64,000 nucleotides of DNA from Eretmocerus hayati (lineage: Eukaryota > Arthropoda > Insecta > Hymenoptera > Aphelinidae): assembly GCA_029851415.1 (NCBI GenBank), contig CM056741.1, forward strand, positions 90,865,282 to 90,929,281. The letters run 5' to 3'. Below the pieces are notes generated by a model. That model did not search any database, was not told where the DNA came from, and saw only the letters and a program-made list of their open reading frames with translations. A program made the position numbers and the translations under genes. Positions 1 to 64,000 of the stretch are shown one piece after another (within the stretch, counting starts at the first letter, position 1; each line of letters starts with the position of its first letter).

Positions 1-283
1 CAGTCATTGACGAGTAATTTGACGCTGCCAATCGCAGTATTTGCCTCCAAAAATCCTGTTCCCGGCGATGAGCTTGCGAAGTTGGTGGTCAGAGCAGTTT
101 GTTTATTAGAAGAAGCAGGTGTATTGATCAACGGCATTATTGGCGATGGGGCCAGAACAAATAAGAGAATGTGGAAGACCCTAGGCATTCAAAGCTCTAT
201 CGACAACTTAAAATCTTGGATGACACATCCTCTATATGAAGATAGAAAGATATTCATCTTCTCGGATTCACCTCATCTCATCA

Positions 284-1293
284 GAAGCGTTAGAAATCGA
301 TTGTACGATAAAAGGCGTTTGCGGGTATGATACTGAATTTACTCCACAACATTTTCGATTATATTGTTGCATTTCTTTCATAGGCGTTTAATGTACAGGT
401 TGACCACGAAAGTGAGCCAATCGAGTGGGAGTACTTTGTAAATCTATTCACATGGGACATTAGAGATGATGGTTACCTTCGTGTCTGTCCAAAGATAACT
501 CAAAGACATATCAAGCTGGATAATACTTCAAAGATGAGAGTGAAATTAGCGACACAGGTGAGCTCACTCGTTACTTCACTCATCATTCAAGTCTCCTGAT
601 ATCGCATTTTTGTTGACGCCTTCATGGAAATTCCATGTGACTGTTTGTGAATTTTTCAACTATATCACTTGAGTGATTGTCGAATATAACAGAGTAAATG
701 ATGACAGGTTTCAGCATTTTTGCGATAAAGGATTGTTGAGATACACCACAAAATTGGTGTCAACTTTTGTTGTCTTTGTGAACTCGTGAAGCGTTAGAAA
801 TCGATTGTACGATAAAAGGCGTTTGCGGGTATGATACTGAATTTACTCCACAACATTTTCGATTATATTGTTGCATTTCTTTCATAGGCGTTTAATGTAC
901 AGGTTGACCACGAAAGTGAGCCAATCGAGTGGGAGTACTTTGTAAATCTATTCACATGGGACATTAGAGATGATGGTTACCTTCGTGTCTGTCCAAAGAT
1001 AACTCAAAGACATATCAAGCTGGATAATACTTCAAAGATGAGAGTGAAATTAGCGACACAGGTGAGCTCACTCGTTACTTCACTCATCATTCAAGTCTTC
1101 TGATATCGCATTTTTGTTGACGCCTTCATGGAAATTCCATGTGACTGTTTGTGAATTTTTCAACTAGATCACTTGAGTGATTGTTGAATATAACAGAGTA
1201 AATGATGACAGGTTTCAGCATTTTTGCGATAAAGGATTGTTGAGATACACCACAAAATTGGTGTCAACTTTTGTTGTCTTTGTGAACTCGTGA
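284..1293 (+). repeat. 504-bp tandem duplication inside the P-like gene
   Basis: Bases 284-789 recur at 788-1293 with an offset of 504. I noticed only three substitutions between the copies (for example gtctcc/gtcttc and aactata/aactaga), so the duplication is recent. It copies the last 41 bases of the first exon, the intron, the whole 174-base second exon (384-557, copied at 888-1061) and the following intron sequence. The copied first-exon piece has no acceptor of its own. The duplicated internal exon keeps its acceptor and donor and is phase 0-0, so including it would add 58 residues without shifting frame. Confidence 0.95.
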
Positions 1294-2810
1294 GTGCAGT
1301 TTCCACTCAAATTTTGTCGAAAAAACTACGGACTCACCCCCGACAACTTGAATGTGTATTCCTCAACTTGGAATCTCCATCTTGGAATCTCCACCTACAT
1401 CGCATCACTGAATACGCGTATCAAACGGTACCACATCAGTTTTCAATTGGATAGCGCGATGATCAGCACCATTCGATCGTGACATTCGAATTCTTGCGAC
1501 AAATCATTCTTTTACTGCAGAATCGCGCCGAATATTCACGAGATAGGCACAACTCAATTATCTCTGGAATCCTCATGACGTTACACAAATGTTCGTATAA
1601 GATGTATGATCCTTTGTTTTCATTATTCTTCTTTGTACAGATCCTCAGTAATTCAGTAGCTGTTGGGTTACGAGCTTTCAAGAGACGCAAATATTCAGGG
1701 TTCAGGGGTTGTGAGTCTACCGCTAATTTCAGCGAAAGGTTCAATAATTTATTTGATGCTTCAAACAGGAAGCAGCCTAATGAAGGTTTGCTTCCGAAAT
1801 CAAAAGACTACAAGGTAGGGAACCACAATTTCGATTCCAAATTGTATCATTCTTGGATGTATCAATAGCTATTTAATCAGCAATTCCCTGTACTTGTACG
1901 TGTTGGTCGACGATTAGCATCAATTTCTATAATTTCTATTCTCAATCATCGAGGTGCAGTCATATATGACGTATTCATCACGTTCTAGAGGGATATTGAT
2001 AAAAGTCATGGATACATCCTTCAAAGAATATTTCTCAAGTGTATGATCTAGTTATTCCATCGGAGTCATTTCATATTAAAAATCTAGGTACTGCAAGAGA
2101 CTCTTGACTGGCTAAATGCATGGGGGAAGAGAGTCGGGAATGATGACGGAGATATTAGTGCGGATGAATTTTCAACTAAAGATACAGCCCAAGGATTGCG
2201 TGTTACCATTAGATCAACGTTGGACCTTTGTTCATACTTGATAGAAAAATTTGATTTCCAGTATCTCCTTACTGGAAAACTCAACCAAGATAATCTAGAG
2301 GTGAGATACTTGACGAGTAATTCGAGCTTACTTGGAGATATGTATATTGATGGTTTGGGTACTAGTAAAAATCACGGTGTTGACTCTATCAAGAAAGTAG
2401 ATCTATCACACGAACTTCCTTGCGCGAGTTTCCCAAGTTTGATAAAAACGGTAATCGTCAATTTGCTTTTCAGAAACTTTTTGGAGTGATTCGCAGGGCT
2501 GCCGGCAGTGATGAACATCCGACATGCCCTAAATGCCTCATGTTGTATCGATTACTATCAACATACAGCATGATGAAACCACCTAAATTCGGAAATTGCT
2601 CAGTGGCCAGTAAACAAGCTTCCAACGTCATCACGCTCAAGGATCTCAAAGCAGCCTATGCAAAAGGACGGTCGCGTAATGTAGAATTGCTACAAAAGAT
2701 CAAGAACCGCCTTGACGATGCAATAAAGAAAGACGATTGGGATGTTGACGATATCGTGGATGAAGGACCTGCTTCAGAAATCATTGACTGTATAATCTAC
2801 TACATCACAG

Positions 2811-4961
2811 GTCTTCTATCATCACTCATTGCACAAACTCTTCATTGAGATTGGGAATCTGGTGATTTTACTAATTGCTATACTGACTAACCTTTCGAAA
2901 ATAGTGATACAAGATATCGATTACATTGATTCGCAAATTAATAATACGTCGCACAAGTTTATTCGAGATTCGTAAGGATATTCTTTTGACACGAAGCAGT
3001 CGTGATTTTCTCGTGAGAGCACTAATTGTGTGCTAAAAATTCGTAGAAAACGCCGTTTTCCACCTTTGTGCCGAGATAAACGGCCATATGAAAGCTAGAG
3101 TTTTCTAAGATTTATGGAATGTGGAAGTTCTAATAGTTTTTAATCGAGAGATTCATCACATCGTACTCGACACATGGAGTGATTATTATCAATCGAAAAC
3201 TGCAAAAAAACCAGAATATTTTCGAAGGGAAATCTTTCAATCACACATTTCTACAGATTTTTCATGTATTACGGGCTTGTACCTTCTCATATTTGGCACG
3301 TGGAAATGTCTTCATCGTCACGAAAAATATCTCACCCAATGGGAAGACGCATTTTGTCTGGAAAACAGCCAAACAGTGATAAAAGTATCCGACATATACA
3401 AAAAATGCGTTATGAATCTGAAAAGTATTTCTACTACTTGAGTGATAAATACAAAACAAACGAGAGAAACAAAAGCTTTATTGTGTGCGGAGTAACTTCC
3501 CGCAACTATTTCGAAAAACGCGACTCGGAAACCTTCTGTATGGGAAACGGCATTCCGGTCCGCGGACGCGGACATTTGCGACTGAGTAGCGAAATCGATT
3601 ATTCTTGTACAAGAATAGAATTATCGTAGTTGGAGTCTCACTGAGGTATCTCAAACCTTACTTACCAACGTAGAAATTAGTTACACTCCAGCCCATGTGG
3701 TAACCACATGGCTCATTCTACGAAAGTTATTCGATTTTATGAAATTCCTCGTAATTACTGTCATTCAATTTGACCAATTCAATTGGTAGGCAAATGGCAC
3801 ATTCTACGGAAGTTATTCCTTTTCATGAAATCTGAAAATGACTGTCATCCAATTCGACTAATTCAATATCAGATTGAATTTTTCCCAGTAGATCCAGAGC
3901 ACCCATCCCATCTTCTGCAAAAATTCCAGAAAATGTCAACTTTTGGATGTTTTTTTATTTCAGGCTAACGGGCAATTTTACACATTTTGATGAAACTATG
4001 CCAGTGCCTGTTGAAATTATTCAAAGAACCATCCCTATATTCCTGAAAGACTTCAAATAGGCTATCAACGCCTGAATTGAGATAATATAGTCAAAATGAG
4101 CATCTTGTCTTATGTCGGTAATGCATTTTCAGTACACTATTTGTTCTGCAATTCTGGTGTCCGTTCTTCTGAATGATAATAATGAAATATAAAATTACTT
4201 GGACATTCCAGACATTGAACGATCAGTTCAAGTTTTTGGATGCGATCGGAATTTTATGTGTGGCATATGGCTACCACGTGGATAACTAGGGGCTAATCAA
4301 GGAGTAGCTTATTGTGTTGTCTTTTGCTTAATCATATAACTCAGATTTCAGTGTCACATCCACTTATTCGGACAGTCAATTATTATGACTCCTCCGAAAT
4401 GTGAGTACGAGGACAGTGCCAACGGAAAACGTCCAGTTGCCGAGGGGCATCCTTTGTGTTGCACGTTTGAAAAAACCAATGTAAATGATTTTAAGGAGTG
4501 CGCGTACAATCTTTCACTGCGTTGACTCACTATCGATGTTGCCAGATGCTCATGCTCATACTCGATATCAGGAAATGAATGGGCGTGGGACCCTTAGTAT
4601 ATAGAGAATTACTTGATGATCATTGTCACCAAGATATAAAATATAAATCTCTTCATCAATTTGGATTCAAATTTCGTAGCGCGGGTTACTGCGATCTCTC
4701 CGAATTATTATTGAGCTTCCTGGCAAAAAACTTTCATTGAATTAGTTACACATAAAGGAAGGTAATTATTGGTGTCGTAAAAGTTTCATACTCATTAAAC
4801 ACTTCAAGTTTCTAAATGCACCTCCAAAAGGATCGAGCTATTTCCATATATCAAAGGGCCCTGTAAACAATGCCTCAAGTATTCCTGAAGTGAAGATTGT
4901 ATTGCCTTCTGAGGATCGACGATGATCATTTACTAACGCAATTTTTCAATGAATATTCTAG
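2811..4961 (+). other. Large phase-1 intron of the P-like gene
   Basis: The donor follows tacatcacag at 2810 and the acceptor is tattctag at 4954-4961. A textbook branch site, TACTAAC, lies at 4931-4937. Joining the flanks rebuilds the conserved G-Y-L step of the family, which is why I place the intron here. Inside I see no gene. Several overlapping short frames at 3121-3629 have no recognisable similarity. An imperfect 84-bp tandem pair (about 3708-3784 and 3792-3866) shares the core acattctacg/gttatt/gtcatcaattc and looks like an old local duplication. Confidence 0.7.
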
Positions 4962-5367
4962 GATATTTGGTCAAACAAGTGATGAGAAAAGAAGAGTTTA
5001 AGAGTTGCCAAACATGTAAAAATGCATTAGTGTGCACGAGTACAATATCTTGAGGAGAGTTGGTAGAGATGAAAACGCGAGGTGGATTGATTCATGCAAA
5101 TCCTCATTTTTTCAAGTTAATCCAATATGCAGAAAAGGCTTTCGCGAAAACTGCAAGAACAAAGATGTATTTGACGAGACTATAGATGAAATATTTGACA
5201 ATTATTCTTTCACTTTTCCATGTGAAAAGCATGGTCCAGGAATTCTATTTTATAGTATATTCTATTACATTCGCTTGAGAATGCGTCAATTCACTTTCCG
5301 AACAAATAATCTTGTGAAAAAAGTCTCAACCATCAAAAGAAAAGAGTCAAAACTGTATGTTAACTAA

Positions 5368-7020
5368 TCAATTTTCTCCATTTTGAGTATCCCGGAATTG
5401 TCGCGAAATGCTAATCAAGATTACCTCTCGTGCGACTATATTCTTATTTTTCAATCAATGTTCCTTATGAAAGCCCTGAGCTCTGTTCTGGAATCCTTAA
5501 ACAATTTTTCCGTGTAGAACTCGTACTTGAATAATTTGTTGGAGAATTTACCATTCATTGATCATCACTACTGGCAGCTCTTGATCCTGATTGAAATTTA
5601 CATGGAGATTAAATTTCATTCCTTAACATGTGAAGATATTCTTGCAAGTTGGCACCCTTCAAGTTACGTTTGAAAGAGAGAAAATATGTATGATTTTGAT
5701 GACCCAATGTACAAGTATGAATGTGCCTTTTGAGCATCTAGTCACCGACTAGACCACACGATGACTCTGATTCACAATTATGAAGATAGTAAAATTGTAC
5801 AATAAATGATTAGCACCCACAAAACGTCTCCTTCCTCTTATTATATAGTCAGTTGATCCGATCCACAATCTTCTACAAAGTTGAAGTGAGAAACACGGAT
5901 GCAGGGATAATGGTCGAAATTTGACATTTGACAACATTACCCTGACCAGGAATTAATCAATTGAAACACTCATTGATGCATAATTAGCACTTATGTTGGT
6001 GATGTACCCATGCATGTTATTTCAAATCTAGCTGTCGCTGGAATGTTGTCAGATTGATGAGCGTGTTACTCGCCTCTTTAATTTATGACTTGTCATTAGA
6101 TATGCCATGGGATCTCAGAAAAGTTACACGAATACTACGAAATGCCTCAATGCTGTGAAGACAGTATGCGTGCACACCCTTCAACAAATTATGCTGCAGT
6201 TGAAGCACTCAGATAAATATGAGGCACAACAAAAAGCTATAGAAAAAGGAATCTTTGTTAAAATCTAAATGATAAGTGGTTGAGGATGCCTTTCTCTATT
6301 TACTCCAAATTCCAGAAAATGCGTATCATCTGATCCTTGAGGATGAATTAATTGCTTCAAGTCATGCGATTCCATGTTTGTCATAATGAATCACCTCAAG
6401 TGACTGAAGGCTGCTGAAGAGAACTATACTCATCACATCAAGGCCTCAGAGAAAAACATTGTGATTTGAATATACGACCGTGAAATACATGAAATCTGCA
6501 AGACTGGGATTATTTTGAATTTGAAAAGAGCCATAGCCTCACGTACAGAGTGAGACATTGCTTGATTGAGCTACGTGGATAGGTTGAGCTACAAATGATT
6601 TGTGATTAATCTTAGTTTCAAGAGGTCAAACAGCCTGTAAAAGTTGAATTGTCATGTTTACACATGGATCCTTGACACTCTGACACTGAATCAAAATTTG
6701 GTTCTCTGAGACTGAAATGACTGCATATTGGAACACAATAAAACGCGGATTAAAAAACCACTTCCACATGAAATTGTTGAGAAACATTGGATCCATCGGC
6801 CCCACCACTGGCTCCACGGATGGGCTCACATCATTGTAGCAAAAAATCTACAGAACGAAATCATCGCGAATCGCAGACGACTGCCAAGTGTCGTATTTCT
6901 ATGTGGCCGCAGCGCAGAATAGCAGACGAGCGGTGCGGCGGCAAATGCGCATGTTCATCACTATGTTTGCTGAGATCGCAACGCCGCGTGATGGGCATTC
7001 TCGAAAGCTCAAGTCGTCAC
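5368..7020. other. No gene recognised
   Basis: This AT-rich stretch lies between the last P-like exon and the first recognisable BEL/Pao pol sequence. Only short, stop-rich frames occur. It may hold the 3' non-coding part and terminal repeat of the P-like element and the missing gag/5' part of the BEL element, but I could not identify a terminal inverted repeat or an LTR in it. Confidence 0.5.
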
Positions 7021-7029
7021 AATAGCGGG

Positions 7030-9833
7030 CCTACCCCCACCACGGGAGTTGCGAGACCTGTGTATACGACCGTGATCAAGGGTCTCGAGCTCGCAGATCC
7101 TCGTTTTTTTGAGAAAGCTCCTGTTGAAATTCTGCTTGGCGCAGTACCTCATGCACAGTTCGTTGAATGAGAGGTACTCATGGGTGCGCCTGACCATCCT
7201 ATTGCCACACGTTCTAAGCTTGGCTGGCTCTTGTCTGGAACTACTGGTAAATCGCCTTCTCTGCCACGCCGACCCACAGTTCTCCACTGCGCGGCCGAGA
7301 TTGAAGTTGACAAGCTGTTACAACGTTTCCGGTGAATAGAAGAGGAGACAGTCAAAAAGCCTCTCCAGACTGTCAATGAGCAACGCTGTGAGGACCACTT
7401 CGTTGCCACTCACTCCAGGGGATATGATGGAAAATATATTGTGAGACTTCCTTTTAAATCTGATCTAGGAACTTTCAAGCCCGAACAATCTCTCTTTCCT
7501 GCTCGCCAATTGCTCTATGAATTGGAGAATAGACTGTTTCGGGATGAGAAGTTATCTGATGCTTACTATGAATGAGTATGAGGGTCTCAACCACATGTCT
7601 CATGTCACTAGTGTTGCTGAAGCCCCTGATCTCACTGGATATTCTTTCTTGCCACACCGTGGTGTGCTTGAAGAAAGTCGTACCACTACAAAGTTACGGA
7701 CTGTGTTCAATGGATCCTTCCAAACTTCTGATAAGAAATTTATCAATGATTTCTTGCATGTAGGTCCTAATTCACTCTCTAAATTGCCCTATTTCTCACT
7801 CAACTGGTGAAAATATCGCTATTTTTTCACAGCGGACATCAAAAAGATGTTTCTTCGAGTCTGGGTTCATCAGAATGACCGTGCTTTTCAATCAATTTTC
7901 TGGGGTAGATCATCGAACCTCCCAGTCTCTATCTTTCATCTAAATACCATCACATATGGTATGACACCTAGTCTCTACCTTGCAAATAGAGTTCGTATAC
8001 AACTAGCTCGTTATGAACGAAAAAACTACCCTCTCGGATCAGATGCACTTGGGAGCAAGACTTATATGGATGACGTAGCATCAGGTCATTCTTTGGAGTC
8101 AGCAAAAAAGAAGCAAACTCAGATCATGAAACTCTGCAGAGTGGGCGGTTTCAATCCCAGAAAATGGATTTCTAATGATTGTAACTTGTTGAATGACCTC
8201 CCTCTCGATCTACTTGCTACTCAAAACAGATTGGGAAAAACTTAATCTTATCCCGATGACTTGGAGGAAATGTCTGCTTTCTCTGTCCTCAGATTACAAT
8301 GGTTTCCTTGGTCTGACATACTCAAATTCAACCAGGGTAAAACTACGCCTATCCAAAAAGGGACGAAGAGGCTAGTTCTATCAAAAATTGCCAGCGTCTA
8401 TGATCCCTTGGGTTGGTTAGCACTCATGATAGACACCGCAAAAATCTTCATGCAGAAGTTATGGATCGGCAAGTACGGATGGGATGAGGAACTCATACCA
8501 GATGACCTTGAAACTTGGCATCGTTGGTACTAACAAATATCTTCCATTTCTTCTATTGAGATGCCAGGTGGATGGGATATACTCAAAATCCTACAATATA
8601 TAAGCTGCACGGCTTTGGTGACGCTCCAAAGCACGCATACAGTGCTGTAGACTATCTCAGAGCTGCTTCAAATGAAGGTATCAAGGTAACTCTACTTCAA
8701 GCTTAGACTCGAGTGGCACCCATCCAGACAGTCTCTATTCCTTGACTGGAGTTTTGTGCTGCCCTGCTGCTTGCACAATTGGCCTCGACCCTTCTGAAGT
8801 CCTTGAATATCCACGAGATCTCAGTACACCTATACTCTCATGCAATGGATGTATTATATTGGCTGAAAGACCATCCTTCTTGTGGGCCAACTTTCGTTGC
8901 GAATCGCTGTTCTGCCATACACACACTTCTATCACAAGCATCATGGAATCATGTACGCTTACAGGAAAACCCTGCAGATCTCGCTAGTCGTGGCAATAAT
9001 CCTGACGAGATGCGGTTGGCAAAACTGTGGTGGACAGTTCCCGATTGGCTATCTCTTCCCGCTAGCGATTGGCCTCTTTCGAGGCCCATTGATAGATCGC
9101 AGGAATCAAAAAATCAGCCTGCGAACTGCTTGTACAGTCTCGACCTCGCCATAAAACCTCCACACTCACTCGTAACTGCAAAAGAAATCTTCCCTTTCGC
9201 GGAGCTGCTCGATAAAGTTTCGTCATTCCTTAGACTGACTAACATCACAGCCTACTTGCTGCGATTTCTGTCTAAATTGAAACCTGACTTATTCCAGCCT
9301 GATGCTACTTCTGATCTATTTCAACACCAAAACTGGGTTAATGTTCCACAGTTTGAGACTTCTATATCATTTCAAGAACGTGAACGAGCCAAACTGGCTT
9401 GGGTGTATTTTGTACAAAGAGGCCATTTCTCTCACGAAATAGCAAACTTGATCGATGGTGTTGAATTATCCAAAGCTCACCCTCTCTCCAAGTATTGTCC
9501 AATAGTAGTAGGAGGCATCTTGAGAGTTAGTGGCAGGCTGAAGCATTCATTACTTGAATTTGATGAGAAATGCCCTATAATACTTCCTTCTCATAGTACC
9601 TTTACTGAAATGATTGTACGCAGATGTCATGCCTTGACGCTTCACGGCGGGACTCAGATAACTCTGGCAACTCTTCGCCGAGAATTCTGGATCCCCAAAG
9701 ATAGGCAAATTGTTGGAAAAATGATTTCCGAGTGTGTCACCTGCATTCGGTACAGAGCCTCTACTATGTACCAGAAAATGGCAAACTTACCCACAGCCAG
9801 AGTACAGCCAGCTCGTCCATTCCTCAAATCTGG
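7030..9833 (+). pseudogene. BEL/Pao pol, 5' part: protease end, RT, RNase H, integrase zinc domain
   Basis: Read in order across several frames: the tail of the BEL/Pao A17-type protease (ADPRFF..., then LLGA, then PIATRSKLGW), the reverse transcriptase with its catalytic YMDD at 8063-8074, the connection region (ASVYDPLGW), the RNase H (HGFGDAPKHAYSAV near 8607, VAPIQTVSIP), the NPADLASRG block near 8965, and the N-terminal zinc domain of integrase with H..H and CxxC at about 9628-9755. In-frame stops (for example at 7168-7170, about 7333 and about 7573) and several frame changes show that it is dead. The order RT-RNase H-integrase with these motifs is diagnostic for BEL/Pao rather than Ty3/gypsy. 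The upstream gag and 5' LTR are not seen. The frame continues in the piece at 10550 after removal of the LINE insertion. Confidence 0.88.
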
Positions 9834-10549
9834 CTGTTTCGTTTTTCACTGAAGTCCCAATGGACCGCTTTTCCCACGAGCATTCGCAAATAGCAACAAA
9901 GTGTAAAATCAGTAGCATAGGATCTTTTGTTAAATATCAAAACATGTTGTTGCTGTTCAAAATTTTGAGACACTACACTGATGCCCCTGAGCTTCTTGAA
10001 CGTATTAACATCAGAGTGCCGGATAGAAGACTTCGAAACTATATGGAACCGTTTAAAATTGCATACAAAGTGGGCCCTTGGTCTACAAAATCTCCCTCGG
10101 ACAGGTGTATGATGTTAGCTAATGAAAACAAGGCAGGACTTGATTTCTATAGTGGTTCCATTGCGCAATTCAAGAAAGTTACAAAGAATATTATTTTTAA
10201 GTTTGAATGAACTCAGAAGACTGTCTTCTTCACTCATTAGGTGCAAAGTATAAAATTATGGAGGGAATTGGAATGAGTTTATGACTTAGGGCAGGTATAT
10301 TCACAGATGTCAGTTATTATTTTTTCTTCGAATAGCTATGATTCTTGTTGATTTTGGTTCTGAATTCGTTTTGATTGTAAATAAGGTGTTCCTTGTCATA
10401 CCTGGTGCAAAACAGGGATTATTGATTTTTTGTTTTGAACATGAATTTGATGTTGACACCTACATCTGCGCCCTAGTTCTTAAGGATTGTAAAAGGTCTA
10501 TTGACCGTACATTTATACAATGAATAAATAAATAAATAAATAAATAAAT
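9834..10549 (+). mobile_element. 5'-truncated non-LTR retrotransposon inserted in BEL integrase
   Basis: The 716-base insert is flanked by AAATCTGG at 9826-9833 and again at 10550-10557. Removing it restores the integrase frame exactly. It ends in a simple AATA tail (about 10521-10549), as expected of target-primed LINE integration. The part up to the stop at 10208-10210 reads as the C-terminal end of a LINE reverse-transcriptase ORF: a VPDRRLRN block, then PSDRCMMLANE, then SIAQFKK near the stop. About 310 bases of 3' UTR follow. The clade is not certain; the C-terminus resembles the Jockey/CR1 group. The first A residues of the target duplication are ambiguous with the tail. Confidence 0.85.
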
Positions 10550-11450
10550 AAATCTGGGGCTGATTACGCCGATTCTATTGCCGTGCGTCCAGCTCCAGGG
10601 CGAGGGTGAGTATGTAGCAAAGGGTATATTCTGGTATTCATCTGTCTATCAACAAAAGCCACTCACCTAGAGTTGGTGTCAGACTACGTTTCCAAAGGTT
10701 TCATAGCTGGTTTTCGTAGACTCAGTGCCAGGCGTGGTCACTGTTCTGATCTTTATTGCGATCAAGGCCCTAATCTAGTTGGTGCCGAAACAGAGTTGCG
10801 AGAAATTTTTCAGAAGTTTAGTTCTTTCTCTTCTCGAATTTCAAACGATCTATCAGCGTTACAGACCAACTAGCACTTCAACCCTCCTGGTGCCCCCTCC
10901 CCCCATTTTGGTGGTATCTGGGAGGCAGCAGTGAAGTCTGTAAAATTTCATTTGAAACGTGTGATCGGCGATAATACCCTTACTTACGAGGAGCTCTCTA
11001 CTCTCTCAACCGAATCGAAGCTACTCTGAACTCTAGGCCTCTTTTGCCTATGTCAGATGATGACCAAGATCTGAGTCCCATCTGCCCTTCACATTTTCTG
11101 ATCCAGTCAGAATCATCCCTGCTACCAGAACGAGATGTCTCTGAAGACAAAATAGCAGCTGGTGACAGATGGTTACTTATCCAGCAAATGCAGCAGCAGT
11201 TCTGGAAAAGATGGTCACGCGAGTATTTGCAATCATTACAACGCAGAAACAAATGGACCTCAGCTGTCCAGAACTTGCACTTCGGTGATCTATCATCAAA
11301 ACTGAGAACACGCCTCCTGCTACCTGGCTCTTGGACCGAGGGATCGAGATACACCCTGGAGATGATGGTCTCGTTAGGGTGGCTACAGTGAAGACCGCTA
11401 CGACGAAGTTCAAGAGACGTTTTGCAAAGCTGATATAGCTTTGCAGTGAC
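10550..11450 (+). pseudogene. BEL/Pao pol, 3' part: integrase core and C-terminal domain
   Basis: This resumes directly after the LINE. It has the first core aspartate block (GADYAD), the CDQG..VGA block near 10755-10785 where the family normally has SDNGTNFVGA, and the PPGAPHFGGIWEAAVKSVK block around 10876-10945 holding the catalytic glutamate. The C-terminal domain then follows (LTYEEL, FWKRWSREYLQSL, a PGDDG-type block, KRRFAKL). The last block ends near 11448. Several frame changes occur (about 10870 and 11030). The similarity to BEL/Pao integrases is strong and collinear. Confidence 0.85.
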
Positions 11451-11701
11451 ACGGATGTATGAACACCAGTATGTTCCAGATGGAGAAAGTTTTTTGATGA
11501 CTACATTGATTTTTTGGCCATATGTACTCATTTTGATCTTTATTTTCCTTCTTCACTTCATGAATAAAGCGGGCGGAACGTTTAGAAATTTTGATTCATT
11601 TTGAGTGAAACTAATGATTGATTTGAGATTCAATGAGTTTGAAAATGAAATTCCAGAATCTATTTTCATTTGTATTATGATTGTGTTATTCAGGTTCAAA
11701 C

Positions 11702-12296
11702 TGTCATGATTTGCGCGGCGTGACCGTCTGCTGACGCGTCACAGCCTATCTCTCTCTCTGCTACACTTGCGCTCCACGCTTCTCTCATCAATCTATCGTT
11801 GGCCATGGCAGCGAGCAGCTTGTTTGCTCTCGCTGCCACTCGTACACGTGCTTCATTGGATAAATTTCAAAGTTCATTATTATTATTCGGAATGCACTTA
11901 TTGATCGGCCTGACCCGCTATAAACTATTCATACAGACGTGGAGATAAGCGCACAGTTGTCAAGTTCTATGCGTCGTTGATTTGTAGAATCGAATTGAAT
12001 ACATATCAGAATAGTCAATTTCAACGCTCATCATACTGAGATACACGATATCGATATCGAAGAGCTCGAATATAGATCTCCCGTGTCGAAGCGGGCGTAT
12101 TAAAAACATGAACAAACGAATTTGCGAGTTGATACTAAGAGTAGTATAGCAAACAGGAGAGAGTGGGGGGGGGAGGGAGACACGTTGGTCTCGCTAATTT
12201 TCACGAGCTTTGTACAGACAGTACTTGTTGATATTGAGAGCCGATCATGTGTTGGAGTGAAATATTGCCCAATGTATTCTATTAAGTGATGAGAAG
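11702..12296 (+). repeat. Possible 3' LTR of the BEL/Pao element
   Basis: After the integrase come a purine-rich spot (gcgggcggaacg, about 11568-11579) and then sequence that behaves like an LTR: a candidate start TGTCATGATTTGCGC at 11702, a TATA-type ctataaac at about 11918-11925 and a start-site-like segment after it. No matching 5' LTR is in the window, so both limits are guesses. Its second half is the left arm of the inverted repeat that follows, including a 9-G tract near 12167. Confidence 0.35.
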
Positions 12297-12717
12297 AATT
12301 ATGAAGGATATAGGTTTTCATCGTGAGTACCGGCATGATCTTTCAACTTTGTGACTTCTCATCACTTGATAGAATTCATTGGGCAATATTTCACTCTAAC
12401 ACATGATGAGGACTCTCAATATCAACAAGTATTGTCTGTAAAAAGCTCGCAAAAATCAGCGAGACCAACGTGTCTCCCCCCTCTCCCTCTCTACTGTTTG
12501 CTATACTACGCCTAGTACCATCTCGCGAATTCGTTTGTTCCTGTTTTCGATACGCTTGCTTCTACTTGGAGGATCGATATTTGAGATCTTCGATATCGAT
12601 ACCGTATATCTCAGTATGATGAGCGTTGAAATTAACTATTCGAATATGTATCCAATTCAATTCAACGACGAATCAACGACGCTTCAGAACTTGACCACTG
12701 TGCGCTTATCTCCACGT
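11937..12717. repeat. Large inverted repeat A (about 360-bp arms)
   Basis: The left arm is 11937-12296 and the right arm 12355-12717, with a 58-base loop. The arms begin with acgtggagataagcgcacag and its complement and stay collinear throughout, for example the gagaccaacgtg segment and the aatattgcccaatg segment. Divergence is visible on every line, so this is not a fresh event. Because the left arm overlaps the presumed BEL LTR, the right arm may be an inverted partial LTR copy rather than the end of a separate element. Confidence 0.85.
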
Positions 12718-12953
12718 CATTGTGGAAACTCCTCTGCTCGACCATCCGTCTACTTTCGGGCCTTGGTCTGAACATATTTCAGTACATTACAAGTTTTTCC
12801 TCGTCATTTTTCTCATGGTAAAAAAAGAATTAAGAATATGAGAACAGGATCCCTTCGTATGACTCAAAACCGCACAAGTTTATGCATTTCTCTAATAAAA
12901 TTCGATTCTCCAGACTCAATGATCGTTTCCCTCGAAATCGGCCTCATAACTTA

Positions 12954-13908
12954 TAGACCGGGAGCTAGCTGACATTTTTTGGTAGTTATTCCTACCAGGA
13001 CAGGTTATTAACTAATAAGTCATTTGTGGTGCGGAGAGGACGACTATGCAGTGACAGACGGGTGAGCCGTTCCGTTTTCGTGCGATTAATAAACAAACAT
13101 GTCGGATAATTCGATATTTCAGAATCATTTTCTACAGAGTAATCCAACAATATTCCGTTGATTCAGTTGAAAAAAAGTCATCGCTGACTAGTTGGCATAC
13201 TCATTTGACGATTCCTAGTGCCTGCCATACTCGATCGAAAATGTCAAAATTTTCAGATATTTAGAATCTATTTCTACAGTATGGCACTTTGATATTCGGA
13301 TAGATTGCATAAAAATAATCCATCGGAAAAGCATCGCCATACTGATAGAGCGATTCTGAATCAATCAAAATCGCGATCAAAGTTCCGTAAAATGGATCAA
13401 ATTCAACTGCTCCGCTACGCCATCTCTCGAGGAACGATTGAGTCTCTCGGCCACGTGGAATTCCATGCATTTTACGCAACTTCGATCGCAGTTTTGAATG
13501 ATTCGGAATCGCCCTACCAGTATGGCGATGCTTTTCCGATGGATTATTTTTATGCAATCTATCCGAATATCAAAGTGCCATACTGTAGAAATAGATTCTT
13601 AATATTTGAAAATTTTGACATTTTCGATCGAGTATGGCAGGCACTAGGAATCGTCAAATGAGTATGCCAACTAGTCAGCGATGACTTTTTTTCAACTGAA
13701 TCAACGGAATATTGTTGGATTACTCTGTAGAAAATGATTCTGAAATATCGAATTATCCGACATGTTTGTTTATTAATTGCACAAAAACGGAACGGCTCAC
13801 CCGTCTGTCACTGCATAGTCGTCCTCTCCGCACCACAAATGACTTATTAGTTAATAACCTGTCCTGGTAGGAATAACTACCAAAAAATGTCAGCTAGCTC
13901 CCGGTCTA
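12954..13908. repeat. Large inverted repeat B (foldback-like, about 440-bp arms)
   Basis: The outer ends are tagaccgggagctagctgac at 12954 and its complement ending at 13908. The arms run inward to about 13393 and from about 13465, leaving a loop of roughly 70 bases. Both outer ends abut TA, compatible with a TA target duplication, but two bases are weak evidence. No transposase-like frame is present; the ORFs in the arms mirror one another because of the symmetry. I read it as a non-autonomous foldback or MITE-like element. Confidence 0.9.
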
Positions 13909-14095
13909 TTACGACAATTTTTTTCTGTGACGTATTTTCATATCTATTCTAAGATCCCGTTGGAATCTCGGGAGTTTCTTTCAGTCGCATTTGAAGTAGG
14001 TTCAACCCTGCCGTGATTGGTAAGGGCGTGATTATTTGCAACTGCTCATACTTTCTACATCTTATCTTGCAATGAATAATGGACCCTTTCCAATA
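13909..14095. other. Spacer between palindromes B and C
   Basis: This is 187 bases of ordinary AT-rich sequence with no gene and no obvious repeat. Confidence 0.4.
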
Positions 14096-15064
14096 TAATC
14101 TATCAGCCAGCTATAGGTTCTGTAGCAAGATCGAGGTCGGCACAAAATTTTTTTGCAATCGATTCGTCTTGATCTGCTGATTACGAATATCTGATTTTTG
14201 GTCCGGCAGTTTGGGGAGATTTTCCTTTATTAATAAAATGATGCAAAATTTATGGTCAAATGTGCATAAGTCGAGAAGTTTTGGTCGGAGAAGAAAATAT
14301 TCCGATCAAAAAATGTTGCATTTCATGTTGCGTTTGTGGAACATGCAATGGGTTGTTGGAAGTTACACTTCCCATTGCAAAAATGAGTTCGTATATGACA
14401 ATTTGGTACAACTTTGGATCATAAACTGAATCCTCCAGAATAAGTATGCCACTCGGTCCATCATTTCATTTCAAGCAAGAAAATATTATGAACATCTTTC
14501 TCTGAATTCATTATTCCTTGAGGAGTTTGTTCTAGAAAAGAGAAAACCAGCGCGTGGCATCAATCGAAGCGTTCAAACTCCAAAACGCTCTGACTGATGC
14601 CACGCGCTGGTTTTTTTCTTTCCATCAACAATTGCTCAAGAAATGATGAATTTAGAGAAAAATGTTCGGAATATTTTTTTGTTTGAAATGAAATAATGAA
14701 TCGAGTGGCACATTCACTTTGGGTGATTAACTTTATAATTCAAAATTATACCAAATTGTTATATACAACTCGTTTTTTTGCAATGAAGAGTGTAAGTTCC
14801 AACAACCCATTGCATGTTTCACGAATGCAACATGAAATGCAACATTTTTTGTTCGGAATATTTTCAGCTCCGACCAAAACTTCTCGACTTATGCACATTT
14901 GACCATTAATTTTACAGTATTTCATTGATGAAGAAAGATCTCCTCAAATTTCCGGACCAAAAATTGGATATTCATAATCAGCAAATCAAGATGAATTGAT
15001 TGCAAAAAAAATTTCATGCCAAACTCGATCTTGCTACAGAACCTAGAGCTGGCTGATAGATTAA
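14096..15064. repeat. Large palindrome C, arms meeting at a 20-bp perfect stem
   Basis: The outer ends are aatctatcagccagct (14097) and its complement ending near 15063. The arms pair all the way to the centre, where 14543-14562 and 14595-14614 form a perfect 20-base stem (aaaaccagcgcgtggcatca) with only 32 bases between. Inside the loop agcgtt/aacgct can pair again. The outer arms are imperfect; the centre is not. No coding potential of its own is seen. Confidence 0.92.
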
Positions 15065-15092
15065 TAGCATGGTCGCTCATATCGTCTTCGCC

Positions 15093-15215
15093 AGTCGGCC
15101 CGTTCGACTAGCAAAGAGTCGGCGGAGCGTACCTGACTCGTGCCCTTTGCGGATTATCCATGTTCTCTCTGCAGACTGCCTGCTAGTCGGAGAAGACGAC
15201 GAGCTCTAGTCGTCC
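15093..15215. repeat. Short inverted repeat
   Basis: The segment tcgtcttcgccagtcgg...cgactagc near 15083-15114 is mirrored by gctagtcggagaagacgacgag near 15183-15204. It is a small hairpin-forming segment of about 120 bases with no gene. Confidence 0.5.
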
Positions 15216-15254
15216 TGTTTGACTCACAGTCTTTCCGTGTGGGACTAAAAAGTT

Positions 15255-15378
15255 TTTTCGGTACCCCATAGGTAGTGAAAGGTTCATTTTTTGTACCGTA
15301 GGATCGAATGAAGATGTTAAAAAAATGATCTGAGACATGACCCTTCTCCTCAGGTCGTTTCGCGTGAAACTACTCATA
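15255..15378 (-). repeat. Fragment of the foldback-D family
   Basis: The stretch ccccataggtagtgaa...gacatgacccttctc...gaaactactcatat matches 35518-35635 collinearly and the reverse complement of 18535-18655. It is a third, partial copy of the family that flanks the 15.3-kb LTR element. It sits directly before the LINE RT fragment. Confidence 0.75.
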
Positions 15379-15604
15379 TATTCTACGCAGATGACCTTCA
15401 AATTTATCTTCACATTGAGAAGAGTAAAATTTTGGAGTGCATCGCTCGATTGGAACAGGTGGCACGATTGATAGCTGGATAGGCTGAGTTCGCCGGCTTG
15501 CGTCCCAACGCTGCAAGACCAAGACTATCTTCTTCGGATCTGCGAGTAATGTCAACAAGTTGTTACCGGATGGATTGCACCACGAGGCAACTTCGTGGAC
15601 CACA

Positions 15605-16370
15605 ACAGTAAAGGGCCGATTTGGCTTGGGGGTTAGCCTTGAAAAGGGCTGATGTCGCAGTTAGGTGGCTCGGAGGTCCGTCGTTCTTGGCGCTGTTCCA
15701 GGAAGCTCATCAGAAACGAGCTGACCAGCGTGGAAGTTACTTCTGCAATCCTCATCGAAGCCCCAAGTGTGGGAAGCGCGCCACTGAGGCCAACATAGTC
15801 TTCTCCAGCGAGCGCGGCGTGGAGAGTGTGTGACTAGCGGATCCCACCTCCTTGGGTTGAGACTCCGATCCCTGGGGGCCGGCTGATATGGCCGTCTCGT
15901 TCATGGTTGTGCTGAGTCCGTAGAACTCGCCTCGAGCTTCCGGTTCCGGGTGATCTTGGGTCAAGGGTTCATCTCCGACGGCGTGAGTTAGGTCCGCCCG
16001 AGTGACGTGAGAGCTCCCGGGCGCATTAGTGCCGTAGAAGCTGCGAACATCGGCCCGAGAAACGGACATAGACTGCTACTAGGTCGGAGCACTCCTAAAT
16101 GCGTGAGCGCTGTAGGAGAGGACCTAGGTATCCGTCCGGTGGTCTCCTGGACTTGTCAGTGCTGTAGAAGTTCAGCCGGAGAGGCCGTCGTCAGAGTCGG
16201 TTGAGGCACCGATTTTGTTAACACGGTGCTCTGTTTCCATTGCGGGAAAGGATAGACCCCGCCTGGTGGTGGCGTGACGCACCGCTCGGGCTTGTAAGCC
16301 ACCCGAGGCTATGGTGTAGGAGAGGAGATGAGGAAAGGAGATTGTGCGCAAGGCGTTGGACTTGGCAGCT
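15605..16370. other. GC-rich insertion of unknown type inside LINE copy 1
   Basis: About 765 bases, clearly richer in G+C than the surroundings, interrupt the LINE frame. They contain three degenerate repeats of a gtgctgtagaagt-like word (about 16030, 16109 and 16159). No frame has recognisable similarity. It could be a SINE or the non-coding end of another retroelement. No target duplication was found. Confidence 0.45.
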
Positions 16371-16795
16371 GGTAACAAAGATGAAGGGAATGGGTCTCGA
16401 CGGTGTTGGGATACCGGGCAAAGTGACGATGCCGTTCAGTGACACGGTCGTGAGTCTCGGTGTAAGACTCGACATTCAACTGAAGAAGAAATCGCAGATG
16501 AACCGAGTAACGAAAATAGTCTACAGAGCCCTGCATGGCCTGCGATTTATCAGGGTGCGTACTACCGAGATACTCCGCCAAAAGTTAGTCGAGTCATTGG
16601 TTCAACTCCATCTGGATTACTGCCCGGTGGTATGTCTTGACGCGGACGAAGAACAACGGACACAACTTCAACGGTTATCCAATTCATGTGTGAGATGCAT
16701 CTTTGGCGGAAGAAGGGATGAGCACATCAACCCGTTCAGGGACCGCATGCGTTGGCTACGATCGGACTCCCGTCGATTATATTTTGCAGCTTGTT

Positions 16796-17272
16796 CGGGG
16801 GCTGAGGTGCTTCTCTTGGGGTTGAAACACGGGGATGGGTTTGGAGCAGAGTTGGTGATCCAAGCCAGTGATTCGTAGATTTGGTGTAACTTCACAGAAA
16901 ATCGCATTTTGTCACTAAAGCTTACGATCTAAATACACAGTTTGTCACTCGCCATCAGTGCACTAAATCAGTCGTGCGAGGATGCACTTTTCTTACAATC
17001 CGCGGGCACACACAAAGGGTATCTCTAGTCGATATGATCGTCCGATAGTCGATATATATATGTATATATAATAAGGGATCGTCGCGTGTAAGGGGTAAAC
17101 AAAGATCCGCCGTGGGCCTTGGTCAAGGCTGAACTGATTTGGAGCTTTTGCGAGCTCTATAGAGAAGAGGTAAGGCACACGCACGGCTATTGTGGTGTTG
17201 GTGACATCGAACTCAATATAATACAATTATTTCGGGGAAAACAACGAGCGCATCTCGCTGTACAAATATTCG
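16796..17272. other. Second insertion inside LINE copy 1
   Basis: About 475 bases separate two LINE blocks that are adjacent in copy 2. It holds a short TA-rich microsatellite (about 17050-17072) and no recognised gene. The limits are taken from where the LINE similarity stops and restarts, so they are approximate. Confidence 0.45.
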
Positions 17273-17690
17273 AATCCTAAACACAGCTTTCCTGATATAT
17301 AATATCTTGAAGGACAGAGAGCCCGAATACTTGGCTGCAATGTTCACCATGTATCAAGGCAGGCCCACTAGTCGGAGTGACGGAAGAGAACTTGGAATCC
17401 TGAGAGTTCGGCTTACCGTGACTGAATGTTCTTTTCAGTATCGGGGCGCTAGGCTCTGGGAATCCCTATCTCCCTCTCTGCGCCACTCACCTTTGACATC
17501 AACATTCGAACTATCACCAGAACTTCACCTGCTAGAGCTCGACTCCAAAGATTACCTGTCATGAGTCGAATCAATGACGTATTATATCTGTGATAAAACC
17601 GACCTTGGATAGCTTCGACCAAATAGCCTAGCTGTATTCCTATCATGTCTTATAAGACGCAGTATTATAGTGTCAGGAATTATATCACAT

Positions 17691-19325
17691 ATGGGAGAGT
17701 CGACGCCGAGCGGGCCACCGACTCAGGTTAGCGCGGAAAAACACAAAAACGCTATCTTTGTACTCGCTCTATCAGTGGCATTGATGAACATATTGTGTTC
17801 ACATACTTCCAAAGATTTTTTCACGACTTTTCCAATCAACCCTTCCACTGTTACGCAGCATCAACCCTCTCTCCCGAAAATCTATGGTGAAGTTCAGCGA
17901 TTGATATCTCGAAAAGCCCATCTTAGAAGTTGCTATAACTTTCTCCACCAGAGCTCATTCTAATATACTTTGGAATGAGAAAACTTCGAGAGTGGGCACT
18001 TGCTTCGTTTGAACGATACGAATTTTTGGATGTAGAAAAGTGAGCGTGGCCGGACCGTTTTCGTTGAGCCAGGCGGCCCCGGGTAGCCCGGCGCGCATAC
18101 GAATCCGTAACGTAAAGCTTGCCTCACTGATGCCCCTTGAAATTTGTTGCTGTGTAGAACTCTGTCTAATAATCCGTCCGCAGAAATCATTAGGAGGTTT
18201 CTCATTGTGAAATGCAAACAGTTTCAAATTTTTGAAGGGATTTGAGAGAACAAATCGGGCAATTGATAGATTAAATAGCTCCATGACGAGATATATTTCA
18301 TCTTGAAAGTCAATTATCTCAATCCCAAATTGTTTGTTACCTGGTTGATGCAGAAAATATCTGTGCCTCCTGTATCTCCTACGAAAATCAGTTTATTCGA
18401 CTATCTGGGATGAGAAAGCTGACTCCCAAGATGAAACATGTTTCGTCATGGTGCTATTCCATCTGTCCATCACCCGATTTGCTCTCTCAAATCGCTTTGG
18501 AAAGTTGAAACTGTTCGCATTCCAATTCTAGTATGAGTAGTTCCGCTCGAAACAGACCTACGGAAAAGGATCATGTCTCAAATTTTTTTCTTGAATTTTT
18601 CATTCGATTCTATGGTACAAAATATGAACTTCTCACTACCTATAGGGCCCCAGAAAAATTTTCCAGGTACCTTCAACGTACATTACTTTGTTCTTTTGAA
18701 TTATTTTTAAACAAAAAGTTAGGGTTTTTTTCCACAGAATGAATTTTTCTGGAATTCGTTCACAGATACAGAGATGCGGTTTACAGTATTCGGAAGGTCT
18801 TTAAAAAACCTATCGAAATCGGCCTTGTGAAGTTGATTTTGATGTCTTGGGTAATTTTATCAGGCAGAAGAGTGAAGAATATAGAAGATTAAATTTCTCG
18901 GATACCCAATTTCCTTGAAATTTTGAAAATTTGATATCTCATGTGAAATTATGTGTTCTTTCAGAGATAATATTCCCGGATCCCTCTTTTGCGTTCTAAC
19001 ACCTATTTTTGCCCATCATCACACATCCATTTTCCAGGCTTTTGGAAACCATCTGTTTTCTGCGCATGCGCAGGAATTTGGATCCTTGGAACCAATTTCA
19101 TTGGGGAGCCAAGAAAATTTCCTTCAAAATGACCACCTGCCAAAGTCAATTTCATGCATTTTAAGCGAATCTACAACGTATGAAAGATGAGCCTACAGCT
19201 CGAGTGCGACACGTCGATGTACGCCATCGAACGGGGCCAGGCGTGGATTTTCCTCAGGGTGTGTCCAGAAAAGAGCCCGGCGCGTGGCGCCGCTCCCGGC
19301 ACCGGTGCTGGCGCGCGCTAAAAAT
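17691..19325. repeat. Left arm of foldback element D
   Basis: Read as reverse complement, this segment is collinear with 34867-36126. The outer end is atgggagagtcgacgccgagcggg, mirrored by gctcggcgtggactttcccat ending at 36126. Shared interior landmarks include the fragment agagcgagtacaaagata, the rcGG-rich gcgcgccgggctacc segment, the gcgcatgcgcagaaaaca segment and a CpG-rich tip (19270-19320) next to tgtgtccagaaa. The left arm is longer because it carries an internal repeat of a 300-base section (about 17955-18290 resembles 18290-18530). No gene is recognised in it; short frames mirror those in the other arm. Confidence 0.85.
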
Positions 19326-19371
19326 TGTTTGTGTTAATTTATAGACACACACGTTGACTCCTCTTTCCGGA

Positions 19372-19507
19372 GTTGTACACTGGGCAGGAAGGTGAACCGC
19401 AGTGCATCGATATCTGCTGTCTCACTCGCACTCATAGGTTAGGGTACCATAATCTATGAGTGCGAGTGAGACAGTAGATCTCGATGCACTGCAATTCACC
19501 TCCCTGC
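19372..19507. repeat. Small inverted-repeat element, first part
   Basis: The segment tacactgggcaggaaggtgaa...ctcactcgcactcatag is mirrored by ctatgagtgcgagtgag...ttcacctccctgc. The symmetric end (caagtgta) is found at 34794-34801, on the far side of the LTR element. The MITE-like hairpin was therefore whole before the LTR element landed in it. Confidence 0.8.
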
Positions 19508-20357
19508 TGTAATGTCGGTAAAAATTTTAAAATATATATTCGAAAAATATAAATTATACTTATAGATAGAAAGTTACACGGTAAAATGTAACCTTAATTT
19601 CACGGAATACATTATCAAGAGGAATGAATCTCGGGAAAGATGACATGTGAAAATACTAACTTTCATTCATTATTTTTATCAGATGATGGATGAAAACATC
19701 GCGTTTCGTGGGAACTCCGTCAAATCAATGTAACTTCTTTTTGAAAGGTAAAAATCATTAAAATCCATCGTAAAATCATATTTTCGGTAATTTCATGTAA
19801 AATCATCGTGAACTCAGAAATATGAGTAGAATCTATCGAGGTCAGGCTAAAATCATCGATGTTGTCCAGAGAGCATTGCACAACGGAATTTGACCTGAAA
19901 TGTCAACGTCTCGTCAAAATTCCCGAGTGCTCTACATTCCTCAGTCCATCTCGATGCTGATAGGTGCACAGTTGAACATTGAGCAAAAGATGCAACTATA
20001 CAAAACAAGAATGGAAGAGCTGAGTGGCACGCTGGCCCTCTCCTCACACAGGTGCGCATGCATAATTAATCAATGGCGCGGGCCCACAGACTCCGTTGTA
20101 TTATGATGCATGAACATCGGATAGCCCGGCACATAGGCAAACTCACCAAGTACGTAAAGATGACACTTGAGAACGAGAATGACAAATTGCCTAGTGCTCG
20201 AATCATACGAAAGTATGCCCAAAAATATGCTTGGCTCGGTCTCTTTCTCCGGAAGATGCATTTGCTCTTATGTGCGCAGATCGGTCGAGTTGACATTTTG
20301 AGTAAACAAAACTTAAATAGAACACGAGTATCGAGGACAATAATCGAGCCTATCAGA

Positions 20358-20366
20358 TATATAAAG
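20358..20366 (+). promoter_or_regulatory. LTR core promoter TATA box
   Basis: TATATAAAG lies in the middle of the 5' LTR, just before a hairpin-prone gggccttcagagggccc segment. In the 3' LTR the same place reads TATATAGAG (32813-32821), so only the 5' copy has a consensus box. The assignment rests on position and sequence alone. Confidence 0.5.
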
Positions 20367-21684
20367 AGGGCCTTCAGAGGGCCCAGGTGGACTTGTTTTT
20401 TTAGTATAGTTTTGGAGTGACTCCGGCACAGTCGACTTTTCCGAGTTTTCACGAGCTCTTGATACAAAAGCAAGTAATAAGTGCAAGTGAAATTACTATC
20501 AATATAATATTGGAAGTGGACTGTGCATCATCAGGAAGAGGCACTTCAAATTGTCAGAGTGCAGTGTAACCAAAAGGAAATAACAGAAAACCCCAAGAAA
20601 GGTGGATTATCTACCAGTGCCTGTCAGCAGTACAGGATTCCTCCACAGCCAACTATATAACCACAAGTGAGTAATTTTAAGTATCAATCCTAAATTTGCA
20701 CTATACCGATCCGTGCAACTCCACAGTTCTACCCCGTTTAAATAGTAAGGATAGTAGGAATTTTCCCGAGTGTAATTGTGGTTGGCGAGTGCATAATTCA
20801 CCCCAAGTTTTCAGTGTTACTCAAACCTCGTGTCAATTCTTTCGTGGATTCCGTTTCACCAGGGTTTGTCGAGTCTCGAAGAAGGGAATTAAGCTAAAAG
20901 AGAATCATTTCAGGCCAGTACAATAGGGCAATATCACTTTTATCGTCGAATTCTCGCGCTACCCGAGTATTTTCGAAGTACCCCAAATTTCGCCCATGGT
21001 TTGCTCACATTGATTAAATTCATAGATCAGCGTGCATAATCTATTTGAATAGTGTTCCAGCTCGAAAACTAGCTATTGTGAGCTTCATTTTGATACCTAG
21101 ATCTCGAGAAATTGACGTTTGCGCACCTCCCAGATTTTCGGTCGACTAATTGCAATTTTCGCGCATGAACCACCCGTAACTATTTTATTTTCGATTTTAA
21201 CATCATAATAGAGTGTGGGGTACTCAGACACGTAGTCTACCTACCTTTCGGAACTTCTACAGAGTGAATTCACATAATATTTGACCCGCCTAGGTAAAAT
21301 CATCCATTTTTCGGTAGCCGACCCGAGCGACGGAAAGAGCATTTTTCTCCCTTCGATTCGACTACATTGCAAAGTGAACTCAATTAGAGGGCTATTAAAG
21401 GTTTCCTAGTGTAGTTCAAAGGTACCAGTAGGTAAACAGCCAAGTTTAAACTCATCCCAAGTGTTTGCAGTGAAGATATTCAAACTCAACACCCATTTTG
21501 CCCCATATCGCTACCGTATTGGACTTAACACAGGTTTTGTTCAAAACTCAACAACTACTGTGAAATTGACCAGCAACGGTCATTTGACATTTAGATTACT
21601 TCTTTGCGCGTATTTCAAGCTAAACTAGAGTCGATTAGAATCGACTCTAGTTTAGCTTGAAAGTTTAGTCTAGTGGGTAGACCC

Positions 21685-22272
21685 AATGGTCATCGAGTTA
21701 TGAGGAATTCCGCTCGCGACTAAAATCACCTGTCGCATAGGTACATTTTGTCGAAATAATGTTTGTCAACGTACCTACAGAATATTCAAGGGTTTTTAAC
21801 GCATTTGGCGAATAGCAGAGGTCTTGAAGAGTAGTTCCAAATCCCAAGAGTCGCCCTTTAGGTAATAGACACTGAATACCGAGCCAAAAATCCATTGAAA
21901 CTCGGTTAGTCCCATAAGAGAGCCAGCTCCACTATCCAATATATACATATATATATACTACTAGAGTCGATTCTACCCAATGGTCATCGAGTTATTAGGA
22001 ATTCCGCTCGCGACTAAAATCACCTATTGCATAGGTACATTTTGTCGAAATAACGTTTGTCAACGTACCTACAGAATATTCAAGGGTTTTTAAACGCATT
22101 TGGCGAATAGCAGAGGTCTTGAAGAGTAGTTCCAAATCCCAAGAGTCACCCTTTAGGTGATAGACACTGAATACCAAGCCGAAAATCCATTGAAACTCGG
22201 TCAGTCCCATAAGAGAGCCAGCTCCACTATCCAATATATACATATATATATACTATACATATATAGAGTTTT
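21685..22272 (+). repeat. 294-bp tandem duplication unique to the 5' LTR
   Basis: Each copy begins aatggtcatcgagttat and ends in the tatatacatatatatata run. The 3' LTR has one copy only. Because LTRs are identical at integration, the duplication arose after insertion. Confidence 0.9.
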
Positions 22273-22683
22273 GGGCCCACAGCATTGCGAGAGCAGTGCA
22301 GTGTAAGAGTAACGTGTTAGGCCACTCTCTCTCTTACTTGTCCCGCGCGCAAGCTAGTCTGCGCAGCTAGGGAAAACTCAAGCTAGACGAGGGCGTTAGG
22401 GCACATCCACCAGATTAGCTCTTGACAGACCGAATACGAGTGAACCACTGATCGCCAACAAGGATCCACCCACTCATATTATTGAACAACTCCCTTTTCT
22501 TTCTCTTCTTGCCCCAAATCCCGAGAGCATACTATTCAGTTAGTGGCTCAAAACTAGGGCTAGCACTGGGAAGGTATAGGCCATAAGATTACCATTGGCA
22601 ACAATACACCGATGCAAATTATACCTTTCTAGAGCTTACAATAAATATAACTAGACGTCACAGGTCTAGTTGTATACTCATTT

Positions 22684-22701
22684 TGGTGCACGTCGGCCGG
22701 G
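22684..22701 (+). promoter_or_regulatory. Candidate tRNA primer binding site
   Basis: TGGTGCACGTCGGCCGGG begins with the TGG that pairs with a tRNA CCA end. It lies 11 bases after the LTR, which is farther than usual. I cannot match it to a named tRNA by eye. Confidence 0.35.
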
Positions 22702-22763
22702 AAAAGTGAAGAAAAGATTTGGGATAATGTTCAGATTTGAAATTTCACCAGTCAAGTCTGAAA

Positions 22764-23723
22764 ATGTTGGATCAGATTGACTCGCAGAGTGCAAAGAAGG
22801 TTACTTCCGAGCTCCCGATTTCTCCAAAATTCACTCAGTTGGCAGCAATTGACGTGAACGATACGCTTTTCAACCAGTTTTTGAACAAATCCAAGGAATA
22901 TAGAGAAGCAATTGGCATAGTCAGCCACCCACAGAGGACAGCGCAAATTGCAACTGACCCGAATAGCATCGAGAACGAGATCAATAAGACTTTGGATTCT
23001 TATTATCTGGACGCCAAATTTAGAGGTCTCAACTGTCCACAGCCTTGTAAGCCAATTCGACGTGATTTAGGAAGATCAATCTTTGGGACCTGGAGGGACA
23101 GGAAGTGTAATACTCCTGCCTTGTCGAGTATCTCAGAAGAATTATCTTCTGAGATCGAGCCAATCCAACTCAATCCAGCCCGTCAAAACATCATCAAAGC
23201 ATCTAAATTCGACTTTCCACCTAGATTCAGTGATAAAGCGGATTCTGGAGACAAACAAATTGGGACGAAGCACACAAAATCGGCAGGAGCCAAGGCCATT
23301 GGGTTAACAAGTACCCACTTGAATGAGCACAATTCATCAGATCCCACGGTTCCACACCATGATTTGAACCCCATTGGAGAACAAAACCAACCACAGTTGC
23401 TGACGAAGACAATATCTCATCTTTCAGGTAACCAGAACCTCAAAGAGAAGAGAACCACAGAGTATTTTGAGGACCAGGAAAACGTGAAAGAGCTAACAGA
23501 TCTACGGAGAGAAAGATATAACAAGCGTGGATATAATTGCTATGATGTCTTCGAATTTGCTGCACGAGATTCAGGATCCTTGATCCGGACCTGTACGTTC
23601 CGGAGAAAACGAAGCAGTCGTCCCAGAGTCTGTTTTGAAAGACGGAAACTGGACTCATCCAGAGGAACACCTTCAAACTTGACCGAAAACGGAGACAAAT
23701 TGCAAGAATTTCGCTCCTCTTGA
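22764..23723 (+). CDS. Unknown ORF1 of the 15.3-kb element
   Basis: This is 319 residues from the first ATG (the frame is open from 22737). It is hydrophilic and charged, with no membrane segment and no motif I recognise. A CPQPC short cysteine pair lies near residue 93, and a basic RRKRSS run lies near residue 288. It stands where the matrix/N-terminal part of gag would be, 124 bases before the next ATG and in another frame. It could be an accessory protein or the N-terminal half of gag separated by mutation. It is the only clearly intact long ORF of the 5' half. Confidence 0.55.
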   Translation: MLDQIDSQSAKKVTSELPISPKFTQLAAIDVNDTLFNQFLNKSKEYREAIGIVSHPQRTAQIATDPNSIENEINKTLDSYYLDAKFRGLNCPQPCKPIRRDLGRSIFGTWRDRKCNTPALSSISEELSSEIEPIQLNPARQNIIKASKFDFPPRFSDKADSGDKQIGTKHTKSAGAKAIGLTSTHLNEHNSSDPTVPHHDLNPIGEQNQPQLLTKTISHLSGNQNLKEKRTTEYFEDQENVKELTDLRRERYNKRGYNCYDVFEFAARDSGSLIRTCTFRRKRSSRPRVCFERRKLDSSRGTPSNLTENGDKLQEFRSS

Positions 23724-23847
23724 TTAGTCAGCTTCGAATTTGTTTAATATTTTGGAAAAGTTCTTGAGGACAGCCCAAGTATATTTCATACCATCTTGAA
23801 CTGGCTTGACCAACCTCGGCTAGTCGCACTCGAGTTACTTTGCCAAG

Positions 23848-24958
23848 ATGACATTCAGTGAATCTGGACATTTTGGAGTTAGGGGAATATCAATCAAAGA
23901 TGCTCTCGATTTGATCCCTCGATTCAATGGAGAAAATATTAGCCTGAACGAATTTCTTGATGGTTGTCAAAATGCCAGAGAAATTACTCCCATTCCATTT
24001 GGAAGACCAAGTGACTAAACTCATTCGAGTTAAACTATATGGCGAAGCTTTGAGATGTGTCAGTGGACGCACCTTCGAGACAATCGATGAAATAGATGCT
24101 TTTTTCGAAAACATTTTCGGCTCTTCAAGAACTTATTATGAATGGACAAGTGACTTAGCAACAATAAAGCAGAAGCCTTGTGAGACAGTGATCGTGTATC
24201 TTAATCGCCTGCGTGAGATAGAGAAGCAGATTTTGAAATCAGCTACTCGAGAGAAACGAATCAAGGACGCTGCACAATTCAAAGAAGAACTGAGAGCAGA
24301 TTGCCTCAGATTTTTCCTTCGGGGTTTGAGATGGCAAATCCGAGCTAGAGTTGGGACCCCAAAGAAGTTTGACAAAGCTCAAGACATAGCTTTGGCAATA
24401 GAACGAGAATTTGCTCATGCAGATGTAGACGTGACACCCAACGAACGTGATGCAAAAACTAAACAATCTCGAGAAACCAGGGATGTGAATTTAGTTGAGA
24501 ATACAAACAACGACGCGATCACTATTCGTCAACATTGCCGAAAACCTGGTCCTTTTCTGATGAATTGTATGGAATTATTCATTGAAACATGTGGAGGTCA
24601 CAATGTGGGACCCAGTCAATGCTGCATGGATTCAAAAATTGCCGAATGTGGTTACGGGAATAATCCTAACCCGTCCACGAAATCACATAATTCCCAGAGA
24701 TACGAAGATTACGACTCAAGACCAGACCAGAACTATCGAGAATGTTTGACTGATAATACCATAACAGATAGATGTTATCAGGGCTTCATGAAAGCCGAAT
24801 GTGACTATTCACCATCTTATAATCGAGTGACATGCTTCTATTGCGGAAAAATTGGGCATTACAAACGCAACTGCTACAAATTCCAGGATGATCTTCGCAA
24901 TGGTGATCACATTCCGGAAAACGCCGATGGTCTCCCTCGGGTGGGCGAGAACAGGTAG
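23848..24958 (+). pseudogene. gag: capsid and CCHC zinc knuckle, frameshifted
   Basis: The ATG at 23848 opens a frame that reads IPRFNGENISLNEFLDGC, a typical start of an LTR-element capsid, and stops at 24016-24018. The capsid continues in the next frame from about 24000: KLIRVKLYGEA, the EWTSDLATIKQ block and FFLRGLRWQIR are the classic retrotransposon gag landmarks. A single CCHC knuckle (CFYCGKIGHYKRNC) lies near 24834-24875. One indel between about 23985 and 24016 thus breaks the gene. The C-terminal end overlaps the protease frame by about 52 bases, with the pro frame in -1. Confidence 0.82.
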
Positions 24959-26511
24959 ACTACTTCCGTTCTTCGCCCAAATATTTTCACTGCTCTGGAG
25001 ACGAGCATGTGAGGATCAGAGATGTTCATTTGAGTCAAAACGACCATGCTCCCGTTATCAATTTAGACCTTCAGGATTCAGACAAGCCATTAACTTTCAT
25101 CTTAGATACAGGAACAGGCCCAAACTTGATCAAGAAGTGTGACCTCCCACCAAATGCAGTAATGAGAAAACAAGATTCCATCTTGCTGAAAGGAATCACG
25201 GCCAAGTTTGTTAGGACTCGTGGGAATACATTCTTGGAATTTTGGGAACATTCAGTTGAATTCTGTATTGTTGGCGATGATTTTGCAATCAAAGAAGCAG
25301 GCGTCCTAGGGAGCGATTTTTTCATACAGACTAAAGCAGAGATAGATTATTCAGGAAAATATGTTCAACTTAATGATGATGTATTGATTCCTTTCAAATC
25401 TGTCAGTATTTTAAATGAGTGTTCCCTTCAAAGAGAGACATCAGACAAACTCATGAACATGATAGATGATGGGCTCCATGGAGGAGATAAGAAGGAATGT
25501 CATGACGTCTGGATCAATGATAGACAAATAAGGTTGGATTCAGACGATGAGAGTAATACTGCCTGTCCGAGGGGAGATAAACGACAGAACACGGAGACTT
25601 TGAATGGAACTCCCGGGACGACTGATGGGAGTCAAACCGGCCAAATCCTGAAACATTATGGGCACGTTGATGCAATTAGTAGTGGAAAAATTATTCACGA
25701 GGAAATGCCAGCGAATAATAAGCAAACAGGTGAACTTGACCTCAGAAATGTGGGAACAATTAGAGATCTTAGCATACGAAACTTGTTGGACAGTCCAAAA
25801 CATCTGTTGAAAGATTGTCAACTAGTTGAAAAGATACCAGGAGATTTTTCCGATTTGTTCAATTTAAGATCGGGAATTGATGGAGATGGTGCAACTTTTG
25901 AAAATCAAATTGATACACGTTCAGATGAGGATATAGAGGTGTTTTGCAAGGAAAATATTTGTGGAAAATGTCAAGACCCATTCGATGTAGGAAAAAGTGA
26001 AGATCTGATTTTATTTGATGGATTCTGTGAGCGATGGGAAGATAAGATGAATAGCCCAATGATAGAGGACATTGGTGGAAATTCGGCTTCGGGCTACGAA
26101 GAATCGCATCATGGTGGCAATGACGACTCTTGTGTTGACGACCGCAGAAATTTATATGTTGAAATCGAGAATTCAGAGGAATACGTTGTTGGAAAATGTG
26201 ATTTTATTGAATCTTATACGAAGGAAGATGAACTTCGATCGGTCAAAAGGATCCGTAGTCGGTCCGCAGTGAGGATACTGAGGCCTCTAGACCCACGCGT
26301 TTATAATTATGAAAACGAGATATTCAACAGTTATATATTATTAGACCTTTGCGGAAGGTTGGTACATGAGCTGGAGGTATCACATGTTTGGAAAGAAAAG
26401 ATGCCAAGGTCCGGAACCATTGTAAGATTACAGAATACAGAAAACCCATATCTAGAGAGTAAATTGAAACTTGGTCATATAGTTTCACGTCGTTCACATC
26501 AATTCCACTGA
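24907..26511 (+). CDS. Aspartic protease followed by unknown domain
   Basis: The frame is open from 24907, overlaps the end of gag and is -1 relative to it, so expression by -1 frameshifting is plausible; there is no early ATG. The protease spans roughly 25050-25400: FILDTGTGPNLIKK (DTG catalytic triplet), LKGITAKFVRTRG, AGVLGSDFF and the IDYSGK block, all in family order. What follows is unlike pol: about 370 residues of acidic, polar sequence with a CGKCQDPF cysteine pair near 25960 and an SRSAVRILRPLDPR block near 26255. It ends in one TGA (26509-26511), after which the same frame stays open. The protease call is firm; the rest is unknown. Confidence 0.75.
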   Translation, partial: SHSGKRRWSPSGGREQVDYFRSSPKYFHCSGDEHVRIRDVHLSQNDHAPVINLDLQDSDKPLTFILDTGTGPNLIKKCDLPPNAVMRKQDSILLKGITAKFVRTRGNTFLEFWEHSVEFCIVGDDFAIKEAGVLGSDFFIQTKAEIDYSGKYVQLNDDVLIPFKSVSILNECSLQRETSDKLMNMIDDGLHGGDKKECHDVWINDRQIRLDSDDESNTACPRGDKRQNTETLNGTPGTTDGSQTGQILKHYGHVDAISSGKIIHEEMPANNKQTGELDLRNVGTIRDLSIRNLLDSPKHLLKDCQLVEKIPGDFSDLFNLRSGIDGDGATFENQIDTRSDEDIEVFCKENICGKCQDPFDVGKSEDLILFDGFCERWEDKMNSPMIEDIGGNSASGYEESHHGGNDDSCVDDRRNLYVEIENSEEYVVGKCDFIESYTKEDELRSVKRIRSRSAVRILRPLDPRVYNYENEIFNSYILLDLCGRLVHELEVSHVWKEKMPRSGTIVRLQNTENPYLESKLKLGHIVSRRSHQFH

Positions 26512-27597
26512 CCTAGAAAAAAATCTAGATATTTATTGATAATCAAAGATACATTTTCGATTATTGGTAAGATGCAAGCACCGATCCGACTACACGCAGA
26601 TGTTTTGATCCACGGAAAATCGGATGTACGAGTGAAGAAATCCGTCAATGATGAGCGAGATGGAAGAGGAGAGGCCAGGACACCAGTGGTAACATTCGAG
26701 GGAAGAGATAGCCACTTGAAAAATATAAATTCAACGATTTTGAGTGAGAATGGTAGCAATTTGATTTTTCACAACGAACAGAATGGCATTACTCCATTCA
26801 TGGATATAGAGTTGATTGAAGCCCAGGACGCCGGAACAAGAGGATTAAAGGTTACAGCGAATATCGACAACGATGTAGCGATCATAGTACACATACGCTC
26901 AACAAAAAAGAGGTTAGTGAGGGAATTCCAGATGACTTCAGGAGGAAATTCATCTCTGAAGAAGAATGTTCGTGCTTTTTTTGGCGATGAAAGTGACAAA
27001 CTTGGCGAATCAGAGAGTAACAAACTAAGAAATGAGAATAAAACGCACTTGTCAGCGGAGCTCAAAATCAAAATGAGAGACAACTCTGCGCAAAATGACA
27101 AATTACTTCCGACCAGACCGATCAAAGATGATGAGAAAGGAGAAAATACCGTCCTGGACATCGATCTTCTTTTGTGTCACAGAGGCCCTGAAGCTAAGCT
27201 GAGAAGGAATAGATTGATAACTATCAGTGAGACAAGAGGACCTCAACTGATAAATATTCAAAACAATGATTCATGTATGAGATTGAAAGATAATAAAAAC
27301 AAACACAAAACAGAGGGAATCCTATCCTAAGGACACATGGGACATCCATCAATCAAATGCAATCAAAAATTCGTAAGAAAGGTGGACGTTTTCATCGAGA
27401 AAATCTATCAGCGCATCTTGAAATTTTCAAGGCTATTTTGGGATTATTATAACTGGAGAAATAAAAAATCTTATTTCAATCAATCCACGAGAAGACCCCG
27501 TTTATGTCAACTCAAGGAGGTGGCTCGAATGTGCCAAGAGATCAATTCCGATCACCGATATACCAATCACAGTTTTTTAGAAAAACTCCATGAGTAA
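26512..27597 (+). pseudogene. Continuation of the unknown frame after two single stops
   Basis: The frame of the protease ORF continues immediately after the TGA at 26509-26511 to a TAA at 27328-27330, and again from 27331 to 27597. All three segments share one frame and are separated only by single stop codons. The first part (ATG at 26572, 252 residues to 27327) is charged, with a DIELIEAQDAGTRGL block resembling a small beta-domain. The last part has a basic, aromatic stretch (FSRLFWDYYNWRNKK). No RT, RNase H or integrase signature is present. Confidence 0.5.
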
Positions 27598-28992
27598 TCT
27601 TGAGCTACATCTAAAGATAAAAAGGTTGTACGTACTCGCTCTGACTTTAGAAATATCCGAGGAAACAATAAATTGCAATAATTTCTCAGCAGGTATTGGA
27701 TACAACAGTAGAGTCGACCCCTTGATTTCGTGTTTGAATTGAAAAATCATCAATTCTCCTCCAAATCATTCTGATATCAGCCATCACTTGAAGAGAGCGA
27801 TGGAACATTCTTTCAGCGAGTAACTGAGAACCATCGGTCAAGAAAAAATGGACAAATCCGAATTTTTTTTCCTTCCTTTTCATTCTTCCGTCAATAGCAG
27901 AAAAAAACCATTAGTAACTCAGAAGTATCATGAGGTTGGATCTCGGTGATATTACTTGCAAAATCTTTAAAAATTTCCCTGAGAACTAATAACACGTTGC
28001 TAATAGTTATTGATATAGAACTCATTAGAGAAAACAAACTACCCATGCCAATCAAATTCTTGGGGAAGAATAATACGTGAAAATGTATACATGAGGGAAG
28101 GATGGGCTTCCTAACTTTCCAATTGAGAGATATCTTGAATTTTACTGCATGCTCAATACAGTAAATCTTACGTAAGCATCAATGTATTTGATAATCTGAG
28201 TAGTACATAGCATTACTGTAGATTATGTCAGTAGGATTCGACTATTACGAAACTAACTACAGATCTGATAGGTTCATGATGGTAATATTTCATTTTCAGG
28301 GATCACTTATAGATTCTGAGCTGAGAGTAATGTGAGGTCAACTACATCCCCGCAAGATCAAAGATTGGGGTACGTGTTATCGAAAATAGTGCCAAAAATT
28401 ATAGCACACGTTGAAAAATTAAGAGAACACGCTGGTGTTTTATTTTATAGTATTCCAAGAAGGTTCGAACTATATTTAGGATAGCCACACTAGATCACTC
28501 CACAATAACAAATAAGAATTGAAATACAAAAATGCCCACAAGTTTGAACTATTCATCAACCGTCGAACCGATATCTATTAGCTATATGAAGGAAACCGAT
28601 GAATAGCCTGCTGCTGGGGTGCGTAAACTCGACGTTCATCTTCTTACGATTACATTGATCAAACAGTCAAGCTTCAAAGAATACTGGATGTCAAGAGACG
28701 GTAAGAGACATTTACTACAGCGGTAATCTTTGTATATGTGATCAATGAAAAAGTGTTTAAGGCGACGCACCCAGCGGTCCAACCACATGCAATTGATTAC
28801 TCCAACTACTATTTGGAGAGTCGAATAAATGCCTGAAATAGTTGTCTGAAACAGACTACTGTGGACCGCGTCATAATAGAGAAGCCGGAGATTTCAACAT
28901 TATTCATTCAGAGGATTGATTGGCATCAATTCGTGAGCCTACCAGAAAAAATTCGTCTACGATAACAAACTTTCGAGATACTCATCATCAAG
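27598..28992. other. No gene recognised inside the 15.3-kb element
   Basis: This is AT-rich and stop-rich in all frames. The position between the unknown frame and the envelope-like remnant is where the missing upstream part of an envelope gene would fall, but I cannot identify it. Confidence 0.4.
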
Positions 28993-29886
28993 TTGATCAT
29001 GGATTTTGTTGACCAGAAGGTACGCTACTTATCAGGGAATGGTTTCATTTCTGACTTGTCCTTCAATATACCATCAATTTTCCATATTGATATAAATTAT
29101 CTGGTTTCGAACTCCAAGCCGGAACAAACCACTTTTGGAGTTAACCGGAAATCTGTATATCAACAAGTTACGATGATAGCAAATATTGGCATGATGAGTG
29201 CGAGATAAAGATGGAAACATGATAGAAATCCATGATCATCGAAAACCACACGGTTGAGGAATTGGGCCATCAAGGTTCCAAATTCCGAGCTGAATACTCC
29301 CTCGATGGTGAATCTCTCCCATGAGATGTTCCGAATTTGTTTGCACGGAGAACTCGCAGAAAATCGAAATTTGCAGGGAAGAACTCTCTCCGGGATGGGA
29401 CTCCTAGATGCAAGTGCTTTGGAACAACTAGCGGCAACAACGTGGGAGAAAATGTGGATGCGATTCACGACGTTCGGATCTATCAGCGCAGGATGTATGG
29501 GCCTTTTCATATTACTGAGAACTGTTAAACTCTGTGTTGACACGATCATTCACGGTTACGCTCTGTGCAGTATATACAGATGGTTCATTCATGTCCTAGG
29601 AGCAACATAGAACTCAATAACACAACCTCTGATACATCTGGGAAGAGACTACAAGGAGGGAGAAATTGATAGAACGAAAAAGGCTAAAATGCCCAACGAC
29701 GAACCTGCACAACAAGAATACGTCTCAAACAATCGCGGACATTAACCTAACCTATCATCTGACAGAAAGGACGAGACTGAACAAGATCCTACTTACGAAA
29801 ACGTAGAGGTCGTAATGAGACCGAAACCACCTCACCTATACCCGTATCTTGGGAGAACCGAATCTATGTATCACTTCACCCGCTGA
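28993..29886 (+). pseudogene. Envelope-glycoprotein-like C-terminal remnant
   Basis: All parts lie in one frame with a few stops. 28993-29208 gives 71 residues of unclear type. 29236-29610 gives a segment with a long hydrophobic span (FGSISAGCMGLFILL) followed by basic and aromatic residues and an IIHGYAL block, like the transmembrane end of glycoproteins captured by insect LTR elements from mononegavirus/chuvirus-type sources. After a TAG at 29608-29610 and a TAA near 29753 the frame goes on with a tail containing PTYENVEV and PPHLYP, which look like cytoplasmic-tail motifs. The ectodomain is not recognised. The envelope call is inference from the membrane span, the tail and the position before the 3' LTR. 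Confidence 0.45.
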
Positions 29887-30207
29887 ATGGAACAAATTAT
29901 AACTGAAGAATCATCTAATTCACAGTTGAAGAACATGGCCGCCAGAGCACCACGATGGGATGGCGTGCGTCCCGAAAGATACCCAGAGAGTTATCACGAC
30001 CTTTTGAGCTATAGTTGCGTAGGAAAACATCCAGGGATCGAACAATACTATGTAAGTTACCAGGCAGGGATACTGGAATGCAATCAATGCTATAGGAGGG
30101 ACCATTACAGCATCGCCGAGCCGGTGGGCCGAGTCGACACAGTACATATGATCGTGCTCGCAATTCGATATATTGCGAATGTGAGCGTTGTGGAACACGA
30201 ATTTTAG
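29887..30207 (+). CDS. Unknown small ORF between envelope remnant and IAP-like gene
   Basis: This is 106 residues with an ATG directly after the stop at 29884-29886 and in the same frame as the envelope tail. It has a CNQCYRRDH cysteine pair near residue 76, rich in aromatic residues around it (HPGIEQYYVSYQAG). No membrane span or signal peptide. I recognise no family; it is not a second BIR. Confidence 0.35.
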   Translation: MEQIITEESSNSQLKNMAARAPRWDGVRPERYPESYHDLLSYSCVGKHPGIEQYYVSYQAGILECNQCYRRDHYSIAEPVGRVDTVHMIVLAIRYIANVSVVEHEF

Positions 30208-30218
30208 TCGAGAGGCCT

Positions 30219-30503
30219 GTGATCCGTGGCGGGATGTGCTTGGATCAATATTTTCCAAACCTTATTTTGATAAATGTAAGACAGCAACGGGAGGCGAATG
30301 CCCACTTTCAGGCGAGAGAGATGAATGGTGATGATTCCGACATTGAAGTTATATCAGAGAGAGTGATAAGGGATCGGATTCCGAACCGGGCGATCAAGCT
30401 GACCCCGAACACCTTTCGATTAACCCGCGAGAAAGATTCCGTCAAGAAATGGAGCAATCGAACCCGATTTATGACCGACAATAACCCTGACCAGGACACA
30501 TGA
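30219..30503 (+). CDS. Unknown small ORF overlapping the IAP-like start
   Basis: This frame encodes 94 residues, acidic in the middle (NGDDSDIEVI) and basic towards the end. Its TGA (30501-30503) overlaps the ATG of the next gene (30500-30502) as ATGA. In a eukaryote such an overlap may be chance, or may reflect re-initiation on one transcript. The start is uncertain. Confidence 0.3.
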   Translation: MIRGGMCLDQYFPNLILINVRQQREANAHFQAREMNGDDSDIEVISERVIRDRIPNRAIKLTPNTFRLTREKDSVKKWSNRTRFMTDNNPDQDT

Positions 30504-31210
30504 ACCAAACGATCAGAGCCAATCATGCAACGCACAATCTATCATTTGACACACAGTGTGTGCTAGTATTGAAGCTATATTTCAACACAGGAATGGAATT
30601 CCCCTCAACCATGCAAGCTAACATGCGGAGGATGAACGGACTTTTGCTGGACATCAAGGAGAGTGACCTAATTAGAACGCGCCCAATACACCGGGATATG
30701 CTCAGCTACGAGGATAGACTACGGACATTCACGGATTGGCCAACGAATATCTGTCAACCGAAAGAGTTCATGGCCAATTCTGGTTTCTTCTACACCAATA
30801 GGAGCGATGCAGTCACCTGTTTTCATTGCGGCGGTACAATTTATCGATGGAACATGACTGACAGCCCATCGCACGAACACGCCAAATGGTTCCCGAAATG
30901 TATGTTCGTGAAAGCAGAAAAGGGACAGGAATTCATCGAAAACGCGAAACAAGAGCTAACAACGGTACTTGAACCTCCTCCGCCGAAACCCAAAGGTACT
31001 TATGTGGACCCCGCGAGTTCAATCACATGTAAAATCTGTTATGATTACAAATTAGAAGTGGTTTTTCTACCATGCTCACATCTTATAGCATGTGCTCGAT
31101 GCGCTGCAATTTTGTCCGAATGCAGCCTATGGCGGAAGAGAATAACGCACTACCTCAGATGTTCTATCCCCATAAACCTCAAAGTGGAAAGGAATCCGGA
31201 AGCAAAATGA
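30500..31210 (+). CDS. Inhibitor-of-apoptosis-like protein (one BIR, one degenerate RING)
   Basis: This is 236 residues. The BIR spans about 73-137: RLRTFTDWP, then ANSGFFYTNRSDAVTCFHCGG, with zinc ligands C107, C110, H127 and C134 at canonical spacing and the EHAKWFPKC end. A proline-rich linker (EPPPPKPKG, 158-166) leads to a C-terminal RING at about 177-219 with C177, C180, C192, H194, C198, C201 and C208 in place. The eighth ligand, expected at 211, is tryptophan (CSLW instead of CPxC). BIR-RING proteins bind caspases or IAP antagonists and act as ubiquitin ligases; here the ligase function is doubtful. It has the single-BIR layout of reduced insect or large-DNA-virus IAPs. It lies inside an LTR element, 754 bases before the 3' LTR. 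The first 45 residues may be non-native; M44 or M67 are other possible starts. Confidence 0.88.
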   Translation: MNQTIRANHATHNLSFDTQCVLVLKLYFNTGMEFPSTMQANMRRMNGLLLDIKESDLIRTRPIHRDMLSYEDRLRTFTDWPTNICQPKEFMANSGFFYTNRSDAVTCFHCGGTIYRWNMTDSPSHEHAKWFPKCMFVKAEKGQEFIENAKQELTTVLEPPPPKPKGTYVDPASSITCKICYDYKLEVVFLPCSHLIACARCAAILSECSLWRKRITHYLRCSIPINLKVERNPEAK

Positions 31211-31953
31211 TAATATCATTCTGTAAGTCAATTGAGGGTAGTAACATCCGGATCTTCGATTATGTCCCATTTTTTTTAATGTGATTGGCGTAACTCACTG
31301 CATTTTCAGCCTGTTCCGGAACGTTTGGTTAAAAATTTGATCCTAAACTAGCTTGATTGAGATTCAATTCACTTAATCGAATAAAGAATTCAATCTTGGG
31401 GGAATTACGAAAAGAAGCAGAGAAGAACAGAAAATTTGAGGATTGATTCATGGGAATTTACCTATAAATGTATTAGTGATAAGATTTTAGTTAAGTAACA
31501 TAGATTACCGATGTAGATGATGCCAGTTCACTGCTAGGTTTAGACTAATATAGATCATATACTGTTACCCAAGCATCGAAGTTAGGTGAAGATACATATA
31601 TCTTAAATGACCAGGAAACGAGGGTAATTGTTAGATAGCCGCGACCGAGTCGGTAACAAAAATATTTGATTTGATTAGACGATAATATGCATTTATAAAT
31701 ATTGAGATAAGGGTAGGTCAAACATATGATAGACTTTCCAAAAACATGATCAGGAAATTCGAATTCAGTAACCTATATTTTTGCAAAGTGCATAGAAGCC
31801 TGAGCTACCTCATAACGAAGAATATTATAAGGGATATTGATAAGATTCATACAATTGCTAAAACCTCCCAATTTTGACAATGAGATTCCAGGAAATTCAA
31901 TATCCTTAATAAAAGACATAGGGGCTCTTAGTGAACCCCTAGTGTCTTGTTTT
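31211..31953. other. Non-coding 3' region of the 15.3-kb element
   Basis: This is AT-rich with no open frame of note, between the IAP-like gene and the polypurine tract. Nothing else is recognised. Confidence 0.5.
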
Positions 31954-31963
31954 AGAGGGGAGG
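31954..31963 (+). promoter_or_regulatory. Polypurine tract
   Basis: AGAGGGGAGG abuts the 3' LTR start TGTAATG, the normal position for second-strand priming in LTR elements. Confidence 0.75.
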
Positions 31964-34789
31964 TGTAATGTCGGTAAAAATTTTGAAATATATATTCAAA
32001 AAATATAAATTATACTTATAGATAGAAAGTTATACGGTAAAATGTAACCTTAATTTCACGGAATACATTATCAAGAGGAATGAATCTCGGGAAAGATGAC
32101 ATGTGAAAATACTAACTTTCATTCATTATTTTTATCAGATGATGAATGAAAACATCGCGTTTCGTGGGAACTCCGTCAAATCAATGTAACTTCTTTTTGA
32201 AAGGTAAAAATCATCAAAATCCAACGATAAATCATATTTTCGGTAATTTCATGTAAAATCATCGTGAACTCAGAAATGTGAGTAGAATCTATCGAGGTCA
32301 GGCTAAAATCATCGATGTTGTCCAGAGAGCGTTGCACAACGGAATTTGACCTGAAATGTCAACGTCTCGTCAAAATTCCCGTGTGCTCTACATTCCTCAA
32401 TCCATCTCGATGCTGATAGGTGCACAGTTTAACATTGAGCAAAAGATGCAACTATACAAAACAAGAATGGAAGAGCTGGGTGGCACGCTGGCCCTTTCCT
32501 CACACAGGTGCGCATGCATAATTAATCAATGGCGCGGGCCCACAGACTCCGTTGTATTTTGATGCATAAACATCGGATAGCCCGGCACATAGGCAAACTC
32601 ACCAAGTACGTAAAGATGACACTTGAGAACGAGAATGACAAATTGCCTAGTGCTCGAATCATACAAAAGTATTCCCAAAAATATGCATGGCTCGGTCTCT
32701 TCCTCCGGAAGATGCATTTGCTCTTATGTGCGCAGATCGGTCGAGTTGACATTTTGAGTAAACAAAACTTAAATAGAACACGAGTATCGAGGACAATAAT
32801 CGAGCCTATCAGATATATAGAGAGGGCCTTCAGAGGGCCCAGGTGGACTTGTTTTTTTAGTATAGTTTTGGAGTGACTCCGACACAGTCGACTTTTCCGA
32901 GTTTTCACGAGCTCTTGATACAAAAGCAAGTAATAAGTGCAAGTGAAATTAATATCAATATAATATTGGAAGTGGACTGTGCATCATCAGGAAGAGGCAC
33001 TTCAAATTGTCAGAGTGCAGTGTAACCAAAAGGAAATAAACAGAAAACCCCAAGAAAGGTGGATTATCTACCAGTGCCTGTCAGCAGTACAGGATTCCTC
33101 CACAGCCAACTATATAACCACAAGTGAGTAATTTTAAGTATCAATCCTAAATTTGCACTATACTGATCCGTGCAACTCCACAGTTCTACCCCGTTTAAAT
33201 AGTGAGGATAGTAGGAATTTTCCCGAGTGTAATTGTGGTTGGCGAGTGCATAATTCACCCCAAGTTTTCAGTGTTACTCAAACCTCGTGTCAATTCTTTC
33301 GTGGATTTCGTTTCACCAGGGTTTGTCGAGTCTCAAAGAAGGGGATTAAGCTAAAAGAGAATCATTTCAGGCCAGTACAATAGGGAAATATCACTTTTAT
33401 CGTCGAATTCTCGCGCTACCCGAGTATTTTCGAAGTACCCCAAATTTCGCCCATGGTTTGCTCACATTGATTAAATTCATAGATCAGCGTGCATAATCTA
33501 TTTGAATAGTGTTCCAGCTCAAAAACTAGCTATTGTGAGCTTCATTTTGATACCTAGATCTCGAGAAATTGACGTTTGCGCACCTCCCAGATTTTCGGTC
33601 GAGTAATTGCAATTTTCGCGCATGAACCACCCGTAACTATTTTATTTTCGATTTTAAGATCATAATAGAGTGTGGGGTACTCAGACACGTAGTCTATCTA
33701 CCTTTCGGAACTTCTACAAAGTGAATTCACATAATATTTGACCCGCCAATGTAAAATCATCCATTTTTCGCTAGCCGACCCGAGCGACGGAAAGTGCATT
33801 TTTCTCCCTTCGATTCGACTACATTGCAAAGTGAACTCATTTAGAGGGCTATTAAAGGTTTCCTAGAGTAGTTCAGAGGTACCAGTAGGTAAACAGCCAA
33901 GTTTAAACTCATCCCAAGTGTTTGCAGTGGAGATATTCAAACTCAACACCCATTCTGCCCCATATCGCTACCGTATTGGACTTAACACAGGTTTTGTTCA
34001 AAACTCAACAACTATTGTGAAATTGACCAGCAACGGTCATTTGACATTTAGATTACTCCTTTGTGCGTATTTCAAGCTAAACTAGAGTCGATTCTACCCA
34101 ATGGTCATCGAGTTATGAGGAATTCCGCTCGCGACTAAAATCACCTATCGCATAGGTACATTTTGTCGAAATAACGTTTGTCAACGTACCTACAGAATAT
34201 TCAAGGGTTTTTAAACGCATTTGGCGAATAGCAGAGGTCTTGAAGAGTAGTTCCAAATCCCAAGAGTCGCCCTTTAGGTAATAGACACTGAATACCGAGC
34301 CGAAAATCCATTGAAACCCGGTCAGTCCCATAAGAGAGCCAGCTCCACTATCCAATATATACATATATATATATATATACTATACATATATAGAGCTTTG
34401 GGCCCACAGCATTGCGAGAGCAGTGCAGTATAAAAGTAACGTGTTAGGCCACTCTCTCTCCTACTTGCCCCGCGCGCAAGCTAGTCTGCGTAGCTAGGGA
34501 AAACTCAAGCTAGACGAGCGCATTAGGGCACATCCACCAGATACGCTCTTGACATACCGAATACGAGTGAACCACCAATCGCCAACAAGGATCCACCCAC
34601 TCATATTATTGAACAACTCCCTTTTCTTTCTCTTCATGCCCTAAATCCCGAGAGCATACTATTCAGTTAGTGGCTCAAAACTAGGGCTAGCACTGGGAAG
34701 GTATAGGCCATAAGATTACCATTGGCAACAATACACCGATGCAAATTATACCTTTCTAGAGCTTACAATAAATATAACTAGACGTCACA
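31964..34789 (+). repeat. 3' LTR of the 15.3-kb element
   Basis: This is 2826 bp, collinear with the 5' LTR but with a single copy of the 294-bp segment. Scattered substitutions and small indels against the 5' LTR indicate an insertion that is not very recent. It is followed by the CTGC target duplication at 34790-34793. Confidence 0.92.
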
Positions 34790-34802
34790 CTGCCAAGTGT
34801 AC
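34790..34802. repeat. Small inverted-repeat element, second part
   Basis: ctgccaagtgtac completes the hairpin element that starts at 19372, after allowing for the duplicated CTGC. This fixes the exact insertion point of the LTR element. Confidence 0.75.
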
Positions 34803-34866
34803 TTAGTGATCGAGGTGGCTAAACTCCGGTTCTATACTTCGGATATAGTCAGTAACGTGAGAAATT

Positions 34867-36126
34867 TTTGAGCCTGCTCAGAGCGCGGTGCCAGCGCGGG
34901 TGCCGGGAACGGCGCCACGCGCCGGGGCGCGGCGTGGGCGCTCCGTTTCTGGACACACCCTTACTGCTGTGTCCAGTACCTCCGAGGATTTACCAAGATT
35001 CAGTGGTCTTTTGAACGTTGCAACTCTAGCTCAAATGCATGGAAATGACTCCAGCAGGGGGTCATATTCAATAAAATTTTCTTGGCTCCCCAATGAAATT
35101 GGTTCCGAGGATCCAATTTTCCGCGCATGCGCAGAAAACAGACGATTTCCAGAAGCCTGGAGAATGTATTTGTGATAATTGGCAAGAATAGGTGTTAAAA
35201 CGCGAAAAAGGAATTACGGACTATTTTTTCCTAAAAGAACACAAAATTTCACATGAAATATCAAATTTTTGAAATCTTAAAGAATTGAGTTTCCGAGAAA
35301 TTCAATCTTCTATATTTTTCACTCTTTTGCCCGATAAAGTCACTCAAGACGTCAAAATCAACTCTACAAGACCGATTTCGATAGGTTTTTGAAGACCTTT
35401 TGAATGACGCAAATTGCATCTCTGTATCTGTGAACGAATTCGAGGAAAATCCATTTTATTGAAAAAATACCCTAACTTTTTGTTGAAAATAAGAAGGTAC
35501 CTGGAAAATTTTTTGGGTCCCCATAGGTAGTGAAAAGTTCATATTTTGTACTATAGAATCAAATGAAAGAGTCAAGGAAAGAATTTGAGACATGACCCTT
35601 TTTCGTAGGTCTGTTTTGCGCGGAACTACTCGTATACAATGAGCCTTTTGACAATTTCTGCGAGCGAATTATTAGACAGAGTCTCACATAGCAACAAAAT
35701 TTAAGGAGCATCGGTAATTCGTATGCGCGGGCTACCTGCGGCCGCAACGAAAGCGGTACGGACACGCTTCATTTCCTACACTCAAAAATTCGTATCGTTT
35801 GAACGAAGCAAGTACCCAATCTGGCAGTTTTTCTATTCCGAAGTATATTAGAGTGAGCTCTGGTGAGGAAATTAACATCAGATTCCAAGACGGGGTCTTA
35901 AGCTACCGATTGCTCAACTTCACTTTAGATTTCCGAGAGGAAGGATTGATGCTACGAAACTGTGAAAGGGTTCATTGGAAAGGTCGTGAAAAAATCTTTG
36001 GAAATATGTGAACACAAAATGTTTATCAATGCCACTGATGAGGGATAGAGCGAGTACAAAGATAGTGTTTTTGTGTTTTTCCGCGCTAACCGGAGTCGGT
36101 GGCCTGCTCGGCGTGGACTTTCCCAT
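34867..36126. repeat. Right arm of foldback element D
   Basis: It is the inverted partner of 17691-19325. It opens with a CpG-rich tip (34878-34950, agcgcggtgccagcgcggg, ggcgccacgcgcc) and tttctggacacac, then runs through ttggctccccaatgaaattggttcc, the gcgcatgcgcagaaaac word, the ccccataggtagtgaa word and agagcgagtacaaagatag to tttcccat at 36126. Divergence from the left arm is clear but order and orientation are fully kept. No gene is recognised. Confidence 0.85.
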
Positions 36127-37299
36127 CCAAAAATATGTTTTTGAATGTTGAATGGAGTTTCTACCTCCACAGCGAAATAAAACTGATCTTATCTCATCTT
36201 ATCTTATCAATACTTCGACGCCGCTACCCCTGCACACATGCAACACAACTTGGGGACTGGGCGATGTCAGATTCATGTTCAACGACATCGAAATATCGAT
36301 ATAACACCATTTTCTGGAATCCCAAGCCGTGTTTTAATGAACACGTGCTTCCACTCCGCATCCGCCCAAGCAACTAGATTTAGAGTCTGAGCGATGTGAG
36401 ATTTGTGTTCGGTGACCTCCGAATACTCTCAAAAGATATTCCGTGACGTTTCACTCTCGAATTTATAACATAAGCGGATAGCTTCGGCCAGCTGTGTTGC
36501 CAGATGTCGAGCCCAGGTGCCAAACAGCACGCACACCAACTTGGGTCACGCACACGGACGACTCACTACAAAAATCCGACAACTCCAGCATATGCCCATA
36601 TGACATCAGAAAACTTGCATTGCGGAAATCAAAATTGACGATTTCAAACTTAAAATTGTACAAGAGTACAAATCCAATATCTATCGCACCAAAGTGTGCA
36701 AAATAAGCTCAATTGTTGAGCGAAAAGAGGAGGAGTCTGAATTGGAGATTCACAGAAGCTAAAACAGCCGTAAATGTGAAGATAATCGAAAGAACAGCTC
36801 ATCCCAACGATCCCACGATGTATCCCTCGTTGCCCAAGAACCCTCCTGGATTCCCAGGTCGTTCCCGTTGTCTCCAAGGGGTGCGGTGACTATTTTCTCG
36901 TGACCACTATGGAGGTTAGCTTGCACTTCTTTGCCGGCGGACCAATGCTCCAGAACCAGCGATCGAGGAATAATCCCCATCTGCCGGCAGGATACAGCTC
37001 TGCATACACTGCTGTAGGCCTTGAGGCAGACGCCGCTGGTCGCCCCCGAAGACTGCCGACCACGCACCATCACCAAAAAATCACCTCTTGGCGAATCCGA
37101 ATCCGTTCGCATCGACATACATTTCACCACTAGCTCCGATCCGCTACACGAAGGACCATAATGTTACTGAGGGAGCAGGTGAACTAATGATTTTGGTGAC
37201 ACCCTACTTCAAATAAATAATTGAACTATATTACAAAATCTCATTACACTAACGCGAGGTAGTTTGGTCGGCTGCTGGACGGAAACTGGCGCAAGCCAC
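36127..37299. other. No gene recognised; possible LINE 3' end at the start
   Basis: Bases 36127-36212 (agcgaaataaaactgatcttatctcatcttatcttatc) look like a LINE 3' end with a TCTTA-type simple tail. They could be the continuation of LINE copy 1 beyond foldback D, but I cannot prove it. From about 36232 on I see only short frames. The 123-residue minus-strand frame at 36759-37130 has no recognisable similarity. Confidence 0.4.
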
Positions 37300-38195
37300 T
37301 GAAGGTGACGAGCGCGACGGCGCGCAACTTCGAATCGAGAAAAATAAGATCAGGGAAGGTATTGCTCGGCTGGGCGAAATAGGACGACTAGTTGCCGAGT
37401 GAGCCAAAAGTTCCGGCCTGTGTCTCAATGCTGGCAAGACCAAGGCAATCTACTCCAGTTCGGAGAGGAATATCGAAGATCTGAGGAGAATGGACTTGCC
37501 GAGGTTGAGATACGGGAGGTAAATTTCATCCCGTTCAGTGATACGGCCGTGAGACTTGGTGTTACACTTGACAGTGAATTGACATCGAAATCGCACATTG
37601 ACCAAGTAACTAAGAAAGTCAACAGAGCCCTATACGGCCTGCGCTTTTTTTAGGGCATGGATCACCTAGTCAAGTCATTGGTTCAACCGCACCTAGATTA
37701 TTGCACGGTCGTGTACCCCGACGCCACGGACGAACAGCGGCAACGGATACAGAGATTAAGCAAATCACGTGTGAGATATATCTTTTTGATCTTAGGAGAG
37801 ACGAGCACATCACCCCGTTTAGGGAGCGTTTGGGTTGGTTCCGTACTTATTCGCGGAGAATGTACTTCGCAGCTCTCTTGATGCATAAGATCATGCACTT
37901 AGAAGAACCTGGCTACCTAGCTGCGATGTTCACCAGACACCGATTCGAACGCCTCGCACGGGGTGATCTAGAAGAGTGGGTACTCAAAGTTCCCATTATG
38001 AGACTATAATATGGAAGAAGATCTTTCCAGATCCAATGGGCTCATTTGTGGAACTTCCTCCCTCTGGGCTTTTGGCAGCTTGGGAAGGTATCATTATTTG
38101 AAGAGTACTTAAAAGAATTCATGTTAACACAGTCTTCCCAGAGGATTGATGTGGAGGAAAATCATTATCTTATCTTCAAACTGTGATAGGCATGA
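37300..38195 (+). pseudogene. LINE reverse transcriptase fragment, copy 2
   Basis: It shares blocks with copy 1 at 15.4-17.6 kb: IEKNKIREGIARL, GLCLNAGKTKAIYSSS, FSDTAVRLGVTLD, HLDYC, the LRRDEHITPF block, PGYLAAMFTRH and, in another frame, a WNFLPLG end near 38050. Several frame changes and a stop near 37650 make it non-functional. The RT catalytic YADD is missing because the fragment starts just after it. It ends near 38190 in attatcttatcttc. The family is Jockey/CR1-like by its C-terminal layout; the clade was not resolved. Confidence 0.75.
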
Positions 38196-39560
38196 GCCCG
38201 TTTCGATTGATGTTCTCTACTTCAGAAGAGTTATGTGTGGCTTTCTCACTACCGAACTGAGATTCCTGTGATATTACGGTGGGCACATGTCTTTTTCATA
38301 TGTCTCCCCAAACGTGAGAATGTTTCTTTTTCCTCAATCTTTCTTATCAAGACTGATATATGAGGGTTCCGATGAAACTTCTAACTATTGGCTCTCCGAA
38401 ATAGAAGAGAAAATTTCCATGACACACGTTTGGAATAGGTTTTATGTGATTCTAAGACCTCGAAAACATGTGAAAAAAGTGGTGCCACTCTCTTCGAAGC
38501 CAAGGTATCTGGTCCAGAACGACAAGTACTGAGTTCCACTCTTAAACCATTTGTGAATCAACTCCAATCAAATAGATTTGATTCAAAACATTGCCTAGGT
38601 GACTGATTGGGATTATATTTCGACTGACTTGACTTTAAGATAAATTTCATCATTGATTTTTCCAAAATTCGATGTAAATGTCCAAAATCGGGTCACGAGA
38701 TATGAGTCTTATTTCAATTTCTAGAGTATACTGTGGTATCATTTTATTCATATTCCGGCCGAATACTATGTAGAAATCGAAAAATTCACGATAGCATCAC
38801 ATTTAGAGGCTTATTTAGGCTACCATCGGGATTCAAATATGCCTCCTTAGCTTCTCACAGAAATACCGATCGATAATCGCAACTCAAAACAGTGCAGTTA
38901 TATCCTTCTTGTGATAATGGAGAAAGAGCACAACATGCCAATCTTGTACTCTACGTCTCCTGAGTATGCCATCAAAAAATGACCATTTCCAAAGCCAGTG
39001 GCGCGATAACTTTATGAGCTTTGAAGCTCTATAAAATTTGTCAGGATCAACGCACACTCACAAACTAAACGGGTCTTGATTCGTCTTCTTTTCAACTTCG
39101 AAAACTCATTGCTAAATTCCCCGTTTCGCACGAGGTATTCCATCATTCTCGTGAACAATAGCCAGAGAAAGTTTTCCCACAAAACTCAGTTACTCAAAGC
39201 TAATATCATAGCCCAATTCGCACACACCTCTGAAACGAATATATTCTCAAATATAAGATTAGTAGATGGATATATCATTCCAGCAAAGTAGTTGATCATA
39301 GGTATTTCAGTTACAGCCTTTTCAATTTGAAAAATCGCGTAGGTTCGTTTGTAAATTACCCAAAAATCATCTTTTGCGGTCATTGGTTGACAAATCAGGA
39401 TGCGTTCCAATAAGAAAGAATGTAGGACATAATGAATGATGCCAAATACTATACAATGCTACTCCTGCGCACTCTCTATAGTTCAGAATACTCAAGGAAC
39501 GTTGCAGTAACTCAAAAGTCAAAAGTTCCGTGGAAACCCTCATATATAAAGGTAGTGGGA
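38196..39560. other. No gene recognised
   Basis: Short frames only (for example 38287-38532 and 39076-39291), with no recognisable domain. AT-rich. No repeat was noticed. Confidence 0.4.
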
Positions 39561-39582
39561 ACCGACTAGGTTCCTGACAAAT

Positions 39583-41430
39583 ATGAAGCTAGATAGCGGT
39601 GCAGATCTGGATGTAATCGGTGTTCATGATCTGTCCAGACTAGTCCCCATTGCCAAGTTAGAGCCAGTAACATCATTCCCAAGCTTATATACAGATGATT
39701 CGATCCCCATGGTTGGTCGAATAAATTTGGATAATGTGGTGAGAAATAACATGTGGAACATACAATTTTATATAGCACCGGCTAAAATCGTGCCAGTATT
39801 CGGCAGACCAACGTTGGAAGAGCTAAATTCAGTCGAAAGAGTACACGTGATCAAAGGAAATGAAACGTCTCTTTCCAATTCTATTCCACTGCTGGCAAAA
39901 ACATATAGCGTCACATTCGTGGTTATTGGAAAAATCCATTCTGAATATAAGTTCTATCTTCAGCCAGATTACGAGGAGAGAATTTGCAATGGAAATGGAA
40001 TTCCATTCAAGCTACCAGAGGAATTCAAGCTAGAACTCATCTCCATGGCGAGAAAGCAAGTGCTCTCTAGAGAGAACGGACCCACAGCATTTGTCCGTAG
40101 AGTCTTGACAGTAGCGAAGCCGGACGGATCATCAAGAATCGTCCTAGATCCATACTATCCGAATATCTCGTAAATACGGCGTCCAAGGCAATTCCCAACA
40201 TTCGAAGAATTATCTACAGGAATGAAAAGCGCGAAATTTTTCTGCCAAATAGAGGCGTCAAATGCATTTTCACAAGTACCTCTAACAGGAAGGAGTTCAA
40301 AACTGACAACTTCCGGGACCTCATCCGGAACATTTAGACCTTCGAGACTCCTTCCGGAGACCACGGTAGCATCAGACGTGTTCGAGGAATGCTACGATAA
40401 CATTCTTGGTCATATAAAAAAGTTGGAAATCCTCGGCAATGATATAATGATTCATGCAGGTACCGAACAAGAGCTTCTATCAATCCTAGAACAAGTTTTC
40501 CTAGCCGCTGGAAGAGCAAATGTCGAATTCAATCTAAAAAATGTGGATTCGGTAGCATATCAATGAGGTGTTTAGGTCATATCTCCACACGATACGGCTT
40601 GAAGGTTGACGGTTAGAGAATAGGAGCTACAAAAATGATGAAACAGCCTAGAGATGCAAATGACGTCAAGAGATTGCTTCGTATGTTGACGCATATTGCT
40701 AATTTCGTACCGAATGAGTCAGTAAGACAAAAGAAGCTCTGATCACGCATGGAGTACCTTACAACTGCTGGGAAGGAGTAGGAATGGACATATTCTATTT
40801 CAATCGATTATTATTGTCATATCGGGTATTCTTGTCATAGATTATTATCCTACATATGTGGAAGTTGCTCTATTGGAAGATGAAATTGCTGAGTCTCTGA
40901 TATTGGCCTTGAAACCCTACTTTTCGAGATTCGGAGTCCAAAAAAGGTTATATCAGATGATGGTCCACCGTTCGATAGCCAGCTTTTTGGAGAAATTCAG
41001 TGAAACTTGGGATTTCGATCATGTATTATTCAGTCCATACTATCCTAGGAGCAACGGCATAGTACGGAGATAAATTCGAACAGTCGAAAAAGTTATGAAA
41101 AAAGCATTGTAGGACGGGATCGATCCATATCTAGCGCTTCTTGGATTGAGGAACATGCCAATATCAAATGAGATACAGTCGCCGAACATGACAATGCTAG
41201 GCAGGAATGTAAGAGGAGTTTTGCCGGAATTTTTTGAAGCAAACAACAGAGATCCAACTCTCAGAGAAGAACTGTTAGAACGACAAAGGGAACAAAAAAG
41301 TTACCATGATCGGAGTTACAAATACTTTTCGGAACTGAGAGAGAACGATTTTGTAAAGTACAAACACGGTCATAGTCGGGAACCAGCTCAAGTGCAAAAA
41401 AAGGGAAAGCCCCTAGATTATATCAGATAA
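39583..41430 (+). pseudogene. Ty3/gypsy pol remnant with internal deletions
   Basis: Protease begins at once (LDSGADLDVIG, catalytic DSG), and the RT N-terminus follows (VAKPDGSSRIVLDPY near 40110). The RT core from 40222 keeps the palm order, but the expected DD of the catalytic loop reads LGNDIMI (about 40430), so one metal-binding aspartate is asparagine. After a frame change come GHISTRYG and KRLLRMLTHIANFVPN, the thumb/connection region. RNase H and the integrase zinc domain are absent. An integrase core and tail resume near 40855 (FSRFG, the SPYYPRSNGIVRR block near 41032, RNMPISNEIQSP), ending at 41430. Stops at 40171-40173, 40564-40566 and about 41071 confirm decay. Confidence 0.8.
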
Positions 41431-42521
41431 GAAATGAAGAAATGAAGGTTTTCATCTCAAATTCAATCCAAATAGTAACTAAGATGATCTGAAGTCTCAA
41501 AACTTGCAAGGTGAGGCTACTGAAGTCAATATCCAAGGTGCAGCAATAGGCCAAAAAACGTTATAGGCAATACTGTTACCGAGGGATTGACGGGGTACGG
41601 GAATGTCAGGATTCAGGACCTCGAATGATTAGAAGTGCCGGATTTACCATGAAACCGAATATGAATATTGATTCAGTCATTTGTACAGTAGTGGGAATCT
41701 GAAGAGTTGAAGAGAAATACATACGTAAGTGGAATAGATGAATCTAAAAATCGACAAGCGTGCCGTCAGGGTGAATATGGGTTTACAATGAGCGGTGTGG
41801 CCATGGACGGGGTTGAATTGATCCGGTATATACTATGAAGATTCTACCATCGCGAGAGAGCTCCTCTCGGGCGATGAAAAGGTGGGGCTAGCCGATATGT
41901 AGGGTAGATGGACCTTGTCCCCTTACTTCTAGTGCTCCTATGGATGGGGAGCAGTTCGGTTCCAAATAAACCACTACGACTCCTGGAGCTCTCAGGAAGT
42001 CGAAGTAGGGTTGTCCGGACGGTGGGGTGCGGGTAACACGAGAGCGAAACGGACGGGTGACAAGTGATTAACTGCTGTGCTCCAGCAGTGGCCAACCGAC
42101 TGCTCATCGGCCTCGGAGCTCCCGAGGACGAATAGGAGTAAGCTGCTATGGTAACCCGCAAGTCATCTCCTTCCCAGAGCTCCGACGTAGGAGAGACGAG
42201 TGAGTGCAGTGCGTGAGGCGAACTGGCGAAACTGGCACGAATCACGACTATTAAGGCATGCGTGACTAGCGGTGCGGCGGCTCACGGGTTGCTCTGACAG
42301 GGGTAATCGGCGCCTTTGGCCCGCACACGTCTGTGCGAGCGCACCGAAGCCCAACCGGTTGCGAGTGCGAAGGGGTGCTCGTCACAATATGCAGGCCGCC
42401 GATGGCCAGCAAAATATAAGCCAAAGCTCAGAAGATAGTGAGACAGTAACAAGAAGTGGCCGTGAAATGAGAAAGCCACTGTATCTAGTGAGTATGTGAC
42501 CTGATTCCAAGAAAGGGGAGA
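41431..42521. other. 3' part of the decayed gypsy copy with a GC-rich block
   Basis: 41830-42400 is GC-rich and contains no recognised gene; it may be a separate insertion. 42400-42500 encodes SGREMRKPLYL, which resembles the basic end of gypsy pol. A purine run aagaaaggggaga (42509-42521) just before the LTR is a good polypurine tract. Confidence 0.4.
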
Positions 42522-42715
42522 TGTAGCATATGCCGGTCTGGATCTACCCAGCGCGCACATATGTATGGATGTGGTAGTGCATGAATGTGTGGAGCGGTAG
42601 TTGTTAGCAGCGCTTAGCGCGGAGCACATGCGTGTATAAGATGCTTGTGATCTACGCTTTGAAACATGAGTGATAAATAAGTCTATGGTAGAATAGTGGT
42701 CATAATTGCATAACA
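42522..42715 (+). repeat. 3' LTR of the decayed gypsy copy
   Basis: 194 bases from TGTAGCATATGCC to GCATAACA, with TG...CA ends, a preceding polypurine tract, a gtataag box (about 42634) and an AATAA-type signal (about 42674). No 5' partner is in the window, so the limits come from ends and context only. Confidence 0.6.
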
Positions 42716-42990
42716 ATCATCCAAACGATAGGATTCGATCGACACATGCCTCCACCTCCCCTCCATCCCTGCAAGAGTGCAAGCGCTTGTGGCGCATCAC
42801 GATCTCTGAACTGGAAAAATTCAATGGACAAAATCATATGGACTGGAAAAATTCAGATTCATGTTCAGCCACATTGTTATATCCAGAAGACACTACTTCT
42901 CGACTTTCCAAACTCGATTCTGATCGTCGTATGCTTCCACCCCGGCAGCCTCCCACGTGACCCGATCTCAAGACTCGGTGATGTCACGTT

Positions 42991-43732
42991 TGAGCTACCC
43001 CCGTGAACTTAGCCCGCCGAATTGGACCAAAATATGCTCGGGATAGGCCCAGAAATGCCCAAAATGCTCTACCCATCCCCGAGTTTTGGTCCAATCACCC
43101 TTTTGAGTTATGAGCCCTCGAAGTAGCCCGATTTCACTCTCCACCCCTCCCAGCTGCACATTACCAAATTGCTCAGATCACCCCGAATTCGACTGCCAGT
43201 AGGACGTATTTGGGCTCAAATTGAAGCTCTTATTCTCGGCAAAAGCGAGCATCCATCAAAAATTTCGGAATAGTTGTGTTAAACCGTCGAAAAATGCCTC
43301 ATCAAGTCCCCATGCATAAGCATATGGGCGGGCGGTTGGTGGAGAGGGAGAGTAGAGGGAGAATCTTCCCTCTCCACCAAACGCTCGCCCGGGTGCTTAT
43401 ACATAGGGACTTTTTCAGGCTTTTCTAGACAGTTCAACCCAATTATCTCGAAGTTTCGATAAATGCTCGTTCTTGCCCAAAATTAGAGCTCAAATTTGTG
43501 CCCGGATACGTCCCTCTAACAGTCGGGGTCGTGGCGATCTGAGTATTTTTGTGATGTGCATGTGGGAGGAGTGGGGGGGGGGGTAAAATATGGCTACTTT
43601 AAGGGCTTATCACTCGAAAGGACAGCTGGACCAAAATTCGGGAATAGCATGAGCATTTTGAGCATTTACGGGCCTACCTTTAGTATATTTCGGTTCAATT
43701 CGGCGAGCCAGGTTCACAAGGGTGGTTGAGCT
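42991..43732. repeat. Large inverted repeat E
   Basis: The left arm starts gagctacccccgtgaact near 42992; the right arm ends ggttcacaagggtggttgagct near 43732. The arms pair imperfectly towards the centre at about 43358, where ggtggagagggag and cttccctctccacc form a strong stem. A run of 9-10 G lies near 43575. No coding potential was recognised. Confidence 0.82.
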
Positions 43733-44138
43733 GTACATTCTCAAAGAAACCAACCAGAGATCGACATCTTACAATGCGAAATTGAAACATGTACAATTCA
43801 AAATATAGCTTTGCATTCTCTCACGTAAGCTACACCAACGCGATACAGATGCTATGTATTGTCCATTCAAATTTCCCTTGAAGATTCTAAGCCGATCGAA
43901 GTGTTGTGGTTCACTCGATCCTGCATCATATTCTGCATCCGTTTCAATTAGATACCTGCGGGTGTCCATGAAAGAGCTTCAACTCTTCGGTCAATTCGAT
44001 CAAGACTACGAGCCGCCACGGCTTCGTCGTCAATTGCGAATTCTCGGCTCGTCTATTCCTTGTGAACATTTTCCGGCTAGTTTTCAGCAATAAATTGAAA
44101 TACAATTTTTTCATTTTGGAGGTGAGCCTTGGCCTTCA
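43733..44138. other. Spacer between inverted repeats E and F
   Basis: No gene recognised. A 79-residue frame at 43854-44093 has no similarity that I know. Confidence 0.35.
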
Positions 44139-44866
44139 CACGGTGGTCTGTAAGGTCAACAGATGGACCGAAAGTGTCAAGAAAAACTGTTGACGGGGTT
44201 TTGTTTGTCATGTTCCACAGATTCAGAATCTTTCTCGATCGAGATTCTCGCTGATCGAATCTTCGTTTAATTGGTTTGCAGAATTTGAATGAAAATTGGA
44301 AGTTTCTGGGGAGTCACGACCCTGATCACGACAGTTCTCAGAGATTCAAATGAAAACTCAACTACTGAGGAAGAAACTAAGCTCAAATTCGTATCCTACA
44401 TGTGAAAATACAAAAGAAATCATGACTCTATTCCTCATCTCGACCTCCATACCCTCTCTAGCGGTGCAATCCTCAGTACAAGACGTTGCTACGCAATTTC
44501 AATCTACTAATGGTTCTTGTGCTATTTCGTTTGCGCCTCAAAAACTGCTACTAGATATCTAGAAACGGATTTCATCAGCATGTTGTACGAAAAATTATCC
44601 ATGAAAATGCTTGTTGACACCCCTCTAGCCCATTCGGAGACATTTTGTCAGTCACTGTACATATGATACCCGTCGATTAGTTAACGTATGCCGAGAAAAT
44701 ACATGGAGTTGAATGGCGTTTTCACGTTTTTTGCTCGCATTTCAACATCGAATCGGCCAGAACTCCAATGGAAGATTCTGGATCTGTGAAACATGACGAA
44801 CAAAACCCCGTCAACCGTTTTTCTTGACACTTTTGGTCCACCTGTTCGACTTCCCAGCCCACCGTG
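44139..44866. repeat. Inverted repeat F (about 120-bp arms)
   Basis: The left arm 44139 to about 44260 (cacggtggtctg, gtgtcaagaaaaac, gacggggttttgtt) is mirrored by about 44755-44866. The inner 490 bases hold a 70-residue frame without known similarity. MITE-like; no transposase. Confidence 0.8.
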
Positions 44867-45420
44867 AATCCAGCAATCTCGTCAAAAATATTTCCAATCG
44901 CCCTAGTCTGAACGCCGCAGAATCAAGCGCTGTTCTCTATCACCTTATGACCTCCCCTTCTCCGACATTTAAATGATTGATCATGGAAAAATTGTTCATT
45001 ATCCGGCTCTGAGCCCATTGAACTTTTCGTTCAGAATTCTCAGCTCTATAGCATATTTCTCCCAGGGCGATTGACCTAAACCCAAAATCCTATATCTGGG
45101 TGCTGGGTCCTTCCATATGATAATTCACCGGAGAACCTCTATGTTGATGCCTCCAATCTCCATCCCAAGATCTGGATGATAACACTTGTACTCAATAAGA
45201 GAGTATGAATAGTTTGCAGAATTGGAGACTTTCCTGGGCGATACTGAACGGACGAGAGCAATTTACGAACTAGCCGTCACTCAATCCAGGTAAGACTGAA
45301 TCCCAGTCCCGTGCAGGAAGTTGAACTAGCGTCCACTCATATTTCCTGTAGACCTTAATCCCTGTTCGTAGTCGAAATCAATATTTATTGGATTGAATGC
45401 GGGGAAATTCCGTGAAGAAT
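44867..45420. other. No gene recognised
   Basis: It lies downstream of the minus-strand gag fragment and could hold the start of its pol, but I saw no protease or RT motif. Confidence 0.35.
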
Positions 45421-45424
45421 GATC

Positions 45425-46490
45425 TTGCTTGCATAATGAGCACTCCTACTTCTTGGGTACCGAATCAGACTGAGAAGAATGGAGGACCTTTGCGCCTTGC
45501 TTTCGAGCGTATGAAGAGCTTGAACTTTGGTTATTTTGATAGCTCTCATTGGATTTGGAATCACTTGTGCTCGAAGGGCTACTGAGTTGAGAACTATTTT
45601 CTATAGACTCAAGTGTGCTCAATCTTGTATTGAGAAAGGTTCTCATTCTTGCAAAGGTTGGAGGATCGGTAGTCTCTTCAAGGGAAGTTCCCTATGGGGT
45701 TCGGGATTTTTCATCGAGACGGCTAGCAGTGATGAAAACTACCAAGTCGTCCCAATGATTGGTAGCTCTGTCAAGGAATTTGAGAACTTTCAGAGGGTTG
45801 GCAGTACCATTGATCAATTTCCTCAATTCGGATGCCGTTCCTTTTTGAATAGGAGAAATAGAGAGAAGTTCTTTCAGTTGATCATTGACCATGCGGCGAG
45901 TGTTCTCATACAGTTTACTTAGTTCATCCCAAGCTCGTTGAAAGTTACCTCCTTCGAGAGGTATACCTTGGATTTGCATAGCAGCATCACCCTTGAGATG
46001 AGCTTTGAGATAATGAAATTCGACTACATTAGAGAATGATTTACAATCAATAACAGTTGCGGTGAATAAATCACGAAACTTTGGCCAATCATTAAATGTT
46101 CCATCGAAGGGTTGAATTTCCTATGGGTGCTAGATAAGCAGCTTCAAATTCCGACATGACAATCTGATTGGTTTGATTACCAGAGCTAGCGCTCCTTACG
46201 GTTACATGGGATCTATTGATGAGAAAATCTTTGGATCATTGACAGCATCGTCATAGATCTCTTCATCCTCAGCAAAGGAATTATTCTTGACATAGTCAAT
46301 TTCAAACGTGAAATCTCCATAAGTGATGATTTTATCACGGATTCTTTCCACCTCCTTGAACCACTCTCCTATTTCACCTTTGCGTGTTTCAGCCCCACCA
46401 ATGGTCATTTCCCGTCTTCCTTTCTTCTTGAAATCGGTAAAAGAATTGGAAATTTTTTCTACTCTCGATAGATGCAAAAGCACAAGTTCT
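45425..46490 (-). pseudogene. BEL/Pao gag fragment
   Basis: Read on the minus strand from about 46483: the coiled N-terminus (RKGEIGEWFKEVERIRDKI), then about 46100-46010 the block DWPKFRDLF...SFSNVVEFHYLKAHLKGDAA, then GIPLEGGNFQRAWDELSKLYENTRR at about 45970-45895 and LRKLINGT, VLKFLDRAT. This is the DUF1759-type gag of BEL/Pao elements in full order. A later frame at 45646-45446 gives FLNTRLSTLESI and a Ser-rich linker, with a CSLCKQDHSSRNFP knuckle-like end near 45440-45395. Frame changes and stops near 46130 and 45695 show decay. It is opposite in strand to, and different from, the BEL copy at 7-12 kb. Confidence 0.8.
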
Positions 46491-47461
46491 TATAAGGACA
46501 TCTTGTCCAAAGACGTCATGATGATTGGTCAAACAACCGTTATAGGCAGTGCAAAATTGGAATATGTATTTTGCACCTATTTCCTGGTCGTTATAATTAC
46601 TTGATCTCCGAAAATCTAAGAGATTCAAATTGGGTATGAAAGTGAATCCAAGATAAGGATATTCCTAGCAATGAGCAATTAACTTGAAATGGATCTCAAA
46701 TTCGACATATGCCTGGTTCAATGTGTTCAATAGCGTTATTGCTTAGGCAATGTAACCACTAATTGAAGAGCGTCAGGGGTGACTCGAAAAGTCGGTATGT
46801 TGAGAATTGCTCTTATATAATGTGGTTCAACAATAGCACGTAGCGCAATATTGTTGTCATAGGGATACTTATCAAAAATTTGAAGAACAATTAATTAGAA
46901 CGATCTTACTTGTATCAGCACTCGTCGTCGTTGTAAGCGAGCGATGAGGTTCATATGAGTGTAGTTGACCTGAACAGCCTTGCATCGTCAGCAGTTTGGA
47001 TTTGGTGGCGATGCCCCGTTACTCCAATTTGAGCTGCATTGGAATGCGGCACGATGACAGCTGGGCCGTGTCCTTCATATGGGCGTAGTTTTCAGCTACT
47101 CATTGTTATTGTCGACTTCACCTTGGATGATGTGAAAACTCCAGCAGAGATTGTATTGCTGCATAGGTCTAATCTCCGTATATGCATCGGCAGACTCAGC
47201 AATACGACAAGCACACAGATAACTTCGCAATTACACTTCCGTAGATTCACGTGAACTGCACTTTTCGGCCTGGATCCGGCTTCGAAGGACCAAGAAATGT
47301 TCAAGATAGCGTAGGTTTGTCAATCCAATAAATGAACGACACTTGAATCTCGATTTTGCGTTACTTTAATGACGTTCGAAACAGCTGCCTCTCATTGCGC
47401 GGGAGGCAACATTGTATCGCGTGTGCACTGTTCGACGGTTGTCGGAAGAAGCAAGAAGCGG
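46491..47461. other. No gene recognised; possible BEL 5' end on the minus strand
   Basis: This lies upstream of the minus-strand gag, where a leader and 5' LTR would be expected. Short frames only. No LTR pair could be confirmed. Confidence 0.3.
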
Positions 47462-50435
47462 CGCACATTAGTAAACATTTCACGTCTGCTCAAACAATTT
47501 TTATTACTCTGAAAACGTGCGATTTCGGAATGTTTCAAGGGGGGAAATTGTAGCTTTTGACATGCAGAATCCGAATCCTTTTCCCTCGAAGAGCCTCTCC
47601 AACTCATACGCCCATGGCTAGCGAAAAACCGCAAAAATACTGCAAAAACAACAGTATTAAGGGTTTAACTCAGAGGGGAAGCAATTTGAGCAAATTTTCA
47701 TGAGGAACAAAATTGTTTCATTTTTCAATACAAAATCGATGGTATGGTTGATTTTCCTTAAAAAGCCAATTTTTTTGGTTTTTTCTCATTTTGGAGGCTT
47801 TTCCGCCCGAATTTCGGAATGCACATTGCGGCAATCGAAAGAGCGGAAAATTTTACGTCGAAATATGTATTCGAAAAATTTTCTCTAAATTGACCCAGTG
47901 TGACGTGAACTCGAAAAAAGAAGCGAAAACCTAAAAAACGCTTGGGAGACCACAAAAAGCTCTTGTAGCTCAAAAAAGAAGCAAGTTACGCAAATTTTGA
48001 TGAGGAACGAAGTTATTGCATTTCTTAGTATAAATTAGGCATTTTATCTGGTTTTCCAAAAAAAGCCATTTTTGGGGGGTTTTGGCCACTCTTGAGGCTT
48101 TTTCAGCCGGATTCCAAAATTTCGACTGCGGCAATCGAAAGAACAGAAAATTTTACGTCAAAATATGTATTTCAAATTTTTTTCACATCCACCCTGATTG
48201 CCGAGAACCAGAGGAATGAAGAAAAAATGGGAAAAAAGGCATGGGAGACCACAAAAAGCTCTTGTAGCTCAAAAAAGAAGCAAGTTACGCAAATTTTGAT
48301 GAGGAACAAAGTTATTGCATTTCTTAGTATAAATTAGGCATTTTATCTGGTTTTCCAAAAAAAGCCATTTTTGGGGGGTTTTGGCCACTCTTGAGGCTTT
48401 TTCAGCCGGATTCCAAAATTTCGACTGCGGCAATCGAAAGAACAGAAAATTTTACGTCAAAATATGTATTTCAAATTTTTTTCACATCCACCCTGATTGC
48501 CGAGAACCAGAGGAATGAAGAAAAAATGGGAAAAAAGGCATGGGAGACCACAAAAAGCTCTTGTAGCTCAAAAAAGAAGCAATTTACGCAAATTTTGATG
48601 AGGAACAAAGTTATTGCATTTCTTAGTATAAATTAGGCATTTTATCTGGTTTTCCAAAAAAAGCCATTTTTGGGGGGTTTTGGCCACTCTTGAGGCTTTT
48701 TCAGCCGGATTCCAAAATTTCGACTGCGGCAATCGAAAGAACAGAAAATTTCACGTCAAAATATGTATTTCAAATTTTTTTCACATCCACCCTGATTGCC
48801 GAGAACCAGAGGAATGAAGCAAAAATGGGGGAAAACGCTTGGGAGACCACAAAAAGCTCTTGTTGCTTGAAAAAGAAGCGATTTACGCGAATTTTCATTC
48901 GGTACAGAGTGATTGAATTTTTTAGGACAAATCAGTTCTTCTGGAAAACCAGATGAACTGCCTGATTTATACTAAAGAATGCAATAACTTTGTTCCTCAT
49001 CAAAATTTGCGCAAATCGCTTCTTTTTCAAGCAACAAGAGCTTTTTGTGGTCTCCCAAGCGTTTTCCCCCATTTTTGCTTCATTCCTCTGGTTCTCGGCA
49101 ATCAGGGTGGATGTGAAAAAAATTTGAAATACATATTTTGACGTGAAATTTTCTGTTCTTTCGATTGCCGCAGTCGAAATTTTGGAATCCGGCTGAAAAA
49201 GCCTCAAGAGTGGCCAAAACCCCCCAAAAATGGCTTTTTTTGGAAAACCAGATAAAATGCCTAATTTATACTAAGAAATGCAATAACTTTGTTCCTCATC
49301 AAAATTTGCGTAAATTGCTTCTTTTTTGAGCTACAAGAGCTTTTTGTGGTCTCCCATGCCTTTTTTCCCATCTTTTCTTCATTCCTCTGGTTCTCGGCAA
49401 TCAGGGTGGATGTGAAAAAAATTTGAAATACATATTTTGACGTGAAATTTTCTGTTCTTTCGATTGCCGCAGTCGAAATTTTGGAATCCGGCTGAAAAAG
49501 CCTCAAGAGTGGCCAAAACCCCCCAAAAATGGCTTTTTTTGGAAAACCAGATAAAATGCCTAATTTATACTAAGAAATGCAATAACTTTGTTCCTCATCA
49601 AAATTTGCGTAAATTGCTTCTTTTTTGAGCTACAAGAGCTTTTTGTGGTCTCCCATGCCTTTTTTCCCATTTTTTCTTCATTCCTCTGGTTCTCGGCAAT
49701 CAGGGTGGATGTGAAAAAAATTTGAAATACATATTTTGACGTAAAATTTTCTGTTCTTTCGATTGCCGCAGTCGAAATTTTGGAATCCGGCTGAAAAAGC
49801 CTCAAGAGTGGCCAAAACCCCCCAAAAATGGCTTTTTTTGGAAAACCAGATAAAATGCCTAATTTATACTAAGAAATGCAATAACTTTGTTCCTCATCAA
49901 AATTTGCGTAACTTGCTTCTTTTTTGAGCTACAAGAGCTTTTTGTGGTCTCCCAAGCGTTTTTTAGGTTTTCGCTTCTTTTTTCGAGTTCACGTCACACT
50001 GGGTCAATTTAGAGAAAATTTTTCGAATACATATTCCGACGTAAAATTTTCCGCTCTTTCGATTGCCGCAATGTGCATCCCGAAATTCGGGCGGGAAAGC
50101 CTCCAAAATGAGAAAAAACCAAAAAAATTGGCTTTTTAAGGAAAATCAACCATACCATCGATTTTGTATTGAAAAATGAAACAATTTTGTTCCTCATGAA
50201 AATTTGCTCAAATTGCTTCCCCTCTGAGTTAAACCCTTAATACTGTTGTTTTTGCAGTATTTTTGCGGTTTTTCGCTAGCCATGGGCGTATGAGTTGGAG
50301 AGGCTCTTCGAGGGGAAAGGATTCGGATTCTGCATGTCAAAAGCTACAATTTCCCCCCTTGAAACATTCCGAAATCGCACGTTTTCAGAGTAATAAAAAT
50401 TGTTTGAGCAGACGTGAAATGTTTACTAATGTGCG
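47462..50435. repeat. 3-kb palindrome G built of 299-bp tandem units
   Basis: The left arm is 47462 to about 48946 and the right arm its inverted copy to 50435. After 298 bases of unique flank each arm carries four tandem units, starting at 47760, 48059, 48358 and 48657 on the left, with a period of 299. The middle units are almost identical: 48092-48337 and 48391-48636 encode the same 81 residues except one. The outermost unit is clearly diverged, and the innermost differs in its last third. The centre is a small hairpin around ctggaaaaccag (48941-48952). This architecture, inverted arms made of tandem repeats, is that of foldback transposons. No transposase is encoded. Confidence 0.93.
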
Positions 50436-50451
50436 GCGCAAGCCACGGAAT

Positions 50452-52536
50452 GACTAAGAGCTAGCTCGAAAATTAGGGATTGATCAGAGGCACAGGAGTA
50501 GAATGACGCCGATTGTCCATGGAAACGTGAATCTGTTGGAATTAGCACGCTAACCTGATACAGGAAAAAGATGGCGTCCGAGGAAGCCCCCGACTTTTGC
50601 GGGATGATGGAATTGATAAGAGGCGAGGATGAAACTTTTTTCTGATGATAGTACTAGCACTCACCAACCCAAAAACCTTGGAGGCAGAAAGCCACCCCCG
50701 TGCCTAGGGGTTGGCAGCCTCCCCTTGAGCCCCCAGAAAAATTGAAAGAAGTTCTGATAAGGGGCAAGGCTGCCTCCTGGCAATATCGATCCTCTGAGTG
50801 TTTCTCAGACCCTATGCACGGAGGCAAAGCCCTAGCCAGGTACAAAAGCCCGCAAAATGCGTTATCGTGATGGCAGCCGGACGTCTGATTTATGACTGCG
50901 GAAAAAGTTTTGATAAGGGGCAAGGCTGCCTCCTGGAAATATCGATTCTTTGAGTGATTTTATGTTCCCATGCGCGGAGGCAGAGTCCTAGCCTGGTACA
51001 AAGTCCCGGAAAATGTATTTTCGTGATAGCGGCCGGACGTCTGATTTATGACTGCGGAAAAGTTTTGATGAGGGGCAAGGCTGCCTCCTGGAAATATCGA
51101 TTCTTTGAGTGATTTTGATTCCTCATGCACGAAGGCAGCGCCTTAGCCTGGTACAAAGACCGGGAGAATTCGTTTTCGTGATGGTTGCTTAACTTCCACA
51201 ATAGCGAATAATGACAAAATTTCGATCTTCATACGGGTACCTCCTGCAATCATAATTATATTCCATTCATCACCGAGAAAATATAGCGAGTTATTCTCAA
51301 AACCTCTATTATGGTCAAAAAGTAGAAGAAATCGTCATCAAACTTATGAGAACATAATCGAATGAGGATTCAGGGGATATTGATTCATTCTCTTTCACTG
51401 TCGCAGCTCGTTTCATTTTTATTATCATCCTCTGAGTCGTATTCAATATCAAGTTCTTCATCTGAACAGTCTCGGACCAAATCCTCATCTGTCAATATAA
51501 TATCAATGTTGTGATTGCGACGTAAGAATCGATATTTCAGAAGGAATCACATGCATTGAGGCGATCATTACTCATGAGATCTCTGAATGAATGAATATAT
51601 GCCAAGCACCCTTGTTCAAATATGCTCTTATAAGTGACATATGATGACATCTACTACTATTTTTTCGTGATAGAAGTTTTGGAAATTAAATTACTCGCTT
51701 TACTTCCTCTCTGGAGAATGAAGTATATTTGCAGGAGGTATCCGTATAAAGATCGGAATCTTGTCGTTATTCGCTATCAAGGAAGCTAAGCTGCCATCAC
51801 GAAAAATACTTTCCGGGACTTTGTACCAGGCTAGGTCGCTGCCTCCATGCGAAAGATCTCGAAAACACTCGAAGAATCGATATTTCCAGGAAGCAGCCTT
51901 GCCCCTCATCAAAACTTCTTCCGCAGTCATAAATAAGGCAGCCGGCTGCCATCACGGAAACGCATTTTCCGGGACTTTGTACCAGGCTACGTCTCTGCCT
52001 CCGTGCATGGGGGCTTAACATCACTCAAAAAATTGATATTTCCAGGAGGCAGCCTTGTTCTTCATCAAAACTTTTTCCGCAGTCATACATCAAGCACCCG
52101 GCTCCCATCACGAAAACGCATTTCCCGGGCTCCTGTACCTGGCTAGGGCTCTGCCTCTGTGCATAGGGTCTGAGAAACACTCAAAGGATCGATATTCCCA
52201 GGGGGGCAGCCTTCCCCCTCATCAAAACTTTCTCGAATTTTTCTGGAGGCTTAAGGGGAGGCTGACAACCCCTAGGCACGGGGGTGGCTTTCTGCCTCTA
52301 AGGTTTTTGGGTTTGTTATTGCTAATACTATCATCAGAATGAAGTTTCATCCTTGCCTCTTATCAATTCCATCATCCCGGAAAACTCGGGGGCTTTCTCG
52401 GCCGCCATCTTTCTCCTGTACCAGGTTAGCTTGCTAATTCCAACGGATTCACGTTTCCATGGACAATTAGCGTCATTTCACGTTGAGGCAGCCCGTGCCT
52501 CTGATCAATCCCTAATTTCCGAGCTAGCTCTTAGTC
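50452..52536. mobile_element. Foldback element H, 0.8-kb arms with 157-bp tandem units
   Basis: The ends are gactaagagctagctcg at 50452 and its complement ending at 52536. The arms are 50452-51251 and 51734-52536, with a loop of about 480 bases. Each arm contains about three tandem units of roughly 157 bases whose marker aggggcaaggctgcctcc occurs at about 50760, 50918 and 51073, and inverted in the right arm. It starts only 16 bases after palindrome G ends. I saw no convincing target duplication. It is the second structure here with foldback-type architecture, but the units are unrelated to those of G. Confidence 0.88.
51385..51650 (-). pseudogene. Coding remnant in the loop of foldback H
   Basis: Two overlapping minus-strand frames: 51650-51537 (37 residues, IFEQGCLAYIHSFRDL in the middle) and 51543-51385 (52 residues, KYRFLRRNHNIDIILTDEDL then a very acidic end with DSEDD). 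A one-base shift near 51540 would join them into about 90 residues with plausible composition. No family is recognised. It may be the last trace of a protein once encoded by the element. Confidence 0.3.
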
Positions 52537-53340
52537 TCGAATTCCATACGTAAGAAAATGAATTATCCAGGCCACGCGAGACCTGAGTTAGCAAAGATAC
52601 GGTTGGCACATATCGATGTCTTTTACCCAATAAGTTCGCTTTGAATTGAACACGCGGAAACCGTTGTTTATCATTCAGGCGCTGTAACTCTTGGTTTTAG
52701 TTGATTAAATTGAATTCAAGAAGAGGTCATTCTGAACGAAACTCTCTTAGCCTTTCAGAGAAATTGGTTTCGGAATCTCAACATCTCGCGCATTTGCAGG
52801 AAATGGAGGTTTCCTATCATTGAAATTCAAAAAGCGCCCAGAAAACAGCTCGAAATCCAGAAATGAGCAGAGTGAAAATATTCTATTCGTGAAGAACACA
52901 ACTTTTCACATGGAAGAATGTACTTTCAAGTAATCCAACAGAATTGCTCCTCAAGAATAAAAATGAAAGATGATTTTGATGAAATCATCCATATATAAAC
53001 GAGGTTATATGAGAACCAGAATCTCGGAATGGTCTTCGGTACGTTTTTTGCTCACCTTTCAGATGCGCTTGATTACGTCCCTCTATCTCACGTTATGCCG
53101 GAGCTATAACGATTTGAGTGTGGAAAAGATACGAAAATTTTGCCAAAAAGTTAGAAAGATGATTCCAATTTGTGAACCAGGGTCCGAGAGGAAATTTCCG
53201 ATCCGCTCTATTATGTCAGACAGCCCTATTCAAACTCATTGAATCGAAAGAGTTGACTCAAAAATAAATCTGATATCCTACCTTCGACCGTATATCGTTT
53301 TCTCGTGGAATTACTCATACGCGTTTTGTACCGAATTGTG
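52537..53340 (-). repeat. Diverged relative of the foldback-D arm
   Basis: Between about 52750 and 53320 several words recur in the same order as in 35095-35635: aaattggtttcgga, the cgcgcatttgcaggaaa word (cgcgcatgcgcagaaaa in D), and an ending cgtggaattactcat that parallels gcggaactactcgta. Overall identity is low. No gene is recognised; the 90-residue frame at 52970-53242 looks like chance. Confidence 0.5.
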
Positions 53341-53361
53341 TGCATACTCACGTATCATCAC

Positions 53362-53576
53362 CATGTGAACTCACCGGACAAAATATCTGAACAAATCCGA
53401 AAAATCTTTTTTATTCCTGAGCCACTGTCTGGAATCTTGAGATTGAGTTTCAATTCTGACGGGTTGGGGGTACGATTAAGATCATCAATACACCACAAAC
53501 GGTCTGATTTAGCAGCTCAGGGACAAAGAGCTTTTCCAGACTTGTTCAGATATTTTGTCCGGCGAGAGTACACCTC
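53362..53576. repeat. Short inverted repeat I
   Basis: gtgaactcaccggacaaaatatctgaacaa (53364 onward) is mirrored by ttgttcagatattttgtccggcgagagtac ending near 53572, with arms of about 45 bases. The GC-rich segment after it (53630-53880) has no recognised gene. Confidence 0.8.
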
Positions 53577-53922
53577 CCACTGGTTAGGCGCATTTGATAC
53601 ACGTGACGACGACGAGAAGAAGGGGACGAGACTGAGGTGATGGAAATGTCGAACCGGGAGGCCCCCACTGCCGAGGGAACATGCGTTGTGGTGGCTGAGG
53701 AATTTGCCGATCCGGAGCTCAAGGCGGGGGCTACGAGGAGTCAACCGCGATGAGCTCCGATACTGTTTATTGTGTGTCGCTGGTCGCAAAAGCGAGCCTC
53801 TGTGACAAAAGAAGCGGGCAATGGAGATTCTTCTGTCATTCCCCAAGGTCACGTTGCATCGATCCAAAATCGGAACCAATTTTTCTTACAAGTCATATAA
53901 AAATACGGTGCTAAAAGAGATC

Positions 53923-55201
53923 ACCCTGGTAGAAATCTCTCCATAAAAATTAGATTTGAAACTAAAATATGGCCAAAAAAGATGGACTCTATCCAATGAC
54001 TGATCAATGGCTAATATTTGAGCAACTTTCGAAGGGGTTTCGCAATAGTCTATAAAATGTAGGCAAAGAGTAGGAAATGTGTGATACTTCCATTCCAAGC
54101 GCGAGACTCAATTTTTTGGCCAATAAATGGCTTAATATTGGCTTTGATATTTATTCAATGATCTTTCATCATATTCTTTGCACACAAATTATAACTAAAA
54201 TATGGCCTTATTTTTTGTCTATTTGCTCTCCCGAAAACGAGTATTTACTAAGGTTATCACTCGCTGTCTGTCAAACATACACCGAATTATACCTGCACGT
54301 AGAGTCTGGACACTAAATTACACAGGTATCAGCAATATTGTCACTAATTCCTCGCGAAGGATGCTTGTTATGTGTCACTTATGCTTCATGGAAGAGCGGA
54401 TACACCACACTGACATCACATGCAGCACAGCCTCGAAACTGCTCTGCTCCAGTTCCTCAAGCTTGGCATAGCGTCTCCACCCCCACATCACCAAAACCGG
54501 CAGATTTTTGTCACCTCGCGAACATCACCTCCTCGATGATTAACGATCAATGACCACCAAAAAGTTCGCGAGTCTCGGTTCGTATCCACGTCGACCATGT
54601 CGATGGTGCAAGCTGACGACAAAGACTGGTCGCCTTTATACGAGGTTAGTCACAGCAAACATCGAGTCGAGGAATTAAAGCCAAATTTTGCCCATAATCT
54701 GACCTGACCAAAATGGCTAACAAATGGACTTTATTTTTGCGCTTGAACGGTTTGACTCCGATCGACAGGTGGCGCCGTGACAGGATTTGCTCCCACTCGA
54801 ATTTTAGCAACCTCGAGCTTGAACCACGAGCCTGGACTTCCCGCACATGAGCTTTTCTACATGATCTATCAATATTGAAAATGAAATATCTGACAAATTT
54901 CCTGCTTGTCGCTGTTCATTTAATTACTCAGAATTATGCCATGATCTAATCCATAATATGCCCAAATTTTGTCTAGATAAATTTAGGCCACGAAACTTTG
55001 TTTCCCGGTTGGCTAAAAGATATGGCTAAATATTGGATGAGGAATAGCCAAATAGACGCACTCCATGAATAGGCGATTCATCGCGGAAATATCGTTTCAT
55101 CCTCGGGTGAAATATGGACAAATTTTTTGGCCATTTTTTGGCTATAGAAAAATCCATATGGCCAATTTTAGCCATAAATGGAAGTGGATTTCTACCAGGG
55201 T
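53923..55201. mobile_element. MITE-like element J with CCCTGGTAGAAATC ends
   Basis: ACCCTGGTAGAAATC at 53923 and its complement ending at 55201 are perfect terminal inverted repeats of about 15 bases. Further in, the ends are only loosely symmetric and share many ATGGCC words (aaaatatggcc, ttggccattt). The 54300-54850 middle is less AT-rich and could be a nested insertion. No transposase frame. The terminal sequence and length suggest a non-autonomous DNA transposon; superfamily unknown. Confidence 0.65.
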
Positions 55202-56516
55202 AGCAGAGTACTTTCTCATGGCAAAATGTGACCATATGTTCAACTAAAAGCACGCACACGCAATGACTAGCGGATATCAATTCTCATGAGACTTAAGGGG
55301 AAATGAATCCCCATCGCTTGGATACCGAAAAATACCTGACAGAAATCACACATTTCCATAAGACATTACTCGATGTTATATATTCTCTATCAAAAGATTA
55401 GGTGTCCAATATATGCTTTGATGTATCTAACTGTTGGTGGCCACCGAATTTTGATTCCTTCAAGAGATTTCACACGTTATCCTCATCTTATTATTTACTC
55501 TGCCTTACATACACATTCTGATATTCTGTTATAGTGGCTGCAGGATACCAGAATTTGAATGGGAACCAAAATTGATATCAGTGATCAAGAGTCTAACATC
55601 GATTTTTATTATCCTCATTTTTTACCTCGTTTTTTACGAACCTCAATTCTTTATTCCAAATATCGTTAGAGAGCGATTCGGTTCGCATAATTTTGTTACT
55701 CGACCATGGTTTCGACAAGATCTTCCGATGGTAGGTAATACTTTGTCCCGATCGGTGTTCACAAAAAATGATGATTCGCAATTGAACATATGGGAGGATA
55801 ATCCGTGGTTTCCGATGTCAAATGGATTTTTCATTGAGAATATCTTAAGAGAGAGGATGGGATGATACTTGGTCACTCATAATTACATGTTGTTGTCGAG
55901 AATTGTTTTTCGATCGATTTCTACGAGTCAATTTTACTGATTGAAATCTGTGGCACAATGTTTCGGTGGTTTTTTTTCACCATTATCGAGTGCCTAAAAA
56001 TTTATTGTTCTTAATTTTACACATGATCTTATGTTACACTTTCTCGTCAAGTCATCATCATAACATACCTATGTGTGTATATATGTATGTAAATTCATCA
56101 CAGTTGCGATTCATCAGTCTCCAATTCCTCCATTTTTGTTTAATTCACAAATCGTCATCTCCTGATGACACTGTCCCCTCAGAAGATTGATGTGGAGAAG
56201 AAACATTATTTTAATCTATGATAGGATTGGGATCTCATTTTTAGCTGACGATTAGTTTTACGTCACCTTCCGTCACGTGAATGAAGAAAACTGTGATATT
56301 TTTTTTGAACCCATGCTCCCAGATTTTAGATATATGCGGATCCGCAATCTGTAACGACTAGTCACAATCTGTGATATATACCTGTCCTTAACCAAATAGC
56401 CTATGTTATTTATATTCTTCATCTTCTATTTTTATTTTTACTGAATTTTTCCTAGAAGTATGAAATATATGTAAAAATATGTCGATTTATATTTTTTGTC
56501 TCATGACGAGTAAAGG
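55202..56516. other. No firm gene; one membrane-anchored-looking ORF and a LINE 3' scrap
   Basis: 55572-55865 (+) encodes 97 residues with a hydrophobic N-terminal span (LTSIFIILIFYLVFY) and two similar RERFG/RERMG phrases. It could be a secreted or membrane peptide exon, or chance. At about 56178-56226 the words cagaagattgatgtggagaagaaacattat...tatgatagg parallel the end of LINE copy 2 (38145-38190), so this is probably a third LINE 3' fragment. The rest is AT-rich. Confidence 0.3.
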
Positions 56517-58358
56517 ACATCAATCAATCAATCCCTTCCTCTCTCTCTCACTCTCTTCTCTTTTTAAGGTGGTTAGAGGGCAAAATCTGCCTCAAGATCC
56601 TTCGGATCCGTCCCCTTGACACCGGACTGGTTCAGCTTACGCGGACTACGCATAGCCCACGCAGGCCATACCAGGCGGGACACGGGTTTGGGTGGGGCCC
56701 ACCGAGAGGTGGACCCGGCCGTGTAATATCCCTCTCCCCTTGATGTCCGATACCTAGGGCATCGGTCAATCAAGGAGGAGATCCACCTGCATCTATCATC
56801 TCAGCCCGGAACCGCATGAGCATCACTTCTGGATGAGCGGCATGTCTCGCGCTCGATTGCGAGCGTTCCTCTTATCCATCTTCTCTCTTCGGCCACTTGT
56901 CGGCATCTTCTATCTTCATTCTTCATTGTTATCTCTCTTTCTTCTCTCTTCTCTCTTCTTTCTTCTTTCTTCCCTCTTCAGTGCATCATATTCCTCCTGG
57001 AATCATTTGGACCCCTCCTGTTGTAATCGTCAGACTCACTGTAATTCGCCTGCTTCGAGGTGCCTCACTTCCCTCTATTTCTCCTCCTTACGGGTGATCA
57101 CCAGCTTGATGTATCCGGTGACTCTATCCCATGTCTCCTGATTGCGGAGCAAGTACGGGACGAGGTTCTCGGGTGTGAGTTGAGCACCCAGCCATTCATC
57201 CAACTCGGCGCGCTCTCTTTGGATGTCGTTACACGTGAACAGGGCGTGTTCAGCGTCATTCCAGTTGTCCCCGCATGACTGACATGCTGGGGATGTCCTC
57301 TTCTTGAACCGGGTCAGGTAGGCACCGAAGCAACCGTGGTCTCTCAGTGCCTGCGTTGTCCAGTAGTTGGCTACGTCACGTATCAGCCGGTGCGTCCATC
57401 TGCCATTTGCAAACGGCAAATCCCACTCAGTTCGCCACTGCTCAAGAGTGGTTTCCTTCTCGTTGTCGCGGATGATCTCCTGGATCATTGGGGTGAGCAC
57501 ACGTTCAGCTCCGATCACTTTTTGCCGGTCCCAGATTCTCACTCGCTCTGCGACGAGCAAGTGGATGGGCGGCATCCCCGCCAACACGCAAGCTGCGTCT
57601 CCTGGCACGGTGCGGTAGGCACGAATGCTCCTCAAAGTGGCTCTCCGGTGGACAGGCCCCATCCTCTTTTCGATGACGACCTTCTCTACTCTCTTCCCCC
57701 ACACGGGTGCACCGTAGAGCATGATGGAAGCGCTCACGGTGTCGAGCAGTTTGCGCCTCTTCTGTTTCGGTCCTCCGATGTTCGGCATCAGCCCCTGAAG
57801 CGCTGCACCGACCCTGCTCGCCTTCTGGACGGCCTCCTGGATGTGCTCCTTGAACGACCACTTGTCGTCAAGCCATACACCGAAGAATTTCAGCTCTGTC
57901 TTGCGTGGGATCTCTTGCCCGTTGATGTAAAAACGGGGTAAGGCAAACTTCCTGCGTCTTGTGACCACGATCGCTTCGCACTTCTTGACAGTGAGCTCCA
58001 GGAGCCTGCTGATCATCCACTCGTATACTCGGGCCAGCGCCTCGTTTGCGCGTCTCCCCAAGAGTTCCTCATTGTCGGCCCAGACTATGAGTCCCGCGTC
58101 GTCCGCGAAAGCCACTATTATCACTCCTGGCAGTGCGATACACAGTAAACTGTCGTACTGGGTTTTCCAGTTGAACGGCCTGGGAACCGATCCCTGTCCA
58201 ATTCCGGCGGACAGTTCCCGAATCTCTTGTCCCTCGTCGGTGTCGTACACGAGGGTCCTGTTCCGCAGATAGTCGCTCGTGAAGGCTAGGAGATAGGAGG
58301 GCACTTAATCTGCTTGGGATTGATAGACTCGCTCCCAGCTCGCGCAGTTGAATGCGTT
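56517..58358 (-). pseudogene. R1-clade LINE, RT thumb and C-terminus with 3' UTR
   Basis: On the minus strand from 58358: NAFNCASWE, then VPSYLLAF, then the GxxQGSVxxP block near 58200 (reads GIGQGSVPRP), the catalytic AFADDAGLIV at about 58105-58075, LKFFGVWLDD, MLYGAPVWG, LAGMPPIHLLVAERV and a C-terminal CCHC knuckle (CQSCGDNWNDAEHALFTC, about 57283-57230), with a stop just before 57075. This order with the late CCHC finger is that of R1/TRAS-type ORF2. An in-frame stop (near 58302) and changed residues in the GxxQG block show decay. The 3' UTR runs to about 56517 and ends in a GATT-type repeat. A polypurine-rich (minus strand) run lies at 56930-57000. Confidence 0.85.
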
Positions 58359-58735
58359 TGTGGCGCCTTCACAGCTCGCGCCAGCACCAGCACAAGCAGC
58401 AGAAGAATTGTCCGGCCGTCGCAGACCACGAAAACAAGTGTTGTGCCCGCGCAGCGACGAAGCGCCACCTTCTGCCTCGGCAACGAGCCGATGCGGCTGA
58501 GCGCTGCGTCCCGACACTCTCAGCTCGACCACGGCCACGCGCACAACTCGCTGCCGCGGCTCGACGCTACATCTGTGGCAACTTGCCCTCATAAGAACTT
58601 TAGTATTTTTATGCAACATTTATAAGCCCAGTGTACTAGTTTTTGATCGAGATTAAAGTGTTATTAAATCTAGCACTCTGACTCAAAGTGATTTCGCACG
58701 GCCCTACATCCCGCGGGAATCTAGCCACCGCGACA
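58359..58735 (+). repeat. 5' LTR of the young gypsy element
   Basis: It begins TGTGGCGCC and ends CCGCGACA. A TATAAG box lies at 58621-58626 and an ATTAAA signal at 58652-58657. The first 142 bases are GC-rich because the identical sequence in the 3' LTR codes for the end of pol. Confidence 0.95.
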
Positions 58736-58753
58736 TTGGTGACCCCGCATAAA
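58736..58753 (+). promoter_or_regulatory. Primer binding site
   Basis: ttggtgaccccgcataaa directly follows the 5' LTR. The TGG fits a tRNA CCA end one base after the LTR. The tRNA is not identified. Confidence 0.6.
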
Positions 58754-58840
58754 CAGTGACTTAGTGATTCAGTGAATCGGTAACTCAGTGACTTACTGTG
58801 CAGTGACTTGTGCACCAAACTGTGCAGTGACTCTGTGAGA

Positions 58841-59749
58841 ATGGCTAACGAAGGCGAAGCAGGAAACGGCGGCAACGGAGGAAACGGCGGCAACGGAGGA
58901 AACGGCGGCAACGGAGGTAACGTCGGCAACGGAGGTAACGCCGGCGGAGCGGACAACATCAGAACGCATGTTGAATCCATCGCAACGTGCCGTATACCGC
59001 CCTTCTGGAAAGACAACCCAGAGCTGTGGTTTTTCCAAATCGAGTCCGTCTTTCACTCCAACAACGTGCGCTCCGACAATTCAAAATACCATCTTGCCGT
59101 CGGCGCACTCAACCCAGAGGCCCTGCAAGAGATCGCCGATGTTCTTCGAGCACCACCTGCGGAAGATAAGTACACACACCTCAAAGAGCAAATCATGAAT
59201 CGTTTTGCTCTTTCTGAGGACAAGCAGCGACACAAGCTGCTCACGGACATCCAACTCGGCTCGAAAAAGCCATCGCAGTTGCTTCGCGAAATGCGTGCTC
59301 TTGCCGGCAAGAAAGCTTCCGAGGACGTTCTGAGAATCAAGTGGCTCGCGCTTCTACCTGCCAACACGCAACGATTCTTGAAAATCTTTCGCGGTACTGA
59401 TCTTGACGAGCTTGCGTCGGCTGCAGACGAGCTCTTGGAAGTTGGGGGCGATGCCTTTGTTATGTCAACAGCTTATCGCGAGAAATCCCCTGCTCGCCCG
59501 GCTACCAACTCGGAAGTCGCGAGTATCAAAAGCTCGTTATCCCAATTGATTTCGCTCACCCGGGAAGTTTTGGTTCTGCTCGGATCGACCGCAAATGCAA
59601 ATTCGAACAACACCAACAATTCAAGGTCACGTTCTCGTGCTCGGTCTCCGTCGCCAGCATCACCCGGCATGTGCTACTACCACAAGAAATTCGGTGCAGA
59701 CGCGCAGCGTTGCTTGCTGCCCTGCACTTTCAAAAAGTCGGAAAACTAA
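58841..59749 (+). CDS. gag of the young gypsy element
   Basis: It has 302 residues, taking the ATG at 58841 (the frame is open earlier, but this ATG opens MANEGEAGNGG). Residues 8-35 are a low-complexity GGN repeat. The capsid follows from about 48: RIPPFWKDNPELWFFQIE, HLAVGALNPEALQEI, the RFALSEDKQRHKLL block and LRIKWLALLPANTQ, a capsid type common in arthropod gypsy elements. Near the end a Ser/Arg-rich linker leads to one finger, CYYHKKFGADAQRCLLPC (CxxHx9CxxxC), instead of a CCHC knuckle. It forms virus-like particles and packages RNA. The stop TAA is preceded directly by GGAAAAC (59740-59746), where pol (-1 frame) overlaps. Confidence 0.92.
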   Translation: MANEGEAGNGGNGGNGGNGGNGGNGGNVGNGGNAGGADNIRTHVESIATCRIPPFWKDNPELWFFQIESVFHSNNVRSDNSKYHLAVGALNPEALQEIADVLRAPPAEDKYTHLKEQIMNRFALSEDKQRHKLLTDIQLGSKKPSQLLREMRALAGKKASEDVLRIKWLALLPANTQRFLKIFRGTDLDELASAADELLEVGGDAFVMSTAYREKSPARPATNSEVASIKSSLSQLISLTREVLVLLGSTANANSNNTNNSRSRSRARSPSPASPGMCYYHKKFGADAQRCLLPCTFKKSEN

Positions 59750-62700
59750 TCGCGCTGCCGACCGTACAGGCGGCCGCCGGCAGCCCACATACTCTCGATT
59801 CTGACAAAATTTACCGCCTGCTTATCTCCGATCGCACTTCGAAAATGAAATTCCTTATTGATTCAGGCTCAGTAGTTTCGCTTGTGCCTAAAAACTCGGA
59901 TCACACCAAACCGGCAGATCTTGTTTTGTACGCTGCAAACGGCACCGTCATTCGTACATTCGGGGAAAAAGCACTTACACTCGACCTAGGTTTACGTCGC
60001 TCCTTCAATTGGACGTTTATCGTCGCAGATGTAAAAAACGCGATAATCGGAGCCGATTTCATCATAAACTTCAAGCTGCTTATAGACTTGCACGGCAAAC
60101 GTCTACTCGACCCGCTAACCTCGTTGAAAGCCGACGGCGTTTTGCACGAGGCTTCTGTCTACGGCATTTCGACCGTGGACAAATTTAACGTTCCTGAGGG
60201 ACCCGTCGGTGCTGCTTACAACGCACTTTTGCACAGGCACATCGAGCTCACAAAACCTAACGGCGTACCCTTCGTTGGAAAAAAATCTGCCGTAAAGCAT
60301 TACATCAAAACTAAGGGCCGTCCGGTTGCGGCAAAAGCGCGCAAACTTGCTGGCGAAAAGCTCGCGGCGGCCAAGCGCTACTTTGGCATGATGCAAGAGC
60401 GTGGTACTTTCCGCCCCTCTAGCAGCCAGTGGGCCAGCCCGCTCCACATGGTGCGCAAGAAAAACGGCGAATGGCGTATCACAGGTGACTATCGAGAAAT
60501 GAACGCAGACACCATTCCCGACAGGTACCCCATGCCTCTAATCGAAGACATATTACATCGATTTCATGGAAAAAAGTACTTCTCAAAAATTGATCTTCGA
60601 GACGCTTTTTTCCAACTGCCTATGGCTGAAGAAGACATCTGCAAAACTGCTATAATCACACCATTTGGTCTCTTTGAAAGCCTAGGTATGCCTCCAGGTC
60701 TACGCAACGCTTCACAAACTTTTCAACGCGATCAAGATCACAAATTTCGCGATATGCCATTTGTTGCCTTCTTCCTTGATGACGGTCTTGTTGCCTCTGA
60801 CTCCCACGAGGAGCACCTAGTCCACGTTGAAGCCGTCTTAAAAGTTTTGGAAGAGAATGGAGCTCGCATCAAACCTGAAAAATGTGAATTTGGCAAGGAA
60901 GAAATCGAGTTTTTGGGCTACACAGTCAACCAGCACGGTTTCAAGCCCCCAGAAGACAGAATCAAAGCCATTGCTAGCTTCCCCGAGCCAGAGACAGTCT
61001 CTGACTTGCAGCGATTTTTAGGTGTCATGAACTACTACCGTCGCTGCATTCCTAGAGCAGCTCACCTACAAGAACCCTTGTGCGGTTTTCTCAAGAATAC
61101 TAAAAAACGGGATAAACGCCCCATCCCATGGACACCAGAAACAGAGCAGGCCTTCGAAAACTGCAAGCTCGCAGTGACTAACGCTTGTAGAAATGCGTTT
61201 TTCTCTCCGACTGCACCTCTCGCTCTGGTCACCGACGCATCAAACACGGCAATAGGAGCAGCCCTGGAGCAGTACGAAAACGGCTGCTGGCATCCTGTGG
61301 GATTTTTTTCACGTAAACTGAGCCCTGCAGAGACGCGCTACAGCACGTATGACCGTGAGCTGCTTGGTCTTTTCGCAGCGATCAAATTCTTCAGACACTT
61401 CCTTGATGGCAGAGAATTCATCGCTAAGGTAGATCACAAACCCCTCATTCACCTCTTCAACAAATCGTCAGACAAGGCCTCTCCTCGCCAGCTGCGCCAA
61501 TTAGATTTCATCATGCAATTCAACATATCGAGGATCGAGCACATCTCTGGAGAGCAAAACGTTGTTGCTGACGCACTCTCTCGCGTCGAAACTATTGCTA
61601 TGCCTAGCATCCTCGATGCCTCAACCATCGCAGCAGCTCAAGCTCAAGATGACGAACTTGAAAGTATCAACACTAATTCATCGCTTAATTTACAGCGCCT
61701 CACGATGGACGGTCAAACCATCTTTTGCGATGTTGCAGCCGGCGTGGTACGCCCATACCTGCCCAAGAGTCTCCGTCGAGCTGCCTTCGATGTGGTCCAC
61801 GGCTCGGCTCACCCAAGTGGCCGTCGCACATCTCGTCAGCTTCGCGACAAGTTCGTATGGCCGAACATGAGGAAAGATGCTCTGCGCTGGGCGCGAGAAT
61901 GCATTCCTTGTCAACGAGCGAAGATCCATCGCCACAATCGCTTCCAGCCAAATCACATCGAGGTGCCTGCAGATCGATTCGCTCACGTGCACCTGGACAT
62001 CATCGTCCTGCCTCATGTCGCTGACTACAGATACTGCCTGACGATCATCGATCGCTTCACCAGGTGGCCGCTTGCCATCCCACTCAAGGACATCAAAGCT
62101 GAAACGGTTGCATTCGCCTTCTACGATCGATGGATCTCGCAGTACGGAGCACCCATTACGATCACCACGGATCAAGGAATGCAGTTCGAGTCAGCACTGT
62201 TCACTGCACTCGCATCGCTCATTGGCTCCAAGAAAATCCGTTGCACCCCATACCATCCGCAGGCGAACGGAATGGTCGAACGATCACACCGCACCATCAA
62301 AACAGCGCTTATGTGCAATCCGGATATTCCATGGCCAACTCTTCTGCCAACAGTGCTGCTTGGCCTACGAGTTGCCTTCAATGAAGAACTGCGAACTTCT
62401 GCAGCCGAAATGCTCTACGGCGGGCCCTTGCGCATTCCAGGAGAGTTTGTTGCCCCGCAAGAACATCCAGCAGATCAGCACGTTTTCGTGCAACAACTCA
62501 GGAAACACATCTGCTCGATTAGGCCCACTGCCACTGCTCATCACTGCAAACCGCAAAATTTCATTCTCAAGGACCTGGAAACTTGCTCACACGTGCTAAA
62601 GCGAGATGACAGAGTTCGTCGACCTCTTGAGCCACCTTATCTGGGACCTTATGAGGTAGTTAAACGTCTCTCTGATAGAGTCTACGTGATACGGGTCAAT

Positions 62701-63024
62701 GATCAAGAGAAAACTGTATCAGTAGATCAGCTCAAACCAGCCTACGTGTCTCATCAAGATCTCATCAACCCCCAAGCTCCAGTTCAAGATTTGCCTCAGC
62801 CTCCCTCAACTCAGCAGCAAAAGCGACAGGTAACCTTCTCGCATCCTGCTCATTCTGACCAGTTCGCTCGGGGGGGAGTAGCTGTGGCGCCTTCACAGCT
62901 CGCGCCAGCACCAGCACAAGCAGCAGAAGAATTGTCCGGCCGTCGCAGACCACGAAAACAAGTGTTGTGCCCGCGCAGCGACGAAGCGCCACCTTCTGCC
63001 TCGGCAACGAGCCGATGCGGCTGA
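59671..63024 (+). CDS. pol of the young gypsy element
   Basis: The frame is open from at least 59671, -1 to gag, with no early ATG, so a gag-pol fusion by frameshifting is likely. Protease: FLIDSGSVVSLVP (59850 region). RT: RYPMPLIEDI, KIDLRDAFFQL, PGLRNASQTFQR and the catalytic FFLDDG near 60772-60789. RNase H: LVTDASNTAIG near 61225 and the DRELLGLF block. Integrase: zinc domain H-H-C-C (HGSAH..., ECIPCQR) near 61795-61917, core with HLDIIV, TTDQGMQFES and the PYHPQANGMVERSH block holding the catalytic glutamate near 62270. After a GPYEVV C-terminal domain the last 47 or so residues are encoded inside the 3' LTR, ending at 63024. No stop or frameshift seen. Confidence 0.95.
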   Translation: MLLPQEIRCRRAALLAALHFQKVGKLIALPTVQAAAGSPHTLDSDKIYRLLISDRTSKMKFLIDSGSVVSLVPKNSDHTKPADLVLYAANGTVIRTFGEKALTLDLGLRRSFNWTFIVADVKNAIIGADFIINFKLLIDLHGKRLLDPLTSLKADGVLHEASVYGISTVDKFNVPEGPVGAAYNALLHRHIELTKPNGVPFVGKKSAVKHYIKTKGRPVAAKARKLAGEKLAAAKRYFGMMQERGTFRPSSSQWASPLHMVRKKNGEWRITGDYREMNADTIPDRYPMPLIEDILHRFHGKKYFSKIDLRDAFFQLPMAEEDICKTAIITPFGLFESLGMPPGLRNASQTFQRDQDHKFRDMPFVAFFLDDGLVASDSHEEHLVHVEAVLKVLEENGARIKPEKCEFGKEEIEFLGYTVNQHGFKPPEDRIKAIASFPEPETVSDLQRFLGVMNYYRRCIPRAAHLQEPLCGFLKNTKKRDKRPIPWTPETEQAFENCKLAVTNACRNAFFSPTAPLALVTDASNTAIGAALEQYENGCWHPVGFFSRKLSPAETRYSTYDRELLGLFAAIKFFRHFLDGREFIAKVDHKPLIHLFNKSSDKASPRQLRQLDFIMQFNISRIEHISGEQNVVADALSRVETIAMPSILDASTIAAAQAQDDELESINTNSSLNLQRLTMDGQTIFCDVAAGVVRPYLPKSLRRAAFDVVHGSAHPSGRRTSRQLRDKFVWPNMRKDALRWARECIPCQRAKIHRHNRFQPNHIEVPADRFAHVHLDIIVLPHVADYRYCLTIIDRFTRWPLAIPLKDIKAETVAFAFYDRWISQYGAPITITTDQGMQFESALFTALASLIGSKKIRCTPYHPQANGMVERSHRTIKTALMCNPDIPWPTLLPTVLLGLRVAFNEELRTSAAEMLYGGPLRIPGEFVAPQEHPADQHVFVQQLRKHICSIRPTATAHHCKPQNFILKDLETCSHVLKRDDRVRRPLEPPYLGPYEVVKRLSDRVYVIRVNDQEKTVSVDQLKPAYVSHQDLINPQAPVQDLPQPPSTQQQKRQVTFSHPAHSDQFARGGVAVAPSQLAPAPAQAAEELSGRRRPRKQVLCPRSDEAPPSASATSRCG
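62870..62882 (+). promoter_or_regulatory. Polypurine tract
   Basis: A seven-G run followed by agtagc abuts the 3' LTR. It lies within the pol coding frame. Confidence 0.7.
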
Positions 63025-63259
63025 GCGCTGCGTCCCGACACTCTCAGCTCGACCACGGCCACGCGCACAACTCGCTGCCGTGGCTCGACGCTACATCTGT
63101 GGCAACTTGCCCTCATAAGAACTTTAGTATTTTTATGCAACATTTATAAGCCCAGTGTACTAGTTTTTGATCGAGATTAAAGTGTTATTAAATCTAGCAC
63201 TCTGACTCAAAGTGATTTCGCACGGCCCTACATCCCGCGGGAATCTAGCCACCGCGACA
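62883..63259 (+). repeat. 3' LTR of the young gypsy element
   Basis: 377 bp, the same as the 5' LTR except ctgccgtgg here for ctgccgcgg there. The pol stop (63022-63024) lies 142 bases inside it. Confidence 0.95.
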
Positions 63260-64000
63260 CGTTCTTTATGTCCAACGCATGGTGGCACAGAATCCTCCCC
63301 TCCCTTGGTATGGGTTCCCTACCGACGCTTGAACCCGTTCTTGGACCTCCTCGATCGCGTGCACAGTGCTTCGTCCCTCACGGAACCCGAACTGCATTGG
63401 TGATAGCCCGCCGCTCTCTTCGTAGGCTTTCTCCACCCTGTTAAGCACCATCCTCTCCCAGGCCAGGAGCCTTGCCGTTTGGCAGCCTCTTCGCCGCTAT
63501 GAGTAGCTCTTGCATAGTGAAGAGCGGGATGAGATCTTACTTCTCCGGAGGGAATGTTACTCTGGGTTCTTCTGCTGGGAAGAGGTCTTCCACGATGCTG
63601 CGCAAGGTAGTTGCATCAGTCGGTGCTGGGTTGCCCCTCCGGAGTCGGCCCTTGGACATGACCACGCGGTATGGCGTACCCCTCGGGTCTTTATTAACCA
63701 TGTCGCACAATTCACCCCAGCACTTCTCTTCGCTTTTCCGAATGGCTAGAACGAGAGCCTTCTTCGCTTCTCTATACGCCCTGTCATCTTCCGCCAGTGA
63801 TGGTCGTTTCAGCTCCCTTGATCGCCACGAGGTTCTCCTTTTCTTATTGCTCGTTCTTCGTGGAGCTTTCATCTCGTCGGTGAATCAGTATTCTGGTTTC
63901 CTCCAAGATCATGATGTCGTCTTGCGAGGCATCGATGCATCACAAGCTCTTGTGATGGTGGTCGTCACCATATTCACAGCCTCGTCCGCGGTGATGTTCA
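63260..64000 (-). pseudogene. R1-clade LINE, linker and RT N-terminus
   Basis: Minus strand from the window end: ITADEAVNMVTTTI, then WRSRELKRPSLAEDDRAYR, AIRKSEEKCWGEL and DPRGTPYRVVMSK (the region between endonuclease and RT in R1/TRAS elements), then LPNGKAPG near 63480 and MQFGFREGRSTVHAIEEV near 63390-63340. Frame changes occur near 63540 and 63460, and a stop near 63870. It joins the segment at 58358 across the gypsy insertion. The endonuclease lies beyond the window. Confidence 0.85.

Follow-up and report, generated by a model that had tools for sequence, protein, structure and literature searches.

At the locus described here, an LTR retroelement of 15.3 kb contains an intronless gene for a BIR-RING (IAP-like) protein. 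The element occupies positions 19508–34789 of the window, the 64,000-nucleotide stretch of Eretmocerus hayati DNA that was analysed, and its LTRs are 97.6% identical. Its features are as follows:

19504–19507 (no strand): left target-site duplication, CTGC
19508–22662 (+): 5' LTR, 3155 bp, including an additional duplicated unit that the 3' LTR lacks
22684–22701 (+): candidate primer-binding site, starting with TGG; same offset in 9 of the 10 copies printed
22728–23723 (+): ORF1, a frame of 331 aa without a Pfam match
23948–24958 (+): gag ORF with a CCHC zinc knuckle
24907–26511 (+): protease ORF and spacer; weak RVP match, under the Pfam cut-off
26512–27330 (+): ORF of 272 aa without a Pfam match
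27331–29130 (+): stretch without long forward ORFs
29236–29883 (+): C-terminal remnant of a chuvirus-like glycoprotein (PF24664)
29887–30503 (+): Cys/His-rich "preIAP" gene, broken (two frames) in this copy; no Pfam family
30491–31210 (+): BIR-RING (IAP-like) ORF, 239 aa, intronless
30716–30913 (+): BIR domain (PF00653)
31025–31150 (+): RING domain (PF13920)
31954–31963 (+): polypurine tract, AGAGGGGAGG, abutting the 3' LTR
31964–34789 (+): 3' LTR, 2826 bp
34790–34793 (no strand): right target-site duplication, CTGC

Paired LTRs with TG..CA ends (here TGTAATG...GTCACA), a target duplication and a polypurine tract identify this as an LTR retroelement. The two LTRs differ by 68 mismatches over 2819 aligned columns (K2P 0.025), and most of the difference in their length is a single 336-column gap, corresponding to a duplication in the 5' LTR only. 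The initial annotation had placed the BIR-RING gene inside the element, and rightly so: its ORF has an envelope remnant on one side and the polypurine tract on the other, with the LTRs and the CTGC repeats outside. The interrupted hairpin that it described on both sides is also there; a hairpin with 62-nt arms stops at the 5' LTR and, by eye, picks up past the 3' LTR, and on both sides of the element there are larger inverted-repeat arms.

The internal region is incomplete. The homologue of ORF1 in copy L033 shares one frame with gag, and the gag of the window copy is 44–45% identical in protein to that of three copies assigned to class B. The protease ORF and spacer align with class B pol and stop ahead of the RT domain. 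The window copy can be classed as non-autonomous, because a Pfam comparison of its internal region in all three forward frames (E up to 0.5) turned up neither RT nor RNase H nor integrase; there is likewise no match to ankyrin or F-type envelope in these frames. The envelope-like remnant noted earlier upstream of the BIR-RING gene is genuine, matching PF24664 (Monjiviricetes_fusion) at 3.3e-19. The preIAP frame that follows is open over 155–198 aa in all seven class B copies. Its structure prediction was uninformative (mean pLDDT 36), and a protein search found five such proteins among 758 candidates, all from Eretmocerus hayati and all annotated as wasp genes. In the BIR-RING ORF itself, BIR scores 3.1e-20 and RING 1.2e-9, and the zinc-binding motif of the BIR is present, as in the IAP family. 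One zinc-ligand position of the RING is not a cysteine in the window copy (the ligands are complete in L004, L030 and L032), and because of this missing ligand the protein of the window copy is probably impaired.

The sister copies are longer, at about 22.6 kb in the two that were measured, and also contain pol, ankyrin ORFs, a baculovirus-F-like envelope, the glycoprotein and a Cys-rich ORF. Class B has pol first, then the ankyrin ORFs, then the two envelope genes, with BIR-RING as a separate ORF 3' of these. RVT_1 and RNase H were matched in L035 and L033, and the pol pieces from L035 and L011 contain RVT_1 (1.7e-31), RT_RNaseH (5.3e-35), Integrase_H2C2 (4.9e-18) and rve (6.1e-10), with RVP weak and under the cut-off. 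The class B copies thus have the order PR-RT-RNase H-IN with domains of Ty3/gypsy type, the RNase H being of the type that we take to be usual for that group, and by pol domain content the lineage would belong to the Metaviridae (Ty3/gypsy). The F-type envelope (PF12259, Baculo_F) was matched in L011 (5.1e-30), L030 (1.9e-24) and L020 (4e-25); the L027 and L032 pieces that were tried gave none. The chuvirus-type glycoprotein (PF24664) scores 4e-206 in L013, and 2e-214 and 1.9e-200 in two other matches. In L023, also of class B, the 5' LTR is followed by the ankyrin ORF with no gag-pol in between. Two further families have the same 3' module and gene order, with BIR-RING proteins about half identical between families.

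Is the gene a regular part of the element? A genome search found 19 close DNA copies of it, the window copy included, and each of the 18 others has glycoprotein and preIAP sequence immediately upstream of it. Following the suggestion that other copies with these LTRs be sought, six same-strand pairs were found, and all six enclose the gene (the pairing drew on 40 scored matches among 79 candidates). Unpaired LTR rows had no gene inside 25 kb in 22 of 28 cases, being solo LTRs or rows with unscored partners. From gag of the window subfamily, the gene is 5.1–6.0 kb downstream in nine of ten rows; in the tenth, where gene and gag share a strand, it is 56 kb downstream. In all, 6 of 24 gag loci are without the gene inside 25 kb. 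Where the 3' flank was covered (eight loci), the LTR lies 741–764 bp 3' of the gene. The gene is downstream of the close glycoprotein (at least 54% identity) in 35 of 38 rows, or 34 of 37 loci, and of a distant one (37–44% identity) in none of 26 rows. Target duplications match on both sides in five of the six copies examined (CTGC, GTGG, CCGG, ATAC and ATTT), and the sixth has unequal flanks (ATTC/ATTA). No repeat of at least 30 nt frames the BIR-RING gene in the window. An independent later insertion in the window copy only is excluded, since the upstream sequence is the same in all 18 other copies, the target duplications differ and there is no such framing repeat. The BIR-RING gene is a regular gene of the lineage, found at the same position in independent insertions. 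The claim of gene capture stands as far as the gene's place in the element goes; "captured by this element" has to become "inherited by this lineage", the gene being common to several families.

As for its origin, the BIR tree that had been proposed, built without viral IAPs, unites the element IAPs of three families in a single clade (support 100/98) apart from the host IAP compared; it gives this clade no sister placement, does not put it with DIAP2 and names no donor. This topology shows common ancestry of the BIR-RING protein across the three families. The wasp has IAP genes of its own, the nearest with 52% identity in the BIR; recent capture of that gene is rejected on this identity and on the separate clade. 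Scans of viral contigs gave pattern matches in 1 stretch for preIAP and 81 for BIR-RING, none of them confirmed.

BIR and RING lie in one frame in 49 rows, 36 of which are stop-free. Comparison of L004, the single reference for all counts, with four class B copies gave 11, 11 and 56 differences in the gene at the three codon positions. Over ten class B pairs, dN/dS ran from 0.02 (L004 vs L006, with 1 non-synonymous and 15 synonymous differences) to 0.46, a value reached by one pair. The gene has no frameshifting indel in seven copies; the next 750 bp has 6–12 per copy. Stops occur in none of seven class B copies and in six of nine copies of class A, which are defective (Fisher p 0.011, omitting three copies of unclear class), and class A gag, at 123, 113 and 98 differences, lacks a third-position excess. 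By these measures the gene is under purifying selection in class B and is decaying in class A. Low dN/dS was found between copies inserted at scattered sites, which have LTRs and target duplications and of which one shows only 2 differences across 756 bases of LTR; selection acting while the element replicates would be expected to give this pattern.

Why would a retroelement keep such a gene? Selection on the BIR-RING protein is by itself no proof that apoptosis is blocked. From the sequence, we infer that the protein may be anti-apoptotic, and the findings suggest that these elements act on cell survival much like some large DNA viruses. The protein would be made from a subgenomic, probably spliced, LTR-driven RNA; its BIR would bind caspases or IAP antagonists and its RING would have ubiquitin-ligase activity. 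A cell that expresses the element, or that it has newly infected, might thereby survive long enough to make particles or to pass DNA into the germ line. The window copy was probably mobilised in trans. Taken whole, an LTR lineage with an inherited, selected BIR-RING gene and a survival-promoting role is, in our judgement, a likely account.

Could the gene instead be a host IAP retrocopy that landed once, by chance, in this single element? The ORF is intronless and the wasp has IAP genes, but this account is already refuted by the copies that hold the gene at the same position, with identical surroundings in all 18 others, the same order in other families and differing target duplications; the divergence of the nearest host IAP and the separate clade also speak against it, and it can be considered next to impossible. 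Nor is it at all likely that the gene merely hitch-hikes, with no role for element or host. The stops in class A and the lost RING ligand of the window copy would suit such passive carriage, but a third-position excess with no stops in class B, the pattern that refutes it, is what was observed, along with the low dN/dS, the seven copies free of frameshifting indels and the retention of the gene across families whose proteins have diverged by about half.

Two further readings accept a function and differ in what it is. Insect IAPs function in immune signalling too, and the protein might be a ubiquitin ligase acting, like DIAP2, on innate immune signalling or on a restriction factor rather than on apoptosis. 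The complete RING of L004, L030 and L032 and the ankyrin ORFs in the same elements would fit, the tree, which does not place the clade with DIAP2, would not, and this role, which is compatible with the structural part of our account, seems rather unlikely. There is also little to recommend domestication by the wasp, with selection at the level of the wasp, for instance for a factor against its whitefly host. Viral genes have been domesticated in parasitoid wasps, according to the available part of PMC10259472, and the annotation lists the five preIAP proteins among the genes of the wasp; on the other hand, the low dN/dS is found among dispersed insertions, one of them with nearly identical LTR sequence.

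Returning to the survival-promoting lineage, a bolder version is possible, though we would put its chances somewhat below even: that these are complex insect retroviruses, recently infectious and sustained by an anti-death gene, with a host-control gene set (BIR-RING, ankyrin, Cys-rich) and two unrelated entry glycoproteins, one baculovirus-F-like and one chuvirus-like.

Large DNA viruses are marked out by their inhibitors of cell death, and the usual view of retroelements is that they carry little besides gag, pol and env. In this wasp, several families of one LTR lineage retain a BIR-RING gene under purifying selection, beside ankyrin and two unrelated envelope-type genes. Two questions thereby become testable: do endogenous retroviruses manipulate the survival of host cells in order to enter the germ line, and how many genes can one LTR element accommodate?

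The IAPs of baculoviruses and other large DNA viruses are intronless, combine BIR with a C-terminal RING and are presumed to be host-derived. The element protein shares the intronless BIR plus C-terminal RING arrangement and differs in its carrier, an LTR retroelement. With insect errantiviruses, the elements share Ty3/gypsy-type pol domains and a baculovirus-F-like envelope gene, and they differ in having a second, unrelated glycoprotein and accessory ORFs (two ankyrin, preIAP and BIR-RING). The pol pieces had no match to the Pfam families that we take to be BEL/Pao-specific, and matched the RT_RNaseH families usual in gypsy. Mosquito Anakin, a BEL/Pao element, has likewise acquired a chuvirus-type glycoprotein, but its LTRs are about 670 bp (PMC7642597, in the part available), as against about 2.8 kb in the wasp element, and the wasp elements also have an F-type envelope, ankyrin and IAP. 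They add a gypsy-type carrier of chuvirus-like glycoproteins, a capture by Gypsy elements for which the available part of PMC10084718 gives no clear evidence. The same paper mentions an element of Bemisia tabaci, complete but unclassified, that has a glycoprotein of this kind. Troyka was considered as a relative and rejected; as far as its description is available (PMC12440569), it has no envelope, makes 3-bp duplications and has no members in Hexapoda.

No established LTR family bearing an IAP gene was known to the initial annotation, but BIR domains do have a precedent among LTR elements in planarian Burro (GYPSM1). In the available part of its description (PMC6431247), Burro is a giant gypsy-like LTR element of more than 20 kb and, like the wasp elements, has gag, pol, an env-like region, a BIR domain and ankyrin repeats. 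Burro encodes these motifs within a giant ORF1 polyprotein, its env following gag and preceding pol in frame, and it also has BCL2 and MATH domains. Set against this description, the wasp elements encode BIR-RING and ankyrin as separate ORFs past pol; so far as that description goes, Burro is their closest precedent.

The initial annotation had placed a captured inhibitor-of-apoptosis (IAP)-like gene inside a 15.3-kb LTR element, between an envelope-like remnant and the polypurine tract. This is borne out: the LTRs are paired, a CTGC target duplication flanks them, and the gene lies between a glycoprotein remnant and the 3′ LTR. The following features were located in the window:

17691–19312 and 34890–36126, large, imperfect inverted repeat on both sides of the LTR element (pieces 78–94% complementary)
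19384–19507, hairpin with 62-nt arms, split by the LTR element's insertion
19508–34789, LTR element of 15,282 bp
21665–22252, 295-bp unit, a tandem duplicate in the 5′ LTR, single in the 3′ LTR
22684–22701, candidate primer-binding site
30491–31210, BIR-RING ORF
47827–49964 and 50744–52231, two adjoining 299-bp tandem arrays whose units differ, followed by a 156-bp array with, judged by eye, a second, inverted occurrence
57075–58304, minus strand, 409-aa ORF, by eye similar to the C-terminal portion of reverse transcriptases from non-LTR retrotransposons
59407–63024, open 1205-aa ORF at the end of the window that by eye resembles a further Ty3/gypsy pol; the element may have suffered little damage

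Together the inverted repeat and hairpin make up a foldback-like element, into which the LTR element inserted. The two LTRs, 3155 and 2826 bp long, share 97.6% identity, with 68 mismatches over 2819 aligned columns (K2P 0.025), and a polypurine tract precedes the second. Between them lie, in order, ORF1, gag with a zinc knuckle, a protease ORF, an unknown ORF, a stretch lacking long ORFs, the glycoprotein remnant, a broken Cys-rich ORF and the BIR-RING ORF. Pfam searches of the three forward frames of the internal region found no reverse transcriptase (RT), RNase H or integrase, and for this copy RT and integrase would have to come from relatives.

A DNA search of the genome with the BIR-RING gene gave 19 close matches (85–100%, the window's included), 18 of them at full or almost full query length, and six weak ones. 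In the 9.9 kb taken upstream of each of the 18 non-window close copies, sequence of a chuvirus-like glycoprotein (PF24664) and of preIAP, the Cys/His-rich ORF before BIR-RING, lies directly 5′ of the gene in every case. Eight copies (class A: L014–L017, L021, L022, L024 and L026) correspond to the window copy over the internal region; in one of these, a large deletion and an insert break the match. Seven (class B: L009–L013, L020 and L023) have only the 3′ part in common with it and carry other genes upstream; L018, L019 and L025 are fragmentary or ambiguous and of unclear class. The insertions are independent by their target duplications, which were identical on both sides in five of six copies examined (CTGC, GTGG, CCGG, ATAC and ATTT), the sixth reading ATTC/ATTA.

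A further 9.9 kb was taken upstream of three class B copies. Measured with both LTRs, two copies are 22,650 bp (C2:52535183–52557832) and 22,643 bp (C2:52954870–52977512) long. The class B order is LTR; ORF1 and gag in a single frame (822 aa in the piece L033); pol, with RT, RNase H, integrase and a weak protease match; two ankyrin ORFs; a Baculo_F-type envelope ORF; the chuvirus-like glycoprotein ORF; the Cys/His-rich ORF (155–198 aa, in frame after the glycoprotein stop); BIR-RING; and LTR. This anatomy is a composite, with domains drawn from pieces of different copies (Pfam in L010, L011, L013, L020 and L023, ORF text in the others) and several ORFs interrupted in individual copies; L023 has an ankyrin ORF directly behind its 5′ LTR, without gag-pol. 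The LTR pair of one class B copy shows two differences in the first 756 bases, that of another a K2P of 0.024 over 757. Between the classes, gag proteins are 44–45% identical and LTR DNA about 92–94%, so the two forms look recombined. The core of the candidate primer-binding site is alike in all eight class A sequences displayed and differs in the two of class B, so the classes may use different tRNA primers. In two families (L013:9294–9296 and L030:3829–3831), a single stop separates the glycoprotein from a same-frame preIAP ORF whose first Met lies 15–17 codons in; preIAP might possibly be expressed by read-through or reinitiation.

Is the gene a constant component? The initial annotation had proposed asking whether copies with the same LTRs hold it at the same position, and together with the common upstream sequence the LTR pairs (same strand, within 40 kb) answer in its favor: among the 40 of 79 candidates scored, six of six enclose the gene. 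The 28 LTR rows without a partner divide into six with a gene copy no more than 25 kb away and 22 with none at that distance, a sign that solo LTRs, or partners that went unscored, are frequent. A search with gag DNA of class A, in which all 25 candidates were scored, gave 27 rows; one broken locus accounts for four of them, leaving 24 loci in all. The gene follows within 25 kb at 18 of 24 loci, including other-family loci at 66–70% identity. In the rows at 94–100% it is within 6 kb in nine of ten and at 56 kb in the remaining one; this last row is among the six loci lacking it within 25 kb, as is a locus whose glycoprotein is truncated. A glycoprotein search gave 64 rows from the 63 of 400 candidates scored. 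Among these, rows of at least 54% have a BIR match 605–2198 bp downstream in 35 of 38 (34 of 37 loci), the other three ending before residue 577 of 709, and none of the 26 rows at 37–44% has one within 12 kb downstream. The distant rows, 25 of 26 without a stop, probably represent other glycoprotein-bearing elements of the same genome.

The case is stronger than first proposed, since several families carry the gene. A BIR-RING protein search gave 93 rows. In 49 a single frame covers both BIR and RING, and 36 of these are free of stops; the remainder are incomplete matches, among them element copies with frameshifts and one host IAP (519-aa frame; BIR 52% identical). Loci of further families are L027–L031 and L032, and the order glycoprotein, preIAP, BIR-RING recurs in L027, L029, L030, L031 and L032. 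Ankyrin was found in L028. An F-type envelope (PF12259) was matched in L030 and not in the pieces tried from L027 and L032. In the further families, identity to the L011 protein is 51% and 35% for preIAP, and identity to the protein of L004, a class B reference, is 48% and 45% for BIR-RING; rows with 205–214-aa frames suggest a fourth family.

Codon-position differences (1/2/3) in the BIR-RING gene sum to 11/11/56 for L004 against four other class B copies and 72/41/113 for the window copy against seven copies. Those seven have no frameshifting indel in the gene, versus 6–12 per copy in the next 750 bp. In the class A comparison, the counts are 240/218/355 for the protease ORF, 163/149/196 for ORF1, 123/113/98 for gag, with no third-position excess, and 338/358/374 for a non-ORF stretch. 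L004 and L006 (class B) differ by 15 synonymous changes and one non-synonymous; dN/dS is 0.02–0.46 over ten class B pairs, 0.21–0.44 for the window copy versus class B, and 0.19–0.24 in three family 2 pairs with L027, near-identical pairs being uninformative. Stops interrupt the gene in none of seven class B copies versus six of nine class A (Fisher p 0.011, leaving out three broken copies of unclear class). The window copy has no stop, and its RING misses one zinc ligand of a set that is complete in other copies. These patterns argue for an IAP-type accessory gene under selection in a multi-family insect retroelement lineage.

The origin of the gene was approached with the BIR tree that the initial annotation had called for, run against insect IAPs in three versions without viral IAP sequences: 26 rows; 102 rows (23 of 125 dropped, lacking the motif pattern); and 34 rows (29 selected proteins plus the host IAP and four element rows). 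All three group the element proteins in a single clade (support 100/99, 99 and 100/98) on a long stem, which joins neither the host IAP nor a named insect IAP with support. P0116, a 198-aa single-BIR RING protein from the 122.6-Mb E. hayati chromosome, groups with the host IAP and not the elements (94/88, long branch).

What might the gene do? The gene content of the elements and the position and conservation of this gene are observed. In the IAP family, BIR domains bind caspases or IAP antagonists and RING domains ubiquitinate. By family resemblance, the element's BIR would do the former and its RING the latter, and their action would delay the death of cells expressing or receiving the element.

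The open-access PMC literature, which leaves out most subscription papers, yielded no description of a BIR-RING gene in an LTR element of an insect. A paper on the E. hayati genome describes a recent LTR/gypsy burst, and its main text contains neither "apoptosis" nor "ankyrin" (PMC13116730); a term search of the accessible text of PMC13172572 and PMC12992720 likewise returned neither. The accessible part of PMC10084718 presents no clear case of chuvirus glycoprotein capture by Gypsy. A glycoprotein of this type is common to the E. hayati elements and Anakin, described in the available text as a BEL/Pao element with a chuvirus glycoprotein (PMC7642597). The closest precedent is Burro of planarians, for which the text available describes a giant polyprotein with BIR, ankyrin, RING-type and BCL2 motifs (PMC6431247); there, BIR and ankyrin motifs share that polyprotein, whereas in E. 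hayati class B ankyrin and BIR-RING occupy separate ORFs.
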